From Phytoactinopolyspora alkaliphila (GTDB taxonomy: Bacteria; Actinomycetota; Actinomycetes; Jiangellales; Jiangellaceae): a stretch of 64,000 nucleotides of DNA. Below, in pieces: positions 1-64,000 of this stretch. Positions within the stretch are counted from its first letter, which is position 1. Each line of letters opens with the position of its first letter. The DNA is taken from the NCBI RefSeq assembly GCF_010550695.1, contig NZ_JAAGOB010000005.1, forward strand, positions 245,547 to 309,546, in the 5' to 3' direction. The translations under genes were made by a program, and so were the position numbers. The notes below the pieces were generated by a model. It was not told the origin of the DNA and made no database searches. It saw only the letters and a list, made by a program, of their open reading frames with translations.

Positions 1-2
1 TC

Positions 3-434
3 GGCGTTAACCTGTGGCTGAGCTTTCCCTACTGGTTCCTCGTCTGTACCGGAGCATTGCAGTCACTGCCGAGTGATGTGCTCGAGGCAGCGCGCATCGA
101 CGGTGCCGGCCGGTGGCGGACCTGGACGTCGGTCATGCCGCCGCTGCTGCTCATCTCGACGGCGCCGCTGATCATCGCGTCCTTCGCCTTCAACTTCAAC
201 AACTTCACGATCATCTACATGCTCACCGAAGGTCATCCCCGCTTCACCGACACGTCCGCGGTGCTCGGGCACACCGACATCCTCATCACGATGATCTACC
301 AGATCTCAGGCGTCGCCGGTGGCCGGGCCGACTACGGCCTGGCCAGCGCGCTGTCGATCATCGTGTTCCTCGTCGTCGGTGTGATCTCCGCGTTCGCGTT
401 CCGGCGTACCCGCAGACTCGAGGAGATCCTGTGA
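3..434 (+). CDS. Sugar ABC transporter permease, MalF type (5' partial)
   Basis: Inner-membrane subunit of a carbohydrate uptake (CUT1) ABC importer; only the last 143 codons are in the window, read from base 3. The EAA loop that contacts the ATPase is clear (EAARIDGAGRWRTWTSVMPP), followed by hydrophobic segments and a basic C-terminus (RRTRRLEEIL). Its TGA overlaps the ATG of the next permease by one base, so the two are co-transcribed. The secreted galactanase downstream suggests the substrate is galacto-oligosaccharides from arabinogalactan. The binding protein must lie upstream, and no ATPase gene follows, as is usual for actinobacterial CUT1 systems that share one MsiK-type ATPase. Confidence 0.9.
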   Translation, partial: GVNLWLSFPYWFLVCTGALQSLPSDVLEAARIDGAGRWRTWTSVMPPLLLISTAPLIIASFAFNFNNFTIIYMLTEGHPRFTDTSAVLGHTDILITMIYQISGVAGGRADYGLASALSIIVFLVVGVISAFAFRRTRRLEEIL

Positions 435-1336
435 TGGCCACGACAATGCAGGCTGCCCCCGCGCGAGTCGATTCCCGGTCCGCGGCCGTGCGGCGGCGAC
501 GCTGGCTGGCAGAGGTGGGCTGGAAATATCCGGTGGGTCTATTGCTCGTGTTCTACGCGGCCTTTCCACTGGCCTACGTCCTTTCAGCGGCCATCGCCTC
601 ATCCGGGACCCTGACCGGTTCGACGGAGCTGTTCCGGTCGGTCTCCGCGGCCAACTTCACCGCACTCGGTGATACCCAGTTCTGGACGTGGATGGCCAAC
701 ACCCTCATCATCGCGGGGGCGACGGCGGCCGGATCGGTGCTCATGGGAGCGGCCGCGGCCTACGCGTTCTCCCGGTTCCGGTTCACCGGCCGGCGCGGTG
801 GGTTGACCGCATTGCTCATCATCCAGATGTTCCCGCAGATGCTGGCATTCATCTCGATCTTCCTACTGTTGCTGGCGCTCGGGAATGTCGTGCCCGCCCT
901 CGGCCTCAACTCCAGGCTCGCCTTGATCTGCGTGTACCTCGGTGGAGCGCTCGGCACCAACACGTTCCTCATGTACGGGTTCTTCAATACGATCCCGCGG
1001 GAAATCGACGAGGCGGCCAAGATCGACGGCGCCACCCATGCGCAGACCTACTGGACGATCATCCTGCGCCTGGTCACTCCGATCCTGGCCGTCGTCGGAC
1101 TGCTGTCGTTCGTCGGCGCCTTCGGCGACTTCATCCTGGCTCGCATCATCCTCACCTCCGAAAGGAACTGGACGCTCGCGGTCGGCATGTACGCGTGGGT
1201 CTCCGACCAGCTCAATGCGAACTGGGGACTGTTCGCGGCCGGAGCGGTGATCGCGAGCCTGCCGATCCTCACGCTCTTCCTGTTGCTGCAGAGATACATC
1301 GTCGGCGGACTGACTGCTGGATCTGTCAAGGGTTGA
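434..1336 (+). CDS. Sugar ABC transporter permease, MalG type
   Basis: Second membrane subunit of the CUT1 importer, 300 aa, normal length. The N-terminus is basic and cytoplasmic, with about six membrane segments and the EAA loop EIDEAAKIDGATHAQTYW near residue 195. The C-terminus (QRYIVGGLTAGSVKG) is the standard MalG ending. The ATG at 434 shares its A with the TGA of the preceding permease, which fixes the start. A 76-base gap separates it from the GH53 galactanase on the same strand, so the three genes probably form one arabinogalactan-use operon. Substrate is inferred from context only. Confidence 0.93.
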   Translation: MATTMQAAPARVDSRSAAVRRRRWLAEVGWKYPVGLLLVFYAAFPLAYVLSAAIASSGTLTGSTELFRSVSAANFTALGDTQFWTWMANTLIIAGATAAGSVLMGAAAAYAFSRFRFTGRRGGLTALLIIQMFPQMLAFISIFLLLLALGNVVPALGLNSRLALICVYLGGALGTNTFLMYGFFNTIPREIDEAAKIDGATHAQTYWTIILRLVTPILAVVGLLSFVGAFGDFILARIILTSERNWTLAVGMYAWVSDQLNANWGLFAAGAVIASLPILTLFLLLQRYIVGGLTAGSVKG

Positions 1337-1412
1337 TCATCGCCCCGGGAAGGAGGACCACCAGCACCAGGCGGAGTCTGTATCGAGGTCGACCGATAGG
1401 AAGCGAGAGATT

Positions 1413-3506
1413 ATGACATCGCACCAGCGACGTGGCGTCCGTGGCCTGACTGCTACGGCCGTGGCCGGAGCACTGCTTCTCACGATTCCGGCGGCGGCCG
1501 CCCCGGATGATGGCGGACCGGTGGAGGCAGGGATCTTCGTGGAGAAAGTGCATGACCTATCTGAGGACTTCATTCATGGCGCCGACATCTCGACGGTCCT
1601 CTCACTTGAAGAGAGCGGCGTGACGTTCTACGACACGGCCGGCAACAAAGCGGATCTGTTCGCGGTGCTGGCCGACGCCGGGATCACCGACATCCGCATC
1701 CGGGTGTGGAACGACCCCTGGGACGCCGAAGGCCGGGGGTATGGAGGTGGCAACGTCGACGTGCCACGGGCGGTCGAGATCGGGCAGAGGGCTACCGCCC
1801 ACGGTATGAGCGTCCTGGTCAACTTCCACTACTCCGACTTCTGGGCCGATCCCAGCAAGCAGCACGTGCCCAAAGCCTGGGAGGGCATGAGCGTCGACGA
1901 GAAGGTCGACGCGCTGGGTGACTTCACTCGCGAGGCGCTCGAGGAGTTCCGGAACGCGGGTGTGGACGTCCGTATGGTTCAGGTCGGTAATGAGACGAAT
2001 CACGCCGTCTCCGGTGTGAGCGCCTGGCCCGATCGGGCCCGGATGTTCTCCGCCGGAAGCGCCGCGGTGAGGGAGGTCTTCCCGGACGCGCTCGTTGCGC
2101 TGCACTTCACCAATCCTGAGCGGGCTGGCAACTACGCCACATATGCCGCGCAGCTGGACCAGCACGGCGTCGACTACGACGTCTTCGCCAGTTCCTACTA
2201 CGCGTTCTGGCACGGCACCCTGGAGAACCTCAGCGAGGTGCTGTCACACGTCGCCGAGACGTACGACAAGAAGATCATCGTCACCGAGACCTCGTGGGCT
2301 TACACGCTCGAGGACGGTGACGGCACGGGGAACATCATCAGCAGCGACCCCGGTATGGAACGGTATCCCGTGAGCGTTCAAGGGCAGGCCAACAAGGTGC
2401 GCGACGTCATCGCCACGGTGAACGACCTCGGCGATGCCGGGCTCGGCGTCTACTACTGGGAGCCGGCGTGGCTGCCGGTCGGACCGCCGGACCAGCTCGA
2501 GCAGAACCGTCTGCTCTGGGAGGAGCACGGCTCCGGTTGGGCGACGAGCTACGCCGCCGAGTACGACCCGGACGACGCCGGCCAGTACTACGGCGGGTCG
2601 GCGTGGGACAACCAGGCGCTGTTCGACTTCGAGGGGCATCCCCTCGAGTCTCTACAGGTGTTCCGGTACGTCTACACCGGAGCCGTCGCGCCGCTGGAGG
2701 TGGTGGGCGTCGAGTCACCTCAGCTGGTGGTCGTCCACGGCGACGAGATCGGCCTGCCGCCGACGGTCCGGGTGACGTTCAATGACGGCTCGGTGGAGAA
2801 CCATGCCGTGGCCTGGAACGACGACGACGTCGCGGCGGTCGACGGACCGGGAACGTATGAGATCCGCGGCCTGACGGAGTCCGATCTCGAGGTGACGGCC
2901 ACCGTCGTCGTCCGACCGGTCAATCATGTGCGCAACGGCAGTTTCGAGGACGCCGACCTGAGCATGTGGGCCATCGCCGGTGAAGGCGCGTCGGTTCAGG
3001 AGACTGGAGACGCCTTCGATGGTGCGCGGGCGGTGGCATTCTGGGCGCCGGATCCGTACGAGTTCACCGTCACCCAGCGCGTCGAGGGTCTGACGCCCGG
3101 CATCTACCGGCTGTCGGCCACGGCACAGGGCGGAGACAGCCCGGCGACCGATGCGCGGCGGCTCACCGCCACCACCTCCGCTGGCGAGTACGACGCTGAG
3201 TTGCGGCTCGACGGCTGGCGGACGTGGCGCACGGCGACGGTCGGGGACATAGTTGTGGGCGACGACGGCATGGTCAGTGTGGTTGCGTCGTTCACGCTGT
3301 CCGGCGGTGCCTGGGGCACGTTGGATGACGTCGTACTGGAGCGCGTGGGCGAGCCGGATCCGGCGTGGCCCGCCTGGGATCCCGCGCAGGTATACGTGGC
3401 CGGCGACCGGGTGACGCATGACGGTGACGTCTACGAAGCGTCGCGGCGCAACCGTGGCAAGGAGCCCGGCGCCAAACCGCGGGGTCCGTGGGAGCTGGTC
3501 GCCTAG
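1413..3506 (+). CDS. Secreted arabinogalactan endo-beta-1,4-galactanase (GH53) with accessory domains
   Basis: 697-aa secreted enzyme predicted to cut beta-1,4-galactan side chains. Residues 1-30 are a Sec signal peptide ending in an Ala-rich stretch. The GH53 barrel spans about 50-430; the acid/base Glu is E194 (MVQVGNETNHAVSG) and the nucleophile is E292 (IIVTETSWAYT), both in the expected family contexts. Then come a bacterial Ig-like domain (about 430-505), a beta-sandwich resembling a carbohydrate-binding module (about 507-645) and a short CBM5/12-like domain at the C-terminus (WDPAQVYVAGDRVTHDGDVY). An AGGAAGCGAGAG purine stretch precedes the ATG. Products would enter by the permeases upstream. 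Confidence 0.93.
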   Translation: MTSHQRRGVRGLTATAVAGALLLTIPAAAAPDDGGPVEAGIFVEKVHDLSEDFIHGADISTVLSLEESGVTFYDTAGNKADLFAVLADAGITDIRIRVWNDPWDAEGRGYGGGNVDVPRAVEIGQRATAHGMSVLVNFHYSDFWADPSKQHVPKAWEGMSVDEKVDALGDFTREALEEFRNAGVDVRMVQVGNETNHAVSGVSAWPDRARMFSAGSAAVREVFPDALVALHFTNPERAGNYATYAAQLDQHGVDYDVFASSYYAFWHGTLENLSEVLSHVAETYDKKIIVTETSWAYTLEDGDGTGNIISSDPGMERYPVSVQGQANKVRDVIATVNDLGDAGLGVYYWEPAWLPVGPPDQLEQNRLLWEEHGSGWATSYAAEYDPDDAGQYYGGSAWDNQALFDFEGHPLESLQVFRYVYTGAVAPLEVVGVESPQLVVVHGDEIGLPPTVRVTFNDGSVENHAVAWNDDDVAAVDGPGTYEIRGLTESDLEVTATVVVRPVNHVRNGSFEDADLSMWAIAGEGASVQETGDAFDGARAVAFWAPDPYEFTVTQRVEGLTPGIYRLSATAQGGDSPATDARRLTATTSAGEYDAELRLDGWRTWRTATVGDIVVGDDGMVSVVASFTLSGGAWGTLDDVVLERVGEPDPAWPAWDPAQVYVAGDRVTHDGDVYEASRRNRGKEPGAKPRGPWELVA

Positions 3507-3509
3507 GCG

Positions 3510-3538
3510 GCTGAGGCGGTGGCGTTGATCGCCTCAGC
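3510..3538. terminator. Bidirectional hairpin between convergent GH53 and GH15 genes
   Basis: Perfect 9-bp inverted repeat GCTGAGGCG / CGCCTCAGC with an 11-base loop, starting 4 bases after the GH53 stop and overlapping the stop codon of the converging GH15 gene. No clear T-run, as is common for actinobacterial terminators. Confidence 0.6.
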
Positions 3539-5375
3539 GTGAGACGCCACCGCGTCGGTCTGCCCAGCCATGCAGCGCGTCGGTTCGTCCGGCTTCGTCG
3601 AGGTTCAGCGCCGCCTGGATAATGCTCAGGTGGGTGAAAGCCTGCGGATAGTTGCCCAGCATTGTGCCGTCGGTGGTCATCTGCTCGGAGAACAATCCCA
3701 GGCTGCCGGCGCGTTCGCACAATGCGGCGAAGCGTCGCTCGGCTTCTGCGGCGCGGCCCGCCAAGACAAGCGCGGAGATCATCTCGAACGAGCAGAGCAA
3801 GAACGCTCCTTCTGGACTGTCCATCCCGTCCTCGGTGGCGCCCGGATCGTAGCGATGGATCAGGCCGGTGCCGTCTCCGAGCTCCGCGTCTATGCGCTCC
3901 AGGGTGGCCACGACGCGCGGATCGTCTCCGTCGAGAAATCCGAGCAGTGGCAGCCGCAAGAGGGACGCGTCGACGTTCGTCGAACCGTAGGACTGCACGA
4001 ACGAACCCACCGCATCGTCGTATTCGTGGTTGAGAACGTCCTCGCGGACGAGCTCGCGTTCGCGCCGCCACCTGGTGATCGGCACCTGTGTGCTGCCCAC
4101 ATGTTCGGCGAGGCGGATGGCGCGGTCGAAACACGCCCACGCATAGAGCTTCGAGTGTGTCCAATGTCGCTCCGGCCCCTGTACCTCCCAGATGCCCGAA
4201 TCCGGTTCTCGCCAGCGTTTCGCGTTGATGTCCACCACATGCCACAGGCGGGTCAGATCGACCTCTGTGAGCTTCCCGGTCACCTCGTGATAGGCAAGAG
4301 CGGCCTCCAGGACGTGCCCGTAGACGTCGAGCTGGTGCTGTGTTGCGGCCTCGTTGCCAGTCCGGACCGGTAACGAATCGAGATAGCCGGCGAGATGTTC
4401 CTGATTCTTCTCCCCGGCGACCTCGGCGCCATCGATACAGAACACGGGCGCCAGCCGGGCTGCGGCGTCGTCGCACCGGCTGAGGAGGAAACCGACGTAG
4501 CGGCCTGCTTCCTCCTCGTGGCCCAGTCGAAGGAGTTCAAGGACCACGAGGCCGGCGTCGCGGGGCCACATGTACCGGTAGTCCCAGTTCCGGGGACCAC
4601 CTGGCCACTCGGGCAATGAGGTGGTGGGCGCCGCGATCAGCGCATCGCTCTCGTCGAACAGCATCCCCCGGAGCACTACGGCGCTGTGCCGGACCTGAGT
4701 GGCGCCCGCGCCGTCGTAGTCGGAGCGGGCGGACCAGCGTTGCCAGGCGCGGACCGTCTCGTCACGCAATCGCTCAGCGTCCGCCCGGGTGACCGGCTCG
4801 GTTGGTGTGGCTGGGTAATCCAGCGCCATCGCAACGGCCTCACCCGCGGCCAGCTCTGCGTCGACCCCGGGCAAGCCACCTTCCATGAGGGCGGGAAGCG
4901 GATCCGCGGAGAACAGGAGCCCTTCGCGTTCCATGATCTGCCGGCTGGAAGCTTCCCAGCGACCTTCCCGGACACCGTAACCCGGCCGGGCGCGCACGCG
5001 CGAGCGGACTCGGGCTCGTCCCTGATCACAGGTCACAAGCCGGACGAGGCGGCCTGTCGGTCCAACCTCGGCGGAGCCTGGAGGCGTGCGAGCGGCGAGA
5101 AAGTCGTACACGGTGACGTCGCCTTGTTCGCCGGCCCATCGACTGCGCAGCACGAGTGTGCCGGGGACATAGTCTCGTTCGACCACTCGGGTGCCGGACA
5201 CCTCCAGCTCCCACGCTCCGCCCCGCTCGCGGTCGAGGATCCGAGCGAACACGCTGGGGCTGTCGAACCGCGGGGCGCACAGCCACTCCACCGCGCCATC
5301 CGGGCCTATGAGGGCAGCGGTGTGGCAGTCGGACAGGTACGCGTATTCGCCGATAGGCGGAAAGCTCTGGCTCAT
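3534..5375 (-). CDS. GH15 family glycosidase (glucoamylase/trehalase type)
   Basis: 613-aa cytoplasmic enzyme with no signal peptide. The start MSQSFPPIGEYAYLSDC matches the usual N-terminus of actinobacterial GH15 proteins; a longer open frame upstream is non-homologous coding shadow of the LLM gene. An N-terminal beta-sandwich (about 1-230) is followed by the (alpha/alpha)6 barrel with the catalytic-region motifs NWDYRYMWPRDAG and DSPEGAFLLCSFEM; the Glu in the latter is the expected second catalytic residue. The ATG overlaps the LLM stop (ATGA), so the two are translationally coupled. Actinobacterial members include trehalases and alpha-glucosidases; the substrate cannot be fixed from sequence. 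Confidence 0.88.
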   Translation of the reverse strand: MSQSFPPIGEYAYLSDCHTAALIGPDGAVEWLCAPRFDSPSVFARILDRERGGAWELEVSGTRVVERDYVPGTLVLRSRWAGEQGDVTVYDFLAARTPPGSAEVGPTGRLVRLVTCDQGRARVRSRVRARPGYGVREGRWEASSRQIMEREGLLFSADPLPALMEGGLPGVDAELAAGEAVAMALDYPATPTEPVTRADAERLRDETVRAWQRWSARSDYDGAGATQVRHSAVVLRGMLFDESDALIAAPTTSLPEWPGGPRNWDYRYMWPRDAGLVVLELLRLGHEEEAGRYVGFLLSRCDDAAARLAPVFCIDGAEVAGEKNQEHLAGYLDSLPVRTGNEAATQHQLDVYGHVLEAALAYHEVTGKLTEVDLTRLWHVVDINAKRWREPDSGIWEVQGPERHWTHSKLYAWACFDRAIRLAEHVGSTQVPITRWRRERELVREDVLNHEYDDAVGSFVQSYGSTNVDASLLRLPLLGFLDGDDPRVVATLERIDAELGDGTGLIHRYDPGATEDGMDSPEGAFLLCSFEMISALVLAGRAAEAERRFAALCERAGSLGLFSEQMTTDGTMLGNYPQAFTHLSIIQAALNLDEAGRTDALHGWADRRGGVSR

Positions 5376-6337
5376 GGGCTTGTCCGCAACTGGGGCAAAA
5401 CGTGCTCCCCGAAGGCCTCGATGAATGGGCGCTGGTCTTTGCCCACATGATGGATCATGATCCGGTCGAATCCGAGCTCGGCCTGGTGACGCAGCCAGTC
5501 CGCATGTTCGTCGAGGTCGAGGGAGACTCGGACGAAGGATTCGACCGTGTCGGCATCGATGAACCGGCCCGCACCCTCGAAGTGTTCTGGCAGGGTGAGC
5601 TCCCAGTCGACATCCCCTCCGAGGATAGGCTCCCGCCACTGGTCGCACGCGATCTCCAAGGCGGTGGCGTGGTCATTCGCCCAGGAGAGGTGAACTTGGA
5701 GCACTCCGGGACCGGTCCCTCCGGCGTCGCGGTATGCCCGCAGTGTGTCAGCCTGCGCGTCGCCGACCTGGTTGATAGTGATCAGCCCGTCCGACCAGAC
5801 GGCGACGTCGGCGGCACTCGGCGGCGTGACCGCCGCCCCGAGAATCGGAGGGGGCTGCTCCGGAAGGCTCCAGAGCCGCGCCCGGTCGACCCGGACGAGA
5901 CCGTCGTGGCTGACCGTCTCGCCGGCCAGTAGAGCGCGCATGACGTGTGCGCATTCGGCGAGGCGCTTGTTTCGAGTGGCCTTGTCTGGCCATCCGCGAC
6001 CAGTGACGTGTTCGTTGAGGGCCTGTCCGCTTCCCAGCGCCAGCCAGAACCGCGCTGGAAACATCCTGGCCATGGTGGCCGCGGATTGGGCGAGAACGGC
6101 CGGATGATATCGATCGCCAGGCGCAGAGACCACGCCCATGCGCAGGCTCGTGGTGGCCATGGCGGCGCCGAGCCACACCCAAGCCTGACCCGAATGGCCT
6201 TGCCTCTTGCTCCACGGCGCGAAGTGGTCGGAGCACATAGCCTGGTCGAGACCGGCCTTTTCGGCGAGGCGCACGGTTTCCAGGAGAGTCTCGGGCCCGA
6301 GTTGTTCGTGCGAAGCGTGATATCCGTACTCCGTCAT
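5372..6337 (-). CDS. LLM-class flavin-dependent oxidoreductase
   Basis: 321-aa luciferase-like TIM barrel. The N-terminus MTEYGYHASHEQLGPE, the segment LDQAMCSDHFAPWSKRQGHS and the FWLALGSGQALNEHVTGRGWP region resemble F420-dependent glucose-6-phosphate dehydrogenase relatives and, more closely, the TIGR03885 group described as flavin-dependent but not F420-dependent. It is translationally coupled to the GH15 gene by an ATGA overlap, which implies a shared sugar-related role, for example oxidation of the released sugar. The cofactor is not decidable by eye. It is separated from pckG by a strong hairpin, so it starts its own transcription unit. Confidence 0.85.
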   Translation of the reverse strand: MTEYGYHASHEQLGPETLLETVRLAEKAGLDQAMCSDHFAPWSKRQGHSGQAWVWLGAAMATTSLRMGVVSAPGDRYHPAVLAQSAATMARMFPARFWLALGSGQALNEHVTGRGWPDKATRNKRLAECAHVMRALLAGETVSHDGLVRVDRARLWSLPEQPPPILGAAVTPPSAADVAVWSDGLITINQVGDAQADTLRAYRDAGGTGPGVLQVHLSWANDHATALEIACDQWREPILGGDVDWELTLPEHFEGAGRFIDADTVESFVRVSLDLDEHADWLRHQAELGFDRIMIHHVGKDQRPFIEAFGEHVLPQLRTSP

Positions 6338-6404
6338 GTGACTCCCGTCAGGGCTGCCCGATGGTTCCCTGGCTACCCGGGCGTTGTGTCGGCAAACGTC
6401 ACAC

Positions 6405-6434
6405 GGCTGGGCACCGGTACCCCGGTGCCCAGCC
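6405..6434 (-). terminator. Rho-independent-type hairpin after pckG
   Basis: Perfect 13-bp stem (arm GGCTGGGCACCGG and its complement) with a 4-base loop, beginning 11 bases after the pckG stop codon and ending about 70 bases before the LLM gene. It should insulate pckG from the downstream LLM-GH15 pair. Confidence 0.75.
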
Positions 6435-6445
6435 TGCGTACCCGG

Positions 6446-8284
6446 CTACGTTATGCCGAGCCGAGTCTTCAGACCGTCGAGCTCTGCCCACAGCAGGGTG
6501 GGAAGCTTGTCCCCGAACTTTTCTAACCACGCAGTGATGTCCGGCACCTCAGCGCGCCACTCGCCTGGGTCGACGCGCAGGCAGAGCTCCAACTGCTGGG
6601 GAGTGAGGTCCAACCCGTCGACGTCGAGGGACTCCGGGGTCGGCACACGACCGATCGGCGTCTCGGTGGCCTCGGCGGTGCCATCCAGCCGCTCCACGAC
6701 CCACTTCAGGACCCGGCCGTTTTCGCCGAACCCTGGCCAGGCGAAGCCGCCGTCCTCGTCCCGGCGGAACCAGTTGACGTAGAAGATCTTGGGCAACTTC
6801 TCCGCGTCGGCATCCTTGCCGAGCGAGATCCAGTGCCCGAAGTAGTCGCCGCCGTTGTAGCCGATGAACGGCAGCATGGCCATCGGGTCTCGGCGGATCA
6901 CGCCCACCTTGCCGGCTGCGGCGGCCGTTGTCTCCGAGGACAGCGTCGCACCCATGAAGACTCCATGGGTCCAGTCGCGCGCTTCGGTGACCAGCGGTAT
7001 CGTCGTCGCGCGTCGTCCTCCGAAGAGGATGGCCGAGATCGGCACACCGCGCGGGTCGTCGTACTCGGGGGCGATGATCGGGCACTGGGTGATGGGTGTG
7101 CAGAAGCGGGAGTTGGGATGTGCGGCCGGCTCGTCCGACTCCGGAGTCCACTCCCGGCCCTTCCAATCCGTCAGGTGCGCGGGCGCGTCCTTGGTCATGC
7201 CCTCCCACCAGATGTCACCGTCGCCGGTGAGCGCCACGTTGGTGAACAGGCTGTTGCCCTTCGCGATGGTGCGCATGGCGTTCGGGTTGGTCTTCCATCC
7301 GGTGCCGGGAGCTACGCCGAAGAGGCCGTACTCGGGGTTGAGCGCGTAGAGGCGGCCGTCGTCGCCGAACCGCATCCAGGCGATGTCGTCGCCGAGAGTC
7401 TCCACCTTCCAGCCCGGGATGGTCGGCTCCAGCATGGCGAGGTTGGTCTTGCCGCACGCGGACGGGAAAGCCGCGGCGATATAGCGCACGGTGCCGAGCG
7501 GCGAGGTCAGTTTGAGGATGAGCATGTGCTCGGCCAGCCAGCCCTCGTCGCGGCCCATGACGCTTGCGATGCGCAGGGAGTAGCACTTCTTGCCGAGCAG
7601 CGAGTTGCCACCGTATCCGGAGCCGTAGGACCAGATCATCCGTTCTTCGGGGAACTGCGTGATGAACTTCGTCTGGTTGCACGGCCAGGGCACGTCCTGC
7701 TGGCCGGGCTCGAGCGGGGCGCCGACGGAATGCAGGCAGGGGACGAAGTCCGCGGAACTGCCCATGGCCTCCAGGACGTGTGTGCCCATCCGGGCCATGA
7801 TGCGCATGGAGGCCACGACGTAGGCGGAGTCGGTGAGCTCGACGCCGAACATCGGGTTGGGCGAGTTCACCGGCCCCATGCAGAACGGGATGACGTACAT
7901 GGTGCGTCCACGCATGCAGCCGCGGTACAACTCCGTCATCTCGGCCTTCATCTCGGCCGGGTCGCGCCAGTTGTTCGTGGGGCCAGCGTCGGCCTCGTCC
8001 ACCGAACAGATGAAGGTGCGCTCCTCGACCCTGGCGACATCCGTGGGGTCGGTGCGCGCCCAGAACGAGTTGGGCTTCGTCTCCGGATCTAGACGTACGA
8101 GTGTCCCCGCGGCGACGAGCTCGTCGGTAAGGGCGGTCCACTCCGCGTCCGAGCCGTCGCACCAATGGATGCGGTCCGGCTGAGTCAGATCGGCGACTTC
8201 CCGGATCCACGCGATCAGGCCTTGGTGCGAGGTAGGAACGTCGTCGAAGCTGTGGGAGACGTGATGATCGGCGATGGCTGTCAT
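6446..8284 (-). CDS. pckG: Phosphoenolpyruvate carboxykinase (GTP)
   Basis: 612 aa, full length for the GTP-dependent class. It decarboxylates and phosphorylates oxaloacetate to PEP with GTP, the first step of gluconeogenesis, in the cytosol. Seen directly: the [17 protein letters not shown] substrate/manganese region, the P-loop [13 protein letters not shown], the kinase-2 motif GDDIAWM with its metal-binding Asp, and the C-terminal nucleotide-site region. It is monocistronic: a hairpin follows at 6405-6434 and a 364-base non-coding stretch precedes it. It has no functional link to its neighbours. Confidence 0.98.
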
Positions 8285-8648
8285 GGCGGTCGGCTCACCT
8301 CTTTGCTGTCACGCCGGCTATGCGGGGCCGACGGCGGATAGGCGAACGTCACCCGAGCCAGGCCATTCTGGAGCGGGCGGTGATTCGCGAATTGCTACGA
8401 CAGTAGGTAGCCAATCTCACGTCTTGGAACGGCCGAAGCCGTGAACAGAGTCACAAGCAGCGCCGAAAATACGTATAAAACGGGCACTGGTAATGACCTC
8501 ACCGTACCAAAATAGTTCTCGGTCCGTACCAGACGGGTTCTCTAGGGGCGTGAACCGCGCTGTAGGCATTGTCGTCCTGCCGACGTGCGGATTTCGCCTC
8601 CGGCCAGGATGGCCGGTACACTCTTCTCTGGCCCGCAAGATGGGCCAC
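8285..8648. other. Intergenic region between pckG and tRNA-Arg
   Basis: No gene is supported here. It must hold the pckG promoter (minus strand) and the tRNA promoter. For the tRNA, TACACT at 8617-8622 with TTCGCC at 8593-8598 (18-base spacer) is a possible promoter ending about 27 bases before the tRNA. An AT-richer patch around 8468-8515 (ATACGTATAAAAC, CCAAAATAG) stands out from the GC-rich surroundings and contains two copies of CCGTACCA. No operator could be assigned. Confidence 0.4.
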
Positions 8649-8721
8649 GCGCCCCTAGCTCAACGGATAGAGCATCTGACTACGGATCAGAAGGTTGGGG
8701 GTTCGAATCCCTCGGGGCGCG
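8649..8721 (+). tRNA. tRNA-Arg (anticodon ACG)
   Basis: A 73-base cloverleaf: acceptor arms GCGCCCC and GGGGCGC pair over 7 bp; D arm TAGCTCAACGGATAGAGC; anticodon stem TCTGA/TCAGA with loop CTACGGA, giving anticodon ACG; T arm with GGTTCGAATCC. No encoded CCA. It reads CGN arginine codons. Its 3' half lies 61 bases from an integrase remnant, which marks it as an integration site. Confidence 0.97.
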
Positions 8722-8781
8722 CGTTCCGAAAGCGGCTGGTCAGAGATTTCTGATCGGCCGCTTTCCAGTTTCACGACCACT

Positions 8782-9005
8782 TTACGACCATGATTCACTT
8801 CGTCGGGCTGAGTGCGGTGGCGGCGTTGGTGGAGCGACGCCGCGTCCCATGTAGACGTTCTGGGTCATGCTGGGTTCTTCGTGGCCGAGGTGGTCGGCGA
8901 TCTCGCGGGCGGTGAGTCCGGCTTGGTCGAGGCGGGTGGCGACGGTTTTGCGGAAGGTGTGGGAGGTGACCCAGTCGTAGCCGCCGGTGCCGTCTCCCGC
9001 CCGAA
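8782..9005 (-). pseudogene. Tyrosine recombinase (phage-type integrase) 3' remnant
   Basis: About 74 codons of an integrase C-terminus survive, ending at a TAA at 8782-8784. Recognisable are GYDWVTSHTFRKTVATRLD (box II His-x-x-Arg, the HTFR element), the spacing AREIADHLGH (second catalytic His) and the nucleophile region SMTQNVYMGRG (Tyr). The frame is closed immediately upstream by an in-frame TAA near 9006, so the N-terminal and core-binding domains and the first catalytic Arg are gone. The 3' end faces tRNA-Arg(ACG), the standard layout of an integrated element with its int gene beside the attachment site. This is the scar of a lost or decayed integrative element. Confidence 0.82.
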
Positions 9006-9059
9006 CTTATCGGCTGACCGACGTGCGTGGCAACGCGGTGGTGGCCACATTCCTGAAGT

Positions 9060-9079
9060 GATATCGTTAGGACGATATC
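9060..9079. promoter_or_regulatory. Palindromic operator of the vapBC module
   Basis: Perfect 8-bp inverted repeat GATATCGT-TAGG-ACGATATC, 17 bases before the vapB start codon. Ribbon-helix-helix antitoxins of this family typically autoregulate by binding such a site, so this is the likely autoregulatory operator. Confidence 0.7.
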
Positions 9080-9095
9080 GGAATGAGGTGTCTCC

Positions 9096-9323
9096 ATGGA
9101 GCAGATCTTGATCCGCAACCTTCCAGTCGGGACCAAGGCTGCCCTTCGCGCACGCGCCGAGCAGCATCGCCGGTCGGTCGAGGCGGAAGCCCGCGAGATT
9201 CTCGCTGACGGCCTCGAGGGTGAGCCCGTCACGATCGTCGATCTGCTGAGCACGGATGAGGGCGCCGACATCGAGTTCGAGCCCGATCGCTTGGGCCTGG
9301 CCGCGCGAACTCCTGAGCTGTGA
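9096..9323 (+). CDS. vapB: VapB/FitA-type antitoxin (ribbon-helix-helix)
   Basis: 75 aa. The N-terminal [20 protein letters not shown] is a ribbon-helix-helix DNA-binding domain of the Arc/FitA type: beta-strand residues ILIRNLP, then helix A. The acidic C-terminal half ([19 protein letters not shown]) is the expected flexible toxin-binding tail. It sits 17 bases from a perfect palindrome and overlaps vapC by four bases (GTGA), the classic arrangement for stoichiometric toxin-antitoxin synthesis. The pair is immediately beside the integrase remnant, which suggests arrival with a mobile element. Confidence 0.88.
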
Positions 9324-9763
9324 AGTACGTCCTGGACACGAATGTGGTGTCCGCGCTGCGAGTCCGAGGACGCAATCGGCCGGTGGAAGCCTGGGCGGCG
9401 TCGATCCCCGTGGCCGACCAGTTCGTGACGGCTACGACTGTCGCCGAGATCGAGCGCGGAGTCGTCGCGAAGGAGCGATCCGATTCAGCGCAGGGAGAGA
9501 TCTTGCGCCGGTGGTTCGACGAGCACATGTTGCCCACGTTCGCCAACCGCGTACTGCCATTCGACCTGGCGGCCGCCCGGATCCTTGCCACGTACCGGGT
9601 TCCCGAGCACGCGCCGTTCGATGACGCGCTCATCGCCGCCATCGCACAGACCTCCGATATGACCGTCGTGACGCGCAACACCAAGCATTTCGAACCCCTC
9701 GGCGTCCGATGTCTCAACCCATGGGGCCACATGTCGGATGCGAGCTCGACGACAGCGCGCTGA
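9320..9763 (+). CDS. vapC: VapC-type PIN-domain ribonuclease toxin
   Basis: 147 aa, typical PIN toxin length. The GTG start overlaps the vapB stop. Acidic active-site residues are visible: D6 in [12 protein letters not shown], a Glu in [10 protein letters not shown], an Asp in the [11 protein letters not shown] segment and the TRNTKHF C-terminal element with its conserved Asn. Family members cut specific tRNAs or rRNA with Mg2+. All core residues appear intact, so the toxin should be active. A hairpin (9766-9790) follows within three bases of the stop. The RNA target is unknown. Confidence 0.9.
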
Positions 9764-9765
9764 CG

Positions 9766-9790
9766 CCAAGCGCGGTTTCGATCCGCTTGG
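9766..9790 (+). terminator. Hairpin terminator after vapC
   Basis: Inverted repeat CCAAGCG / CGCTTGG (7 bp, 11-base loop) followed by GGGTTAG, beginning 3 bases after the vapC stop codon. Confidence 0.55.
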
Positions 9791-9890
9791 GGGTTAGTCA
9801 TGCCGCGAACGACGCGGATGGATGCGCGCCGGGGACTCGGCCGCGATGAGCGACGCTGAACGCACCTCTCGGATCGGATAAACCCGGCGG

Positions 9891-11184
9891 ATGGCGGCCG
9901 GGGATGATGGCGGCGACGCCGTGGTTGACGTTGCCGAGGAGGGGGACGACGAAATCTGGGAGATCACGGTTCCGCTGCCTGCGGGTTCGTATCGGTACGC
10001 GTTCACCTACGATTGCGCTAACGAGCTGGCGACCGGTTGCACGTTGCATCCTGATCCGGCCAAACCGTGGGAGCTGGAGCGGCCGTATCCGATTGCTCCG
10101 GGCGCGGTGCGCAGCACGACGTTCGTCCCGTCGCATCCGGACTTCCCGACCTACGACAACGACTACCAGGCGCCGGTCGAGGCGTCGAGGATGGGCTCGC
10201 TGGAGCAGGTGCGGTATCCGTCGCCGTTGTCGAACAACCCGTCGGCGGCGTGCATGACATAGTCGTGTACCTGCCGCACGGCTACGACGCCGATCGGGCT
10301 ACCCCATACCCGACGCTGTACCTCAGCCACGGTGGTGGTGACCATTCCACCGCGTGGACGATGCAAGGGGTGGCTCACTACATCCTGGAGAACGCGATCG
10401 CAGCCGGCGCCGTGCAGCCGATGGTGATCATTTCCACCGACTTCAACGGCCTGCCCGGCGGCAACAACGGTTATGCGAACGAGCTGCGCGACAACGTGAT
10501 CCCGTATGTGGAGGCGAACTACAACGTCGCCACTCGCGCCGAAGACCGCGCCCTCGCCGGGTTCTCCGCCGGTGGCTGCCGCGCGTTCACCATTTTCTAC
10601 GACCACACCGTGCTGTTCGGCTACCACGCCCCGTGGAGTATCACCGGGCCCGTCGCGAACGCTGACCAGATCGAGCGGATGAAGGCGGTGCCAGGCGGCA
10701 TCCACATTGGCACCGGCCTGCAAGACCACCTCTTCAATAACCGTGGGCAAGGCGGCACTGTCGTGGCCAACACCCGATACGGATCGAGGCTCTGAAGGAG
10801 GCAGGTGTCGATGTCACTGACTACCACGTCGATGGTATGCACACCTGGCACGTGTGGCGTCCGCTGCTCAACTTCTACCTGCGGAACGTGGCTTTCCGGA
10901 CGACCACGACCGAGCTGGACCTGGACACCACGCAGGCCGGGAGCTCGCACATGGTCCGGGTGACGGCGACCGCGACGGTGGACACGGTGAACACCAGCGT
11001 GGCCGCCCCCTCGGGGACAGTCGAGTTCTACGCCGGTGAGACCTACCTCGAATCGGCGAAGGTCCGCAACGGCGTCGCCACCTTGCGCAAGGCCGTCGAC
11101 GGTGCACTCCTCGACGAACCCGTCGTCGCCCAATACAAGGGCGATGAACTGTTCAACGAGTCACACAGCACACCGGCCAGCTAA
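9891..11184 (+). pseudogene. Esterase (XynZ/CE1-like) with Ig-like domains, broken by two frameshifts
   Basis: One ancestral protein is readable across three frames. Frame 3 (to about 10250) encodes an N-terminal beta domain (EIWEITVPLPAGSYRYAF) of the kind preceding feruloyl-esterase-like domains. Frame 2 (about 10250-10775) carries the alpha/beta-hydrolase core YPTLYLSHGGGDHSTAW and nucleophile elbow GFSAGG. Frame 1 (about 10775-11184) carries the catalytic-His region YHVDGMHTWHVWRPLL and a C-terminal Ig-like domain. The first shift looks like loss of one G in the TCGGCGGCG run near 10245; the second is a one-base change near 10770-10780. No signal peptide is found, so the 5' end is probably lost too. 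Assembly error is possible but two shifts plus 5' loss favour decay. Confidence 0.8.
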
Positions 11185-11196
11185 CCGGCCCCATAA

Positions 11197-11236
11197 CCTG
11201 TGGTGGCGCCTCCCTCGGGGGAGGTGTCATCACAGG
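11197..11236. terminator. Long hairpin terminator between esterase remnant and IclR gene
   Basis: An 18-bp stem (arms 11197-11214 and 11219-11236) capped by the tetraloop TCGG; 15 pairs are Watson-Crick and 3 are G-U when read on the plus strand. It lies between two convergent units, 12 bases after the esterase stop. Confidence 0.7.
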
Positions 11237-11284
11237 CACACGCCATCCGACACTGGAGCCGGTTCAGATGGCGCGTCGAGCTTC

Positions 11285-12061
11285 TCAGTCTTGCGGTGCG
11301 GGTGGCTGGGACTCAGTCACGTATCCGAGTTCTTTCGAGATCAGCGTCGCGGTGTTCAGCAGAAGAGGCAGCTTCTCCTTCAGCTGGTCAAGGGTGGCGA
11401 TGACTTCGATCGCTGTGATGGATACGGCGGCGATCACCTGTCCTCGCGAGTCCCTGATCGGTACCGCAACGCACATGACGTACGCGTCATGCTCACCGTT
11501 GTCTGTGGCCCAGCCGCGCTCACTGACGCGGGTGAGTTCGGCCTCGAGCGATTCACGGTCAGCCAAGGTGGTATCGGTGTGTTGCTTGAACTCGACGTGT
11601 GCGAGCAGTCGGTCGCGTTCCTCGCATGAAACGTGGGCGAGGATGACCTTGCCGACAGCGCTCGCGTAGATCGAGACCGCTCGCCCGACCCGCGACGGCA
11701 GCTTCACGGCGTCGAACGCCGGGCTGTCGACCTTGTCGATATAGATGATCTCGTCACCGGTCAGCTGAGCGAGATGCACGGTGTGACCTGTCTGCTGCTG
11801 AAGCTGGCGAAGGTGCTCAGCCGCAAACTGGCGAAGATCCATTGAGCCGAGCGCGAGCTCCGACAGCTCGATCAGTCCGCTGCCGAGGACGTAGGTGCCG
11901 GCTCCTGTCCTGCGCACGAATCGCTCAGCCTCGAGCGTCTGAAGAATACGCAAGGCCGTCGACTTGTGAACACCCAGCACCTCCGCGGCGTCCGTGAGGC
12001 TCAGTGGGTGCTCGGCTGACTTACGGATGAGGCTGATCGCACGCTGGACGGTTTGCGCCAC
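11285..12061 (-). CDS. IclR-family transcriptional regulator
   Basis: 258 aa, full length. The N-terminal winged helix-turn-helix is plain (TDAAEVLGVHKSTALRILQ, then a wing around RFVRRTGAGTYVLG). The IclR effector domain follows from about residue 75 (GHTVHLAQLTGDEIIYIDKV ... VSIYASAVGKVILAH ... CVAVPIRDSRGQVIAAVSI). It is divergent from the truncated lipoprotein/FAH pair and two inverted repeats lie between, so it most likely controls that operon in response to a sugar-acid or related intermediate. The operon it regulates has lost genes. Confidence 0.92.
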   Translation of the reverse strand: MAQTVQRAISLIRKSAEHPLSLTDAAEVLGVHKSTALRILQTLEAERFVRRTGAGTYVLGSGLIELSELALGSMDLRQFAAEHLRQLQQQTGHTVHLAQLTGDEIIYIDKVDSPAFDAVKLPSRVGRAVSIYASAVGKVILAHVSCEERDRLLAHVEFKQHTDTTLADRESLEAELTRVSERGWATDNGEHDAYVMCVAVPIRDSRGQVIAAVSITAIEVIATLDQLKEKLPLLLNTATLISKELGYVTESQPPAPQD

Positions 12062-12074
12062 AGTTCCTCCCTGG

Positions 12075-12155
12075 TTGCGGTATACGCAATGTCACAAGAC
12101 GTCAAATGTAACTACCACTGGACAGCGTTGCATATTTCCCTACGATCGTTGCAAC
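12075..12155. promoter_or_regulatory. Two candidate IclR operators in the divergent promoter region
   Basis: Site 1 is TTGCG-GTATA-CGCAA (12075-12089), a palindrome 14 bases from the iclR start. Site 2 has arms GTTGCA (12127-12132) and TGCAAC (12150-12155) spaced by 17 bases, upstream of the lipoprotein gene. Both share the TTGC/GCAA core, so one regulator could bind both. Confidence 0.5.
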
Positions 12156-12204
12156 ATGAGAACGCCGTTCGAGTCAGCCCGTGAACTTCTTCAAAGGAGT
12201 AACG

Positions 12205-12507
12205 ATGCGAAAGCAGCGCGTCCGCCGCAGTGTGGTGGCGGTGATCAGCATGATCGGAGCGATGGCGCTCCTCCTGACCGCCTGTGGCGCTGACAGGGAG
12301 GGTTCTGGCGGTGACGCCGACGGCGATGCCGGCAATGGATCCGAGAGCGGTGGCGTCACAACGCTCACCTTCGCGGCCTCGACCTTCGGTCAGACCATAG
12401 CTATGCATCCGTTCACGCCCCACCCCATGCGTCTCTTCCACGACGCCGTCTTCGACATCCGGCCCTCGGACGAGCGGTCGTTCTTCAACTTAGGAGACGG
12501 CACGTGA
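12205..12507 (+). pseudogene. ABC solute-binding lipoprotein, truncated by an internal deletion
   Basis: A strong AAAGGAG ribosome-binding site and ATG open a reading frame with a lipoprotein signal (MRKQRVRRSVVAVISMIGAM, then LLLTACG lipobox) and an acidic Gly/Ser linker typical of solute-binding proteins. After the first mature-domain strand (VTTLTFAAST) the sequence stops resembling a binding protein, and only about 35 further residues follow (ending FDIRPSDERSFFNLGDGT). The stop overlaps the FAH gene start by GTGA. The tail therefore looks like the 3' end of a different gene that was formerly upstream of FAH, fused in frame when the rest of the binding protein and the transport genes were deleted. 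Exported product, if any, would be non-functional in uptake. Confidence 0.7.
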
Positions 12508-13715
12508 CCCTCTCATCGACTGACACTGTGAATGCCGCGGCCGACTGGTACGGATGTGCCGCGGACGCGCTGCCGACCGATGCCGAGTCCACCGTCCTGG
12601 TCGGTCGTATCTGGGATCCGTCTGCCGACGGGCCGTCACCGGTGATCGTGCGCAACGGCGACGTGTTCGATGTCAGCGCGCAGTACCCAACCGTGCGGGA
12701 CATTTGTGAGCAGCCGGACCCGGCGGCCGTCGTCCACGGTCTCGACGGGCCGCGCGTAGGCAGCTTCGAAGCGCTGCTCGCCAATACGGGGGCATCGAGC
12801 CGGGATCAAGGCCGGCCATGGCTGCTTGCCCCGGTCGACCTCCAGGCGCTCAAAGCCGCAGGAGTGACCTTCCCGGTTTCCATGATCGAACGTGTCATTG
12901 AGGAACGTGCTCGTGGCGACGTTGCGCTTGCGGCGGACATCCGCAGCCGTATGCTCGCCGACGTCGGTGCGGATCTGCACGATCTGCTGCCGGGATCCGA
13001 GGAGGCGGCGCGGCTGAAAGACCTCCTCGTCGCCGCGGGTATCTGGAGCCAGTACCTCGAGGTCGGGATCGGTCCTGATGCCGAGATCTTCACCAAAGGC
13101 CAGGTCCTCTCCGCCGTGGGAACCGCTGTGCCTGTCGGCGTGCTTGCCGCCTCCGACTGGAACAACCCTGAGCCCGAAGTGGCTCTCATCGTTCAGTCCA
13201 GTGGCCGGATCGTCGGTGGGACTCTCGGCAACGACGTGAACCTCCGCGATGTCGAGGGCCGATCTGCGCTCCTGCTTACTCGGGCGAAGGACAACAACGC
13301 GTCATGCGCGCTGGGTCCACTCATCCGGTTCTTCGATACGCGGTTCGACTTGGAAAGCGTGCGAGGGCTCGACGTCAGTCTGAGCATCGACGGTGAGGAC
13401 GGCTTCCGCCTCGATGCGGTCTCGGAGATGGCCCGCATGTCCCGCGATCCCGAAGCGCTGGTTGGGCAGCTGATAGGCCCTCACCACCACTATCCCGACG
13501 GTGCAGTTCTGATGCTCGGCACTATGTTCGCGCCTATTCAGGATCGCGACCGGCCCGGCGAAGGGTTCACGCATAAGGTCGGTGACGTTGTGAGAATCGG
13601 CTGCCCCGCGCTCGGGACGTTGGTGAACCGTGTCCGACACGCCGAAGATTGCGAACCGTGGACCTTCGGCGTGCGTGATCTCATGGGCAATCTCGTGAAG
13701 AGGGGCCTGTTGTGA
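12504..13715 (+). CDS. Fumarylacetoacetate hydrolase-family protein (possible 2-keto-3-deoxy-sugar-acid dehydratase)
   Basis: 403 aa. The C-terminal half has the FAH fold signatures: YLEVGIGPDAEIFTKGQVLS, NNPEPEVALIV with the metal-binding Glu residues, and GNDVNLRDVEGRSALLLTRA followed by KDNNASCALGP. Family members cleave or dehydrate 2-keto acids. The KDNNAS-type active site and the context (IclR regulator, sugar-type binding lipoprotein) resemble 2-keto-3-deoxy-arabinonate/xylonate dehydratases of oxidative pentose routes; that assignment is an inference. GTG start with TAGGAGAC eight bases upstream. The remainder of the expected pathway (dehydrogenase, sugar-acid dehydratase) is absent here, so the enzyme may be an orphan. 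Confidence 0.82.
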   Translation: MTLSSTDTVNAAADWYGCAADALPTDAESTVLVGRIWDPSADGPSPVIVRNGDVFDVSAQYPTVRDICEQPDPAAVVHGLDGPRVGSFEALLANTGASSRDQGRPWLLAPVDLQALKAAGVTFPVSMIERVIEERARGDVALAADIRSRMLADVGADLHDLLPGSEEAARLKDLLVAAGIWSQYLEVGIGPDAEIFTKGQVLSAVGTAVPVGVLAASDWNNPEPEVALIVQSSGRIVGGTLGNDVNLRDVEGRSALLLTRAKDNNASCALGPLIRFFDTRFDLESVRGLDVSLSIDGEDGFRLDAVSEMARMSRDPEALVGQLIGPHHHYPDGAVLMLGTMFAPIQDRDRPGEGFTHKVGDVVRIGCPALGTLVNRVRHAEDCEPWTFGVRDLMGNLVKRGLL

Positions 13716-14250
13716 GCAGTTCATTTGTGACCGGCTGAACGCTTCGGATGACCTCCACCCCCGGGTGACGAACCATGTCGCGAAACCAGCAGGCAGTCTC
13801 TCGAAGCCACGCACGGCTCGATCCTGCTCGATCTGACCCAGGCGGTTCCGCTGTCCTCTGACATCGAGGTGCATCTGACGGTCACACACTCGTCGTTGCG
13901 CCTGATCGTTCCGCCGGGCACCACCGCTGCGGATGACGGCATCAACCTCCGGTACTCGTCCATCAGGCTGCCGGGTCTTGAGGAGGCGGCCGACGACGGC
14001 GTCGGACCCAGTACCAGCGGGGCGCGCGGCCCGGTGATGCCGCTCCGGCTCCGGCTCACCGGCGAGGCGGTGCACTCCTCCGTCACCGTCCGTCCATTCA
14101 ACACCGGCTCTCTGTGGCGGCGCATTGTGCGCCGCCTGCTGGGCCGGAGCACCTGACCGCCCGGCGACGTCTTGAGCCATCGTCTGGGAGCCATCGTCGG
14201 TTGTCGCAGAAGACGTGGCGCGGTGACGTGGCCTATGCGGCAGCCGGGAA
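13716..14250 (+). pseudogene. Remnant: C-terminal tail of an unrecognised surface-stress type protein
   Basis: No intact gene lies in this 535-base stretch. From about 13803 to the TGA ending at 14156 one plus-strand frame is open and looks protein-like: beta-strand repeats (DIEVHLTVTHSSLRLIVPPG) and a basic end (GSLWRRIVRRLLGRST). This resembles the ends of small actinobacterial proteins with beta-helical DUF4097-like tails. No start codon with a ribosome-binding site precedes it and the frame closes at 13749, so it appears 5'-truncated. From 14157 to 14250 nothing is seen. Confidence 0.4.
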
Positions 14251-15135
14251 TCAACTGACGAAGGCGGACACTCCGAGTTGGCCGATTCGGACCGGATCGG
14301 CAAGCACATCGATGGCGACGATCCGCCCGCCACGGACGGTGAACCCCATGATCGCCACCGGTGCGCCGCGCGGCGCGACTATGACGCCGGCCGCAGCGTT
14401 GACCAGGACGGGTTTGACGGACACGCCCAAGCGGGCGCCGATGCGAGCCTGCTCGCTCACGGCCTTGGCGCCGCGCACCACGACCGAGAGCGCCGGTCTC
14501 GCCTGGCCGCCGTCGAATCGCAGCACGACGTCGGGATCCAGCAACGAGATGAGCGCGGCGAAATCACCCTCGCGCGACGCGGTCAGGAACGCGTCGACGA
14601 CCTCGCGCTGGAGCGCGAGGTCAAGATCGGGCGCCGGAGCCGCTTGCCGCACCCGGCGGCGAGCTCGGCTGGCAAGCTGCCTGGCGGCCGTCGGGGAGGA
14701 CCCCACGATTGAGGAGATCTCGCTGAACGGGACGGCGAACATGTCGTGTAGCACAAACGCGAGACGTTCGGGCGGTGCCAATGTGTCGAGCACAACAAGG
14801 AGGGCAAGACCGACGGAGTCGGCGAGCATCGCTTCGTGCTCTGGGTCGGGGCCATCCGGGTGGCTGATGATCGGGTCCGGTATGTGCGCGCCGACCGGCT
14901 GCTCGGGACGGGCCTTGCGTGCACGCAACATGTTGAGGCACACCCGGCCGGTCACCGTCGTGAGCCACCCGCCGAGGTTCTCGATGTCCTCCGACGCCGA
15001 GCCGTTCAACCGGATCCATGCCTCCTGCACGGCGTCGTCGGCCTCACTCAGTGAGCCCAGCATCCTGTAGGCCACGGCCCGAAGGTGGACGCGGTGCTCC
15101 TCGAAACGCTCGGCGAGCACGTCGTCTTCGTTCAC
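14251..15135 (-). CDS. ECF sigma factor, SigJ/ECF41-like, with C-terminal SnoaL-like domain
   Basis: 294 aa. Region 2 (HLRAVAYRMLGSLSEADDAV then QEAWIRL) and region 4 (PPERLAFVLHDMFAVPFSEI, then IVGSSPTAARQLASRARRR) are typical ECF sigma domains. Residues about 175-290 form a SnoaL-like domain (DAFLTASREGDFAALISLLD) that in the ECF41 group acts as a built-in regulator instead of an anti-sigma factor. The end (IVAIDVLADPVRIGQL) corresponds to the usual NPDKV-type motif but is not a strict match. The divergent gene at 15258 encodes an NmrA-like oxidoreductase/epimerase, exactly the partner type ECF41 genes are found with. No anti-sigma gene is present. Confidence 0.92.
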   Translation of the reverse strand: MNEDDVLAERFEEHRVHLRAVAYRMLGSLSEADDAVQEAWIRLNGSASEDIENLGGWLTTVTGRVCLNMLRARKARPEQPVGAHIPDPIISHPDGPDPEHEAMLADSVGLALLVVLDTLAPPERLAFVLHDMFAVPFSEISSIVGSSPTAARQLASRARRRVRQAAPAPDLDLALQREVVDAFLTASREGDFAALISLLDPDVVLRFDGGQARPALSVVVRGAKAVSEQARIGARLGVSVKPVLVNAAAGVIVAPRGAPVAIMGFTVRGGRIVAIDVLADPVRIGQLGVSAFVS

Positions 15136-15257
15136 CGGTCACATTCTCTCGTCGAGGCGTGTCATGGCAGCAGACCGAAGACGCACCCGCTCCGGCGGCG
15201 GGCCGTGTGCCGTGCGACGGTCTGAACTCAGATTAAGCCCAGCGAAGAGGAGCAGAC

Positions 15258-16082
15258 ATGCAGTGGCCGGCGGAAGAGGACGGACGCGCCATCGGGCCCA
15301 TACTGGTTACCGGCGGCACAGGCACGCTCGGGAGACTCGTCGTCGCTCGATTGCAGAATGCCGGATGTGCCGTGCGGGTCTTGAGCCGTCACCAAGCTGC
15401 CGATGGTTCCGACGGGGTCGAGTACGTCACCGGCGACCTGGGCAGCGGCGAGGGGGTCGATGCCGCCGTGAGCGGTGTCCGGACCGTCGTGCACTGCGCG
15501 GGCAGTGCGAAGGGCGACGACGACAAGGCCCGGCATCTGGTCTCGGTCGCATCGCGGGCCGGAGTCTCACACCTGGTGTACATCTCGGTGGTGGGTGCCG
15601 ACCGGGTCCCTGTGGTCAGCCGAGCCGACCGAGCCATGTTCGGCTACTTCGCCGCCAAGCTGGCCGCAGAACGGATCATCAGCGAGTCAGGCGTGCCGTA
15701 CACGATCCTGCGGGCCACCCAGTTCCACGACCTCATTTTGACCATGGCGCAGGCGATGGCGAAGCTGCCGGTGATACCGACCCTGTCCGGGGTCCGATTC
15801 CAGCCGGTCGACGCCGGCGACGTGGCGGACAGACTCGTGGAGCTGGCGTTCGCCAGGCCGGAAGGCCTGGTGGACGATCTGGGCGGCCCGCGGATCTATG
15901 ACATGGCTCACCTACTGCGTGACTGTCTCCGGGCAAGCCGTAAGCGCCGGCTCGTCGTGCCGCTCCGGCAACCAGGGAAGGCCGCCGCGGCGTATCGGGA
16001 CGGAGCCAACCTGGCGCCCGACCATGCAGTGGGCAAGCGGACCTGGGAAGACTTCTTGGCTGAGCGAGTGGGCCTGATCTGA
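15258..16082 (+). CDS. NmrA-like NAD(P)-binding SDR protein, ECF41 partner
   Basis: 274 aa atypical short-chain dehydrogenase. A Rossmann motif is near the N-terminus (ILVTGGTGTLGRLVVARL), then VLSRHQAADG as the nucleotide-ribose region and HCAGSAKGDDD. The SDR Tyr-x-x-x-Lys is not evident in its usual form (YFAAKLAAER is the nearest), as in NmrA-like proteins that may sense NAD(P) or act on quinones or small molecules. A GAAGAGGAG ribosome-binding site precedes the ATG. Divergent from the ECF41-like sigma gene across a 122-base gap; known ECF41 systems drive such a partner. The physiological substrate is unknown. Confidence 0.85.
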   Translation: MQWPAEEDGRAIGPILVTGGTGTLGRLVVARLQNAGCAVRVLSRHQAADGSDGVEYVTGDLGSGEGVDAAVSGVRTVVHCAGSAKGDDDKARHLVSVASRAGVSHLVYISVVGADRVPVVSRADRAMFGYFAAKLAAERIISESGVPYTILRATQFHDLILTMAQAMAKLPVIPTLSGVRFQPVDAGDVADRLVELAFARPEGLVDDLGGPRIYDMAHLLRDCLRASRKRRLVVPLRQPGKAAAAYRDGANLAPDHAVGKRTWEDFLAERVGLI

Positions 16083-16147
16083 TCTCCGAGCTCCGGGGAT
16101 AGGGTCGAGCGCATGGTTGGGCCGGAAGCTGACGGAGCAGACGAGAC

Positions 16148-17008
16148 GTGACGTTGTGGGAGGCTGCACTTCTCGGCCTGGTGCAGGGCCTGTTCATGTT
16201 CATTCCCGTGAGTTCGACCAGCCACCTGGCCCTGACCCAGCACTGGCTGCTCGACCGGGGGTCCGCCATGGCGGACCAGGACTCGCCAGAGATGATTCTG
16301 TTCGACGTCGTCGTCCACGCCGGCACGTTGGTGTCGATCGTCGTGGTCATGCGGGTCAGCCTCGGCCGGTTGATGACCGGGATCTGGACCGACGTCCGGC
16401 AAGCGACGTCGCGGCGCGATCTGGACGGCCTGCATCACCTGCGGATGGCATGGCTCGGCATGATCACCGTGGCGGTCACCGGTGTTCTGGGGCTCGTCGT
16501 CCGAGCGGTGGGGACGGGGGCCTTCGCCAGCCCCGGCGTCATCGCGGCGGCGCTCATCGTCACCGGTGCGATCCTCTGGTGGACCGATACCGCAGGGCCG
16601 CAATGGCGGGATGCCCGGCAGCTGACCGTATGGGTGGCGATCGCGATCGGCGTGGCGCAGGCCGCGGCTCTGCTGCCTGGCCTCAGCCGCAGTGGGCTCA
16701 CCATCGCCATGGCGCTCTTGCTGGGTATGCACCGCAAGCTTGCGGCTGAGTACAGCTTCTTCGTCGCCATTCCGACCATCCTTGCCGCCACCGCTGTGCA
16801 AGCTGTCGACGTCATCCGGGATCCTGACCTTTCCTTCGCCATCGGATGGGGCGAGTACGCGATGGGCTTCGTCGTCGCGGCCGTGGTGGGGGCGGGCGCT
16901 CTCGTCGCCGTGCTCAAGCTCCTCTACCAGGCGAGATTCCGCTACTTCACGGTCTACGTGGTGGCGCTCGCCATCGTCATTCTGGTGGTCCAGCCCATCC
17001 ATCTCTGA
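16148..17008 (+). CDS. UppP/BacA-family membrane protein with altered active-site motif
   Basis: 286 aa, about eight membrane segments. The UppP family dephosphorylates undecaprenyl pyrophosphate in peptidoglycan lipid recycling. The second signature PGLSRSGLT (PGxSRSxxT) is intact and the PVSSTSH segment keeps the conserved His. In the first signature the usual E/Q-x-x-x-E reads QGLFM, so the second Glu (E21 in Escherichia coli) is Met here. Canonical UppP requires that Glu, so activity or substrate may differ. The GTG start follows a weak GACGAGAC site. It is flanked by the SDR gene and a TetR regulator with no obvious operon partner. Confidence 0.85.
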   Translation: MTLWEAALLGLVQGLFMFIPVSSTSHLALTQHWLLDRGSAMADQDSPEMILFDVVVHAGTLVSIVVVMRVSLGRLMTGIWTDVRQATSRRDLDGLHHLRMAWLGMITVAVTGVLGLVVRAVGTGAFASPGVIAAALIVTGAILWWTDTAGPQWRDARQLTVWVAIAIGVAQAAALLPGLSRSGLTIAMALLLGMHRKLAAEYSFFVAIPTILAATAVQAVDVIRDPDLSFAIGWGEYAMGFVVAAVVGAGALVAVLKLLYQARFRYFTVYVVALAIVILVVQPIHL

Positions 17009-17113
17009 CGGCGGTCCATTCACATCCGCCCCCGGCGACGAACGACGGCACGGCCCTGTTTGTCGATGACGTCCGGGCATTCGTGCGGAAGGTCAGTTGA
17101 CCGACGTCTGCCT

Positions 17114-17962
17114 CTACGACAACGCCCCGTCCGTGGGCCAGGGGAAGCCCGCGGCCGTGGCTGCGAGCCGCACGGCGGAGGTGAACAGCGCGTCGCGCGC
17201 CTCGGGCGGAACGAAGTCGAAATGCCCGTAGGTCTCCAGGGAGACGAATCCGTGCAGTGTCGCCCAGCTGTGCATGCAGGCCTGGAACGTGTCCTCCGGC
17301 AACGGCCTGAGGCTTGGGTCGCCGGCGTCCTCGTCGAACATGACGCACGCGGCCACGGCATCGTCGACGTCCTGGATCAGCGGCCGTCGCAGCTGGCCGG
17401 AGGCGGCCGCCTCGGAGAACAGCGACTTCAGCTGCCACATGGCCCGGCGGGCCGCCTCCGTGGTGGGCCCTTCTTCCGGCGCGACGTATCCCGGCACCGG
17501 CAAGCCGAAGATCAGCGCGAATTGTTGCGGCTCACGCTTGGCCCACTCGCGGTAGGCCTGGGAGACGGCGAGGAAGCGCCCGGACAGGTCGTCGCGGGGA
17601 AGCTTCTCGCGTGCGTCGGCGACCGTGGTGCCCAAGTCGTCGTATGCGTCGACGATCAGTTCGGTCAGCAACTCGTCCCGGTCGGAGAAATAGCGGTACA
17701 GCGCCGGCGCCGTCATGCCCATCTCGCGGGCGATGTCGGAAAACCGGAGGTCGGTGGTGCCGTGCTCACGCATGAGCTGCAGCGCTGTCTGCTTGATCTC
17801 CTCGATCGTGGCCGCTCGTGCGCGCTCCCGCCGGGTGGGGCGCTCAGCCTGATCGGCGTCTTTCGGCGCATGGGGCGTCGTGTTCAAACGGGGACTCAAC
17901 TCCTCGGGCGGTGGCGGTTCGATCGTGCGCCGACCGCTGACTCCAGGGTAATCGTTAATCAT
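17114..17962 (-). CDS. TetR-family repressor, divergent from MMPL transporter
   Basis: About 282 aa from the ATG at 17962 (MINDYPGVSGRR); a start ten codons upstream is also open, and the first 45 residues are a low-complexity extension, so the true start could lie further in. The helix-turn-helix is clear (TDLRFSDIAREMGMTAPALY then RYFSDRDELL). The C-terminal domain is the WHG-like type (FALIFGLPVPGYVAP). It is divergent from an MMPL-family exporter with an inverted-repeat operator in the shared promoter, so it most likely represses that exporter and itself until a lipophilic ligand binds. Confidence 0.88.
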   Translation of the reverse strand: MINDYPGVSGRRTIEPPPPEELSPRLNTTPHAPKDADQAERPTRRERARAATIEEIKQTALQLMREHGTTDLRFSDIAREMGMTAPALYRYFSDRDELLTELIVDAYDDLGTTVADAREKLPRDDLSGRFLAVSQAYREWAKREPQQFALIFGLPVPGYVAPEEGPTTEAARRAMWQLKSLFSEAAASGQLRRPLIQDVDDAVAACVMFDEDAGDPSLRPLPEDTFQACMHSWATLHGFVSLETYGHFDFVPPEARDALFTSAVRLAATAAGFPWPTDGALS

Positions 17963-17982
17963 CGTTACAGAAGTTATGCCGC

Positions 17983-18025
17983 TTGACAACATCCAGGTAG
18001 AGCAAGAATAGTTATGCTCCGTAAC
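17983..18025 (+). promoter_or_regulatory. Promoter of the MMPL gene with overlapping TetR operator
   Basis: TTGACA (17983-17988), an 18-base spacer and AATAGT (18007-18012) form a good promoter. GTTATG-CTC-CGTAAC (18011-18025), a 15-bp near-palindrome, overlaps the -10 and start region. Further GTTAC/GTTAT half-sites at about 17963-17978 sit over the divergent tetR promoter (minus-strand TTGTCA about 16 bases before TAACGA). Confidence 0.55.
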
Positions 18026-18082
18026 GCTCGTGACTAGACATCATGCAAGTCACGGCTCGTTCCGAGACCTTCGAGGCTTAAC

Positions 18083-20326
18083 ATGACCGAACACTCTCCG
18101 CCGGCCGATCAGCCCGCCTCCACCCCCGGACCTCTCGGCCGGCTCGCCGGTCTGGCGTTCCGCCGACGCGGCCGCGTGGTCCTCGCCTGGATCGTGGCGA
18201 TCGCCGCCGCCGTCGGCCTCTCCTCGGCGTTCGGGGGTGACTTCGCGGCCGACTACTCGGCACCCGGCTCGGACTCCAAGCAAGCGCAGGACCTGCTGAA
18301 TGACCGGTTCCCCGCTTTCGCGGGGGATACGGTCGACGTCGTCATCCAGGCCGACGACGTCACCGCTCCCGACGTGCAGGCCGACGTGACCGCGTTGCTC
18401 GGCGAACTGGTGGCCGCTGAGCATGTGGCCGCGGCCGACGACCCGTATGCCCAGCCGGGCGCCATCTCCGAGGATGGCCGGATCCTGTCCGCGCAGCTCC
18501 GGCTCACGTACGACAACGGCGCCAACGTTCCGCTGGAGGACAGCGAGCACCTTCTCGAACTCGCCGAGGGCGCGGAGAGGCCCGGCCTTGAGGTCGCCCT
18601 GGGAGGCATGTCGATCGAGTTCGCCGAGCAGGACGAGATCGGCTCCGAGGGCATCGCCATGGTGGCGGCCGCCATCATCCTGCTGTTCACCTTCGGCTCC
18701 GTGGTGGCCGCCGGATTGCCGCTGCTCGTGGCCCTGGCTGGGCTCGGTGTTAGCGCCATGCTGACTGGCGTGATCGCCGCGCTCATCGACGTTCCCGACT
18801 GGTCGACGGCGCTCGCCACCATGCTGGGCATCGCGCTCGGCATCGACTACGTCCTGCTGATGGTGACCCGATTCCGGGAATGGCGGGCGGTCGGCCTCGA
18901 CCCGGAGCGGGCCACGATCGCGACGCTGGACACCGCCGGGCGGGCCGTTCTCGTGGCGGGGACCACCGTTGTCGTGAGCATGCTCGGCCTGTTCGCCATG
19001 GGTCTGTCCTTCATGCGCGGCGCTGCGGTGGTGACCATCGTCGCGGTGTTCATCGTGATGGCGGCCGCGACCACGCTGTTCCCCGCCATCCTCGGCTACC
19101 TCGGACGGCACGTCGATCGGCTCCGGCTGCCACGTGGTCGCGGCCGGAGGGCTGCCCTCGTCGCCGAGGGCGGACACGTCGAGCCGTCCCGCGGATGGCT
19201 GTGGTGGGGCCGGCTCGTGGACCGGCACAGCGTCATCGGCACCGTGGTGGGCGTGGCCGTCCTCCTCGCCCTGGCGGCGCCATTCCTCGGCGCCCGCTTC
19301 GGCTTCCCCGACGCCGGTAACGCGCTTGAGGACAAGTCGGTGCGGCAGGCGTACGACATGAAGGCGGAGGGCTTCGGCGCCGGATCCAATGGGCCCTTGC
19401 TCATGGTGGCCGACATGTCCGCCGCTGAAGATGCCGAGGCACTGAACCGTGTGCTGGACGACGTCGCACGCACACCGGGCGTGGCCGCCGTGACGCCGGC
19501 CATGCTCAACGACACCGGTGACACCGCTGTGTTCACCGTGGTGCCGACGACGGGGCCGCAAGACCCCGCCACCGAGGAACTCGTGCACGTCTTGCGCGAC
19601 GACACTCTGCCGGACGTGGCGGCCGCCGCCGGGGTCGACGTCTACGTCGGCGGTGTGACGGCGATGTCGATCGACGGCACGGACAACGTGGTCGATCGTA
19701 TTCCCGTGCTCATCGGGGGCGTTGTGGTCCTGTCGATGCTGCTGCTCCTGGTCGCGTTCCGCAGCGTGATCATTCCGATCACGGCCGCGCTGATGAACCT
19801 GCTCTCCGTCGCGGCGGCGTACGGAGTCGTAGCGCTCGCTCTCGACGGCGGCTGGTTCGGGCAGCTGATCGGTATCGAGTCAGCTACGCCGATGCCCGCC
19901 TTCATCCCGGTGCTCATCTTCGCCGTGCTGTTCGGGCTGTCCATGGACTACGAGGTGTTCTTGATCAGCCGGATGCGCGAGTCGTGGGTGCGTACCGGTG
20001 ACAACGCGCGCGCGATAGTCGACGGACTGGCCGGAACCGGACGGGTCATCACAGCCGCTGCCGCGATCATGGTGGCGGTCTTCGCGGCCTTCATTCCCAG
20101 CGACGAGGTGTTCCTCAAGGTCATCGGCGTCGGTATGGCCGCGGCGATCTTCATCGACGCGACCGTGGTGCGGATGATGCTGGTGCCGGCGGTGATGCAC
20201 CTCTTCGGCCGCTATAACTGGTGGTTGCCGGTGTCCTGGGAGCGACGACTGCCGCAGCTGCACGTGGAGGGCAGGCCGGATGTGCACATGCCGGCTCCGG
20301 AGCGGCGGCTCGAGCCCGTGGGTTGA
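18083..20326 (+). CDS. MMPL-family RND exporter
   Basis: 747 aa with two repeated halves: one membrane segment, a periplasmic/extracytoplasmic loop (about 40-180 and 400-520), then a five-segment block in each half. Seen: the N-terminal RRRGRVVLAWIVAIAAA helix, ALGIDYVLLMVTRFRE in segment 4 and the matching FGLSMDYEVFLISRMRE in segment 10 with the paired Asp-Tyr residues that carry protons in MmpL proteins. It exports lipids, lipoglycans or hydrophobic toxins by proton antiport. The divergent TetR gene and shared operator indicate induction by its substrate. A downstream gap of 200 bases shows it is monocistronic. Confidence 0.93.
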   Translation: MTEHSPPADQPASTPGPLGRLAGLAFRRRGRVVLAWIVAIAAAVGLSSAFGGDFAADYSAPGSDSKQAQDLLNDRFPAFAGDTVDVVIQADDVTAPDVQADVTALLGELVAAEHVAAADDPYAQPGAISEDGRILSAQLRLTYDNGANVPLEDSEHLLELAEGAERPGLEVALGGMSIEFAEQDEIGSEGIAMVAAAIILLFTFGSVVAAGLPLLVALAGLGVSAMLTGVIAALIDVPDWSTALATMLGIALGIDYVLLMVTRFREWRAVGLDPERATIATLDTAGRAVLVAGTTVVVSMLGLFAMGLSFMRGAAVVTIVAVFIVMAAATTLFPAILGYLGRHVDRLRLPRGRGRRAALVAEGGHVEPSRGWLWWGRLVDRHSVIGTVVGVAVLLALAAPFLGARFGFPDAGNALEDKSVRQAYDMKAEGFGAGSNGPLLMVADMSAAEDAEALNRVLDDVARTPGVAAVTPAMLNDTGDTAVFTVVPTTGPQDPATEELVHVLRDDTLPDVAAAAGVDVYVGGVTAMSIDGTDNVVDRIPVLIGGVVVLSMLLLLVAFRSVIIPITAALMNLLSVAAAYGVVALALDGGWFGQLIGIESATPMPAFIPVLIFAVLFGLSMDYEVFLISRMRESWVRTGDNARAIVDGLAGTGRVITAAAAIMVAVFAAFIPSDEVFLKVIGVGMAAAIFIDATVVRMMLVPAVMHLFGRYNWWLPVSWERRLPQLHVEGRPDVHMPAPERRLEPVG

Positions 20327-20376
20327 CCGTGAGTTCAACGTACGCGCGGCCCGTGCCGTACTCCACCGAGTGTAAG

Positions 20377-20424
20377 AATGAATTTCAGCTCCTGGATCTA
20401 ATGACACGCTGAGGGAAATTCATT
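20377..20424. repeat. Split inverted repeat upstream of the GH10-like gene
   Basis: Perfect 10-bp arms AATGAATTTC (20377-20386) and GAAATTCATT (20415-20424), 28 bases apart, in an AT-rich patch about 104 bases before the secreted GH10-like gene. Arms separated by nearly three helical turns suggest a dimeric regulator site or two half-sites rather than a terminator. The remainder of 20327-20527 shows only an AAAGGAG ribosome-binding site. Confidence 0.5.
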
Positions 20425-20527
20425 ACGCTCCGGTCTACCGGATCCCGCCCGCCCACGGGTGTTGCCGTCCCATCACTCACGGCCGGGCGGGTCCGAGGCA
20501 CAGATCGTCGACAAAGGAGCCTGATCC

Positions 20528-22129
20528 ATGCTGCGTCGTCGCTCAGCTCTGATCACCGCGGCCGCGATCGCGGCCGCCTCGGCCTTGTTCACCACATCAG
20601 CCGCCATGGCTGACCACCCGGCAGAGAACACCGCCGAGCAGCCGGCCGAGCAGTGGCGTAGCTACTGGGTGGACTCGTTCCGCGACTCCATCTACACGCC
20701 GCAGAACGTGGACAAGCTCGTTGCCGACGCCCAGGCGGTGAACGCGAACGTGCTGATCGTCCAGGTCAGTCGATGGATGGACTGCTTCTGCAACCGTTCC
20801 AGCTTCCCGCGTACCCACGTCGCGATCGATCCCGGCTTCGACCCGCTCGACGACGTCATCGAGAAGGCTCACGCCGCAGGCATCGAGGTGCATGCCTGGG
20901 TCAACGCCACACCGGCGTGGAATCTGGCCGCGCCCCCGGAGAACCCGGAGCACGTCGTCAACACCCACGGGCATGACGCCGAAGGGTGGGACAACTGGCT
21001 GAACGTCCGGGTGGACGGCAAGCAGACCGCCGGAGCCAATCTCCGCAACCTCGACCCGGCCAACCCCGCGGCGGTGGACTACGTCGTCGACGGGATCGCC
21101 AGCATCGTCCGCGAGTACGACGTCGACGGGATCAACCTGGATTACATCCGGTACCCGGACGACAACACTGTCAATTACCAGAGCGACTGGGGCTACACCG
21201 CGGCCTCCATCGACCGATTCCAGGCCGCCACCGGGAGAACGGACATCCCGCAGCCCACCGACGCGCAGTTCAGCGACTGGCGTCGGGAGCAAGTCACGGG
21301 CCTGACCCGGAAGATCTTCCTGGGTATGTACGAGGTCGACCCCTCTGCCGCGCTGTCGATCAACGGCATCACCTACTGGTTCGGCCCGCAGACCGAGGGT
21401 GGCTGGGAAGAGACCCGCGCCTACGCCGAGGTCATGCAGAACTGGAAGGCGTGGCTGGAGGAAGGCATCATCGACGTCAATGTCGCCATGAACTACAAGG
21501 TGGAAACGGATGTCGGCGACCGGATCCAGATGTACGACGAGTGGAACGAGGTCCTCAAGGACTGGCAGGCCGACCGCTTCGCCGTCGTGGGACCAGCGCT
21601 CTACCTGAACACCGTCGAGGACAGCCTTGCCCAGGCCAGGCGTGCTTTGGAGCCCTCGGCCTCCGGGAACACGGTGGCCGGGTGGAGCGGATACTCTTAC
21701 GCGGCTCCCAGCTCGGTGGCCGCGGCGGATCCCGGCCGGGCCGGCGCCGAGCGCGCCCGGCTTGCCCGCGCTCTGACGATCGAGGACCCGTCCGGCGCTC
21801 CGCCCCTGTTCGCGGAGCCGGCGGACGTGCCGGAGATGATCTGGAAGACGCAGCCCACCGAGGGGCACCTCGTGGGGGAGGTGGTGACCCGGTCCGGGAA
21901 CCCGATCGATCAGGCCGCCGTGACGCTGACCCATCTCAAGTCTCGGAAGACCGTGACCGGGAGACTCACCGACGGGTCCGGCTGGTTTGGATTCGCCAAC
22001 CTCGAACCAGGCCGGTGGCGGGTGTCGGTGGAGCTCCCGGACGACGTGACCGGCCGGCACGTCGACGTCGTCCAGGTTGAAGCAGGGGCACTCGCCACAG
22101 CTACATTCGCGCCTCTGATAGAGCGGTAG
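20528..22129 (+). CDS. Secreted GH10-like (GHL10/YngK-type) glycoside hydrolase with C-terminal CarboxypepD-reg-like domain
   Basis: 533 aa. Residues 1-28 are a signal peptide ending SAAMA. The PF02638-type TIM barrel follows (about 38-400): WRSYWVDSFRDSIYTPQNVD at its start, VDGINLDYIRYP with the conserved Asp residues, and INVAMNYK-like strand DVNVAMNYKVETD. Members act on bacterial cell-wall or related glycans and are lipoproteins or secreted; the exact linkage is not settled. Residues about 445-530 form a carboxypeptidase-regulatory-like beta sandwich (GSGWFGFANLEPGRWRVSVE) often used for carbohydrate binding. Stand-alone gene with an AAAGGAG site, an inverted-repeat candidate operator and a terminator. 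Confidence 0.88.
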   Translation: MLRRRSALITAAAIAAASALFTTSAAMADHPAENTAEQPAEQWRSYWVDSFRDSIYTPQNVDKLVADAQAVNANVLIVQVSRWMDCFCNRSSFPRTHVAIDPGFDPLDDVIEKAHAAGIEVHAWVNATPAWNLAAPPENPEHVVNTHGHDAEGWDNWLNVRVDGKQTAGANLRNLDPANPAAVDYVVDGIASIVREYDVDGINLDYIRYPDDNTVNYQSDWGYTAASIDRFQAATGRTDIPQPTDAQFSDWRREQVTGLTRKIFLGMYEVDPSAALSINGITYWFGPQTEGGWEETRAYAEVMQNWKAWLEEGIIDVNVAMNYKVETDVGDRIQMYDEWNEVLKDWQADRFAVVGPALYLNTVEDSLAQARRALEPSASGNTVAGWSGYSYAAPSSVAAADPGRAGAERARLARALTIEDPSGAPPLFAEPADVPEMIWKTQPTEGHLVGEVVTRSGNPIDQAAVTLTHLKSRKTVTGRLTDGSGWFGFANLEPGRWRVSVELPDDVTGRHVDVVQVEAGALATATFAPLIER

Positions 22130-22138
22130 TGTCCTGGT

Positions 22139-22155
22139 GCGGGGCACCGCCCCGC
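22139..22155 (+). terminator. Hairpin after GH10-like gene
   Basis: GCGGGGC-ACC-GCCCCGC, a perfect 7-bp stem with 3-base loop, 10 bases after the stop; it also lies 14 bases beyond the converging PPOX gene. Confidence 0.6.
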
Positions 22156-22168
22156 GTCCTCGACGGTG

Positions 22169-22645
22169 TCACCGGGTGAAGAGCCGGACGGGCTGCCCGG
22201 GGCGCCAGAGCTGGATCTGCATCGCCGTGCGCGTCTCGTTCAGGCCGGCCAGGACGACATCGTCGATATCGAGCAGGAACAGGTGGAAGGCGCCGGGCAC
22301 GTCAGTCGGCCGGTCGAGATAGTGGTCGATGCGATCCGCGGGCACCTCGATCGCCCGGCCGGAAATCTTGGCGTCGCCACCGTCCATTGAGCCGTCCCCA
22401 GGATTGGAGTGCAGGGCATAGCGCGGATCCCGCTGCAGGTCCTTCGCCTTGACCGCGTTGAGCATGGACCCGATGGTCAGGTGCTCGCCGTGGAAGGCGA
22501 CTTCGGTCCCGCTGACCCTGGGTGCTCCGCCGGCACGCACGGTGGCGAGGACGTGATGCTTGGTGAACTCGAGCCGGGCTCGGACCGCCCGGGCGAGCTG
22601 GGGTTCCTCATCTGTGAACTGTTTCCAGGTTGCCATGGTCGTCAT
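22169..22645 (-). CDS. Pyridoxamine 5'-phosphate oxidase-family (split-barrel flavin) protein
   Basis: 158 aa. The split-barrel fold is suggested by HHVLATVRAGGAPRVSGTEV, the AFHGEHLTIGSMLNAVKAKD strand pair and DPRYALHSNPG, which lines the flavin site in PPOX-class proteins. Such proteins reduce or bind small substrates with FMN or F420; the cofactor is not determinable. GGAGA lies eight bases before the ATG at 22645. Divergent from a WYL-domain regulator with a palindrome between them, so it is the likely regulated gene. Confidence 0.85.
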   Translation of the reverse strand: MTTMATWKQFTDEEPQLARAVRARLEFTKHHVLATVRAGGAPRVSGTEVAFHGEHLTIGSMLNAVKAKDLQRDPRYALHSNPGDGSMDGGDAKISGRAIEVPADRIDHYLDRPTDVPGAFHLFLLDIDDVVLAGLNETRTAMQIQLWRPGQPVRLFTR

Positions 22646-22659
22646 CTTTCAGGTCTCCG

Positions 22660-22676
22660 CTGACATCCAGTGTCAG
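22660..22676. promoter_or_regulatory. Candidate operator between PPOX gene and WYL regulator
   Basis: CTGACA-TCCAG-TGTCAG, a perfect 6-bp inverted repeat with a 5-base spacer, centred in the 53-base divergent intergenic region. WYL regulators usually act on the adjacent divergent gene. Confidence 0.5.
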
Positions 22677-22698
22677 GGATTCACGCTAGATTCGTGCC

Positions 22699-23688
22699 GT
22701 GCGAGCGAGCCGGCTGATGACCATACTGTTCACGCTTCAACGGCAGCGGGGTATGACCGCGTCGGAGCTTGCCGATCAGCTGGAGGTCTCCGTCCGTACG
22801 GTCTATCGGGATGTCGCCGCACTTCAGGAGGCGGGCGTGCCGTTGTGGACCGAGCCAGGCCCCGGAGGGGGCATCCGGCTGGTGGACGGGTGGCGGACCA
22901 GGCTGGACGGCTTGACGGGTGACGAGGCGGCCGCGCTGTTCCTGGCCGGCGCACCGGCGGCTGTCTCCGATCTCGGCCTCGGGGCCGTGCTGACGGCGGC
23001 CGAGTCCAAGGTGATCGCCACGCTGCCACCGGAGCTGCGCGGGAGAGCGCGCCGGTTGCGTGAACGCTTCCACCTCGACGCACCGGGGTGGTTCGGGCGG
23101 GAGGACGCACCAGTGCATCTAGGGGTGGTTGCCGACGCTGTGTGGTCGGGAAAGCGACTGGATCTCATGTACCGAAGAGCGGATCGGCGTGTCCAGCGGC
23201 GGCTCGATCCGCTCGGTCTGGTGCTCAAGGCAGGCGTCTGGTACGTCGTGGCCGCCCACGAGGGTCAGGTCCGGACCTATCGGGTGGCCCGCATCGATGA
23301 CGCCGCTCTGGCCGACGAGCCGGTAGTCCGCCCGGAGGGCTTCGAACTGGCGCGCTGGTGGGCGGAGTCTGCAGCGGCGTTCGATCGGTCGCTGTTGCGG
23401 TTCTCCTGTCGGGTCAAACTGTCGCCGCATGCCATGCGGAAGCTGAAGCACGTGATGGGGCCAGTGTCCGCGGACGCTGCTCTCGGGTCGGCCGAACCGC
23501 CGGACGATGACGGCTGGCGAATCGTGACCCTTCCCGCCGAGGGCGAGGACGTGGTGGCGACCCAGCTCGTCGCGCTGGCTCCCGGTGTCGAGGTGCTGGA
23601 GCCGGTGACGCTTCGCGAAGTGCTGCGGGAGGCCGGCGCCCGGCTCGCGGAACATAACGCACCTCATGTTCGGCCGGAAGGCTGGTGA
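22699..23688 (+). CDS. HTH/WYL-domain transcriptional regulator
   Basis: 329 aa. The N-terminal DeoR-like winged helix (TASELADQLEVSVRTVYRDV) is followed by the DNA-binding wing (GVPLWTEPGPGGGIRLVDGW). The WYL domain spans about 145-215 (RRADRRVQRRLDPLGLVLKA then GVWYVVAAHEG) and the WCX domain lies to about 320. WYL proteins bind small ligands or nucleic acids and often repress a neighbouring enzyme gene. The GTG start lies only about 12 bases from a TAGATT hexamer, so the transcript may be leaderless. Divergent from the PPOX gene. Confidence 0.92.
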   Translation: MRASRLMTILFTLQRQRGMTASELADQLEVSVRTVYRDVAALQEAGVPLWTEPGPGGGIRLVDGWRTRLDGLTGDEAAALFLAGAPAAVSDLGLGAVLTAAESKVIATLPPELRGRARRLRERFHLDAPGWFGREDAPVHLGVVADAVWSGKRLDLMYRRADRRVQRRLDPLGLVLKAGVWYVVAAHEGQVRTYRVARIDDAALADEPVVRPEGFELARWWAESAAAFDRSLLRFSCRVKLSPHAMRKLKHVMGPVSADAALGSAEPPDDDGWRIVTLPAEGEDVVATQLVALAPGVEVLEPVTLREVLREAGARLAEHNAPHVRPEGW

Positions 23689-23701
23689 CGCGCCGGCCGA
23701 A
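23669..23701. terminator. Bidirectional hairpin between WYL and DUF202 genes
   Basis: Perfect 9-bp arms TTCGGCCGG / CCGGCCGAA with a 15-base loop, straddling the WYL stop codon and lying just before the convergent DUF202 stop. Confidence 0.5.
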
Positions 23702-23704
23702 GGA

Positions 23705-24034
23705 TCATGAGCTGAGCGCGTAGACGACCTCCACGAACGCCAGCAGGAGCGTCACCGCCGTCGCCAAGGCAGGGAGTCGCCCGTCCGGCAGCGCCCGCCC
23801 CTCGTGCAATGACCGATGCGCGACGCGGTACCGGCGGTGGGCCAGGACGAGAACGGCCACCGCGGCCGGAGCCGCCACGACGCCGAAGACCAGGGCCCCC
23901 AGACCGAGTGGTTCGGCGGTCAGCCGGCTGGCGAGGACCACTGCCAGTAGGAGGGCGAGCCCTGTTCGCGTCCAGGCCAGTGACGTCCGCTCGTTCTGGG
24001 CGCCGTCGTCGAATGCGCGGTCGGTGGCGGTCAT
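23705..24034 (-). CDS. DUF202-family small membrane protein
   Basis: 109 aa. The family signature NERTSLAWTRTGLALL is at residues 14-29, followed by three membrane segments and a short polar loop (RRYRVAHRSLHEGRALPDGR). It starts inside the preceding DUF202 gene (ATGA overlap), so the two form a translationally coupled pair. Paired DUF202 (YidH/YidG-like) proteins are widespread and of unknown role. Confidence 0.85.
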   Translation of the reverse strand: MTATDRAFDDGAQNERTSLAWTRTGLALLLAVVLASRLTAEPLGLGALVFGVVAAPAAVAVLVLAHRRYRVAHRSLHEGRALPDGRLPALATAVTLLLAFVEVVYALSS

Positions 24035-24420
24035 CGCCCGGTGATCAGGACGACACTGATGACTACGGTGGCCAGGGCGAGTCCCAGGGCCAGAACCGGC
24101 GCGAGAGCCGGCGAGGGCAGAGGACGAGACTCCCGCAGGGCGCGTTCGGCGCGGGCCCAGCGGAAGAACGCGACGGAGCTGCTCGCCGCGCCGAGAAGCG
24201 CCAGCATCAGCACCAGAGCCAGGCGCACGCCCGACTGCTCCGGAATCTCCAGCGCCTCGAGCGCGATCCCCGCTGCGACGAGGGCCAGCGCGGTGCGGAT
24301 CCAGGCGAGGAACGTCCGCTCGTTGGCGAACGTGAACCGCGGGTCAGGCTCCTCGCCGACGTCATAGACACGGCGTGGCCAGCGCCGGGGCGGCGCCGCA
24401 TCGTCGTCCCTGTTGGTCAT
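24031..24420 (-). CDS. DUF202-family membrane protein, YidH-like
   Basis: 129 aa from the ATG at 24420 (MTNRDDDAAPPRRWPRRVYD). A charged N-terminus is followed by the signature RFTFANERTFLAWIRTALAL and three membrane segments. The longer upstream open frame is not used: it would begin inside the divergent GT2 region and lacks family similarity. Coupled to the second DUF202 gene. The 211-base gap to the divergent glycosyltransferase gene holds both promoters, which I could not identify. Confidence 0.87.
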   Translation of the reverse strand: MTNRDDDAAPPRRWPRRVYDVGEEPDPRFTFANERTFLAWIRTALALVAAGIALEALEIPEQSGVRLALVLMLALLGAASSSVAFFRWARAERALRESRPLPSPALAPVLALGLALATVVISVVLITGR

Positions 24421-24631
24421 GGCCGGTCTGGTCACATCCTCTGCTACAGCGGTGCCGCCGGAAACCTGTGTTCCTCGGCATGACCACCTGGTGAAGAGGA
24501 TTACATGCCTATCACGCTGGGCAACGTGCCGGCCCCGCGTGGGCGGTAATGACAGGGCTGACACTCGCTGACCCACCTGTCGTGGCGCAGAACCGAGGAT
24601 CGAGCGTGCCGCGGACGGGTACCTGGTCGGC

Positions 24632-25501
24632 ATGGACGAGAGCGCGCAAGATCTGGTCACCACCGTCGTCATCTCTCACAACGGCGGCGAGAGCCTGATC
24701 GAGTCGATGGCCCGGCACCGCGGCGCGGTCATCCTGGTGGACAACGCCTCGACGGACGGGGCTCCGGACGCGGTCGCCGAACGGTACCCCGACGTGCGGA
24801 TCGTACGGCTGGGCTCCAATCTGGGCGCGCCCGCCCGCAACATCGGGGTATCGATGGCGGGCACGCCGTACGTCGCCTTCGCCGACGACGACTCGTGGTG
24901 GGCGCCGGGCGCGCTGGACCGAGCCTCCGAGGTCTTCCAGGCGTATCCAGACGTCGCCGCCGTAGCCGGCCGCGTGGTCATCGAGCCCGACGGCCGGCCC
25001 GATCCCATCTGCGCCCTGATGGCGGACTCGCCGCTGCCCGCCCGGCCAGACGTCGGTGGACGGGCCATCGCGGGCTTCCTGTGCTTCGCCACGGTGGTCC
25101 GCCGGGACGCGTTTCTCGGCGCCGGCGGCTTCGACGACGTGGTCTTCTTCGCGGGCGAGGAAGAGCGCCTCGCCATCGATCTGCTGAGTCAGGGCTGGGA
25201 GCTGCTGTACATTCCGGACGTCGTCGCTCACCACCAGCCGACGGCCGTCCGGGATCGCTCGCGGCGGCGACGGCTGGAGGAACGCAACCGGCTTCTCACC
25301 GCGGTGATGCGGCGCCCGTGGCCGGTGGTGATCCGGACCGTTGGGCAGGCCCTGCGGGAGGCAGAGGGACGGGGTGCCCTGGTAGACGCGCTACCTCGGC
25401 TCCCGCGTGCATGGAGATGCCGCCGGCCGTCATCGCCCCTGGTGGAACGACGACGCACCGAACTCGAGCGATCATCCGGCCAGAGCGCCGAAAGTCGATA
25501 G
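24632..25501 (+). CDS. Glycosyltransferase family 2
   Basis: 289 aa GT-A fold enzyme. Nucleotide-sugar binding strand TTVVISHNGGESLIES, then ILVDNASTDG, and the metal-binding DxD-like FADDDSWW around residue 87; the acceptor region is GFDDVVFFAGEEERLAIDLL. There is no signal peptide or membrane segment. It is the first plus-strand gene of the heptose cluster but ends about 60 bases before a separate promoter element, so it may be its own unit. Donor and acceptor are unknown. The C-terminal 30 residues are Arg-rich and probably unstructured. Confidence 0.88.
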   Translation: MDESAQDLVTTVVISHNGGESLIESMARHRGAVILVDNASTDGAPDAVAERYPDVRIVRLGSNLGAPARNIGVSMAGTPYVAFADDDSWWAPGALDRASEVFQAYPDVAAVAGRVVIEPDGRPDPICALMADSPLPARPDVGGRAIAGFLCFATVVRRDAFLGAGGFDDVVFFAGEEERLAIDLLSQGWELLYIPDVVAHHQPTAVRDRSRRRRLEERNRLLTAVMRRPWPVVIRTVGQALREAEGRGALVDALPRLPRAWRCRRPSSPLVERRRTELERSSGQSAESR

Positions 25502-25560
25502 CCCTCCCACAAGAACCATGAAAAGCAGCTTGCCGCAAGTAGCGGCTCCGGAAAAGAAGT

Positions 25561-25585
25561 GTTTCTCCTCCGGAGAAGTGGGCAC
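25561..25585 (+). promoter_or_regulatory. Sigma-B/sigma-F-like promoter, upstream of the heptosyltransferase operon
   Basis: GTTT (25561-25564), 15 bases, GGGCAC (25580-25585), close to the actinobacterial sigma-B/F consensus GTTT-N14-16-GGGTAY. It also contains TTCTCC/GGAGAA arms and two direct GAAGTG copies. A near-identical element lies at 33729-33753. It is 42 bases from the GTG of the operon. Confidence 0.6.
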
Positions 25586-25626
25586 ATGTGTGGCGCATGG
25601 CTTCTCGGGGAGGCGAGGTATAAAGC

Positions 25627-26655
25627 GTGAAACACCGCGTGCTCTGTGTCCGGCTCGACAATGCCGGCGACGTACTCCTGGCGGGGCCGGCGATCCGGGC
25701 GGTCGCCGCCTCCGGCGCGGCCGTCACGGTTCTGGCCGGTCCTTCTGGTGCGGAGGCCGCCCGGTTGCTGCCCGGTGTCGAGGACGTGATCGAGTGGCGA
25801 TGCCCGTGGGTCGACCTCGATCCACCAGCGGTCAACTCGGGTGACCTCGCGCTGCTGAAGATGCAGCTGCGCCTGCGCGAGTTCAGCTCTGCGCTGGTAT
25901 TCACCTCGTTCCACCAGTCTCCACTGCCTACGGCGCTCGTCCTCCGGCTTGCGGGAATCGACTGGATCGGCGCCCTCAGCGACGACTATCCGGGCTCCTT
26001 GCTGAACCTGCGGCATCGGCTGGAAGGAGACCACCCGGAGGCCGAGCGTGCCTTGTCCCTGGCGGAGGCTGCTGGATATCAGCTTCCTGCCGGCGACGAC
26101 GGGGCGTTGCGGGTACGTTCCGGGCTGCCGGACGTTCGGGCATTGACCGGAGACGGTCCCTACGTGGTGCTGCATCCCGGCACGTCGGCGCCGGCCCGCG
26201 CCTGGCCCGAAGACCGGTTCACCGAGCTGGCCCGGATGTTGCGTGCGGCGGGGCGGCGCGTCGTCGTGACGGGCGGGCCGGGTGAGGCGTCATTGACCCG
26301 GCGGGTGAGCGCGGCGGCCGCGGTGGATCTTGGCGGCAAGACCAGCATGACGGAGCTCGCGGCCGTTCTGGGAGGAGCCCTGGCCGTGGTGGTCGGCAAC
26401 ACCGGTCCCGCGCATCTGGCCGCCGCGGTGGGCACCCCGGTGGTCTCGTTGTTCGCGCCGACGGTGCCGGCCGCCCGCTGGGCACCGTACCGGGTCCCGT
26501 CGCTCATCCTCGGCGACCAGTTCGCGGCCTGCCGCGATACCCGGGCCGTCGCCTGCCCGGTACCGGGCCATCCGTGTCTGTCGTCCGTTCCCGCGGCGAG
26601 GGTGGCCGACGCCGTGTCCACCCTGATCCCGAGCGCAGAAAGGATCCCGGCATGA
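25627..26655 (+). CDS. GT9 heptosyltransferase-family glycosyltransferase
   Basis: 342 aa, GT-B fold of the ADP-heptose:LPS heptosyltransferase family. N-terminal VLCVRLDNAGDVLLAGPAIR carries the catalytic-loop Asp; the donor-binding half has VVLHPGTSAPARAWPEDRF and AVVVGNTGPAHLAAAVGTPV. Family members move L,D- or D,D-heptose from ADP. Enzymes for ADP-heptose are encoded directly downstream in the same operon, which supports heptose as donor. GTG start after GGGGAGGCGAGG. It is coupled to the next GT4 gene by ATGA. The acceptor cannot be LPS in this organism. Confidence 0.92.
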   Translation: MKHRVLCVRLDNAGDVLLAGPAIRAVAASGAAVTVLAGPSGAEAARLLPGVEDVIEWRCPWVDLDPPAVNSGDLALLKMQLRLREFSSALVFTSFHQSPLPTALVLRLAGIDWIGALSDDYPGSLLNLRHRLEGDHPEAERALSLAEAAGYQLPAGDDGALRVRSGLPDVRALTGDGPYVVLHPGTSAPARAWPEDRFTELARMLRAAGRRVVVTGGPGEASLTRRVSAAAAVDLGGKTSMTELAAVLGGALAVVVGNTGPAHLAAAVGTPVVSLFAPTVPAARWAPYRVPSLILGDQFAACRDTRAVACPVPGHPCLSSVPAARVADAVSTLIPSAERIPA

Positions 26656-27872
26656 AGATCGCGATGGTTTCCGAGCATGCCAGCCCGCTCGCCGTCATCG
26701 GGGGCGTGGACGCCGGAGGCCAGAACATCCATGTAGCGGCGCTTGCCAGCACGCTGGTCCGGCGAGGACACGATGTGACCGTGTTCACCCGGCGGGATGC
26801 TCTAGACCTCCCCGAGCGGGTCACGACGCTCGATGGGTACGTCGTCGAACACGTCCCGGCCGGTCCGCCGACGGAGGTTCCCAAGGACGAACTCCTCCCG
26901 CACATGAAGGAGTTCGCCGCGCACCTGAGCCGGAGGTGGAGCGCTGAGCCGTTCGACGTCGCCCACGCCCACTTCTGGATGAGCGGGCTGGCGGCCACCG
27001 AAGCGGCCGGGTTGGCGAAGGTGCCGGTGGTGCAGACCTTCCACGCGCTGGGCACCGTCAAGCGTCGTCATCAAGGCTCGAAGGACACCAGTCCGCCTGA
27101 CCGGATCGCCTGTGAGGAGCGTTTGTGCGCGGACGTCGACCATGTCATCGCCACCTGTAGCGACGAGGTGGAGGAACTGGCAGCGATGGGGCTGAGCCGG
27201 GAGAAGGTGTCCGTCGTCCCATGCGGAGTCGACCTCAGCCGGTTCCGGCCCAATCACACGTCGCCGGCGCTGTTCGCGCCGCCCAGACTTCTCGCGGTGG
27301 GCCGGCTCGTGGAACGCAAGGGGCTGTCCGACGTGGTCGAGGCGCTGGTCGATCTGCCAGGCGTCGAGCTGGTCGTCGCGGGCGGGCCACCAGCAGAGGC
27401 ACTCATGGCCGACCCGGAGGCCAACCGGGTGACGGATCAGGCCCGAGCCAACGGCACCGCGGACCGCGTGCGCTTCATCGGTTGCGTGGACCAGCAGCAT
27501 ATGCCAGACCTGTATGCCACCGCTGACCTCGTCGTTGCCGTGCCGTGGTACGAGCCCTTCGGCATCGTGCCGGTGGAGGCGATGGCATGCGCGCGCCCCG
27601 TCGTGGGATCTGCCGTGGGCGGCCTCCTGGACACCGTCGTTCCGGGTGAGACCGGCGAGCTGGTACCCCCGCGGGATCCGGCCCGGCTGGCCGCGGTCGT
27701 CCGCGACCTGCTGGGTGACCGCGCGCGCCGGGAAACGTACGGACGAGCGGGCGTCGAGCGGGTCCGAAGCCGGTACGGATGGGACACCGTGGCCGGGCAG
27801 ACCGAGGACGTCTACACGGCAGTAGCCCGCGCGGCGAGTGCACATCCCGCAGCAAGCCACCACGCGAGGTGA
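26652..27872 (+). CDS. Glycosyltransferase family 4
   Basis: 406 aa GT-B enzyme related to sucrose-phosphate-synthase/mannosyltransferase-type GT4 proteins. N-terminal IAMVSEHASPLAVIGGVDAG then GQNIHVAALA for acceptor and donor phosphate binding; VAHAHFWMSG; the E-x7-E donor motif is PWYEPFGIVPVEAMACARPV in the C-terminal domain. ATGA overlap with the upstream GT9 gene. It probably adds mannose, glucose or another hexose to the same glycan. No membrane segment, so it acts at the cytoplasmic face. Confidence 0.9.
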   Translation: MKIAMVSEHASPLAVIGGVDAGGQNIHVAALASTLVRRGHDVTVFTRRDALDLPERVTTLDGYVVEHVPAGPPTEVPKDELLPHMKEFAAHLSRRWSAEPFDVAHAHFWMSGLAATEAAGLAKVPVVQTFHALGTVKRRHQGSKDTSPPDRIACEERLCADVDHVIATCSDEVEELAAMGLSREKVSVVPCGVDLSRFRPNHTSPALFAPPRLLAVGRLVERKGLSDVVEALVDLPGVELVVAGGPPAEALMADPEANRVTDQARANGTADRVRFIGCVDQQHMPDLYATADLVVAVPWYEPFGIVPVEAMACARPVVGSAVGGLLDTVVPGETGELVPPRDPARLAAVVRDLLGDRARRETYGRAGVERVRSRYGWDTVAGQTEDVYTAVARAASAHPAASHHAR

Positions 27873-27877
27873 GAACA

Positions 27878-28504
27878 ATGACCTTGGCCACCCCCCATGG
27901 GCAGGAGCATCTGGATCTCCTGGCCGACACGCTTCCCCGCTTCCGGGACTGCGTCGATCTCGCCCACCGGTGGGGCACGGAACTCGCCGCGACTCTCTCC
28001 ACCGGCGGCCGGCTGCTCGCGGCCGGCAACGGTGGGAGCGCGGCCGAGGCGCAGCATCTGACCGCGGAGCTTGTGGGGCGCTACCACGAGGACCGTGAAC
28101 CCTACTCAGCGATCTGCCTGAGTGCGGAGACGTCGAGTCTTACCGCGATCGTCAACGACTATCCACCGGCGGAGCTGTTCGCCCGGCAGGTGGAGGCACA
28201 CGGCCGGGCCGGTGATGTTCTCGTGCTCATGTCGACCAGTGGCCGGAGCCCGAACATTCTGGCGGCGGCCCAGCGGGGGCGGAGCCGCGGGCTGCGGGTG
28301 TGGGCCTTCACCGGTGCTTGGCCGAACCCGCTGGCCGAGCTCGCGCATGAGGCTTTGTGTGTTCCGGCGCCGTCCACCGCCACGGTGCAGGAGCTTCACC
28401 TGGTGGCTCTGCACATCATGTGCGCCGGTTTCGACGCCGGCCTGGGCGTGGGCCTCGGTGACGGCCGAGACGCCGTGAGCGACGAGATCGGGGTGACTCC
28501 ATGA
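27878..28504 (+). CDS. gmhA: D-sedoheptulose-7-phosphate isomerase, GmhA type
   Basis: 208-aa SIS-domain enzyme. GmhA turns sedoheptulose 7-phosphate into D-glycero-D-manno-heptose 7-phosphate, the committed step to nucleotide-heptose. Diagnostic features: LLAAGNGGSAAEAQHLTAEL followed by VGRY, with the catalytic Glu; LMSTSGRSPNILAAA for phosphate binding; and the late VQELHLVALH with the catalytic His. It lies 5 bases after the GT4 gene, with GAGGTGAG as ribosome-binding site, and is ATGA-coupled to the HldE-like gene, so its product passes to the heptose kinase. A paralog is at 43771. Confidence 0.92.
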   Translation: MTLATPHGQEHLDLLADTLPRFRDCVDLAHRWGTELAATLSTGGRLLAAGNGGSAAEAQHLTAELVGRYHEDREPYSAICLSAETSSLTAIVNDYPPAELFARQVEAHGRAGDVLVLMSTSGRSPNILAAAQRGRSRGLRVWAFTGAWPNPLAELAHEALCVPAPSTATVQELHLVALHIMCAGFDAGLGVGLGDGRDAVSDEIGVTP

Positions 28505-29946
28505 GGCCGCGCGTCGTCGTCGCCGGCGACGCGCTGCTCGACGTGGACGTCGTCGGCGTGGCCAAGCGGCTGAGCCCGGACGCGCCGGTACCGGTGGTCG
28601 ACGACGTCGCCGAGCGTCTGCGACCTGGTGGCGCCGCGCTCGCGGCGTGCTTGCTGGCCGCGCGCGGCGCTGACGTCACGCTGATCGCGCCGTTGCCCGA
28701 CGACGACCCCGCCCGGCGGCTGCACGCGCTGCTGGAAGAGGTGGTGGCGGTGCGGGCGGTTCCGTGTGCGGGCAGCACGCCGGTGAAGAAACGGGTCCGG
28801 GCGGGCGATCAGTCCATCGTCCGCCTCGACAGTGGCGGCGAGCCCGGCGCCATAGCTGAGCTGCCGGAGGACGCCGCCCAAGCTCTGGCGTCGGCGGACG
28901 CGGTCCTGGTGTCCGATTACGGCCGGGGCATGGCCGCCGCTCCGGACTTCCGCGCGGTCCTGCAGGCGCTGCCGCACCGCCCGCCGATCGTCTGGGACCC
29001 ACACCCCCGGGGGGCGCACCCGGTGCCCGGCGTCACTCTGGCCACACCCAACGCGCAGGAGGCGACGGCGTGGATGGAGCGGTGCGGTCACTCGGTCAAC
29101 GGCTCCGGCGAGGGCTGGATGACGTCGCTGCGCCAGGCCGATGCGCTCCTGCACGCCTGGCGGGCCGGCGCTGTGGCGGTGACCCTGGGTAGCCAGGGTG
29201 CGCTGCTGTCACACGGGCACGGTGCTCCGCTGATGCTGCCGGCGCCGAGGACGAGCGGCGGTGACGCGTGTGGCGCCGGCGACGCGTTCGCGGCCACGGC
29301 CACCGCATTGCTCGGCAGAGGAGAGGTCAGTGAGGAGGCGGTGCGGCAGGCTGTCGTCGATGCGAGCCAGTTCGTCGCGGATGGCGGCGCCGCCGGCTTC
29401 ACCGCGCGGCTCGGCGCCCGAACCTCTCCGGACAGCGGCGAACGGCCGCAGCCGTGGCAGACCGACGCCGCCGAGGTGGCGCGCCGCGTGCACACCCGCG
29501 GCGGCGTGCTCGTAGCCACCGGGGGCTGTTTCGACCTCCTGCATACCGGCCACGTCGACTGCCTGCAAGCGGCCCGGAGGCTGGGCGACGCGCTGATCGT
29601 GTGCCTCAACTCCGATGAATCGGTGCGCCGGCTCAAGGGCTCGTCGCGGCCGATGGTCCCGGCACCGGACCGCGCCCGGATCCTGCAGGCCCTCGAATGT
29701 GTGGACGCGGTCCAGATCTTCGAGGAGGACACCCCCGCAGAGGTTCTCCGGCAGCTCCGCCCGCACGTGTGGGCCAAGGGCGGTGACTACGCCGGTGCGG
29801 AACTCCCGGAGCAGGCCGTCGTCGCCGAATGGGACGGACACGTCGTCACTCTTCCGTACATCGGCGGCTGGTCCACCAGTGCTCTCCTGGCCGCCGCCCA
29901 GTCCGCCGGCAACGACCGGTCACCGATCCAGAGGAGAAGCGCATGA
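28501..29946 (+). CDS. hldE: Bifunctional heptose 7-phosphate kinase / heptose 1-phosphate nucleotidyltransferase, HldE (RfaE) type
   Basis: 481 aa in two domains. Residues 1-310: PfkB-family kinase (VVVAGDALLDVDVVGVAKRL at the substrate site; TSGGDACGAGDAFAATAT with the catalytic Asp and anion hole). Residues about 340-470: nucleotidyltransferase with GGCFDLLHTGHVDCLQAARR (the H-x-G-H motif) and VCLNSDESVRRLKG. This order is that of HldE, which makes heptose 1,7-bisphosphate and then, after GmhB, ADP-heptose. The nucleotide (ADP or GDP) is not certain. Coupled on both sides by ATGA overlaps. Both active sites look complete. Confidence 0.92.
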   Translation: MRPRVVVAGDALLDVDVVGVAKRLSPDAPVPVVDDVAERLRPGGAALAACLLAARGADVTLIAPLPDDDPARRLHALLEEVVAVRAVPCAGSTPVKKRVRAGDQSIVRLDSGGEPGAIAELPEDAAQALASADAVLVSDYGRGMAAAPDFRAVLQALPHRPPIVWDPHPRGAHPVPGVTLATPNAQEATAWMERCGHSVNGSGEGWMTSLRQADALLHAWRAGAVAVTLGSQGALLSHGHGAPLMLPAPRTSGGDACGAGDAFAATATALLGRGEVSEEAVRQAVVDASQFVADGGAAGFTARLGARTSPDSGERPQPWQTDAAEVARRVHTRGGVLVATGGCFDLLHTGHVDCLQAARRLGDALIVCLNSDESVRRLKGSSRPMVPAPDRARILQALECVDAVQIFEEDTPAEVLRQLRPHVWAKGGDYAGAELPEQAVVAEWDGHVVTLPYIGGWSTSALLAAAQSAGNDRSPIQRRSA

Positions 29947-30626
29947 ATATCGGCACCGTCTTGGTCACTGGTGGCTCGTCCGGTCTCGGCGCGGCGGTCA
30001 CCCAGCTCTTGCAGAAGGAAGGCGCCCGCCCCGTGGTGCTCGACCGTAATCCGCCCGAAGCGGACGTCGATCACGAGATCGTCGATCTCGCGGTCCGTGG
30101 GGCCGCCGAGGACGCCGTCGAGCAGCTAGCGGCCCGCGCCGGCGGACTCGACGCCGTGGTGACATGTGCCGGGGTGGACTCGTGCGGGCCGCTGACGGGG
30201 GTCGCCGCGGACGAGTGGGAACGGGTCATCGAGGTCAACCTCTTCGGCACGGCCCGGGTGGTGCGCGCGGCTCTGCCACATCTGGAGCGGAGCAACGGCC
30301 GGCTGGTGACTGTAGCCTCCACCTTGGGTCTGCGCGCCGTCAGCGACGCGACGGCGTACTGCGCGTCGAAGTTCGGCGTTGTGGGGTTCACCCGGGCTCT
30401 CACCGCCGAGCTGGCCGGACGGGTGTGCGTCACTCTCCTGGTGCCGGGCGGCATGGAGACGCCGTTCTTCGACGGCCGCGACGAGCAGTACCGGCCGCCG
30501 GCGGACGCCAAGCTGAATCAGCCGTCCCATGTGGCCGGTTCGGTGCTCTTCGCCCTGCAGCAGCCCGCTGGATGTGAGGTGCGAGAGATCCTCGTGACAC
30601 CGTCCATGGAGAGCTCGTGGCCGTGA
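29943..30626 (+). CDS. Short-chain dehydrogenase/reductase (classical SDR)
   Basis: 227 aa. Cofactor motif VLVTGGSSGLGAAV, DLAVRG acidic patch, catalytic VASTLGL Ser region and Tyr-x-x-x-Lys as YCASKFG. ATGA-coupled to hldE, so it should act on a heptose derivative or other sugar nucleotide of the pathway. It is too short and of the wrong SDR class for the heptose 6-epimerase HldD, which is an extended SDR. A reductase or oxidase role is possible. Product not assignable. Confidence 0.87.
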   Translation: MNIGTVLVTGGSSGLGAAVTQLLQKEGARPVVLDRNPPEADVDHEIVDLAVRGAAEDAVEQLAARAGGLDAVVTCAGVDSCGPLTGVAADEWERVIEVNLFGTARVVRAALPHLERSNGRLVTVASTLGLRAVSDATAYCASKFGVVGFTRALTAELAGRVCVTLLVPGGMETPFFDGRDEQYRPPADAKLNQPSHVAGSVLFALQQPAGCEVREILVTPSMESSWP

Positions 30627-30630
30627 CGTC

Positions 30631-31647
30631 GTGCCATTGGTCATGGCCGAGAGTTCCCTGAACCAGTCCGCAGGGGCGCACGTGGCCATCCTCGACGAGG
30701 ACGAGCAAGGTGGACGGCCGGTGGCGCTGGCGTATCGTGCCCTCAACCTCGGAGACCTGCTGACGGCGGTGCCCGCGCTGCGGGGATTGCGCCGGGCGCT
30801 GCCGCGTCACCGGCTGGTGCTGGCCACGAAGCCCGGGCTGAGGCCGCTGATTCCCCTGATCGGCGCGGTGGACGAGCTGTTGCCGGCGGACGAGCTGTGC
30901 CCGCTGCGCTGGCCGTGGCCGGGCCCGGACGTGGCAGTGGACCTGCACGGCCGCGGCCCGGAGAGCCACCGTGTCCTGCTGGGCATAGAGCCGCGCCGAT
31001 TGGTGGCCTTCGCCGCGCCTGAGGTGGCCGTCGAAGGACCGCCATGGCGCCCGGGCGAGCACGAGGTACGGCGCTGGTGCCGGCTGGTCGAATGGGCCTG
31101 GCCGGGCTCCGCGTTCACCCATGACCTGGCGCTCCTCCGGCCGGCTACGCCTGCGGCCGTCCCTGGCGCCGTGATCGTGCATCCCGGGGCGGCTGCGCCC
31201 GCGCGGCGCTGGCCGGTCGAGCGGTTCGCCGAGGTAGCACGCTTTCTGGCACGTACCGGGCGGCCAGTACTCATCACCGGTTCCGCCGCCGAGGTGGAGC
31301 TCGCGGAGGCAGTGCGGGCGGCAGCGGATCTGCCACGCTCCGCCGTGCTCGCCGGCGCGACGTCTCTCGACGAGCTGGCAGCACTGGTCGCGGATGCCCG
31401 GCTGCTCGTCTCCAACGACACCGGCGTGGCACACGTCGCCACGGCGTTCAGGACGCCTTCAGTGGTGTTGTTCGGGCCGACATCCGCCGCCGAATGGGGG
31501 CCCCCGCCGTCGGACCGGCACATCGCCCTCGGCGACGGTGGCGGAGGAGACCCGCACGGAACCGTCCTGGACCCGGCATTGGCCAGGATTCAGGTTGACG
31601 ACGTGGTGGCGGCTGCCGAAGCCCTTCTGCGTTGCTCGGGCGGGTGA
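30631..31647 (+). CDS. GT9 heptosyltransferase-family glycosyltransferase
   Basis: 338 aa from a GTG at 30631; an ATG at 30643 is an alternative and the first 30 residues are variable. Heptosyltransferase motifs: YRALNLGDLLTAVPALRGLR, VIVHPGAAAPARRWPVERF, and LLVSNDTGVAHVATAFRTPS. It is the second GT9 enzyme of the cluster, so two heptoses or two different linkages may be built. It ends convergently with the epimerase gene and the two coding regions overlap by 58 bases. The GC-rich C-terminus encodes a glycine-rich stretch. Confidence 0.9.
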   Translation: MPLVMAESSLNQSAGAHVAILDEDEQGGRPVALAYRALNLGDLLTAVPALRGLRRALPRHRLVLATKPGLRPLIPLIGAVDELLPADELCPLRWPWPGPDVAVDLHGRGPESHRVLLGIEPRRLVAFAAPEVAVEGPPWRPGEHEVRRWCRLVEWAWPGSAFTHDLALLRPATPAAVPGAVIVHPGAAAPARRWPVERFAEVARFLARTGRPVLITGSAAEVELAEAVRAAADLPRSAVLAGATSLDELAALVADARLLVSNDTGVAHVATAFRTPSVVLFGPTSAAEWGPPPSDRHIALGDGGGGDPHGTVLDPALARIQVDDVVAAAEALLRCSGG

Positions 31648-32606
31648 GCCTTGCCGTTGCCCGTGGCATGCCGCCCGGCGAACCAGCGCACCGTCCGCGC
31701 CACGCCGTCGGCCAGGCTCACGCGTGGCTCCCAGCCCAACTGGCAGCGCGCGAGCGTGATGTCCGGCCGCCGCACTTTCGGGTCGTCCTGAGGAAGGTCG
31801 ATAAACACGATCTCGGAGCGGGAACCGGTGGCAGCCAGGACTCGCTTGGCCAGCTCCAGCATGGTGATCTCGTCGGCGCCGCCGATGTTGATGGGGCCGG
31901 CATGGGACGCGTCGGCCAGCGCCAGAATGCCGCGCACGGTGTCTTCCACGAAGCACAAGGACCGCGTCTGGCTGCCATCGCCCGCGACGGTGATCGGCTC
32001 CCCGGACAGCGCCTGATCTATGAACGTCGGGATCGCCCGCCCGTCGTTCGGACGCATCCGTGGCCCGTAGCTGTTGAAGAGCCGCACGATGCCGGTGTCG
32101 ACCCCGTAGCGGTTCCGGTAGGCGAAGGTGAGCGCTTCGGCGAACCTTTTCGACTCGTCGTAGACACCACGCGGCCCGATCGGGTTGACGTTGCCCCAGT
32201 AGTCCTCCCGCTGCGGATGTTCCAGGGGATCGCCGTACACCTCGGAGGTCGACGCCAGGACGAACCGGGCGCCATGCGCCCGGGCCAGTTCGAGGGCGTT
32301 GGCGGTGCCGGCCGAGCCCACGCGCATCGTCTCCACGGGATAGCGCAGATAATCCGCCGGCGAGGCGGGCGAGGCGAGATGGATGACCCGTTCTACCGGC
32401 TCGTCGACGGGCAGCGACACCGACACGTCGCATTCCGCCAGGGTGAATCGCGGATGGCCGCGCAACTCGACGAGGTTCTCCGGCCCCGAGGTGAGGAAAT
32501 TGTCCGCGCAGATCACCTGGTCACCGCGGTCCAGCAGGGCGGCGCACAGATGAGAACCGATGAAGCCGGCTCCTCCGGTCACGACGGTACGCGGTGTGGT
32601 GTGCAT
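31590..32606 (-). CDS. Extended SDR, UDP-glucuronate decarboxylase-like
   Basis: 338 aa. NAD-binding TVVTGGAGFIGSHLCAAL, then ASTSEVYGDPLEHPQREDYW, GNVNPIGPRGVYDESKRFAE with the catalytic Tyr and Lys, and RLFNSYGPRMRPNDGRAIP. These are close to UDP-glucuronic acid decarboxylase (UDP-xylose synthase) and dTDP-glucose 4,6-dehydratase relatives. It could provide UDP-xylose, or act on a nucleotide-heptose in this cluster; HldD proper is absent. The start at 32606 has GAGGAGGG upstream. The last 25 codons overlap the converging GT9 gene. A sigma-B-like promoter sits 29 bases before the start. Confidence 0.88.
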   Translation of the reverse strand: MHTTPRTVVTGGAGFIGSHLCAALLDRGDQVICADNFLTSGPENLVELRGHPRFTLAECDVSVSLPVDEPVERVIHLASPASPADYLRYPVETMRVGSAGTANALELARAHGARFVLASTSEVYGDPLEHPQREDYWGNVNPIGPRGVYDESKRFAEALTFAYRNRYGVDTGIVRLFNSYGPRMRPNDGRAIPTFIDQALSGEPITVAGDGSQTRSLCFVEDTVRGILALADASHAGPINIGGADEITMLELAKRVLAATGSRSEIVFIDLPQDDPKVRRPDITLARCQLGWEPRVSLADGVARTVRWFAGRHATGNGKAHPPEQRRRASAAATTSST

Positions 32607-32634
32607 GGGGCCCTCCTCGTTCGACACAGAGGCA

Positions 32635-32659
32635 GTACCCCGCCGGAAAAGGCACAAGC
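32635..32659 (-). promoter_or_regulatory. Sigma-B/sigma-F-like promoter upstream of the epimerase gene
   Basis: On the minus strand: GCTT (32659-32656), 15 bases, GGGTAC (32640-32635); one mismatch to GTTT-N15-GGGTAY. It places the transcript start about 20 bases before the ATG at 32606, just ahead of GAGGAGGG. It lies in the 72-base gap after the GT gene at 32679. Confidence 0.45.
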
Positions 32660-32678
32660 GCTATACCGTGAAGACCTC

Positions 32679-33674
32679 TCAACCGTGCCCGGAACCGTGC
32701 CGGCCGGTATCGACGGCGTCGTGCAGCACACGGTCCCAGTCCTTGAGGAACCGGTCCAGGTTGTACCGGGCCCGGGCCACCTCGCGTGCGACCCGGCCGG
32801 CTGCGTGGGCGGCGTCCGGGTCATCGAGAAACCGGGCGGCGGCGGCATAGAGGCGGGCCGGATCGGTCGTGACACAACCAGCTTCGGGTGGGACCGCCAT
32901 CGGCGCCTCCGTGCAGCCCAGGACGACCACCGGCATGCCGAGATGCATCGCTTCGAGCAGTGAGAGCCCCAGGGACGTCCAGCGGTGGGTGTGTACGTAG
33001 ACCCGCCGCTGGGCCAGCTGAGCGTGCATCTCCTCCTGAGGGAGGTCGGGTATCGGCGTGCACTTGCCGGCCGGGAAGGACAACGCTTCGGGGAGCAGGT
33101 CGACGCCCATGCCGAACACGTCGATCGGGACAGCCTCGGCCAGCATGGGCAACAGATCCGTCCCCACGGCACGGCCGCGGCGGACCGGCTCGTTCACTAC
33201 CACTCCCGCAGCCGCTCGTTCACCGGTGTACTGGTGTCCCGGATCGATGATGCCGTGATCGATCACGATGGTCGGTGCGGCGCCGTTGTCCCAGATCAGC
33301 TCATTGAAGTGGGTGACGTGAACGATGGGCACGGCACGCTGGTCCGCCATCGGATGCACGGTGGTGAACCCACCCGGAGGGGTGTTGTGCTCCAGGTACA
33401 CCGCCGACACGTCACGACCTGGATCCCGGCGCAGCCACGTCCGGACGAGCTCGACCTCGTGGGGGCGCTGCAGCACCACCACGTCCACGTCCCGGTTGGA
33501 CAGTTCGCCGAGCGGCACTTCCGCCGCGCTCTCCGGCCACGCATAGGTGCGCGCCCGGCCGCGGCCGTCCGATCCCCGGTCCGGTGAGACTGGGATCAGG
33601 TATTCGTGCTGCCCCTGAATGAACGCGGTGGTCCAGGACCCATGCAGGTGCCAGAGAAAGATGCGCATCCGCAC
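32679..33674 (-). CDS. Glycosyltransferase (GT-B, GT4-like)
   Basis: 331 aa with two Rossmann-like halves. N-terminal MRMRIFLWHLHGSWTTAFIQ, HVTHFNELIWDNGAAPTIVI, and in the C-terminal half VYVHTHRWTSLGLSLLEAMH then LGMPVVVLGCTEAPMAVPPE, the E-rich donor site of GT4 proteins. It is upstream of the epimerase gene on the same strand, 72 bases apart, and divergent from the carbamoyltransferase gene. It belongs to the heptose glycan cluster by position. Donor unknown. Confidence 0.8.
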   Translation of the reverse strand: MRMRIFLWHLHGSWTTAFIQGQHEYLIPVSPDRGSDGRGRARTYAWPESAAEVPLGELSNRDVDVVVLQRPHEVELVRTWLRRDPGRDVSAVYLEHNTPPGGFTTVHPMADQRAVPIVHVTHFNELIWDNGAAPTIVIDHGIIDPGHQYTGERAAAGVVVNEPVRRGRAVGTDLLPMLAEAVPIDVFGMGVDLLPEALSFPAGKCTPIPDLPQEEMHAQLAQRRVYVHTHRWTSLGLSLLEAMHLGMPVVVLGCTEAPMAVPPEAGCVTTDPARLYAAAARFLDDPDAAHAAGRVAREVARARYNLDRFLKDWDRVLHDAVDTGRHGSGHG

Positions 33675-33728
33675 CTGCGTTCCCTATCGGCCCACTTGTA
33701 TGCGCCCGGGCCTGCGCGAAAGAGAAGT

Positions 33729-33753
33729 GTTTCTTCCCCGGAGAAGTGGGCAC
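33729..33753 (+). promoter_or_regulatory. Sigma-B/sigma-F-like promoter upstream of the carbamoyltransferase
   Basis: GTTT (33729-33732), 15 bases, GGGCAC (33748-33753). About 36 of 39 bases around it match the element at 25561, including GAAGTG direct copies and GGAGAAGTGGGCAC. It is 57 bases from the start codon, far enough for a short leader with GAGGAGG. Confidence 0.6.
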
Positions 33754-33810
33754 AGCAGTACCGACACCAACGAGCGCACGCCGTCGTGTAAGCAGTGCGA
33801 GGAGGCACAG

Positions 33811-35445
33811 ATGAAGGTGCTCGGCATCAACGCCATCTTCCACGACCCGGCGGCGGCGCTCGTCATCGACGGGGAGACGGTAGCGGCAGCCGAAGAAGAA
33901 CGCTTCAGCCGCCGCAAACACGGAAAGCGGCCGGTCCCGTTCTCGGCTTGGGAACTGCCGGAGCAAGCGGCTCGGTGGTGCCTCGGGGTCGCCGGGCTGG
34001 AGCCGTCGCAGCTCGACGCTGTCGGATACTCCTTCGACCCGGAACTGGCCAAACCGGCCGAAGAGATGGGGCTCGGCGACCCCTGGGACTACTTGCGGCG
34101 GATGTATGCCGAGGCTGCCCCCCGGTTCCTCGCCACCGCGCTGCCCGGCCTCGACCCCGCCGACGTCCACTACGTTCCTCACCACGTCGCGCACGCCGCA
34201 TCGGCGGGCCTAGCCACACCGCTCGGGAGCAACGACGTCCTCGTGCTGGACGGACGAGGGGAGAGCGCTAGTCATCTGGCCGGGCAATATGACGACTCGG
34301 GCGCGCTGAAGGTCCTGGCCGCACAGGAGCTTCCGCACTCGCTCGGGCTGATGTACGAGGACATGACTCAGCATCTGGGATTCCTGCGCAGCAGCGACGA
34401 GTACAAGGTGATGGCGATGGCGTCGTACGGCCGTCCCAGGTTCGTGGATGTGATCCGGTCCGCCGTCTACGCCACCGGCGATGGCGGCTTCCGCACCGAG
34501 CCGGTCGACTGGGCATCCTTGGCACCCGCCCGCCGGCCCGGGGAGGAATGGACGGGCGACCATGCGGATCTCGCCGCCAGCGTCCAGCAGCGGCTCGAGG
34601 AGGTCCTCGTCGAGCTGGCCGGCTGGCTGCGAGCGAACACCGGCGGCAGCACGCTCACCATGGCGGGCGGGGTCGCCCTCAACTGCGTCGCGAACACGGT
34701 CATCGCCCAGCACAGTGGATACGACCGGGTATGGATACAGCCGGCCGCAGGGGACGCCGGCACCGCGCTCGGTTCCGCCCTCCACCTGGCGCAGCGCAAC
34801 GGCGACGGCGTCCGGCCGATGCGCGGTGCGGACCTCGGCCGGTCATGGACCGACGCGGAGCTGGAGGAGCAGCTGACGACGGCGAAGCTGCCCTACGAAA
34901 GACCGGCGGACGTCGCCGAGACCGCGGCCGAGTGCCTGGCCGGCAACGGCCTGGTGGCCTGGTTCCACGGCCGCAGCGAATACGGCCCGCGTGCGCTCGG
35001 GTACCGGTCGCTGCTGGCCCACCCCGGCCATCTGGAGAACATCAGCCGGCTCAACGACGTCAAGGGCCGTGAGCAGTTCCGTCCGGTGGCACCCATGGTG
35101 CGAGCGGAGCGTGCCGCCGAGCTGTTTTCCCGCGGTCCGCTTCCCTCTCCGTACATGCTGTTCACCCATGACGTGTCCGCCGAGTGGCGGGACCGGGTCC
35201 CTGCCGCCGTCCACGTGGACGGCACCGCCCGGATCCAGACGGTCGACGAGTCCGACCACCCGCTGATGGCGCGCGTACTGAACAGCTTCGAGCTCCGCAC
35301 AGGTCTGCCGGTGCTGATCAACACCAGCTTGAACACCGCCGGGCGGCCCATGGTCGACTCTCCCCGGGACGCGCTGGAGTGCTTCGGCTCCACGCCGGTG
35401 GACATGCTGGTTCTCGGCCCGTTCGTTGTGCGCCGCCCGGTCTGA
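33811..35445 (+). CDS. NodU/CmcH-family O-carbamoyltransferase
   Basis: 544 aa, full length. It transfers a carbamoyl group from carbamoyl phosphate via carbamoyl-AMP to a sugar hydroxyl. The Kae1-like N-terminal domain has VLGINAIFHDPAAALVIDGE, EEERFSRRKH and the metal site VPHHVAHAASA, plus SDEYKVMAMASYG; the C-terminal domain has the FHGRSEYGPRALGYRS and VLINTSLNTAGRPMV signatures. In Pseudomonas the relative WapO carbamoylates core heptose; with GT9 and GmhA/HldE genes alongside, a carbamoylated heptose is the natural inference. GAGGAGG lies seven bases before the ATG. Confidence 0.93.
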   Translation: MKVLGINAIFHDPAAALVIDGETVAAAEEERFSRRKHGKRPVPFSAWELPEQAARWCLGVAGLEPSQLDAVGYSFDPELAKPAEEMGLGDPWDYLRRMYAEAAPRFLATALPGLDPADVHYVPHHVAHAASAGLATPLGSNDVLVLDGRGESASHLAGQYDDSGALKVLAAQELPHSLGLMYEDMTQHLGFLRSSDEYKVMAMASYGRPRFVDVIRSAVYATGDGGFRTEPVDWASLAPARRPGEEWTGDHADLAASVQQRLEEVLVELAGWLRANTGGSTLTMAGGVALNCVANTVIAQHSGYDRVWIQPAAGDAGTALGSALHLAQRNGDGVRPMRGADLGRSWTDAELEEQLTTAKLPYERPADVAETAAECLAGNGLVAWFHGRSEYGPRALGYRSLLAHPGHLENISRLNDVKGREQFRPVAPMVRAERAAELFSRGPLPSPYMLFTHDVSAEWRDRVPAAVHVDGTARIQTVDESDHPLMARVLNSFELRTGLPVLINTSLNTAGRPMVDSPRDALECFGSTPVDMLVLGPFVVRRPV

Positions 35446-35452
35446 GCCGGCG

Positions 35453-36901
35453 ATGACCATCAGTCCCACCGACGTCTCCACCACCATCCCGACCACCGTG
35501 GTGGTGCCCACAGTCGGCCGGCCCAGCCTGCACGTGCTCCTGGAGCGGCTTCGCACGTGCCCCGGCCCCAGACCCGCCGGAATCCTCGTCCTTGAGGACA
35601 CGGAACGCGCCGGCCCGGCTGCTACGCGTAACCGAGGCTGGCGACTGGCGCGGACCCCGTGGGTGAGCTTCCTCGACGACGACGTGGTGCCGGATGCCGA
35701 CTGGCTCTACCGCCTTCAGCAGGACATCGACGCCGCGGAGGACGACGTCGTCGGTATCCAGGGACAGGTGACCGTGCCGCTGTCCCCGGACCGGCGGCCC
35801 ACAGACTGGGAGCGTGCCACCGCGGGCCTGCAGGACGCGGCCTGGATCACCGCCGACATGACCTATCGGCGCTCCGCACTGGCCGCTGTCGGAGGCTTCG
35901 ACGAGCGGTTCCGCCGGGCCTTCCGGGAGGATGCCGACCTCGCGTTGCGGCTCATGCAGCGTGGCCGGATGATCAGGGGCCGCCGGCAGGTCGCCCATCC
36001 CGTGCGGCCCGCGGGCTTCTGGGTCAGTGTCCGCACCCAGGCCGGCAACGCCGACGACGTCTTGATGCGCCGTCTGCACGGACCCGGTTGGCGAACCCGA
36101 GCCGCGGCCGGCCGCGGCCGTCGTCGTCGGCACCTGGCCGTTACGGCCTGCGGTGTGGCGGGCTTGGCTCTGGCCGTCCTGGGCCACCGGCGGGCTGCGG
36201 CGGCCGCGGCGACCGCCTGGCTGGCCGGCACGGCGGAGTTCGCGGCCGCCCGTATCGCGCCTGGTCCGCGGACCGCGGCGGAGATCACCCGGATGCTCGT
36301 CACCAGCGCGCTCATTCCCCCGGCGGCGACGGTGCATACCGTGCGGGGGCTCATTCGGCACCGGCAGGTGCCGGCCTGGGCGGGCGTGCCGGAGCTGGTG
36401 CTCTTCGACCGCGACGGCACCCTGGTGCGCAACGTGCCCTACAACGGTGACCCCCGGGTGGTGGAGCCTGTGCCCGGCGCGGCTGTCGCGCTGACCCGGC
36501 TGCGCTCGGCCGGAATCCGCGTGGGCGTCGTCACGAATCAGTCCGGCATCGCCTCTGGACGCCTCACACGGGACGAGGTGGAGCGGGTGAACGAACGTGT
36601 CGATCAGCTGCTCGGGCCGTTCGACGTCTGGCGGGTCTGCCCACACGGCCCGGACGAGGGATGCGGCTGCCGCAAACCCGCGCCCGGGATGGTGAGTTCA
36701 GCCTGTGCCGAGCTGGGCATCGACCCTTCGCGATGCGCGGTGATCGGCGACATCGGGTCCGACGTGGCGGCGGCGGAAGCCGCGGGTGCCTCTGGTGTCC
36801 TGGTCCCGACGGAGGAGACCCGCCCGGCCGAGATCGGCGCTGCCTCCCGGATCGCCACCGACGTGCCCGCAGCCGTGGATGCGCTAATGCGGGGCTACTG
36901 A
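35453..36901 (+). CDS. Fusion of GT2 glycosyltransferase and GmhB-type heptose-bisphosphate phosphatase
   Basis: 482 aa. Residues 8-225: GT2 domain (TVVVPTVGRPSLHVLLERL, DDD metal site FLDDDVVPDADW, FREDADLALRLMQRGR). Residues about 225-315: Arg-rich linker with hydrophobic helices. Residues about 318-480: HAD phosphatase of the HisB-N/GmhB class, with nucleophile motif FDRDGTLVRN, VVTNQSGIASG, the zinc loop CPHGPDEGCGCRKPAPGM and GDIGSDVAAAEAAGA. GmhB removes the 7-phosphate of heptose 1,7-bisphosphate, the step between the two HldE activities. The pathway in this cluster is thus complete. It lies 7 bases after the carbamoyltransferase. Confidence 0.9.
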   Translation: MTISPTDVSTTIPTTVVVPTVGRPSLHVLLERLRTCPGPRPAGILVLEDTERAGPAATRNRGWRLARTPWVSFLDDDVVPDADWLYRLQQDIDAAEDDVVGIQGQVTVPLSPDRRPTDWERATAGLQDAAWITADMTYRRSALAAVGGFDERFRRAFREDADLALRLMQRGRMIRGRRQVAHPVRPAGFWVSVRTQAGNADDVLMRRLHGPGWRTRAAAGRGRRRRHLAVTACGVAGLALAVLGHRRAAAAAATAWLAGTAEFAAARIAPGPRTAAEITRMLVTSALIPPAATVHTVRGLIRHRQVPAWAGVPELVLFDRDGTLVRNVPYNGDPRVVEPVPGAAVALTRLRSAGIRVGVVTNQSGIASGRLTRDEVERVNERVDQLLGPFDVWRVCPHGPDEGCGCRKPAPGMVSSACAELGIDPSRCAVIGDIGSDVAAAEAAGASGVLVPTEETRPAEIGAASRIATDVPAAVDALMRGY

Positions 36902-36914
36902 CGGACCGGCCGCC

Positions 36915-37211
36915 TCAGGGGATGTCGGGCCGCTCCGACTCCGGTGCCCGCATAGTCGGCTCGGAGTCCTGATCGTCGTGCTCAGCATCCTGTGCCGTGT
37001 CGTCACCGGCATCGCGGCCGGTACCCTCGGTGCCGCCGTCGAGGTCCTCGGCGTCGGGACGGCGTAACTCGCCACCGGCATCCTGCACGAGTTCGGTCTC
37101 GTCGGCACCGGCGTGCATACGTGTCTCATCCGGCACGGAGTTCACCGCCGAGGCACGTGCGCGCTCCTCCGGCGTCGTGCGCCGTTGCGGGTCGTTGCCT
37201 TCTCCAGCCAT
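36915..37211 (-). CDS. Small acidic hypothetical protein
   Basis: 98 aa from the ATG at 37211 (MAGEGNDPQRRTTPEERARA). It is very hydrophilic, rich in Asp, Glu, Gly and Arg, with no membrane segment or recognisable domain and is probably disordered. Codon third-position bias favours a real gene, and the convergent GT2-GmhB gene ends 13 bases away. Function unknown; a stress-related small protein would fit the promoters around it but that is speculation. The gap 37212-37450 holds its promoter (not identified) and the transketolase promoter. Confidence 0.55.
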   Translation of the reverse strand: MAGEGNDPQRRTTPEERARASAVNSVPDETRMHAGADETELVQDAGGELRRPDAEDLDGGTEGTGRDAGDDTAQDAEHDDQDSEPTMRAPESERPDIP

Positions 37212-37384
37212 GACGTACCTCTCATTCTGCAACCGTTCCCGGAGCACGGGCCCGAACGGTTCCGGCCCGGACGTGCCGGCGACGTGTGTCGCCCGCTCAC
37301 TACCCGGACCGCTGATCGGCAAACGGCAAGCACTCAACCCCGGCAGTCAGGTCAAGCCGGCCCTGCGCCCCTGGCCACCGCTCG

Positions 37385-37409
37385 GTTTGGCTGCTCGTTC
37401 TCCGGGTAG
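37385..37409 (+). promoter_or_regulatory. Sigma-B/sigma-F-like promoter upstream of transketolase
   Basis: GTTT (37385-37388), 15 bases, GGGTAG (37404-37409), five of six matches to GGGTAY. It lies 41 bases from the ATG at 37451. The spacer carries GTTCTCC, also found in the other elements of the cluster. Confidence 0.55.
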
Positions 37410-37450
37410 TGGCAGCACGAACCACCGGACGTCGAGCAAGGGAATCCGCC

Positions 37451-39331
37451 ATGAACGACGACGGAGATCGTGCCATGACAGGACAGAACGTCAGCCAGGC
37501 CGTCCACATCGGTGAACTGGGCGACCAGCTGAGGGTCGATGCGATCCGCTGCTCCGCCGCGTCCGGCTCGGGGCACCCGACATCGTCGATGTCGGCCGCG
37601 GACCTGATGGCGACGCTCTTCACCCGCCATCTGCGCTACGACTTCGACGATCCGAGCAACCCGCACAATGATCATCTGATCTTCTCCAAGGGACACGCGT
37701 CGCCGCTTCTTTACGCGTTGTACAAGGCTGCCGGTGCGATCACCGACGAAGAACTGCTCTCCTTCCGCACCCTGGGGAGCCGGATGGAAGGGCATCCGAC
37801 ACCGCGCTTGCCATGGGTGGACGTCGCCACCGGCTCGCTGGGCCAGGGACTGCCGTTCGGCGTCGGTATCGCCCTGGCCGGAAAGCTCCTGGATCGCCTT
37901 CCCTATCGGGTGTGGGTCCTGTGCGGTGACAGCGAGCTGGCCGAGGGATCGATATGGGAGGCCTGCGAGCACGCCGGGTACGAGAAACTGGCCAACCTCG
38001 TCGCCATCGTCGACGTCAACCGGCTGGGCCAGCGTGGCCCGACCCGGCACGGGTGGGACACGGGCGCCTACGCGCGGCGGATGCAGGCGTTCGACTGGAA
38101 CACCATCGAGATCGACGGCCACGACATCGACCAGATCGACAGTGCCTACGCTGCCGCCGCAGCATCCGACCGGCCGACCGCCATCCTGGCGCGGACGACC
38201 AAAGGCGCGGGCGTCGAAGCCGTCGCGGATCGCGAAGAGCAGCACGGGAAGCCGCTGGCCGACGCCGACGACGCCATCGATGAACTCGGCGGCGTGCGCA
38301 ACGTGCGGATCGATGTGCGCCCGCCGGCGAACGAGACCGAGCCGTACCAGTTCGGCGAGCCGAGCCCTTTGCGGCTCTCCGAATACAAGGTCGGCGACAG
38401 CGTGGCCACCCGGAACGCCTTCGGCGAAGCCCTCGCCGCGCTCGGTGCGGCCCGGCCGGACGTCGTGGGGCTCGACGCCGAGGTGGGTGACTCGACCCGA
38501 ATGCAGAAGTTCGCCGATGCCCATCCGGAGCGCTTCTTCCAGTGCTACATCGCCGAGCAGCAGATGATCGCGGCGGCCGTCGGCATGGGCGTTCGCGGCT
38601 GGACTCCTTACGCCGCCACCTTCGCCGCGTTCCTGACCCGCGCTTATGACTTCGTCCGGATGGCCGCGGTGAGCGGTGCCGAGTTGCGGCTCGTGGGCTC
38701 GCACGCGGGTGTGGCGATCGGCCAGGACGGGCCCTCTCAGATGGGGCTGGAGGACCTTGCGGCGTTCCGGGCGGTACACCGCAGTGTGGTGCTCTATCCC
38801 TGCGACGCGAATCAGACCGCGGCTCTGGTGGCGGCGATGGCCGACTATCCCGGCATTGCGTACTTGCGGACCAGTCGCGGCGACACGCCCGTCATCTACG
38901 GCCCGGGGGAGGAGTTCTCGATCGCCGGCAGCCGTGTGCTGCGCTCATCGGCGCAGGACGACGTGACCATCATCGCCGCGGGCGTCACGGTGCACGAGGC
39001 GTTGACGGCGGCCGACCAGCTCGGTCAGGACGGCATCAGCGCGAGGGTGATCGATCTCTACTCCGTCAAACCCGTGGACGCTCAGACGGTACGCGACGCG
39101 GCGCGCGACACCGGGCGGATCGTGACGGTGGAGGACCACTGGCCTCAGGGCGGGGTTGGCGACGCCGTGCTGGACGTCTTCGCCCAGGGAGCCGAGGGAC
39201 CCATGCCCCAGGTGCTCAAACTGGCCGTGCACGGCATGCCGGCCTCGGCTACACCCGAGGAACAGTTGCGCACGGCCGGCATCGACCATCAGGCCGTCAC
39301 CGAGGCTGTCCGCTCCCTTCTGCGGAGGTAG
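37451..39331 (+). CDS. Transketolase
   Basis: 626 aa, slightly shorter than housekeeping transketolases. Thiamine-diphosphate enzyme moving two-carbon ketol units; one product is sedoheptulose 7-phosphate, the GmhA substrate. Seen: GSGHPTSSMSAADLMATLF, FSKGHASPLLYALY, the TPP/Mg2+ motif as GDSELAEGSIWEACEHAGYE rather than the usual GDG, VDVNRLGQ, and IAEQQM with the cofactor-activating Glu. The ATG at 37451 has AAGGGA nine bases upstream. Its own sigma-B-like promoter and its place beside the heptose genes suggest it feeds them. The 3' end overlaps the convergent gene by 35 bases. A close paralog starts at 63416. Confidence 0.93.
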   Translation: MNDDGDRAMTGQNVSQAVHIGELGDQLRVDAIRCSAASGSGHPTSSMSAADLMATLFTRHLRYDFDDPSNPHNDHLIFSKGHASPLLYALYKAAGAITDEELLSFRTLGSRMEGHPTPRLPWVDVATGSLGQGLPFGVGIALAGKLLDRLPYRVWVLCGDSELAEGSIWEACEHAGYEKLANLVAIVDVNRLGQRGPTRHGWDTGAYARRMQAFDWNTIEIDGHDIDQIDSAYAAAAASDRPTAILARTTKGAGVEAVADREEQHGKPLADADDAIDELGGVRNVRIDVRPPANETEPYQFGEPSPLRLSEYKVGDSVATRNAFGEALAALGAARPDVVGLDAEVGDSTRMQKFADAHPERFFQCYIAEQQMIAAAVGMGVRGWTPYAATFAAFLTRAYDFVRMAAVSGAELRLVGSHAGVAIGQDGPSQMGLEDLAAFRAVHRSVVLYPCDANQTAALVAAMADYPGIAYLRTSRGDTPVIYGPGEEFSIAGSRVLRSSAQDDVTIIAAGVTVHEALTAADQLGQDGISARVIDLYSVKPVDAQTVRDAARDTGRIVTVEDHWPQGGVGDAVLDVFAQGAEGPMPQVLKLAVHGMPASATPEEQLRTAGIDHQAVTEAVRSLLRR

Positions 39332-41246
39332 CGGACAGGATCTGTTCGCAGCCGAGCAGGAGGACGCCGGCGCTCCAGGCGTGGGACAAGGTGAGCAGCA
39401 TCCCCTTCGGCTGGAAGCAGGCCGTCTGGTAATACCGCTCGGTGACCATGCCGCGGTAGGAATTGACCTCGCCGTCCTCCCGGGCCACGAGCTGGCGGAA
39501 GCAGGCCAGAGCCTCTTCGGCCCGCTCACGGTAGTGCGGGTCCCCCGACGCCTCGGAGAGCTCGAGCAGTTCCATGGTGCAGATCAGCCCGTACGCGTGC
39601 AGGTGCTGGTTGGAGGGTGAGGCCTGGTCGGCGCCGCGGCTGGCGAACCCGTAGGCCCCGAGCATGCTCCGCGCCGGGAACGCGACGTTGTAGGTGTAGC
39701 GGAAGGTGAGCATCCAGTCGGCGGCCCGCCGGGCCAGCTCGAGCCAGCGGTCCTCGCCGGTGCGGCGGTGCAGGGCGATGTAGGCCATCACGGCCGCGTA
39801 ACCGTCCTCCGAGGTCGGCGCCAGGTCGACGTCCTCGGGCGCGCCGTGGATGAACTCGCGGTCGACGAACTGGGCGTAGTACTCGCCGGCTTTGACGGCG
39901 GCGTTCAGGTAGCCGCCGTCGTCGTCCAGCCGCTCCGCCTCGGCGAGCGCGGCCACCCAGGTGAGCCCGGACGCGCCGTCCCAGGACAGCATCCTGCCGT
40001 CCGCGGCATGGTGGATGGATCCGACGTTGCCGTCCGGCCGTTGCCGGGCGCTGATGACCTCGAGGTTGGAGCGCGCGGCGGTGGTCCACAAGGGGTGTGC
40101 GGCGCGTACGTCCGCGCCGAGCTCCAGTGCTCGCAGGAGGAACAGTGTCGCCTCGCCCAGGGTCCGCGCGTGGAGGCCGCCCTTCAGGGGGGTCCAGCTC
40201 TGCGCCCAGCCGGTGGAGCGGTACCAGGTGCCCCAGAACGTGCCGGAGGGGGAGAGATTGGAGCAGATGAAATCGATCACCCGCTCTGCCGCTGCACGCT
40301 GCTTGCCCGCCGCGTCCCCGCTCCGCCGCGCATGTCGGAGCAAGGCATACGCCCATGGGATGCCGCTGACCCAGCCGACGTGCATGGCCTGGCGGTCGAC
40401 GCGGCGGCCGTCCTGTCCGCTGACCTCCCGGTCGAAGCCCACCGTCTCCAGCAGGACGCCGGGGTCTGGATCGTAGTGCCAGCGGACCAGGCCTTCGGCG
40501 GCGATCTCGGCCGCCTCGGAGACCGATACCCATGGCTCGACCGGATGCACGGAGCGGTTGGTCTCGTAGACCTGCCGCAGCACCGGCGCGTAGGCGTGCC
40601 GGTCGGCGCCGACGTCGGCGACGGCAGCGTGCAGCCGCACCGTCTCGCCGCGTCTCCAGGTATAGCTGGCGGCATCGGGTGGCAGCGGCTCGGCCGATCC
40701 GTAGTACGTCACCGGAGCCTCCCGGAACGGGAAGACCACGTGTGCGCTGGCCACCGTTCCGGTGTGGGAGAGACCGACGCCGGAAGGCCCGCACGCGGAC
40801 TCCTCCGAGGTCAGCAGTGCCACTCCACGATCACGGTTCCAGACGAAGACCGCGGGGGTCGCGGCCCGATCGGCGCGGAAAGACCACGAGTCACTCACCA
40901 TGCCCTCGGGATCGTCGGCCCCGACCGCGAACCGCGGAAACCGGCGCTCGCACGCCTCCGGGCGGTTCTCACCGTAGAAGAGCCCGGGAATCAGCCACCA
41001 CGGATCGGGAGTGCCGTCCAGATCGAGGACCAGTCGCAGGTGACCGGAGAAAGGATCGTCCGCGGCGGTGGTGACGTCGAGGATGACGTCTCGCGGACGC
41101 TGTGCGCCCGCCTCTTTGACGGCCGCGGCGATCTGGAACGGCCCTACGTCAACGGCGGTGACGGCCTCGCCGGAGGGTATCGGCGTCGCCGCCACCACCG
41201 TGCCGGTCGCGTCGAGGACCTCCAGGCGCAGCCCGGCGAAGGTCAC
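39297..41246 (-). CDS. Large enzyme with predicted (alpha/alpha)6-barrel domain, unassigned
   Basis: 649 aa, no signal peptide. I do not recognise the family. An N-terminal beta domain (about 1-215; LRLVLDLDGTPDPWWLIPGL, then FYGENRP) precedes a helical domain (about 240-640) with repeating hairpins typical of six-hairpin glycosidases: WRHYD-like, STGWAQSWTPLKGGLHARTL, SWDGASGLTWVAALAEAERL, TSEDGYAAVMAYIALHRRTG and FQPKGMLLTLSHAWSAG. It is most likely a glycoside hydrolase or lyase. The GTG at 41246 overlaps the GH38 stop (GTGA), so it is the last gene of the GH38 operon and should act on the same glycan. Confidence 0.72.
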   Translation of the reverse strand: MTFAGLRLEVLDATGTVVAATPIPSGEAVTAVDVGPFQIAAAVKEAGAQRPRDVILDVTTAADDPFSGHLRLVLDLDGTPDPWWLIPGLFYGENRPEACERRFPRFAVGADDPEGMVSDSWSFRADRAATPAVFVWNRDRGVALLTSEESACGPSGVGLSHTGTVASAHVVFPFREAPVTYYGSAEPLPPDAASYTWRRGETVRLHAAVADVGADRHAYAPVLRQVYETNRSVHPVEPWVSVSEAAEIAAEGLVRWHYDPDPGVLLETVGFDREVSGQDGRRVDRQAMHVGWVSGIPWAYALLRHARRSGDAAGKQRAAAERVIDFICSNLSPSGTFWGTWYRSTGWAQSWTPLKGGLHARTLGEATLFLLRALELGADVRAAHPLWTTAARSNLEVISARQRPDGNVGSIHHAADGRMLSWDGASGLTWVAALAEAERLDDDGGYLNAAVKAGEYYAQFVDREFIHGAPEDVDLAPTSEDGYAAVMAYIALHRRTGEDRWLELARRAADWMLTFRYTYNVAFPARSMLGAYGFASRGADQASPSNQHLHAYGLICTMELLELSEASGDPHYRERAEEALACFRQLVAREDGEVNSYRGMVTERYYQTACFQPKGMLLTLSHAWSAGVLLLGCEQILSATSAEGSGQPR

Positions 41247-43774
41247 TCGGTCTCCTTGTCCAGGTCCCACTCCAGGAGATCGACCTCGACGACGGGTTGC
41301 TCGGGATCGCGCGGTATCCGGAATGTGCGGAGCTGGTTCGGGGCGAAGTCGGCTTCCAGCGTCCGGTCGAGCACCGGCAGATCGATCCGGGCCGACGCCG
41401 GCTCGCCGCGCGTCTCCACAGCCCGCACGATCATGTCCGGTGCCGCGGCGTCGCCGTCCTGCCAGCCCTTCACCGCCGTCACCTTCACCGCTCCGGCGCC
41501 GTCCGAGACGAAACTCCGCTCGGCGGGCAGCTCGCCCGGATGGAAGCTCTCGAGCATCGCCCGGGGCAGGTCGCTCAGCTCGGCGGCGCGCCTGGCCAGG
41601 CCCGCGTCCCGCCAGTCTCCGGCGTGCGGGACCAGCAGGTAGCTGAACCGCTGCACGCCCTGGTCCTGGAAGGAGTAGAAGCCGTCAGGGTCGAGCAGCC
41701 GGGGGTCGTGCCAGGAGTACACCGGGCTGCGCACCGCCGTGATACCGATGCTCGGGTCGCCGGCGTCCGAGGCTGGTGAGACGTCGTAGGCATGCTTCGC
41801 GTCGTTCACGACGGCAAGTCCGGCCCGAACTGAGGAGCCGGCCAAGGTGCCCGTGAGGTCGACCCAGGACTGCGCGGGCTCCTCAGCGCCGTCGACCGGT
41901 CGCTCCAGGTTCCCGAACGGGATCTCGTAGGTGGCCCGGGGCTCCGAGATCGTGGTGGGGAAGCGCATCTTCAGTAGATGAGCCTGCTCCCGCCAGTCGA
42001 TCGTCACCCGAACCTCGAGCTGGTCTGCGTCCTGGCGCAGGATGAACTCCTCCGCCATGGTGGAGCGTCCCCACTCCCGCTCCACCCGTAGGCGGGCACG
42101 CTCCGGCCCGCTCTCGCGCAGGACGATCCGGGTGGTGCGCATGGCTTCGCCGGGCCAGGCGTAGGAGATGACCCGGTGTCCCCAGGTGTCGGTCGGGTCC
42201 TCGGAGACCTGTGTGTGCTCTCCGCGAGCGCCCGCGACGACGTCTGTGCCGGTGCGCTTGTCCAGCAGGCTGGTCAGCCATCCTGTCGACGGGTCGAGCT
42301 CGACGCGGAGCACGTCGTTCTCCAGCACCGTCTCCGAGGCTCGCAGGAGGCCGGGCGGCTGGTTGCTCCACTTCGCCTCGGCGGGTGCGGCGCCTGGCCG
42401 GAGCCGGTACAGCCGGTAGCCCAGAGCGGGAACCTCCGCCCGGAAGGCTGCCGCACCGCGCCCCTTGTCACTGGTGGTGGCGACGGACTGGGTGGGTTGG
42501 GAAGGCGTCACCCGGCCGTCGGCATCCACGACGTGCACGCCGTTCGGCTGGACGCCGTACTGCAGCTCCACGTCGGCGGTCACCGGCCACGGATGCGGGT
42601 TGAAGACCAGGACCGGCTGGGTGTTCGCCTCGAACGGCACGTCCACCTGGCGGGCGATGACGTTGTGCACCTTCGTGGTGATCCGCTTGGAGATCGCCAC
42701 CGCCTCGCCGAGCTGGTCCCGGGCGTCGTCGTAGGCGTGCTCGATGGCCGACCCGGGCAAGATGTCGTGGAACTGGTTGAACAGCAGCTGCTTCCATGCG
42801 TGGTCCAGCTCCTCCCGCGGGTACGCCAGCCCGTCCGTGACGGAGCCGATCGCGGCCCACCGCTCGGCATTCAATAGTGCCGACTGGGTCCGCCGCACCC
42901 AGGACTTGATGCCGGAATGCGCCGAGTAACACCCGGCGGCATGGTGCTGCATGTCGTCCCGCCACACCGGCAATTGGTCGAGGTCCCCGCGAGCGGTCAG
43001 CTCGTCGAAGTAGCGCCGGGGTGAGGAGAGGACCATGTTGCCGAACGAGCCGAGCCGGTCGTAGCGGTGAATGGAGTCGATGTTCGCCTTGGTGGGGCCG
43101 CCGCCGTGGTTTCCGACGCCGTAGAAGATCATGACATCGCCAAGGGAGCGATCCAGCTGGCCGAGCGCCTTCTCCGTGTGGTGGGCGACGTCGCCGGGCG
43201 GGCTGCAGTACTCGAACGGGATGCGGTAGGCCAGCACCCGGCTGCCGTCGGGGGACTCCCACCAGAAGGCGGTGCCGTCCAGCTCGCTCTCGTGCGGGCC
43301 TGGCCGGAGGAAGCAGTAGGAGTCGATGCGCTGCCCGCGCAAGATCTGCGGCAGCATCGCGTTGTGGCCGAAGGGGTCGACGTTCATGCCCACGGTAGCG
43401 ATGGTGTCGAAGCGTTCGTAGAGATAGCGCTGGCCGTAGAGGCCCTGCCGGACGAACGACTCGCCCCCGGGCATGTTGCAGTCCGGCTCCACCCACCAGC
43501 CGCCTGCCATCACCCAGCGGCCCTCGGCGACGTGCTTGCGGATCTGCTCGAAGAGCTCCGGGTCGGATTCCTCGACCCAGGACAACAGGACCACCTGATC
43601 ACAGGTGAATACGAAATCCGGGTACTCCTCCATTCGCTGGACGGCCGACCAGAACGTGGCCCTGGCTTCCTGGTAGCCCTCTTGCCACGGCCACAGCCAG
43701 ACCGGGTCGAGGTGGGCGTTGCCCACCATGTGAAGAGTCCTTTTCGGTTGCGCGGCGGGTCGATCGGTGGTCAT
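41243..43774 (-). CDS. Alpha-mannosidase, GH38
   Basis: 843 aa. GH38 zinc enzyme releasing alpha-linked mannose. Zinc ligands are visible in MVGNAHLDPVWLWPWQEGY (H21, D23); the nucleophile is D133 in VGMNVDPFGHNAMLPQ; and late zinc His residues lie in LFNQFHDILPGSAIEHAYDD. The C-terminal half is the beta-sandwich of bacterial GH38. No signal peptide, so it acts on imported oligosaccharides. It overlaps the upstream isomerase by ATGA and the downstream enzyme by GTGA. In context its substrate could be high-mannose glycans, or mannose-like heptosides. Confidence 0.93.
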   Translation of the reverse strand: MTTDRPAAQPKRTLHMVGNAHLDPVWLWPWQEGYQEARATFWSAVQRMEEYPDFVFTCDQVVLLSWVEESDPELFEQIRKHVAEGRWVMAGGWWVEPDCNMPGGESFVRQGLYGQRYLYERFDTIATVGMNVDPFGHNAMLPQILRGQRIDSYCFLRPGPHESELDGTAFWWESPDGSRVLAYRIPFEYCSPPGDVAHHTEKALGQLDRSLGDVMIFYGVGNHGGGPTKANIDSIHRYDRLGSFGNMVLSSPRRYFDELTARGDLDQLPVWRDDMQHHAAGCYSAHSGIKSWVRRTQSALLNAERWAAIGSVTDGLAYPREELDHAWKQLLFNQFHDILPGSAIEHAYDDARDQLGEAVAISKRITTKVHNVIARQVDVPFEANTQPVLVFNPHPWPVTADVELQYGVQPNGVHVVDADGRVTPSQPTQSVATTSDKGRGAAAFRAEVPALGYRLYRLRPGAAPAEAKWSNQPPGLLRASETVLENDVLRVELDPSTGWLTSLLDKRTGTDVVAGARGEHTQVSEDPTDTWGHRVISYAWPGEAMRTTRIVLRESGPERARLRVEREWGRSTMAEEFILRQDADQLEVRVTIDWREQAHLLKMRFPTTISEPRATYEIPFGNLERPVDGAEEPAQSWVDLTGTLAGSSVRAGLAVVNDAKHAYDVSPASDAGDPSIGITAVRSPVYSWHDPRLLDPDGFYSFQDQGVQRFSYLLVPHAGDWRDAGLARRAAELSDLPRAMLESFHPGELPAERSFVSDGAGAVKVTAVKGWQDGDAAAPDMIVRAVETRGEPASARIDLPVLDRTLEADFAPNQLRTFRIPRDPEQPVVEVDLLEWDLDKETE

Positions 43775-44394
43775 GGTGCGGGGTCCTCCTCGGCGGCCCA
43801 GACGTCGGCGATCTCGCTGATCAGATGCAGCATGAGGGTGTGCATTTCCTGTATGCGCGCGGTTGTCGTCGACGGAGCCAGCAGCACGTGGTCGGCATGC
43901 TCCCGTGCCGGTCCTCCGTCGCCGCCGCCGAAGAGCACCGTGGTGGCGCCTCGTTTCCGGGCGGCGGCAAGGCCGGCGACGATATTAGCCGACCGTCCGC
44001 TTGTGGTGAAAGCGCTGACGACGTCACCAGGCCGGACGAGGGCGTCCACCTGGCGGGCGAACACGTCGTCGAACGAGTAGTCATTGGCGATGCACGTCGA
44101 CACGGTCGGGTCGGTGGTGAGCGTCACAGCGGGGAGTGGCCGGCGGTCTCGCTTGTAGTGGCCGATGAGCTCACCGGTGAAGTGTTGCGCGTCCGCGGCG
44201 CTGCCGCCGTTGCCGAAGGTGTAGAGCGTGCCGCCGGCGGCGAACCGGTCACACAGGAGCTCCCCGACCGCTCGCACGGCGGGCAGCAGCGCGGGGATCG
44301 CCTGAGCTGTGCGAACGTGCTCGTCGACCTGCTGTTCGATACCGGCCTCGCGCACGGCCGATGCCAAGCGGTGGTCCGGAATGTTCTCAGCCAT
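43771..44394 (-). CDS. SIS-domain phosphoheptose isomerase-like protein (GmhA paralog)
   Basis: 207 aa. GmhA-type features are all present: LYTFGNGGSAADAQHFTGEL followed by IGHY, ANDYSFDDVFARQVDAL, AFTTSGRSANIVAGL and IQEMHTLMLHLI, i.e. the catalytic Glu and His positions. It therefore should interconvert an aldose and ketose phosphate, most simply manno-heptose 7-phosphate and sedoheptulose 7-phosphate. It is unexpected in a glycan-degradation operon. It overlaps the ROK kinase by 8 bases and the GH38 gene by 4, placing kinase, isomerase and mannosidase in one translation-coupled set. Confidence 0.88.
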   Translation of the reverse strand: MAENIPDHRLASAVREAGIEQQVDEHVRTAQAIPALLPAVRAVGELLCDRFAAGGTLYTFGNGGSAADAQHFTGELIGHYKRDRRPLPAVTLTTDPTVSTCIANDYSFDDVFARQVDALVRPGDVVSAFTTSGRSANIVAGLAAARKRGATTVLFGGGDGGPAREHADHVLLAPSTTTARIQEMHTLMLHLISEIADVWAAEEDPAP

Positions 44395-45352
44395 GGTCCA
44401 CTCCAGCCAGCGCGTCGAGCGCGACGACGCCCGCTCCGGCGACGCACACAACGTCACCGAGCCCGGCCAGCACGACGTGCGCGGACTTGGCCGCCGGTGG
44501 CATCGCGTCGCGAGCGACGACCTCGGCGACCGGCTCGAGCAGCATCGCGCCGGACCGGGTGACGCCGCCGCCGAGGATGACCAGCTCGGGCTCGAAGATG
44601 TTCACCAGATCCGTCACGGCCTGTCCGAGGACTTCGGTGGTCTCGTCCCAGATCCGGCGCGCCAGCTGATCGTTGCCCCGCGCCGCTTCGGCGACCTCCG
44701 CCGACGTCAGTGGGCTGACACCCGCGAGCGCCGACGCAGGCTCGGTCGCCAGGGCTTCCGCCGCACGCTCGGCGATGGAACTGCCGGACACGTAGGCCTC
44801 GAGACAGCCTTTCCGGCCGCACGTGCAGATCCGCCCACCGGGCCGGACGACGACGTGGCCGAGTTCACCGCCATTGCCGGCCGCTCCGCGGTGCAGCTTG
44901 CCATGGACCACCGAGCCGCCTCCGACCCCCGTGGAGATGGTCAGATACAGCATGGTGGAGGCGCCTCTGCCGGCGCCGAAGCGGTGTTCGCCCAGGGCCG
45001 CGGCTGTGGCGTCGTTCTCCAGGAAGGCCGGGACACCGAACTCAATCCGTGCCATCTCGCCCAGGGGAATGTCGATCCATCCCGGCAGATGGGGCGGACA
45101 CAGGAGAATGCCCCGGGGGCCGTCGAGGGGGCCTCCGCAGGAGATCCCCACCGCCGCCACGTCGAGGCCGGCCCGCGCGACGGAGCGGCGACCCATGTCG
45201 AACAGCCGGGCGATGACCGATTGTGGCCCCTCTTCCCGGCGGGTCGGCTCCACGAGCAGGCCGTGGACCGTGCCGTCGGACGTCACCACTCCCACAGCGA
45301 GTTTGGTGCCGCCGATGTCGAGGGACAACACGGCGGGCTGTGGTGCGCTCAT
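44387..45352 (-). CDS. ROK-family sugar kinase
   Basis: 321 aa. ATP-binding LSLDIGGTKLAVGVV, catalytic region FLENDATAAALGEHRFGAGR, TISTGVGGG, and the zinc-type motif GGELGHVVV followed by CTCGRKGCLEAYVSG. There is no N-terminal helix-turn-helix, so it is a kinase not a repressor. ROK kinases phosphorylate glucose, mannose or N-acetylmannosamine/glucosamine; here it would act on monosaccharide released by GH38/GH84. Two LacI-type operators lie in the 188-base gap upstream. It heads the ROK-SIS-GH38-hydrolase block. Confidence 0.92.
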   Translation of the reverse strand: MSAPQPAVLSLDIGGTKLAVGVVTSDGTVHGLLVEPTRREEGPQSVIARLFDMGRRSVARAGLDVAAVGISCGGPLDGPRGILLCPPHLPGWIDIPLGEMARIEFGVPAFLENDATAAALGEHRFGAGRGASTMLYLTISTGVGGGSVVHGKLHRGAAGNGGELGHVVVRPGGRICTCGRKGCLEAYVSGSSIAERAAEALATEPASALAGVSPLTSAEVAEAARGNDQLARRIWDETTEVLGQAVTDLVNIFEPELVILGGGVTRSGAMLLEPVAEVVARDAMPPAAKSAHVVLAGLGDVVCVAGAGVVALDALAGVDHG

Positions 45353-45401
45353 TCGTCCTCCGGTTTGGTTTCGTGGGGGACGCGAAGGCAGCATCCGCCG
45401 A

Positions 45402-45419
45402 TGTGACATCGTTCCCACA
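45402..45419. promoter_or_regulatory. LacI-type operator upstream of ROK kinase (site 1)
   Basis: 18-bp site TGTGACATCGTTCCCACA with the central CG and TGTG/CACA ends usual for LacI-family operators. It is 50 bases from the ROK start codon. Confidence 0.65.
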
Positions 45420-45456
45420 CGCCATGGTAGAGGTCGTCTCCGCGCCGGTCAAACAC

Positions 45457-45474
45457 CAGGGGATCGTTCCCAGA
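45457..45474. promoter_or_regulatory. LacI-type operator upstream of ROK kinase (site 2)
   Basis: CAGGGGATCGTTCCCAGA; it shares the ATCGTTCCCA core with the site at 45402, centres 55 bases apart, close to five helical turns. Confidence 0.5.
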
Positions 45475-45540
45475 GGGTGGCCACGTCGCGACTGGATCGT
45501 GGCGGTAGAGGCACCAGATTCACTCCGCCGAGGATTGGGC

Positions 45541-46593
45541 TCAGGTTCCCCGTGGCGGGGCGACGGATCCGCGCTGGATGATGTCGACCGGAATCACGTC
45601 CACCGCCGGCGGCTCGGCCGGAGCGCTGATGCGCCGGAGCAGCCGGTCCACGGCGGTACTGCCCAGTGTCGCGGCATCCTGCGCGACCGCCGTCACCCCC
45701 GGCGTCACCATGCTCATCCATGGCACGTCGTCGAAGCTGACGACACTCACGTCGCCGGGGATGTCGAGCTTTACCTGAGCCGCGGCGCGCCACACGCCCT
45801 CCGCGAGCACATTGTTGGCGGCGAACACGGCGGTGGGCCGGCTCGCCGTGTCCAGGAGCCGCAGCGCGGCGTTGTAGGCGGTCTCGATGTCCCAGCCACT
45901 GGAGACCACGTACGACGGGTCCTCCTGGATCCCGGCGGCATCGAGGGCGGCGCGGTAGCCCCAGTAGCGGTCCCGGCCGGTGGTCCAGTCGGTCTCGTCG
46001 ATGAACAGCGCGATCCGGCGATGCCCGAGCCCGGTCAGCTGCTCGGTCACCCGGCGGGCAGCAGCCCGGTTGTCGACGACGACCGCATCGCACTCGTCCG
46101 GCGCGAACTGGCGGTCGACCTCGACGGCGGGGATGCCATGGCGGCGCAAGTAGTCCGTCACGGCCCGGGAGACCGGGGTGACGACGACGCCCGCTACGCG
46201 CAGGGCCACGAACGCCTCGGCCGCCCCCGCTTCGTCGTCGACCAGGCCGCCGTCGTCGGCGAGCATCATGCTGTAGCCGTGCTCACGCGACGCCCGCCCG
46301 GCACCGGCCGCGAGCTCGGCGTAGAACGAGTTGCGCAAGTCCGACACCAGCACGCCGATGGAGAGGCTGACCTGCTGTTTGAGATGCCGGGCGGTGGCAT
46401 CGGGCACGTAACCGAGCTTCTCCGCTGCCGCAAGCACCCGCGAGCGCACTCCCTCCGCGACATAACCACGCCCGGTCAGCGCCCGGGAGGCCGTTGACCG
46501 GGAGACGGCCGCCATCTCCGCGACGTCCTTGATGGTGGCCCGCCGAACCACTGGACCCGGCGCCGACGGAGTATCGGTCGCGTCCTGCGCCAT
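45541..46593 (-). CDS. LacI-family repressor of the glycan-degradation regulon
   Basis: 350 aa. The HTH TIKDVAEMAAVSRSTASRAL and hinge helix RHLKQQVSL are at residues 22-80; the periplasmic-binding-protein-like effector domain follows (IGVLVSDLRNSFYAELAAGA, VVTPVSRAVTDYL, VSFDDVPWMSMVTPGVTAVA). It sits in the middle of the operon it presumably controls: 26 bases after the MBL gene and upstream of ROK. Six matching 18-bp sites in this window (45402, 45457, 48480, 61509, 61525, 63292) define its probable regulon. The inducer is expected to be a released mono- or disaccharide. Confidence 0.92.
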   Translation of the reverse strand: MAQDATDTPSAPGPVVRRATIKDVAEMAAVSRSTASRALTGRGYVAEGVRSRVLAAAEKLGYVPDATARHLKQQVSLSIGVLVSDLRNSFYAELAAGAGRASREHGYSMMLADDGGLVDDEAGAAEAFVALRVAGVVVTPVSRAVTDYLRRHGIPAVEVDRQFAPDECDAVVVDNRAAARRVTEQLTGLGHRRIALFIDETDWTTGRDRYWGYRAALDAAGIQEDPSYVVSSGWDIETAYNAALRLLDTASRPTAVFAANNVLAEGVWRAAAQVKLDIPGDVSVVSFDDVPWMSMVTPGVTAVAQDAATLGSTAVDRLLRRISAPAEPPAVDVIPVDIIQRGSVAPPRGT

Positions 46594-46619
46594 CTTCGCC
46601 TCCAGTGATCCCGTCCGCG

Positions 46620-48473
46620 TTACGTGGCCGGGACGATGTCGATCAACGCCTCGGCATGCTGGCCCAAGCGTAGGTTGCCGAAAGTCACGTCGACAGCCAC
46701 GCGGGCCCGATGCTGTACGGAGTCCCCGGCCACGACATCCACCATGGCTGTGGCCGTTTCGCCCGGTTCGAGCTTAAGGACTACGACGCCGGGCGCGGAC
46801 GTCCACCCCTCGGGGAGCACCGGCGCGATGGTCGCGTCGACGGCGTCGTGCAGGGGATTGTGAACGGTGACCTCGAGCCGTACCCGCTCGCCGGTGGCCG
46901 CGGAGCTTCGGTACGGCGCGATCCTGGCCGCGATGCCGTCCGCTCCGAGGTTCACCTCGTCGAGGGGCAGCAGCTCCTGGTGGATCTCCACCAGCTGTTC
47001 GGCATCGTCGGCAATCATGTCGAGATAGGCGTTGTCCACCCAGCGCGGCGCCCAGTGCCCGCTGATCATCACGCCAGGCGCGATCTTGCGGAAGAGCGCG
47101 GCGCTGTGGCGGTAGTCCTCGATGCGGAACAGATTGCGGTACTGGTAGTTGAGGATCTCCCGGCGCTCGCCCGGTATGCCCTGGGTGTCCTGCTGGTCGC
47201 CGGTGACCAGCACACGCAGGCCGTCCACCTCGAACTCGAAACCGGCCGCGTAGAGCGTGTGTCCCGGGAGCTCGTGCACGGTGATCTCGTATTCGTGCCA
47301 TTGGAACGACTCCTCGAGAGGGAGCCGGCGGTCCACCGGGATGGGGTCGTACCACAGGCAGGGCAGATCGTAGTGGTCGGGATTCTCCAGGATGGGCGCC
47401 ACATTGGCCGGTGCCCACACCTCCGCGCCTTCGACGTCGCGCAGCAAGGGAACACCGGCGACGTGGTCGTCGTGGTAGTGCGTCAGCAGCGCCACCTCCA
47501 CCGAGCTCACGCCGTGGTTGCGGCGCAGCGCCGGTAGTGAGGCCAGCCACGGCCGGCGGGAGGCGCGGTCGGTACCGGCGGGAAGGCCGGTAGTCGTGTC
47601 GTAGCCGTAGTCGATGATCATGGCTGCGCCGGTCTCGGACACCAGGACGTAAGAACAGGAGTTGCTGGTCCGGTTCATGAGCAGGTGCGGGGTGAGCTCG
47701 ATGAACGGGTGGTTCAGCAAGCTGTCGAGGTCCCACGGGTACGGGCGCCGCGAGTCGACGTAGCGGCCCATCCGCTCCGCGAGCAGCTCGAGCGCGGCCC
47801 GCGGCTCGGTCATGGGTTCACCGTGCGAGGGCAACAGCACATCCAGCGGCTCGTTCATCAGCTGGAGGCAGCTGAGCACCACCATTGCCGGGCCCTCGTT
47901 CTCGGTGTACGACCACTGGGTGGCCGCGAGGGACCAGACCTTGCCGGGCGCGTAGATCAGATCGCCGGTGAAGGCGATCTCCTGGCCGTCACGAGCGACG
48001 ACGTAGGTCACCGAGCCGGTGGTGTGGCCAGGCGTCGGCAGTACGCGTACGGTGATTCCGCCGTATTCGGCCGAGCGGTACTCGGGTACAGTCCCCGCGA
48101 CCACCACGGGCTCCAGGAGCGAGAACTTGTCCTGCCGGAGGTTGTAGTCGTTGACCATCGGCCGGCTGGACCACATCTTGTCGACTGCGCCGAACAGATC
48201 CTGCTCCACCGGTGGGACGTGGATCTCGACGCCGGCGGCCACCGCGCGGTGCAGGCCTTGCCCCTGATCGCGATGGTGGTGGGTCATCAGTACATGGGTC
48301 AGCCGTTCGATCCCCATCTCGTGGAGGTGATCGAGAACTGCTCCCGACCCGAAGTCGACGGCGATGCCCGTCGTGGGTCCTTCTGACTCGGTGTCCTGAC
48401 GGATGACGTACACATTGCAGGTGTCCCTCAGTCGGAACACTCCCGGCGCGACTTCGGAGACAAGAGAGCTCAT
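46620..48473 (-). CDS. Tandem metallo-beta-lactamase-fold protein with C-terminal Ig-like domain
   Basis: 617 aa. The first MBL domain (about 5-225) has HHHRDQ at 65-70 where H-x-H-x-D-H is expected, so the last His is Gln; it keeps LPTPGHTTGSVTYVV and FTGDLIYAPG. The second (about 255-510) has the full zinc motif LTHYHDDHVAG, ELPGHTLYAAGFEFEV and VTGDQQDTQG. A beta-sandwich follows (about 530-617). No signal peptide. Such paired domains suggest a catalytic second half and a degenerate first half. Role in sugar use (lactonase, sulfatase or phosphodiesterase-like) is unknown. It is first in the lacI operon, with an operator just ahead of the ATG. Confidence 0.85.
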   Translation of the reverse strand: MSSLVSEVAPGVFRLRDTCNVYVIRQDTESEGPTTGIAVDFGSGAVLDHLHEMGIERLTHVLMTHHHRDQGQGLHRAVAAGVEIHVPPVEQDLFGAVDKMWSSRPMVNDYNLRQDKFSLLEPVVVAGTVPEYRSAEYGGITVRVLPTPGHTTGSVTYVVARDGQEIAFTGDLIYAPGKVWSLAATQWSYTENEGPAMVVLSCLQLMNEPLDVLLPSHGEPMTEPRAALELLAERMGRYVDSRRPYPWDLDSLLNHPFIELTPHLLMNRTSNSCSYVLVSETGAAMIIDYGYDTTTGLPAGTDRASRRPWLASLPALRRNHGVSSVEVALLTHYHDDHVAGVPLLRDVEGAEVWAPANVAPILENPDHYDLPCLWYDPIPVDRRLPLEESFQWHEYEITVHELPGHTLYAAGFEFEVDGLRVLVTGDQQDTQGIPGERREILNYQYRNLFRIEDYRHSAALFRKIAPGVMISGHWAPRWVDNAYLDMIADDAEQLVEIHQELLPLDEVNLGADGIAARIAPYRSSAATGERVRLEVTVHNPLHDAVDATIAPVLPEGWTSAPGVVVLKLEPGETATAMVDVVAGDSVQHRARVAVDVTFGNLRLGQHAEALIDIVPAT

Positions 48474-48479
48474 ATGGTC

Positions 48480-48497
48480 GATGGTATCGTTCCCACA
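48480..48497. promoter_or_regulatory. LacI-type operator between divergent MBL and GH84 genes
   Basis: GATGGTATCGTTCCCACA; the right half is identical to the site at 45402. The two start codons (48473 minus, 48498 plus) are only 24 bases apart and the site fills the gap, so one repressor dimer could shut both genes. Confidence 0.6.
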
Positions 48498-50381
48498 ATG
48501 AGCCGCGGTACCCCTGGAAGTGCCCGATCGAGATCGAATGCGGGGCTTCTCGTCCCGTATCCCCGGCTGGTGGAAGGCGCCGGAGTCGTGTCCTTCGACC
48601 GGCTCGTCGCCGATATCGACCCTGTGTGCGCGCCGGCTGCCGCGCTGATCCAGGCCAGCGGGCTGATGCCGCGCCCGGCGGCCAGGGACGCCGGCACGGC
48701 GCTCACTCTCCGGGTCGGCTCTGGCCCGCGAACGGCCGCATGGCAGGACGTGGCAAAACACACATCCGGCGTCCTCGAGACCCTGCCTGCCGAAGGGTAC
48801 GTCTTGATGGTGTCGGCCGAGGACGAGCGCCCGTGGGCTGCCGTGGCCGGAGCGGACCCAGCAGGCGCGTACTACGGCGTTCAGACTCTTCTGGCCCTGG
48901 TCGACGCCGGCGGTGATCGCCTTGAGCTGCCGGCGGTCACTGTCACGGATTGGCCGGGACTCGGCTGGCGCGGCACCATCGAGGGGTTCTACGGCCCGCC
49001 GTGGTCACACCGAGACCGGCTCACCCACCTCGAGTTCGCCGGGCGGCACAAGCTCAACGCGTACGTGTACGCGCCGAAGGACGATCCCTTCCACCGCGCG
49101 CGCTGGCGAGAGCCGTACCCGGCCACCGAACTCGCGCAGCTCGCCGAACTGGTGACGGCCGCGCGCGCCCACCACATCCGCTTCGTCTTCACGATCTCGC
49201 CCGGGCTGTCGATGGTCTACAGTGATCCGGCCGAGCTCGAGCTGCTGCACGCCAAGCTGGCGCAGGTGTGGGAGATCGGCGTGCGTGACATCGGGCTGCT
49301 GTTCGACGACATCGAACCCGAGCTCACCCACGACGCCGACATCGCCCGGTTCGGGGCCGAACCCGGCTCGAGCGCCTTGGCTCACGCTGCCGTGTGCCGG
49401 CAGGTCATCGAGGACTTCCTTCGGCCCCGTGGCGCCGGCCGGCCGCTGCTGATGGTGCCGACCGACTACGCCGGGATGGCGGCGTCGCCCTACCGGGAGC
49501 ACCTGGCCCATGAGCTGCCGGACGAGGTGCTGGTGTGGTGGACCGGGCGTGACATCGTCGTCGGCGACGTCGACCGCGAGCATATCGACCAGGCGGAGCA
49601 GAGTTACCGGCACCGGCTCCTGCTGTGGGACAACTTCCCGGTCAACGACTTCGACTTCTCCCGTGTCTTCCTCGGCCCACTGCTCGGAAGGACCACCGAC
49701 CTCGATGGCGCCCCGATGGCCGGCGTCACCGCCAACCCGATGCCCCACGCGGCAGCGTCGGAGATCGCGTTGGCGACGGTCGCGGACTGGGCGTGGAATC
49801 CTGGCGAGTACCGGCCGGGGGACTCGCACCGGCGCGTCACGGCGGCGTTGGGCTTGGACGCGGCACTGGAGTCCCTGATTGAGGCGTGCAGCTCCTGGCC
49901 GCCGTCGGCGCCGCAGCACCCGGCGTTGTCCTCGTTGCTCGACGAGGTCCTGGCGCAGGCCGGCGCCGATAATCTCCGCGACAATGCCCCTGGCGGTGCG
50001 ATCGACGGCAGCGGGGTCGTCGTCGGCGGTCAGGTCGTCGGCGGTGAGCGTGACGACGCAGACGCGACGAGCCGCGCCCGGGTTGCGTTCGCCGCGATGA
50101 CGCGGCCTGCCGAGCCGACGACGCCGGCGGGCGAGCGGCTGGCCGACGAGCTGCGCCCCTGGCTCGACGCGCAGGCTGCTATGGGCCGGGCCGGGCTGGC
50201 GGCCCTTGACCACCTGACTGCGCCCTCGGCCGAGACGCGAGCGGCGGCCGAGAACGCCCTTGCCGACGCGCAGGCGTGTGAGCAGAACGTCCTCAAGTCG
50301 GTCGTCCCGCCGTTCGTGGAGGCGACGCTCCACCGCTGGGATGCGCCGCCCCGACAATCAGATGACCCGAACGGACGTTGA
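48498..50381 (+). CDS. Beta-N-acetylglucosaminidase, GH84
   Basis: 627 aa. GH84 hexosaminidase with substrate-assisted catalysis. N-terminal alpha/beta domain (about 10-145; AGAYYGVQTLLAL-like segment), then the barrel beginning WRGTIEGFYGPPWSHRDRL and NAYVYAPKDDPFHRARWRE, with the catalytic Asp pair D270-D271 in LLFDDIEPEL. A helical C-terminal region follows. No signal peptide, so it probably acts inside on imported chitobiose or glycan fragments. The ATG at 48498 follows the operator directly; an in-frame ATG at 48474 would overlap the divergent gene start and is less likely. It ends at a repeat-rich gap. Confidence 0.92.
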   Translation: MSRGTPGSARSRSNAGLLVPYPRLVEGAGVVSFDRLVADIDPVCAPAAALIQASGLMPRPAARDAGTALTLRVGSGPRTAAWQDVAKHTSGVLETLPAEGYVLMVSAEDERPWAAVAGADPAGAYYGVQTLLALVDAGGDRLELPAVTVTDWPGLGWRGTIEGFYGPPWSHRDRLTHLEFAGRHKLNAYVYAPKDDPFHRARWREPYPATELAQLAELVTAARAHHIRFVFTISPGLSMVYSDPAELELLHAKLAQVWEIGVRDIGLLFDDIEPELTHDADIARFGAEPGSSALAHAAVCRQVIEDFLRPRGAGRPLLMVPTDYAGMAASPYREHLAHELPDEVLVWWTGRDIVVGDVDREHIDQAEQSYRHRLLLWDNFPVNDFDFSRVFLGPLLGRTTDLDGAPMAGVTANPMPHAAASEIALATVADWAWNPGEYRPGDSHRRVTAALGLDAALESLIEACSSWPPSAPQHPALSSLLDEVLAQAGADNLRDNAPGGAIDGSGVVVGGQVVGGERDDADATSRARVAFAAMTRPAEPTTPAGERLADELRPWLDAQAAMGRAGLAALDHLTAPSAETRAAAENALADAQACEQNVLKSVVPPFVEATLHRWDAPPRQSDDPNGR

Positions 50382-50501
50382 TCGAAAGTCCTGCCTCAGG
50401 ACGTCGCTGACGATTGATGTCTCGGGGCCACTTCTCTGCTGTGGCTTGACTTCTATGCCGTGAATCGCGCGCAACGGCGGATCTGGCGTGCTCCGCGCGA
50501 T

Positions 50502-50560
50502 CCTGGGCAGTGAAGTCAACCCTGGGCAGTGAAGTCGACGCTCGGGCAGCGAGGTCAACC
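50502..50560 (+). repeat. Three short direct repeats after GH84
   Basis: Units of 19-20 bases: CCTGGGCAGTGAAGTCAAC (50502-50520), the same with one change (50521-50539) and a diverged third copy (50541-50560, CTCGGGCAGCGAGGTCAAC). They lie in the 268-base gap between two convergent units. No coding potential is seen. Confidence 0.6.
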
Positions 50561-50580
50561 GCCGGTGGCAGACCATGTGC

Positions 50581-50635
50581 GTCACCTGATCATCTACAGC
50601 ACGGCGATCAGACTGCATGTCGACGATCAGGTGAC
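50581..50635. terminator. Bidirectional hairpin between GH84 and FAD oxidoreductase
   Basis: Perfect 11-bp arms GTCACCTGATC / GATCAGGTGAC, continuing inward with further partly matched pairs (ATCTACAGC against its near-complement), 15 bases from the end of the converging oxidoreductase gene. Confidence 0.55.
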
Positions 50636-50649
50636 CAAACCGGTGGGAG

Positions 50650-52191
50650 CTAGAGGGCGAGGACCTGACCCGCGGCGCGCAGGGTGTCCTGTACGGAGGC
50701 CACGTCGACCGACTGCACCGGCCGGCCGGACCGGGCGGCCTCGACGGCCGCCACACCGGCGGCATGACCGAGCATCTGGTACTGGACCTCCATCCGGACC
50801 GACGAGAACGCCACGTGGGACGCCGACACGCACACCGGCACGATGAGGTTGACGCACTCCTCGTAGCGCGGCACCAGCGACCGGTACGGGATCGGGTACG
50901 GCTGCACCGGCACCGACAGGTAGCCCTCGGTGAAGACCATGCCGATGGGCCGAGGGTGCTCGTGCACCCACCGCCAAACGCGCTGCACTTCGCGGACGTC
51001 GATATGGTACGAGCCCATCGCCACGACGTCGTGCTGCCGGCGCGGCGGGTTCCCGGTGAGGTCGTGCTCGGTCAGGACGTACTCGCCCAGCATCCGCCGC
51101 GCTTCCCGGACGTAGAGCTGGTGCGGCAGGTGGCCGGTGTCGGCGAACTCGTCGGCGGGCAGCCCCCAGCGGGACATCTCCGCGCGCACCTGGGACGGTA
51201 CGGCGGGGTCGTTGGCGAGAAAGTACAGGAAGTCCCGCGCATGATTCAGGTGATGCAGCCGGATCCGCTCCCGCCCGGCCGCGTCGGCGTCCGGATAAGC
51301 CCAGGCCGAACCGTCGAGAACACTCAGCGAGAACGGGCCGATCGAGTTCCCGTCGCACTTGCCGTTGGGCAGATTCTGCTCCAGCCCCAGAAGCTGGCCG
51401 GCCCGGACTTCCAGGCCATCGCGCCTCCAGCGCTCGAAGATCCGCCGGCCGAGCTCCCAGTACGCGTCGTCGTAGCTCTCACTGGGCGTAAACGGCACCC
51501 GGTCCGCGGCCTGGGTCAGGCACACCCGGTACCCGTAGGACATCACCCCGCGGTCACCGATGCCGGCGTCCACGAGATCACGGTCGTGGATCTGGGACAG
51601 GATCGCCCCGCCCTCGAAGCCGTCGGGGTCGCCGGCGAAAGGCGAGATCCAGGCCGGAACCGTGTGCCGTCCCGGCACCAGCTCCTGCCGGCCCGCATAC
51701 CGCTCGCCGTACAGAGAGCGGTCTTCCCGCCCGACGGCGTAGGAGACCCCCGCGCCGGCCATCACGTCGCCCTCGTAGCCGGCGTCCACGAACACCCCGC
51801 CGGTGATCCGTTCGCCGCCGGCCAGCACCAGTGCGGTGATCCGCGCGTCGGCCGTCTCGACCCGCTCGAGAGCCGAGCCGAATCGCACCTCCACCCCAGC
51901 CTCCTCCAGCCAGCGCAGGTAGATGGCCTCGGCGACGTGGGGTTCCGGCCCGGCGTAGTGCCCGACCGGCACGCCGTAGTGTGCGGCGATCGCTTCCCGG
52001 AGCCGTCCGGCCATGCCCTGCACCACTCGGGCGTCGCCGACGTCGGTGTAGCCGAGTCCGCCAGACGTCATACCGCCGACGTGCCGGCCGGGCTCGAGCA
52101 GGAGGACGGTGGCGCCGGCCTCGGCGGCGGCGACGGCGGCGCAGACTCCGCCCGAGGTCGCGCCGTAGACCACCACATCAGGCCCGTGCAC
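50650..52191 (-). CDS. FAD-dependent oxidoreductase (PF12831 type)
   Basis: 513 aa from a GTG at 52191, overlapping the upstream TIM-barrel gene by 14 bases. FAD-binding VVVYGATSGGVCAAVAAAEA then GATVLLLEP, a GGMTSGGLGYTDVG loop, and VDAGYEGDVMAGAGVSYAVG. Proteins of this family are common in polysaccharide-use loci and often cluster with glycosidases; some oxidise sugars to keto-sugars so that unusual glycosidic bonds can be cleaved by elimination. That role is an attractive guess here. It has no signal peptide and is last in a seven-gene operon that starts with the binding protein. Confidence 0.85.
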   Translation of the reverse strand: MHGPDVVVYGATSGGVCAAVAAAEAGATVLLLEPGRHVGGMTSGGLGYTDVGDARVVQGMAGRLREAIAAHYGVPVGHYAGPEPHVAEAIYLRWLEEAGVEVRFGSALERVETADARITALVLAGGERITGGVFVDAGYEGDVMAGAGVSYAVGREDRSLYGERYAGRQELVPGRHTVPAWISPFAGDPDGFEGGAILSQIHDRDLVDAGIGDRGVMSYGYRVCLTQAADRVPFTPSESYDDAYWELGRRIFERWRRDGLEVRAGQLLGLEQNLPNGKCDGNSIGPFSLSVLDGSAWAYPDADAAGRERIRLHHLNHARDFLYFLANDPAVPSQVRAEMSRWGLPADEFADTGHLPHQLYVREARRMLGEYVLTEHDLTGNPPRRQHDVVAMGSYHIDVREVQRVWRWVHEHPRPIGMVFTEGYLSVPVQPYPIPYRSLVPRYEECVNLIVPVCVSASHVAFSSVRMEVQYQMLGHAAGVAAVEAARSGRPVQSVDVASVQDTLRAAGQVLAL

Positions 52192-54079
52192 GGCGGTACT
52201 CCTTCCATGTGCGTGCCACCAGCGCCAGATCGTCGGCGGTGAGCCGCTCCCTGGACGCGTCGATCGCTTCGATGTAGTAGAGGGCGGGGACGCCGAGGTC
52301 GGCCTGGACCTCGACGTATGCCCGCCAGGAGTCGCGGTCCGGCATCGGCCACTGGTCCGTGTCGACGAGGTGGCCGGGCAGGCTGTGCTCGGCCACGGCG
52401 TGCCGGAAGCGCAGCTGCTCCACCACGTGCACCCGGTCGCCCGCGTTGTCCCTCTCCAGCACGTCGTTGAGCCGCACCATGTCGCACACATCGCCGAACG
52501 ACGGGTGCGGCGTGTGGGTCACCATGAGCGCGTCCGGCTTGGCCGCCTTCGCGGCGCGGTGGATGGTGCCGAGCAGGGTGTGCAGGGCGGCGATGCCCCA
52601 CGTTCCGTCGTGGGCACGCAGCGACATCCCGGAGGGCGCGCGCTGGGTGAAGTCCACCTTGAACCCGTCGGCGTCGAGTCCTTCCGGGCCGAGCAGATGG
52701 GTGACGATCCGGGCCAGCCGCTCCAGGTACGCCGGGTTCGCGACGTCCACCGCCACCGGGCGCCCGGCCGGATCCAGCACGCACTCGTCGTCCGGGATGC
52801 CCTCGGGATCCCATGCCTTCCACCACAGCAGGACCTTGCGCCCGGCGCGGTGTTGCTCCGCGATCCAGCCGCGCAGATCCGGCCAGCGGGCAGGATCGAC
52901 GGTCGCCGCGCCGTACGACGCCTGCCACCGGTCGTCGATGACGATGGTGCCGGGGTCGAGGCCGGCGTCGTCCATCGTCGCGAGGAACTCGTCGTACACG
53001 TCCTGGCGGGCGAGATCCGCGGCCTTGAGCACGGTCGCGCCGCCCACCAGGCCGATGTCGTCGGAGACCGGCCGATCGGCGTCCGCCATGGCGGCCCGCG
53101 CGCATTGGGCGCCCCAGCCGCAGAAGATCGGCTCGGTCCACCATCGCGGAGGCGCCTTCGGCAGGTCCGGAGCCATGCCCCGCGCGATGAGATCGTCGCG
53201 ATAGTCCGCCAGCGCTTCCCACGGGTCGCCCGCCGGACGCAACACCACCGCCGGTGTCCTCCAGGCCCCGGCGCCGATCCGGGTGTGCCCCTCGTAGTCG
53301 AGGCGGAGGCAGAAGCCGCCGTCGAGTGGGCTGTACCGGGCGGCGGTCATGGTCAGCTCGTTCACCGGTGCCCGGACGGACATCCCCCACCAGCGGCCCT
53401 CCGGGACGTCGGCCGCGCCGATCGCCGCCTGGTCACCAAGAGCCCAGCACAAGGGTGGCGGCGAGAAGATCCCGTGCAGCCGTCCCGGCGACGCGTCTCC
53501 CACGACGCCCAGCGACGACGCCGCACTGGCGGGGCGCACCACGTGGACCGGTTCGGTGGGGGTGGGGCTGAACAGGGAGGCGAACCGGATGGAGGAACGG
53601 AACGTCCCGCCGGCGCCGTTCGGCAGGATCGCCCGTCCGCCCAGCAGCGTGACCTCGACCAGCCGGTTGGCGTCGGCATTCCTGGGGCTGGCCGGCGGCC
53701 CGGAGACCGTGAGCCAGACGGCCACCTCGGTGGCGTCGCACCGGACGTGGACGGATTTCTCGTTCCAGGTGTGGCTGGCCATGTCGATGACGAACTCGAC
53801 GGCGTCGTCGGAGGCGTCGACGACCCGGGCCGGCTGGATGTCGTACGACTCGTCCCGGACACCCATCAGATCGAGACTGCCGAGAAGGGAGAGCTCGGTC
53901 CAGATCTGGCCGTCGCCGGCCAGGTCCCGCAGCACGGCGCGTGGCTGGGTACCGTCGATGTCGAGACTGTAGGCGGACCCGCTGACCGTGAATCCGGACG
54001 ACGAGCGGGACCACTCGACGGTACCGAGATCCTCCCGCCTCGCGGTGGCGGAGGGCATGCTGAGATCGCTCTGTGCCAT
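52178..54079 (-). CDS. TIM-barrel glycosidase resembling alpha-galactosidase-type enzymes
   Basis: 633 aa from the ATG at 54079 (MAQSDLSMPSATARREDL). An N-terminal beta super-sandwich (about 15-270) precedes a TIM barrel with PGTIVIDDRWQASYGAATVD, WWKAWDPEGIPDDEC, LDADGFKVDFTQRAPSGMS and VHVVEQLRFRHAV. The DGFKVDF element is like the nucleophile strand of clan GH-D (GH27/31/36) enzymes, so the Asp of KVDF is the likely nucleophile. No exact family is claimed. The protein sits between GH1 and the oxidoreductase and would clip an alpha-linked sugar from the imported glycan. Confidence 0.78.
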   Translation of the reverse strand: MAQSDLSMPSATARREDLGTVEWSRSSSGFTVSGSAYSLDIDGTQPRAVLRDLAGDGQIWTELSLLGSLDLMGVRDESYDIQPARVVDASDDAVEFVIDMASHTWNEKSVHVRCDATEVAVWLTVSGPPASPRNADANRLVEVTLLGGRAILPNGAGGTFRSSIRFASLFSPTPTEPVHVVRPASAASSLGVVGDASPGRLHGIFSPPPLCWALGDQAAIGAADVPEGRWWGMSVRAPVNELTMTAARYSPLDGGFCLRLDYEGHTRIGAGAWRTPAVVLRPAGDPWEALADYRDDLIARGMAPDLPKAPPRWWTEPIFCGWGAQCARAAMADADRPVSDDIGLVGGATVLKAADLARQDVYDEFLATMDDAGLDPGTIVIDDRWQASYGAATVDPARWPDLRGWIAEQHRAGRKVLLWWKAWDPEGIPDDECVLDPAGRPVAVDVANPAYLERLARIVTHLLGPEGLDADGFKVDFTQRAPSGMSLRAHDGTWGIAALHTLLGTIHRAAKAAKPDALMVTHTPHPSFGDVCDMVRLNDVLERDNAGDRVHVVEQLRFRHAVAEHSLPGHLVDTDQWPMPDRDSWRAYVEVQADLGVPALYYIEAIDASRERLTADDLALVARTWKEYRRARA

Positions 54080-54093
54080 CAGGACTGTGCCTT

Positions 54094-55521
54094 TCAGGGG
54101 TTGACGCTGCTGGGTGCGGCGCCGGCGACGAGGTCGCCGTCCACGGGCAGCCGCCCGGTACGGGCGAGTTCGGCATACAGGAGCCCGGAGTCCTTGATGG
54201 TGCGCTCGCCGGTGCGGTAGTCCACGTGGACCAGGCCGAACCGGGGGCGGTAGCCGAGCGCCCACTCGAAGTTGTCCATGAGTGACCAGTGCAGGTAGCC
54301 GCGGACGTCGGCGCCCGCCGCCATCGCCTCCGCCATGGCCGTCACGTGCTGCCGGAGGAAGGACTGCCTCCGGACGTCGTGGACCCGGCCGTCGTGCAGC
54401 GGCGTGTCGGCGAAGATGCCGCCGTTCTCCGCGATGATCAACGGGACGCCGTCGTACTCCCGGTGCAGCCGGACCAGCAGGTCTCGGAAGGTATCGGGGG
54501 AGATCTCGGTGCCTTCGTCGGTGCGCGGGACCTGGTCCTGAGGGGAGACCACGCGCCACGGGAACGGCTGATCCGCGCCGTCCGGCTCGGCGGCCCTCAT
54601 GACCCGGCGGGTGTAGTAGTTCACCGCGAGGAAGTCGCTGCGCCCGGCTATCGCGGCCTCGTCGCCGGCGCGGATCTCGGTGAGCTCCCGGCCCAGTGCC
54701 CGCTCGTAGTGCTCCCGCATGTCGGCCGGGTAACCCTTGCCGAAGAGAGGATCGAGATGCCAGCGGTTGCAGTAGCCGTCGGACGCCCACGCGGCCTCGA
54801 CGTCCCGCTCGTCGTCGGACGCCGGAACGCAGGGCAGAAGGTTCAGCGCGGCGCCGACCTTGACGCCCGGGTGGGCGCGCAGCACGTCGGCGCCGGCACC
54901 GTGCGCGAGCATGACGTGGTGTCCGGCCGCCACCGAGGCGCCGAGGTCGCGGATGCCGGGTGCGTGCAGCCCGAGCCGGTAGCCCAGCAGGGCGATGATC
55001 CAGGGCTCGTTCTGGGTGATCCACCAGGGGACCCGATCCGCCAGCCGGTCGGCCACGGCCGCGGTGTACTCGGCGAACGCCTCGACGCTGGACCGCCCCG
55101 CCCAGCCTCCGTCGGCCATCAAAGCCTGTGGCATGTCCCAGTGGTTCAGCGTGAGCACGGGCACGATGTCCCGCTCGAGCAGAGCGTCGACGAAGCGCTC
55201 GTAGTGGTCGAGCCCGCGCTTCTCCACTCGCCCGCGGCCCTCCGGCATGATCCGCGACCATGCGACGGAGAATCGGTAGGCACCCAGGTTCATCCGGCTG
55301 AGCAACTCGATGTCCTCGGGCCAGCGGCGGTAGGAGTCACACGCCACGGAGGCGTCGCCGCCGTCCTCGACGGCTCCAGGCTGCCGGGCGAAGACGTCCC
55401 ACACGGACTCGCCGCGGCCGTCGGCGTCGAGGCTGCCCTCGATCTGGTAAGCCGAGGTGGCGGCGCCCCAGAGGAACCCTGGCGGGAAGGCGACGTCCGG
55501 GGTGCCGGCGGATTCGGTCAT
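54094..55521 (-). CDS. Beta-glucosidase-type enzyme, GH1
   Basis: 475 aa, normal GH1 length. N-terminal FPPGFLWGAATSAYQIEGS; acid/base E172 in WWITQNEPW; nucleophile E366 in LIIAENGG, where the usual residue before Glu is Thr; C-terminal WSLMDNFEWALGYRPRFGLV. Retaining beta-glycosidase, cytoplasmic. Beta-mannosidase and beta-galactosidase specificities also occur in GH1. The ATG is coupled to the GH2 stop (ATGA). Together with GH2 and GH84 it would remove beta-linked residues. Confidence 0.94.
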   Translation of the reverse strand: MTESAGTPDVAFPPGFLWGAATSAYQIEGSLDADGRGESVWDVFARQPGAVEDGGDASVACDSYRRWPEDIELLSRMNLGAYRFSVAWSRIMPEGRGRVEKRGLDHYERFVDALLERDIVPVLTLNHWDMPQALMADGGWAGRSSVEAFAEYTAAVADRLADRVPWWITQNEPWIIALLGYRLGLHAPGIRDLGASVAAGHHVMLAHGAGADVLRAHPGVKVGAALNLLPCVPASDDERDVEAAWASDGYCNRWHLDPLFGKGYPADMREHYERALGRELTEIRAGDEAAIAGRSDFLAVNYYTRRVMRAAEPDGADQPFPWRVVSPQDQVPRTDEGTEISPDTFRDLLVRLHREYDGVPLIIAENGGIFADTPLHDGRVHDVRRQSFLRQHVTAMAEAMAAGADVRGYLHWSLMDNFEWALGYRPRFGLVHVDYRTGERTIKDSGLLYAELARTGRLPVDGDLVAGAAPSSVNP

Positions 55522-58121
55522 GATGCGGTGCCCTCCAGAGGTAGGGGATCGGTGTTCCAGGACTCGAGTCGCAGCCGCCACGGCGGCGGAGCGGAGCGCC
55601 AGGTGACGGTGAACGTACGGGTCTCACCGGGTAGCAGCGGCCGGGGATCCACGTCGACGACGGCCCATCCGGGGACACCGGCCGGGCGGTCGTCACTGAG
55701 GTGAAGCCCGACGACGGCCGGCCCGGCGGCATGCTCCACCGTCACGGTGGTCACTGGCGCTCCGGGCTGTGACGTGACGTCGACCCGCACCTCAGCGCGG
55801 GGGAGGTCCAGCAGCGGCGTGAGGTCGCGGCCGGCGGAGAGCACGACGAGCTCCCGGTCGATCAGCGACGAGCCGGCGTCGTGCCAGAGCAGTTCCCAGA
55901 ACAGAAGCCCGCGGTCGGGCCGCTCGGCGATATCCCCGAGATCGGCCGCCAGCCTCCCGGCGGCCTGCGGGTAGCCGACCGGCTCGGGAATCGCCCACGT
56001 GTCCTCCGCGACGAGGTGGCCGCCGGCGGTCAGCAGCCTGGCCGTGACCTGCCCCCCTGATGCCCGGCCCGGTTCGGACCATACCCAGGCCTCGACGGCG
56101 GCCAGGCCGCCGGTATGTGCCAGCCGCTCCACCCGAGCCGTGACTCGTTCCGGCAGGTAGGCCCGGGTGACCGCGTGGTAGGCGGGTTTGGGTTCGCCGG
56201 CGTGGTCGACCACCGCGGTGCACCAGGCGTTCGGGTAGGACTCGGCGAGTTGCCACGGGATGACCATGGAGCTGCGCGGCCAGCGCCGCCGGTCCGCTTC
56301 CACCGCGTATGCCAGGCCGGTGGCTTGCAGGAACTGGCTGGCCCGCCGGACCTCCTCCGGCCCGTCGAGCCGCCCGCCGAAGCAGTCCTGGACCAGCTCG
56401 GTGTTGTTCCACCAGTCTCCGAGATGGCGATAGACCGGGTTCTCCCTGCCGGTCGGCCAGCGATCCTCGGGCGAGACCAGCGCCTGCCACAGCCTGCGGT
56501 TGGCCATTCCCTCCACGCCGAACTCGGTGTGGGCGAGAGCCGTGCCCTGGTTGTACAGGGTGTAGTGGGCCTCCAGGCCCTGGTGCTCCCACGGGCCGTG
56601 CACGTCGTGCAGGTCGTCGGGCCGGTCGGAGATGACGTCGATGCGGTTGTGGAACAGCGGTCCGGTGGGGGACGTGGGCGCCCAGTGCCGTCCTGGGTCG
56701 AGCCGGGCGACCTCGTCGCGGAGCGCGGTCAGTGCGGGGGATCGGGTGTCGTCCAGCGGGCCGTCGTCGTCCTCCAGCTCGTTCCCGCCGCCCCACATGA
56801 GCAAGGCCGGGTGCCGGGTTCGCGGCGGGACGACGACGCGTGCTTCGTGGCGCAGGTGCGCCACGAAGCCCGGGCTCGTCGCCGGTGCGCTCTGCATCCC
56901 GGAGCTGGACTGGGAGAACTCCTGCCAGATGAGCAGCCCGGCGCGGTCGCACGCGTCGTAGAACTCCTCGGTCTCCACCAGCCCGCCGCCCCAGACCCGC
57001 AGGATCCGGGCGCCTGACCGAGCCGCGAGGTCGACCAGATGCTCCACCGTCGCCGGGTCGATCTCGCCGTAGAGGGCGTCGGCCGGAGCCCAGTTCCAGC
57101 CGATCAGCTCCATGGGGCGTCCGTTGATCACCGCGGTGTAGGGCAGGGCACCAGCCGGCGCCCCCGCGTTCGGCACCATCTCGGCGTGCCGGAAACCCAT
57201 CGTGGCGGTGTACCCGGCAGTGGCGCCGCCCTCGGCGACGGCACCGAGCTCGACGGTGTAGAGGTGTTGCTCGCCCCATCCACGCGGCCACCACAGGGAC
57301 GGGGCAGGAATCTCGAGGTCGGCTGTGAGCCGGCGGTCCTGGTGGGGACGCATCTGCGTCCGGGCCACCACTCTCCACTCGGGATCACGGGCGACGACGT
57401 CCACGACCGGGTCCGCGCCGTCGTCGGACTCGATCGCGGCGGTGACGTGGATCCGGCCCGAGGCCAGATCAGCGGAGAGCTCCGCGCGGATCTGCACGTC
57501 GGAGAGGTGCCGGGTTCCCACCTCGAGCCGGATGCCGCGCCAGATGCCCTGGTGAACCAGGCGCGGGCAGAAATCCCATCCGTATCCCATCCGTGGCGCG
57601 TGCCGCGTGACCCTGTCCGTCCTGCCTACCTGCGGCTCGCCGGGCGGCGCGGGATCGACCACGACGGCCAGCCGGTGAGTGCCGCCATCCGCGACAAGAT
57701 GCGTGATGTCGAAGCGGCCGTGGTGGTACAGCCCGTCGAGCCGGCCGACCTCCTCGGTGTCGACATACACGCGGGCACCCGGGTCCACGCCGTCGGCGCA
57801 GAGCACGGCCCGGTCTCCCGTGGAGAGGGTCGGCACCTCGAACTCGCGGCGGTACACCCAGGTGCGCGCGGCGACCCACTCGGCGTGCCGGGAGTTGCGT
57901 CCGGCGTAAGGATCGGGCAACTCACCCGCACGGTGCAGGTCCCCGATGACGGAGCCCGGCACCCGGGCAGGCAGCCAGCCCGGGGCCAGCCCGGCCCTGG
58001 CGGTGGCGTCGCCGGCATTGTTGCGTGCCGTCACCGGCTTGTCCAGATACCACTGCCAGGTGTCGCCCAGCGCTTCGCGGACGGACCAGGCCGGGCCGCC
58101 GAGATTGATCGTCGTGTTCAT
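55518..58121 (-). CDS. Beta-mannosidase, GH2
   Basis: 867 aa. GH2 jelly-roll (about 10-190), Ig-like domain, then the barrel with LRVWGGGLVETEEFYDACDR; the acid/base Glu is in MWGGGNELEDDD and the nucleophile Glu in HTEFGVEGMANR. The C-terminal two Ig domains are as in mannosidases. The pattern GGGNE plus TEFG fits the beta-mannosidase branch better than beta-galactosidase. Beta-mannosidase cuts the Man-beta-1,4-GlcNAc bond of N-glycan cores as well as mannan oligomers. It is the fourth gene of the operon, 29 bases after the permease stop; cytoplasmic. Confidence 0.92.
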   Translation of the reverse strand: MNTTINLGGPAWSVREALGDTWQWYLDKPVTARNNAGDATARAGLAPGWLPARVPGSVIGDLHRAGELPDPYAGRNSRHAEWVAARTWVYRREFEVPTLSTGDRAVLCADGVDPGARVYVDTEEVGRLDGLYHHGRFDITHLVADGGTHRLAVVVDPAPPGEPQVGRTDRVTRHAPRMGYGWDFCPRLVHQGIWRGIRLEVGTRHLSDVQIRAELSADLASGRIHVTAAIESDDGADPVVDVVARDPEWRVVARTQMRPHQDRRLTADLEIPAPSLWWPRGWGEQHLYTVELGAVAEGGATAGYTATMGFRHAEMVPNAGAPAGALPYTAVINGRPMELIGWNWAPADALYGEIDPATVEHLVDLAARSGARILRVWGGGLVETEEFYDACDRAGLLIWQEFSQSSSGMQSAPATSPGFVAHLRHEARVVVPPRTRHPALLMWGGGNELEDDDGPLDDTRSPALTALRDEVARLDPGRHWAPTSPTGPLFHNRIDVISDRPDDLHDVHGPWEHQGLEAHYTLYNQGTALAHTEFGVEGMANRRLWQALVSPEDRWPTGRENPVYRHLGDWWNNTELVQDCFGGRLDGPEEVRRASQFLQATGLAYAVEADRRRWPRSSMVIPWQLAESYPNAWCTAVVDHAGEPKPAYHAVTRAYLPERVTARVERLAHTGGLAAVEAWVWSEPGRASGGQVTARLLTAGGHLVAEDTWAIPEPVGYPQAAGRLAADLGDIAERPDRGLLFWELLWHDAGSSLIDRELVVLSAGRDLTPLLDLPRAEVRVDVTSQPGAPVTTVTVEHAAGPAVVGLHLSDDRPAGVPGWAVVDVDPRPLLPGETRTFTVTWRSAPPPWRLRLESWNTDPLPLEGTAS

Positions 58122-58150
58122 AACGCGCGGCTACGGGAGCCGGGACGTGC

Positions 58151-59080
58151 TCACCCCTTGGTGCCGGTTGTGGCGATGCCCTGGACGAAGTGCCGCTGGC
58201 CGAGGAAGAACAGGATGATCATCGGGACCGTCGTGATGACGCTCGCGGTGACTACGATCTCCCAGTGCCAGTTGCCGCCGAATCCGTACTGGTCGAGCAG
58301 CGCCTTCAACCCTCGTGGGACGGTGAACTTGTCACTGTCGCGCAGATAGATCAATGGGCGCATGAGGTCGGTCCACGCCGCCTGGAACTCGAAGATCAAG
58401 GTGATGATCAGTGCCGGCTTGGTCAGTGGAGCCGCCACCCGGGCGAAGATGGTCCAGTTGTTCGCGCCGTCGATCCGCGCCGCCTCGAACAGGTCACGTG
58501 GCAGCCCCAGGAAGAACTGCCTGAGCAGGAAGATGTAGAACGCGCTGCCGAACAGGTTCTGCGCCCACATCGGGGTCAGCGTGTTCACCATGCCCAGGTT
58601 GTTCCAGATCAGGAACTGCGGGATCATCGTGACCGCGCCGGGCAGCATCATCGTCGCCAGCACGATCCCGAAGAGGAAGTTCCGGCCCCGGAACCTGAAA
58701 TACGAGAACCCCCACGCCACCAGGGCGCTGGAGATGGTCACCGTGACCGCTGCCAGAACCGTGACGAAGACGGTGTTCCACAGCCACAACAGCATCGGCG
58801 CCTCTTGCCAGACGTTGATGTAGTTGTCGAACGTGAACGTCTCCGGGAGGATCTTGTTGTCGAAGACTTCGCCGCGGGGCTTGAACGACGCGCTGAGCAG
58901 CCAGATGAACGGATAGATGAACAGCAGCGTGACCGAGATCAGCGCCACGAAGGTGAGGATCTTGCCCACCGTGATCTTGGGCTTCCTGGGCCGGGGCGGC
59001 ACCCGGGTGGGCGGCGTGCCCGGTACGTCCGGTGCGCCCGCGTCGTCGACGTGTTCGGTCCCGACAGCGCCGGCGGTCAT
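58151..59080 (-). CDS. Sugar ABC transporter permease, MalG type
   Basis: 309 aa. Pro-rich cytoplasmic N-terminus, six membrane segments, EAA loop LFEAARIDGANNWTIFARV, and a C-terminus QRHFVQGIATTGTKG. It starts with ATGA overlap inside the MalF-type gene. It imports oligosaccharides for the GH2/GH1/TIM-barrel enzymes encoded downstream. No ATPase gene is in the operon, so a shared MsiK-like ATPase is expected. Confidence 0.94.
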   Translation of the reverse strand: MTAGAVGTEHVDDAGAPDVPGTPPTRVPPRPRKPKITVGKILTFVALISVTLLFIYPFIWLLSASFKPRGEVFDNKILPETFTFDNYINVWQEAPMLLWLWNTVFVTVLAAVTVTISSALVAWGFSYFRFRGRNFLFGIVLATMMLPGAVTMIPQFLIWNNLGMVNTLTPMWAQNLFGSAFYIFLLRQFFLGLPRDLFEAARIDGANNWTIFARVAAPLTKPALIITLIFEFQAAWTDLMRPLIYLRDSDKFTVPRGLKALLDQYGFGGNWHWEIVVTASVITTVPMIILFFLGQRHFVQGIATTGTKG

Positions 59081-60036
59081 CGCTGCTCCCCTTCGTAGTA
59101 GACGAACCGCTTGCTGAGCATCATCTGGAGCGCGGTGAAGACCATGATGATGAGGAACAGCAGCCAAGCCATCGCGGAGGCGTAACCCATGTTGAGGAAC
59201 TCGAAGCCCTGCTGGAACAGGTAGATGACGTAGAACAGTGCCGCGTCGTTGCTGTAGGTCGTATTCCCGGCGCCGAAGTAGGCCGTATACGCCTCAGTGA
59301 ACGTCTGGAACGCGGCGATCGTGTTCACGATGAAGATGAAGAACATCGCGCCGCTGATCATCGGCAGCGTGATCTTGAACGTCTGCTGCCACCAGTTGGC
59401 GCCGTCGACGCGGGCGGAGTCGTAGAGCTCCTGGGGCACGTTCTGCAGCGCCGCGAGCAGGATGATCACCGACGAGCCGACCGACCACAGGCTGATCAGG
59501 ATGAGTCCCGGTTTCACCCAGGTGGGGTCGGTGGTCCATGCCGGGCCGTCGATGCCGACCCAGCTCAGCACCGTGTTGATCAGTCCGTTCTGGCCGTTGA
59601 ACAGCAGCAGGAGCAGAATGCCCACGGCCACGGGCGGGGTCATCTTCGGCAGGAAGAACGCGGTGCGGAAGAACCCGGCCGACCGGCCCGCCTTGTACAG
59701 CAGCAGCGCCAGCGCGAGCGAGACCATGACGTACAGGGGCACCTGCAGCACCGTGAAGTAGAACGTGTTCCACAGCGCGAGGCGGACCTTCGGATCCTCG
59801 AGCATGCGCTGGTAGTTGTCCAGCCCGATGAACTCGGGATCGTTGATGACGTCGTAGTTGGTCAGCGACAGGTATCCGCTGTAGATGATCGGCCAGGCGG
59901 TGAAGACCAGGAAGCCGATGATCCACGGGCTGATGAACAGCAGCGCGGCACGCGTGTTGCGCCTGCGGCTGATGCGCTTCGCCCGGAGCGCCGAGGTGTC
60001 ACTCGGCGCTCCGGGCGAAGTGGACGTGGTGGCCAA
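59077..60036 (-). CDS. Sugar ABC transporter permease, MalF type
   Basis: About 319 aa. The best start is a TTG at 60036 just after the binding-protein stop, with GAGG ten bases upstream; no ATG or GTG lies before the first membrane segment (AALLFISPWIIGFLVFTAW). The EAA loop is LYDSARVDGANWWQQTFKI. The C-terminus (KRFVYYEGEQR) overlaps the MalG start by ATGA. Normal length for the family. The TTG start may lower its translation relative to the binding protein. Confidence 0.9.
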   Translation of the reverse strand: MATTSTSPGAPSDTSALRAKRISRRRNTRAALLFISPWIIGFLVFTAWPIIYSGYLSLTNYDVINDPEFIGLDNYQRMLEDPKVRLALWNTFYFTVLQVPLYVMVSLALALLLYKAGRSAGFFRTAFFLPKMTPPVAVGILLLLLFNGQNGLINTVLSWVGIDGPAWTTDPTWVKPGLILISLWSVGSSVIILLAALQNVPQELYDSARVDGANWWQQTFKITLPMISGAMFFIFIVNTIAAFQTFTEAYTAYFGAGNTTYSNDAALFYVIYLFQQGFEFLNMGYASAMAWLLFLIIMVFTALQMMLSKRFVYYEGEQR

Positions 60037-60041
60037 CTCCG

Positions 60042-61460
60042 TTAGTCCTCGTCCCAGGCGGCCCAGGCCTCGTCCAGGGCGGCCTGCGCCTCTTCTTGCG
60101 CCTGCTCCATGGCGGCCTGCGGCTCCTGCTGGCCGTTGAGGACCCGGTTGACGGCGTCCTGCCAGGCGGTCTTGAACTGTGCGTCGGCCGGGTTCGCCGG
60201 GAGGCTGACGGTGTGCTCGTTGGCCTCGTACGTGGCCTCGATCGCGGCGTCCCACTTCTCGTCGCCGCTGGGTTCCACGAACGCGTCGTAGATCTGCTCG
60301 TCGGCCACCGCGTTCCCGGTCAGCAGGCCGGTGAACGGCTTGTCATCCTCGGCGCGAGCTTCGGCCCGAGCCTCGGCGGCCTTCATCCAGCTCTCGGTGG
60401 CCGTCATCGTCTTGATGAACCGGCACGCCGCTTCGGGATTGGCGCTACCCGCAGGAATCGCCCAGGCCGAGCCCGACGAGTACGCGATGGTCTCACCGGT
60501 GCGGCTCTTGACCGTGGAGAAAGCCAGCGGCGCGTCGGGAGAGACGTCGTTGAGCACGTTGACGTACCACTGCTCCATCGGCATCGCGCCGAGCTCACCC
60601 GAGGCGAACTGGTTGCCGTTGCCGAAGAAGTCGGCGGAGTCGCGGACCGCCTTGACCGTGCCGAACCCGTCTTGCATGTCGTAGATGCCGACCGCCCACT
60701 CCAGTGCTTCGACCACCTTGGGATCGTCCAGCTGTGCGGTCCGGCCGTCGTCCGAAAGCAGGGCGACGTCGTTGGCCCGGGCCCAGAGGGGCAGGAACTC
60801 AGGAAGCTTGCTGTCGAAGCCGATGACCGAAAGCTTGCCGCCGTCCTTCTGGTGCATGGCCTCGGTGGCGGCCTCGATGGCCTCCCAGCTGGAGCCGTCG
60901 ACGTCATCGAGGGTGAGCCCGGCCTCGTCGAGCAGCTCCGAGTTCGCCATGGTGATCTGCACCTGATTGAACTCGGGGATGGCGTAGAGCTGGCCTTCGA
61001 ATGTCACCTGCCCGATGGCGGCTTCGCGGAACATCGACGTGTCGATGCCTTCGCCGTCCACGCACTCGTCGAGCGGAATGATGGCGCCGCGCGAGGCGAA
61101 CGTGCCGATCTGGTCCCGGTTCGGCCGGATGAGGTCCGGCGGGTCGTTGGTGGCCACCGACGAGAGGAACTGCTGGATGTCGAGCTCGCCTTCGGCCACG
61201 CTGACCTCGACCGGGTCGACGACGCTCACTGCCTCGTCGTACCGGACCTGGGCGATCTCATCGCCCATCCCGAAGCCCATGATCGAAAGCTCACCCTCGA
61301 GCTCGGCCTCCGGGTCGAAGGCCGAGCCGCTCTCGGCGGCGTTGTCATCGGATTCGTCGGTGTCGGTGGAGTTGTCGTTCGAGGTACCGCTGGCGCATGC
61401 CGCAAGGGTCAAACCTGCGGCCGTCACCAGGACCAACCACCGGACGGGTGCAGGTCTCAT
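60042..61460 (-). CDS. Sugar-binding lipoprotein of CUT1 ABC importer
   Basis: 472 aa from the ATG at 61460. Signal MRPAPVRWLVLVTAAGLTLA with lipobox LAAC, then an acidic Asn/Asp/Ser linker. The solute-binding family 1 domain runs about 55-440 (LSIMGFGMGDEIAQVRYDEA; MPMEQWYVNVLNDVSP; IAYSSGSAWAIPAGSANPEA). The Ala/Glu-rich end is a helical tail. It is anchored outside the membrane and delivers an oligosaccharide to the two permeases. First gene of a seven-gene operon; its promoter carries two LacI-type operators. Confidence 0.94.
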   Translation of the reverse strand: MRPAPVRWLVLVTAAGLTLAACASGTSNDNSTDTDESDDNAAESGSAFDPEAELEGELSIMGFGMGDEIAQVRYDEAVSVVDPVEVSVAEGELDIQQFLSSVATNDPPDLIRPNRDQIGTFASRGAIIPLDECVDGEGIDTSMFREAAIGQVTFEGQLYAIPEFNQVQITMANSELLDEAGLTLDDVDGSSWEAIEAATEAMHQKDGGKLSVIGFDSKLPEFLPLWARANDVALLSDDGRTAQLDDPKVVEALEWAVGIYDMQDGFGTVKAVRDSADFFGNGNQFASGELGAMPMEQWYVNVLNDVSPDAPLAFSTVKSRTGETIAYSSGSAWAIPAGSANPEAACRFIKTMTATESWMKAAEARAEARAEDDKPFTGLLTGNAVADEQIYDAFVEPSGDEKWDAAIEATYEANEHTVSLPANPADAQFKTAWQDAVNRVLNGQQEPQAAMEQAQEEAQAALDEAWAAWDED

Positions 61461-61508
61461 GGGCTGTCCTCCATGTTTGGGGAGGCGCCTGACGTGCGGC
61501 GCCCACAG

Positions 61509-61560
61509 TGTGGCAACGATTTCATATGAGAACGTACCCACATAGGCTGACTCGCGTCAA
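61509..61560 (-). promoter_or_regulatory. Promoter and two LacI-type operators upstream of the binding protein
   Basis: Minus-strand TTGACG (61560-61555) and TACGTT (61536-61531) are 18 bases apart. Operator sites are TATGAGAACGTACCCACA (61525-61542), between and over the promoter boxes, and TGTGGCAACGATTTCATA (61509-61526), over the start region; their centres are 16 bases apart. Binding of either would block transcription of the whole seven-gene operon. Confidence 0.6.
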
Positions 61561-61594
61561 CGAGTGTACGTAACGAATTAGAAACAAGCCGTCC

Positions 61595-61610
61595 TCCCAT
61601 GATCATGGGA
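61595..61610. terminator. Perfect 16-bp palindrome at the end of the racemase-like gene
   Basis: TCCCATGATCATGGGA with no loop, overlapping the stop codon of the gene ending at 61603. It could form a hairpin at the end of the aldolase-racemase transcript. No T-run, so the role is uncertain. Confidence 0.35.
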
Positions 61611-62316
61611 AGGTCTGGGCGACGTGGGCAAGTAGGCGTTCCACGGCGAGTCGCGGCGAGCTCAGTACCGGGACACGCGCTTCTGCCGTCACCGGTTCCG
61701 CCAGATGCGCCATCGACGCCTGGGCGAGCACGACGACGTCGGCGCGCTCTGGTGTCGCCCAGTCCCGGGCGGCGCGCGCGACCAGTGCGTCGTGCCGCTC
61801 CAGGTCGCCGGTGGAGCGAGCCTGCCCCGCGTCGGTCAGGGTCTCGGTTTCCACGCGCGGAGTGGTGCCCGCCTGGGTCGCACTGCGCTGGAGCAGCCGG
61901 ACAGTGGGGCCGATGGTGCTTTCAACGGTGGCCAGCACGGCGATCCGGCCTCCGTCGCCGGCGACGTCGACGGCGCGGTCGGCCATCGCCTGGTCGATGC
62001 GGATCACGGGCGGCAGGCCGCCGGTGGTGCCGGAAGCGGAGAACTGCTCGGTCGCCTCGCCCAGCGACGAGCACGTGACGAGCACCGCCTCAGCGCCCTG
62101 GTCGCGCAGGTGGCCGACGTGAGAGTGCAGGCGATGCGCGACCGCGGGTGTCACGCCGTCGGACATCGCGGTCTGCAGGAGCCACGGATCGGTGACGTGG
62201 ATGGGTTCGACCACCGCGCCGGTGTGTGCGGCCACCTCGACCACGAGGTCGTGGAAGACCGCTCCGAGGGCGGGGACGGTGTGCACCAGCCCGAGCCGGG
62301 ACGTGTGTGCCATCAT
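61603..62316 (-). CDS. Aspartate/glutamate racemase-family protein
   Basis: 237 aa. The fold signature is TSRLGLVHTVPALGAVFHDL, with the first catalytic Cys in VLVTCSSLGEATEQF. The second Cys expected near residue 195 is absent: the segment reads VVVLAQASMAHLAEPV. One-Cys members are found among hydantoin racemase- and decarboxylase-like proteins, so it need not be an amino-acid racemase. ATGA-coupled to the aldolase gene, which links it to sugar breakdown, and to the LacI site at 63292. Function uncertain. Confidence 0.8.
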   Translation of the reverse strand: MMAHTSRLGLVHTVPALGAVFHDLVVEVAAHTGAVVEPIHVTDPWLLQTAMSDGVTPAVAHRLHSHVGHLRDQGAEAVLVTCSSLGEATEQFSASGTTGGLPPVIRIDQAMADRAVDVAGDGGRIAVLATVESTIGPTVRLLQRSATQAGTTPRVETETLTDAGQARSTGDLERHDALVARAARDWATPERADVVVLAQASMAHLAEPVTAEARVPVLSSPRLAVERLLAHVAQTFP

Positions 62317-63233
62317 GCCTCCCACCACGGCCTGGCGTGCTCGTCGACCACCTCTGCCAGGCGTCGTAACCGGGGCAGCGAGACGCGCTCCAGCTCCTCC
62401 AGCGGCCGGCCCACGACGTCGCTCCACAGGGCTCGGCCGGCTAAGAAGCCAGAGGCACCTGCCCGGCACGCCGCCGTGACGGCCTGGGGGAAGCGGTCCA
62501 GCTGAACACCCTGGGACAGGACCACCCAGGGTCCCGTGATGGCCTCGTCGAGTGCCCGGCACTCGTCCTCCAGCTGTTCGGGGTCTCCCTCACCAGCACT
62601 CGGAACCTGGGCCTTGTACAGGCTGGGCCGCAGCGTCGACAGCTCGGCCGCGGCCTCGCGGATCGCGGCGTTGAGATCCCATCCGTGCTCGGCCTCGGCG
62701 GGGGTGGCGCGCACGACAGGCTCGAGGACGCTGAGCACGCCATGGTCATGTGCCACCTGGATAAACTCTTGTGCCAGGCGTACGCGCTGCTCACGTAGGC
62801 TGTCCCGCCGCCAGATGACGAGAAGTTTGAGTGCCGCGACACCATCGAGCATGCCGGGTGCGGCCAGCGCGTCGTGATCGAGGTGTGTCTCCTCGACTGG
62901 CCCCCCCACCTCTTGAGTGAGGGCGTCCACGGCGAGAATCAGGCCACACGAGTCGGGCAGGACGCGTTCGGTGCGGACAGTGTCGAAGCCCAGCTCGCGG
63001 TCGATGAGGAATCCGGATGCCAGCGGGCCGAGGGCTCGCGCGACGGCCAGCTTGAACTCCACGAGCTCGCTCGTCGACGGGCGGGCGCCCGTCACGCCCT
63101 CGAACATCGTCCGCAGACTCTCCCGCTGATCCATCGCCACCATGGCGAGGCCACCGTCGGGCCGGGCGAGCCTGTCCAGGGAGGGCTCGCGCGTGCGCTG
63201 ACGTGATGGCGCGGTGATCGGCACGTCGTTCAT
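62313..63233 (-). CDS. Class I aldolase, LacD/tagatose-bisphosphate aldolase-like
   Basis: 306 aa from the ATG at 63233 (MNDVPITAPSRQRTREP). TIM-barrel Schiff-base aldolase features: LAMVAMDQRESLRTMF, VAALKLLVIWRRDSLRE, a VLEPVVRA strand, the likely Schiff-base Lys in SLYKAQVPS, and WVVLSQGVQLDRF. Relatives split tagatose 1,6-bisphosphate or sulfo-fructose 1-phosphate to dihydroxyacetone phosphate and an aldehyde. It is divergent from the second transketolase, with a LacI-type operator between. It would complete breakdown of a phosphorylated ketose made by the SIS isomerase or a related enzyme. Confidence 0.83.
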   Translation of the reverse strand: MNDVPITAPSRQRTREPSLDRLARPDGGLAMVAMDQRESLRTMFEGVTGARPSTSELVEFKLAVARALGPLASGFLIDRELGFDTVRTERVLPDSCGLILAVDALTQEVGGPVEETHLDHDALAAPGMLDGVAALKLLVIWRRDSLREQRVRLAQEFIQVAHDHGVLSVLEPVVRATPAEAEHGWDLNAAIREAAAELSTLRPSLYKAQVPSAGEGDPEQLEDECRALDEAITGPWVVLSQGVQLDRFPQAVTAACRAGASGFLAGRALWSDVVGRPLEELERVSLPRLRRLAEVVDEHARPWWEA

Positions 63234-63291
63234 CGGGCTCCTTGAAGGTCGCTGGCTCTGGCGCCGGCTGAACGGCTTGCCGCTCAACCGA

Positions 63292-63309
63292 TGTGACAAC
63301 GATCCCACA
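63292..63309. promoter_or_regulatory. LacI-type operator between aldolase and transketolase
   Basis: TGTGACAACGATCCCACA, a good match to the site at 45402 (TGTGAC left, CCCACA right, central CG). It is 59 bases from the aldolase start and about 107 from the transketolase start. Confidence 0.65.
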
Positions 63310-63415
63310 TTACTCGACGTCCGCCCTCGGTACCCGGCACAGGGCGCGGACAGCCGTGAGATTAGGCCCGCCCAGTCCCGCCTGAACGGCGCGCCTACGG
63401 GTAAGGGCTGTAGCT

Positions 63416-64000
63416 GTGACTGAAGAAGAGATGAGCGACCTCGCGGAACTTGCGCAGCAGCTCCGCGTCGACGCCGTTCGATGTTCCGAAGTCGCGGGGT
63501 CCGGGCATCCGACCTCCTCGTTGTCGGCGGCACATCTCATGGCGGTGTTGTTCGCGCGCCACCTGCGCTACGACTTCGATCACCCGGGCGAGCCGGGGAA
63601 CGATCGGCTGATCTTCTCCAAGGGGCATGCCTCGCCGCTGCTCTATGCCCTGTACAAGGCCGCGGGAGCGATCAGCGACGACGAGCTGGTCACCTACCGG
63701 GCCTTGGGCAGCCGGCTGGAGGGGCATCCCACGCCGAGATTGCCCTGGGTCGATGTCGCCACCGGCGCGCTCGGCCTGGGCCTGCCGATGGGCGTCGGCC
63801 TGGCCCTTACCGGCAAGATGCTGGACCGGCTTCCGTACCGTACCTGGGTACTCTGCGGCGACAGCGAACTGGCCGAGGGCTCCAACTGGGAGGCCTTCGA
63901 ACATGCCGGGCACGAGCGGCTGGACAAGCTCGTCGCCATCATCGACGTCAACCGGCTCGGCCAGCGCGGACCCACCCGGCTGGAATGGCGGACCGACGAG
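63416..64000 (+). CDS. Transketolase (3' partial, paralog of the gene at 37451)
   Basis: 195 residues are in the window; the remainder is beyond its end. From a GTG at 63416 (an ATG at 63431 is possible). LRVDAVRCSEVAGSGHPTSS, FSKGHASPLLYALYKAAGAI and GDSELAEGSNWEAFEHAGHE match the first transketolase almost residue for residue, including GDS in place of GDG. Divergent from the aldolase with a shared operator, so it belongs to the LacI regulon rather than the sigma-B-like cluster. It would connect the sugar phosphates of this regulon to the pentose phosphate pathway. Confidence 0.93.
   Translation, partial: MTEEEMSDLAELAQQLRVDAVRCSEVAGSGHPTSSLSAAHLMAVLFARHLRYDFDHPGEPGNDRLIFSKGHASPLLYALYKAAGAISDDELVTYRALGSRLEGHPTPRLPWVDVATGALGLGLPMGVGLALTGKMLDRLPYRTWVLCGDSELAEGSNWEAFEHAGHERLDKLVAIIDVNRLGQRGPTRLEWRTDE

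Follow-up and report, generated by a model that had tools for sequence, protein, structure and literature searches.

A predicted O-carbamoyltransferase of a cwg-type oligosaccharide gene cluster in Phytoactinopolyspora alkaliphila

A gene of Phytoactinopolyspora alkaliphila, found in a 64,000-nucleotide stretch of contig NZ_JAAGOB010000005.1 (the window), encodes a putative carbamoyltransferase and lies among genes for the synthesis and transfer of heptose. Which molecule would such an enzyme carbamoylate? The answer most likely is a heptose/pentose oligosaccharide. We read the protein as the carbamoylating enzyme of an operon of the cwg type for an oligosaccharide; its acceptor would be a residue of the heptose/pentose oligosaccharide. 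We give this reading a probability of about 0.68. The surface sugar made by the gene set would contain heptose and probably xylose.

The carbamoyltransferase and its neighbours

The carbamoyltransferase reading frame is intact, with 544 open codons, an ATG start and a GAGGAGG ribosome site ahead of it. Both Pfam domains of the family are matched over the full length of their profiles, the Kae1-like Carbam_trans_N (2.3e-47, positions 1-346 of 346) and the YrdC-like Carbam_trans_C (4.8e-62, positions 1-170 of 170). In residue alignments to solved structures H124, H128, D147 and D315 align with the iron ligands H133, H137, D156 and D333 of GdmN, and H11 aligns with the GdmN base H27. The iron ligands are invariant in all 57 orthologues and the base histidine is kept in 56 of them. 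The preliminary description of the protein as a NodU-family enzyme is supported. Members of the family form carbamoyl-AMP from carbamoyl phosphate and ATP and then pass the carbamoyl group to a hydroxyl (PMC9633730). The window enzyme would likewise carry out an ATP- and carbamoyl phosphate-dependent transfer to a hydroxyl. It is the sole member of its family in the 5.5-Mb genome, and its best match is a protein of a genus-mate (G018, 81% identity).

The closest solved relatives of the protein are NovN (6.8e-90), 7xb6, GdmN and TobZ, which would fit a tailoring enzyme of the antibiotic type whose position near heptose genes is accidental. The window enzyme has the Kae1-like and YrdC-like domains, the iron ligands and the base histidine in common with TobZ, NovN, GdmN and NodU, but differs from them in clade and in gene context. 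It ends at residue 544 and lacks the C-terminal dimerisation domain of the GdmN type, and the position of the GdmN pocket residue Tyr82 is a serine in 57 of 57 orthologues. In the phylogenetic tree the actinobacterial proteins and their Burkholderiaceae sister clade (100/99) stand apart from NovN, GdmN, 7xb6 and an alphaproteobacterial NolO-like protein, and the separation from NovN, GdmN and 7xb6 has full support (100). The cluster is moreover syntenic across Actinomycetia, and the scanned neighbours in the window include no biosynthetic core genes. A chance neighbour of the antibiotic type is thus very improbable, and an ansamycin- or novobiocin-type carbamoyltransferase is rejected on the tree, the synteny and the missing dimerisation domain. 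The earlier view that the enzyme is not of the antibiotic type and has no other antibiotic genes nearby therefore holds. On these sequence grounds the enzyme is assigned to the envelope-glycan machinery and not to that of antibiotics.

The neighbouring genes are listed in Table 1. Together they are predicted to supply every enzyme type needed to make ADP-heptose from sedoheptulose-7-phosphate, plus a source of pentose. The GmhA-like protein matches phosphoheptose isomerases of the PDB (4.5e-37). GmhA, HldE and the short-chain dehydrogenase (SDR) all score under the curated NCBIfam cut-offs; for GmhA and HldE these equivalog cut-offs were presumably set on Gram-negative members. A search of the window HldE protein with regular expressions for catalytic motifs, which were guesses, gave no matches. 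The GT2 and HAD domains that are fused in the window are encoded by two separate genes in Streptomyces (L129) and Burkholderiaceae (L152). The transketolase downstream of the cluster is a possible local source of sedoheptulose-7-phosphate; no match to it was found beside the cluster in the other loci read, so that among these loci it is a neighbour in the window genome only. Farther downstream, the minus strand at 39297-46593 carries GH127-like, GH38 alpha-mannosidase, SIS, ROK and LacI regulator genes, which look like a set for glycan catabolism.

Table 1. Predicted genes and regulatory elements of the cluster, in window coordinates
Feature	Position	Strand	Basis
GT2 glycosyltransferase	24632..25501	+	PF00535 3e-17; homologues are terminal genes of the Streptomyces operon and of Burkholderiaceae loci
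Regulatory element, copy 2	25549..25586	+	40 bp ahead of the GT9 heptosyltransferase operon
GT9 heptosyltransferase a (cwgE position)	25627..26655	+	PF01075 3.1e-29; synteny
GT4 glycosyltransferase, MshA-like	26652..27872	+	PF13439/PF00534; start codon by inspection
GmhA-like sedoheptulose-7-phosphate isomerase	27878..28504	+	SIS_2 3.2e-20; TIGR00441 5.9e-45, under the curated cut-off; start by inspection
HldE-like bifunctional heptose-7-P kinase / heptose-1-P adenylyltransferase	28501..29946	+	PfkB and CTP_transf_like; NF008454 1.8e-78, under the cut-off
Short-chain dehydrogenase (SDR), cluster-conserved	29943..30626	+	adh_short 3.3e-40; synteny; start by inspection
GT9 heptosyltransferase b	30631..31647	+	PF01075 1.3e-28
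UDP-glucuronate decarboxylase (UDP-xylose synthase, UXS)	31590..32606	-	UXS1 structures 5.8e-96; 63% to L129 gene 1
GT-B glycosyltransferase, Glyco_trans_1_4 type, cluster-conserved	32679..33674	-	Pfam; synteny
Regulatory element, copy 1	33717..33754	+	degenerate GAGAAGCGCTTCTC palindrome and GAGAAGTG half-site; 57 bp ahead of the carbamoyltransferase start
Class III O-carbamoyltransferase (NodU/TobZ type)	33811..35445	+	Pfam N and C domains; active-site residues; 71% identity to cwg locus L129 gene 2
GT2 and GmhB-like HAD phosphatase fusion	35453..36901	+	heptose-1,7-bisphosphate phosphatase structures 4.2e-18; DRDGT and CPHGPDEGCGC motifs
Transketolase	37409..39331	+	domain match; downstream of the cluster

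The cwg operon and its relatives

The cwg operon of Streptomyces coelicolor has reportedly been known since 2002. It spans SCO6179-SCO6190 and is described as a predicted or 'putative' cell wall glycan operon that is partly sigma-E dependent and induced by vancomycin. The published products include a 'transferase' (cwgB), a 'dehydratase' (cwgD), a heptosyltransferase (cwgE), a phosphoheptose isomerase (cwgH) and a bifunctional enzyme (cwgI), and SCO6178 is a deacetylase. The operon belongs to the cell-envelope stress regulon of S. coelicolor, and its promoter has been published (PMC6767563). Used as a DNA probe, this promoter is found unchanged in one of 393 Streptomyces genomes. Directly behind it (locus L129) UXS, carbamoyltransferase, GT2, HAD, GT9, GT, GT4, GmhA, HldE, GT9, GT2 and GT2 genes succeed one another, with a polysaccharide deacetylase gene divergent to the operon. 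Because the promoter is exact, the genes number twelve as published, their order fits the listed cwg products and the divergent deacetylase fits SCO6178, L129 is taken to be the cwg locus. By position its second gene would be cwgB (SCO6180). The product of this gene is 71% identical to the window protein, which can be assigned as its orthologue.

The window holds homologues of the complete cwg gene set (UXS, carbamoyltransferase, GT2, HAD, two GT9, GT, GT4, GmhA, HldE and the terminal GT2) between 24632 and 36901, and its system can be classified as a member of the known, chemically uncharacterised cwg type. The enzyme set is that of S. coelicolor, with the same order in the Streptomyces loci, but the arrangement in the window differs. 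The cluster consists of two units on the plus strand, with UXS and one glycosyltransferase on the other strand, and GT2 and HAD are fused. There is one GT2a-type gene instead of two, as well as an SDR that was undetected in the Streptomyces loci, and two predicted palindromic operator copies take the place of an upstream promoter of the sigma-E type. In the literature searched there is no mention of carbamoylation of the cwg product. The same literature yielded no chemistry of the cwg glycan and no direct data on heptose or carbamoyl groups in actinobacterial walls.

With at least 61% identity as the criterion, which sets them clearly apart from relatives (at most 46%), orthologues of the carbamoyltransferase are present in 67 of 346 Actinomycetia genomes. 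In Jiangellaceae, the family of the window genome, they are present in 8 of 22 genomes (at least 68% identity); HldE accompanies seven of these eight, and the eighth is cut by a contig edge. Across Actinomycetia an HldE gene lies within 15 kb of 59 of the 67 orthologues. The presence of the two genes is associated over the 346 genomes (63 with both, 4 with the carbamoyltransferase only, 17 with HldE only and 262 with neither; p = 5e-48, relatedness uncorrected). The functional tie to heptose genes proposed in the preliminary description is thereby strengthened. The genes for carbamoyltransferase, GT2(-HAD), GT9, GT, GT4, GmhA, HldE, sometimes SDR, and GT9 recur in this order as a single operon in Promicromonosporaceae and Streptomyces, among other groups, and their content and order are kept in these, in Jiangellaceae and in further families. 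In most relatives the carbamoyltransferase gene is the first of, or inside, a single operon with the heptose genes, and the split layout of the window is a local rearrangement. The gene is part of an old, conserved surface-sugar gene set of many actinobacteria and some relatives of Burkholderia. In one locus of the genus-mate (L041, G018:C6:63972-65369) the HldE match is broken by one in-frame TGA, either a sequencing error or a real break. The cwg-type genes on Streptomyces plasmids (L154, L157) lie near BON-domain, PRC-barrel and catalase genes, and their location on large plasmids suggests that the set may be mobile.

The next-best matches in the plasmid collection are on megaplasmids of Burkholderiaceae (45-47% identity), carried by Paraburkholderia sp. 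D15, P. sprentiae, B. multivorans, Caballeronia zhejiangensis and Cupriavidus sp. EM10. The order there is HAD-GT9-carbamoyltransferase-GT2-GT9-GT, with homologues of UXS, GT4, GT2 and sometimes SDR nearby. GmhA and HldE are absent from the Burkholderiaceae stretches read, and the LPS pathway presumably takes over their function. That the carbamoyltransferase independently recurs beside heptosyltransferases in Burkholderiaceae is the strongest evidence for a heptose-containing glycan as the target. The occurrence of the cluster in monoderms and diderms argues against an anchor specific to peptidoglycan and weakens the idea of a glycan specific to the Gram-positive wall. The Burkholderiaceae loci (L152, L153, L155, L156, L159) also contain PIG-L deacetylase and ABC transporter genes, and some have genes for catalase, ferritin-like or BON-domain proteins in their vicinity.

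The shared upstream element

The two copies of the upstream element lie 8.2 kb apart and are the same at 34 of 38 bases (89%, E = 2.6e-7 within the window). At up to three mismatches they are the only copies in the 5.5-Mb genome, and a reversed control pattern gave none. They read AGAAGTGTTTCT, followed by the GAGAAGTG half-site, and are degenerate versions of a palindrome, GAGAAGCGCTTCTC. Within three mismatches this palindrome is found in 33 of 55 non-identical orthologue upstream regions against 0.78 expected from shuffles, a count that is inflated by related sequences and concerns a palindrome picked after the same sequences had been viewed. All eight exact occurrences in 20 genomes, chosen as carriers of the cluster, are at the carbamoyltransferase promoter. 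Nearly unique in each genome, the palindrome lies upstream of orthologues in several actinobacterial families (for example L104:6144 and L025:9874). The exact double half-site GAAGTG-N11-15-GAAGTG is absent from relatives outside the genome of the window, and the conserved form of the element is the palindrome and not the double half-site.

The element is better read as a predicted degenerate palindromic operator with a half-site than as a sigma-factor promoter. A sigma-E promoter in the window is rejected, as no AAC-N16-CGTC site was found within 400 bp upstream of six window genes. The central AGCGCT might, at a guess, resemble operators of the LacI family. No constant candidate for a regulator gene beside the operator emerged from the flanks of the few loci scanned.

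The preliminary description had proposed that the carbamoyltransferase gene has a promoter element nearly copied from that of the heptosyltransferase operon, and that the two are co-expressed. The near-copy and the co-regulation stand, with two copies only in the genome, but the element itself reads as an operator. The heptose genes do adjoin; the operon, however, starts at 25627, and the gene upstream of the element is a separate GT2 gene. Since the same predicted operator precedes each unit, both halves of the cluster would be switched on together, and co-expression of the two transcription units is well supported as an inference.

The acceptor and the nature of the product

In the proposed mechanism, the C-terminal YrdC-like domain would form carbamoyl-AMP from carbamoyl phosphate and ATP, as is established for the family. 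The operon would act as two transcription units in this genome, both on together through the operator ahead of each. The acceptor would be a residue of an oligosaccharide built from ADP-heptose (GmhA, HldE, the GmhB-like HAD and two GT9 proteins) and from a pentose derived from UDP-glucuronate (UXS). Four to five further glycosyltransferases would assemble the oligosaccharide, and the product would be exposed on the envelope or secreted.

Which residue is carbamoylated cannot be read from co-occurrence alone, because every member of the operon co-occurs. Heptose genes are near-constant beside the carbamoyltransferase, and carbamoylated heptose has a precedent in the LPS core of Pseudomonas (PMC8005017). 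There WapO (PA5005) is the reported L-glycero-D-manno-heptose carbamoyltransferase, encoded in a heptose-glycan gene cluster (PMC8005017). WapO acts on the LPS core of a diderm, and its likeness to the window enzyme is one of literature description rather than of compared sequences. A heptose acceptor, which the preliminary description proposed by analogy with WapO and which would give carbamoyl-heptose, is in our judgement plausible at somewhat under even odds. The description as a whole is thus supported in part.

Alternatively, the enzyme could carbamoylate the UXS-derived pentose or the residue that the neighbouring GT2 attaches, with heptose as just another building block of the same glycan. 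UXS is encoded beside or near the carbamoyltransferase. In nearly all loci, including those of Burkholderiaceae and of a genome that lacks heptose genes (G127), the next gene after the carbamoyltransferase encodes a GT2, which makes the sugar of this GT2 an equally close candidate, if not a closer one. In G127, a complete genome of the Streptomyces type (L103 4679-9375), UXS, carbamoyltransferase and GT2 are kept with the active site intact, and no GT9 or HldE is found anywhere, which points to another acceptor there. The Streptomyces plasmid L154, with UXS-carbamoyltransferase-GT2-GT4-GmhA-HldE and no GT9, is an intermediate state. G127 is however a single clear case and may be a remnant, and the sole other case that lacks heptose genes (G283) has lost catalytic residues. 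Carbamoyl-heptose also has its precedent in Pseudomonas, whereas none for carbamoyl-xylose was found in the literature searched. We consider a pentose or a GT2-linked sugar possible, though less likely than heptose, and leave the remainder to another residue. As a counter-example free of heptose genes G283 is discounted, since H11, K418 and R424 are changed. Its gene (L112, 10010-11659) lies beside a sigma factor gene and is a lone divergent orthologue with H11Q, K418G and R424C that may be decaying or have taken on another role.

Wherever the carbamoyl group is attached, the product need not be a wall polymer. It could be a small glycolipid or glycoside that is secreted as a stress-related metabolite and decorated by the carbamoyl group. 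The enzyme set is also present in a diderm family, where ABC transporter and PIG-L deacetylase genes adjoin it and genes for catalase, ferritin-like or BON-domain proteins are close by; the GT4 of the window is MshA-like, and the cluster genes identified include none recognised as a polymerase, flippase or ligase. Yet export genes may lie elsewhere, as the flanks are annotated in part only, and the S. coelicolor operon belongs to the cell-envelope stress regulon (PMC6767563). A secreted metabolite seems on balance unlikely, and the carbamoylated oligosaccharide of a cwg-type operon remains our preferred reading.

The cwg operon is one of only two sigma-E envelope-stress targets known in Streptomyces before the regulon was mapped, and in the literature searched its product is a prediction. 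The operon is widespread among Actinomycetia, with a counterpart in Burkholderiaceae, a wider distribution than that literature describes. Tentatively, and against the odds as we judge them, the genes may form a trans-phylum cassette of Actinomycetota and Burkholderiaceae, often near stress-tolerance genes, that makes an undescribed carbamoylated heptose/pentose glycoconjugate tied to neither LPS nor peptidoglycan; in actinobacteria a dedicated regulator would bind GAGAAGCGCTTCTC at the carbamoyltransferase promoter. The short predicted operator sequence would be a handle for catching this regulator. For the glycan itself the analysis offers a chemical prediction, a carbamoyl group of +43 Da on a heptose/pentose glycan.
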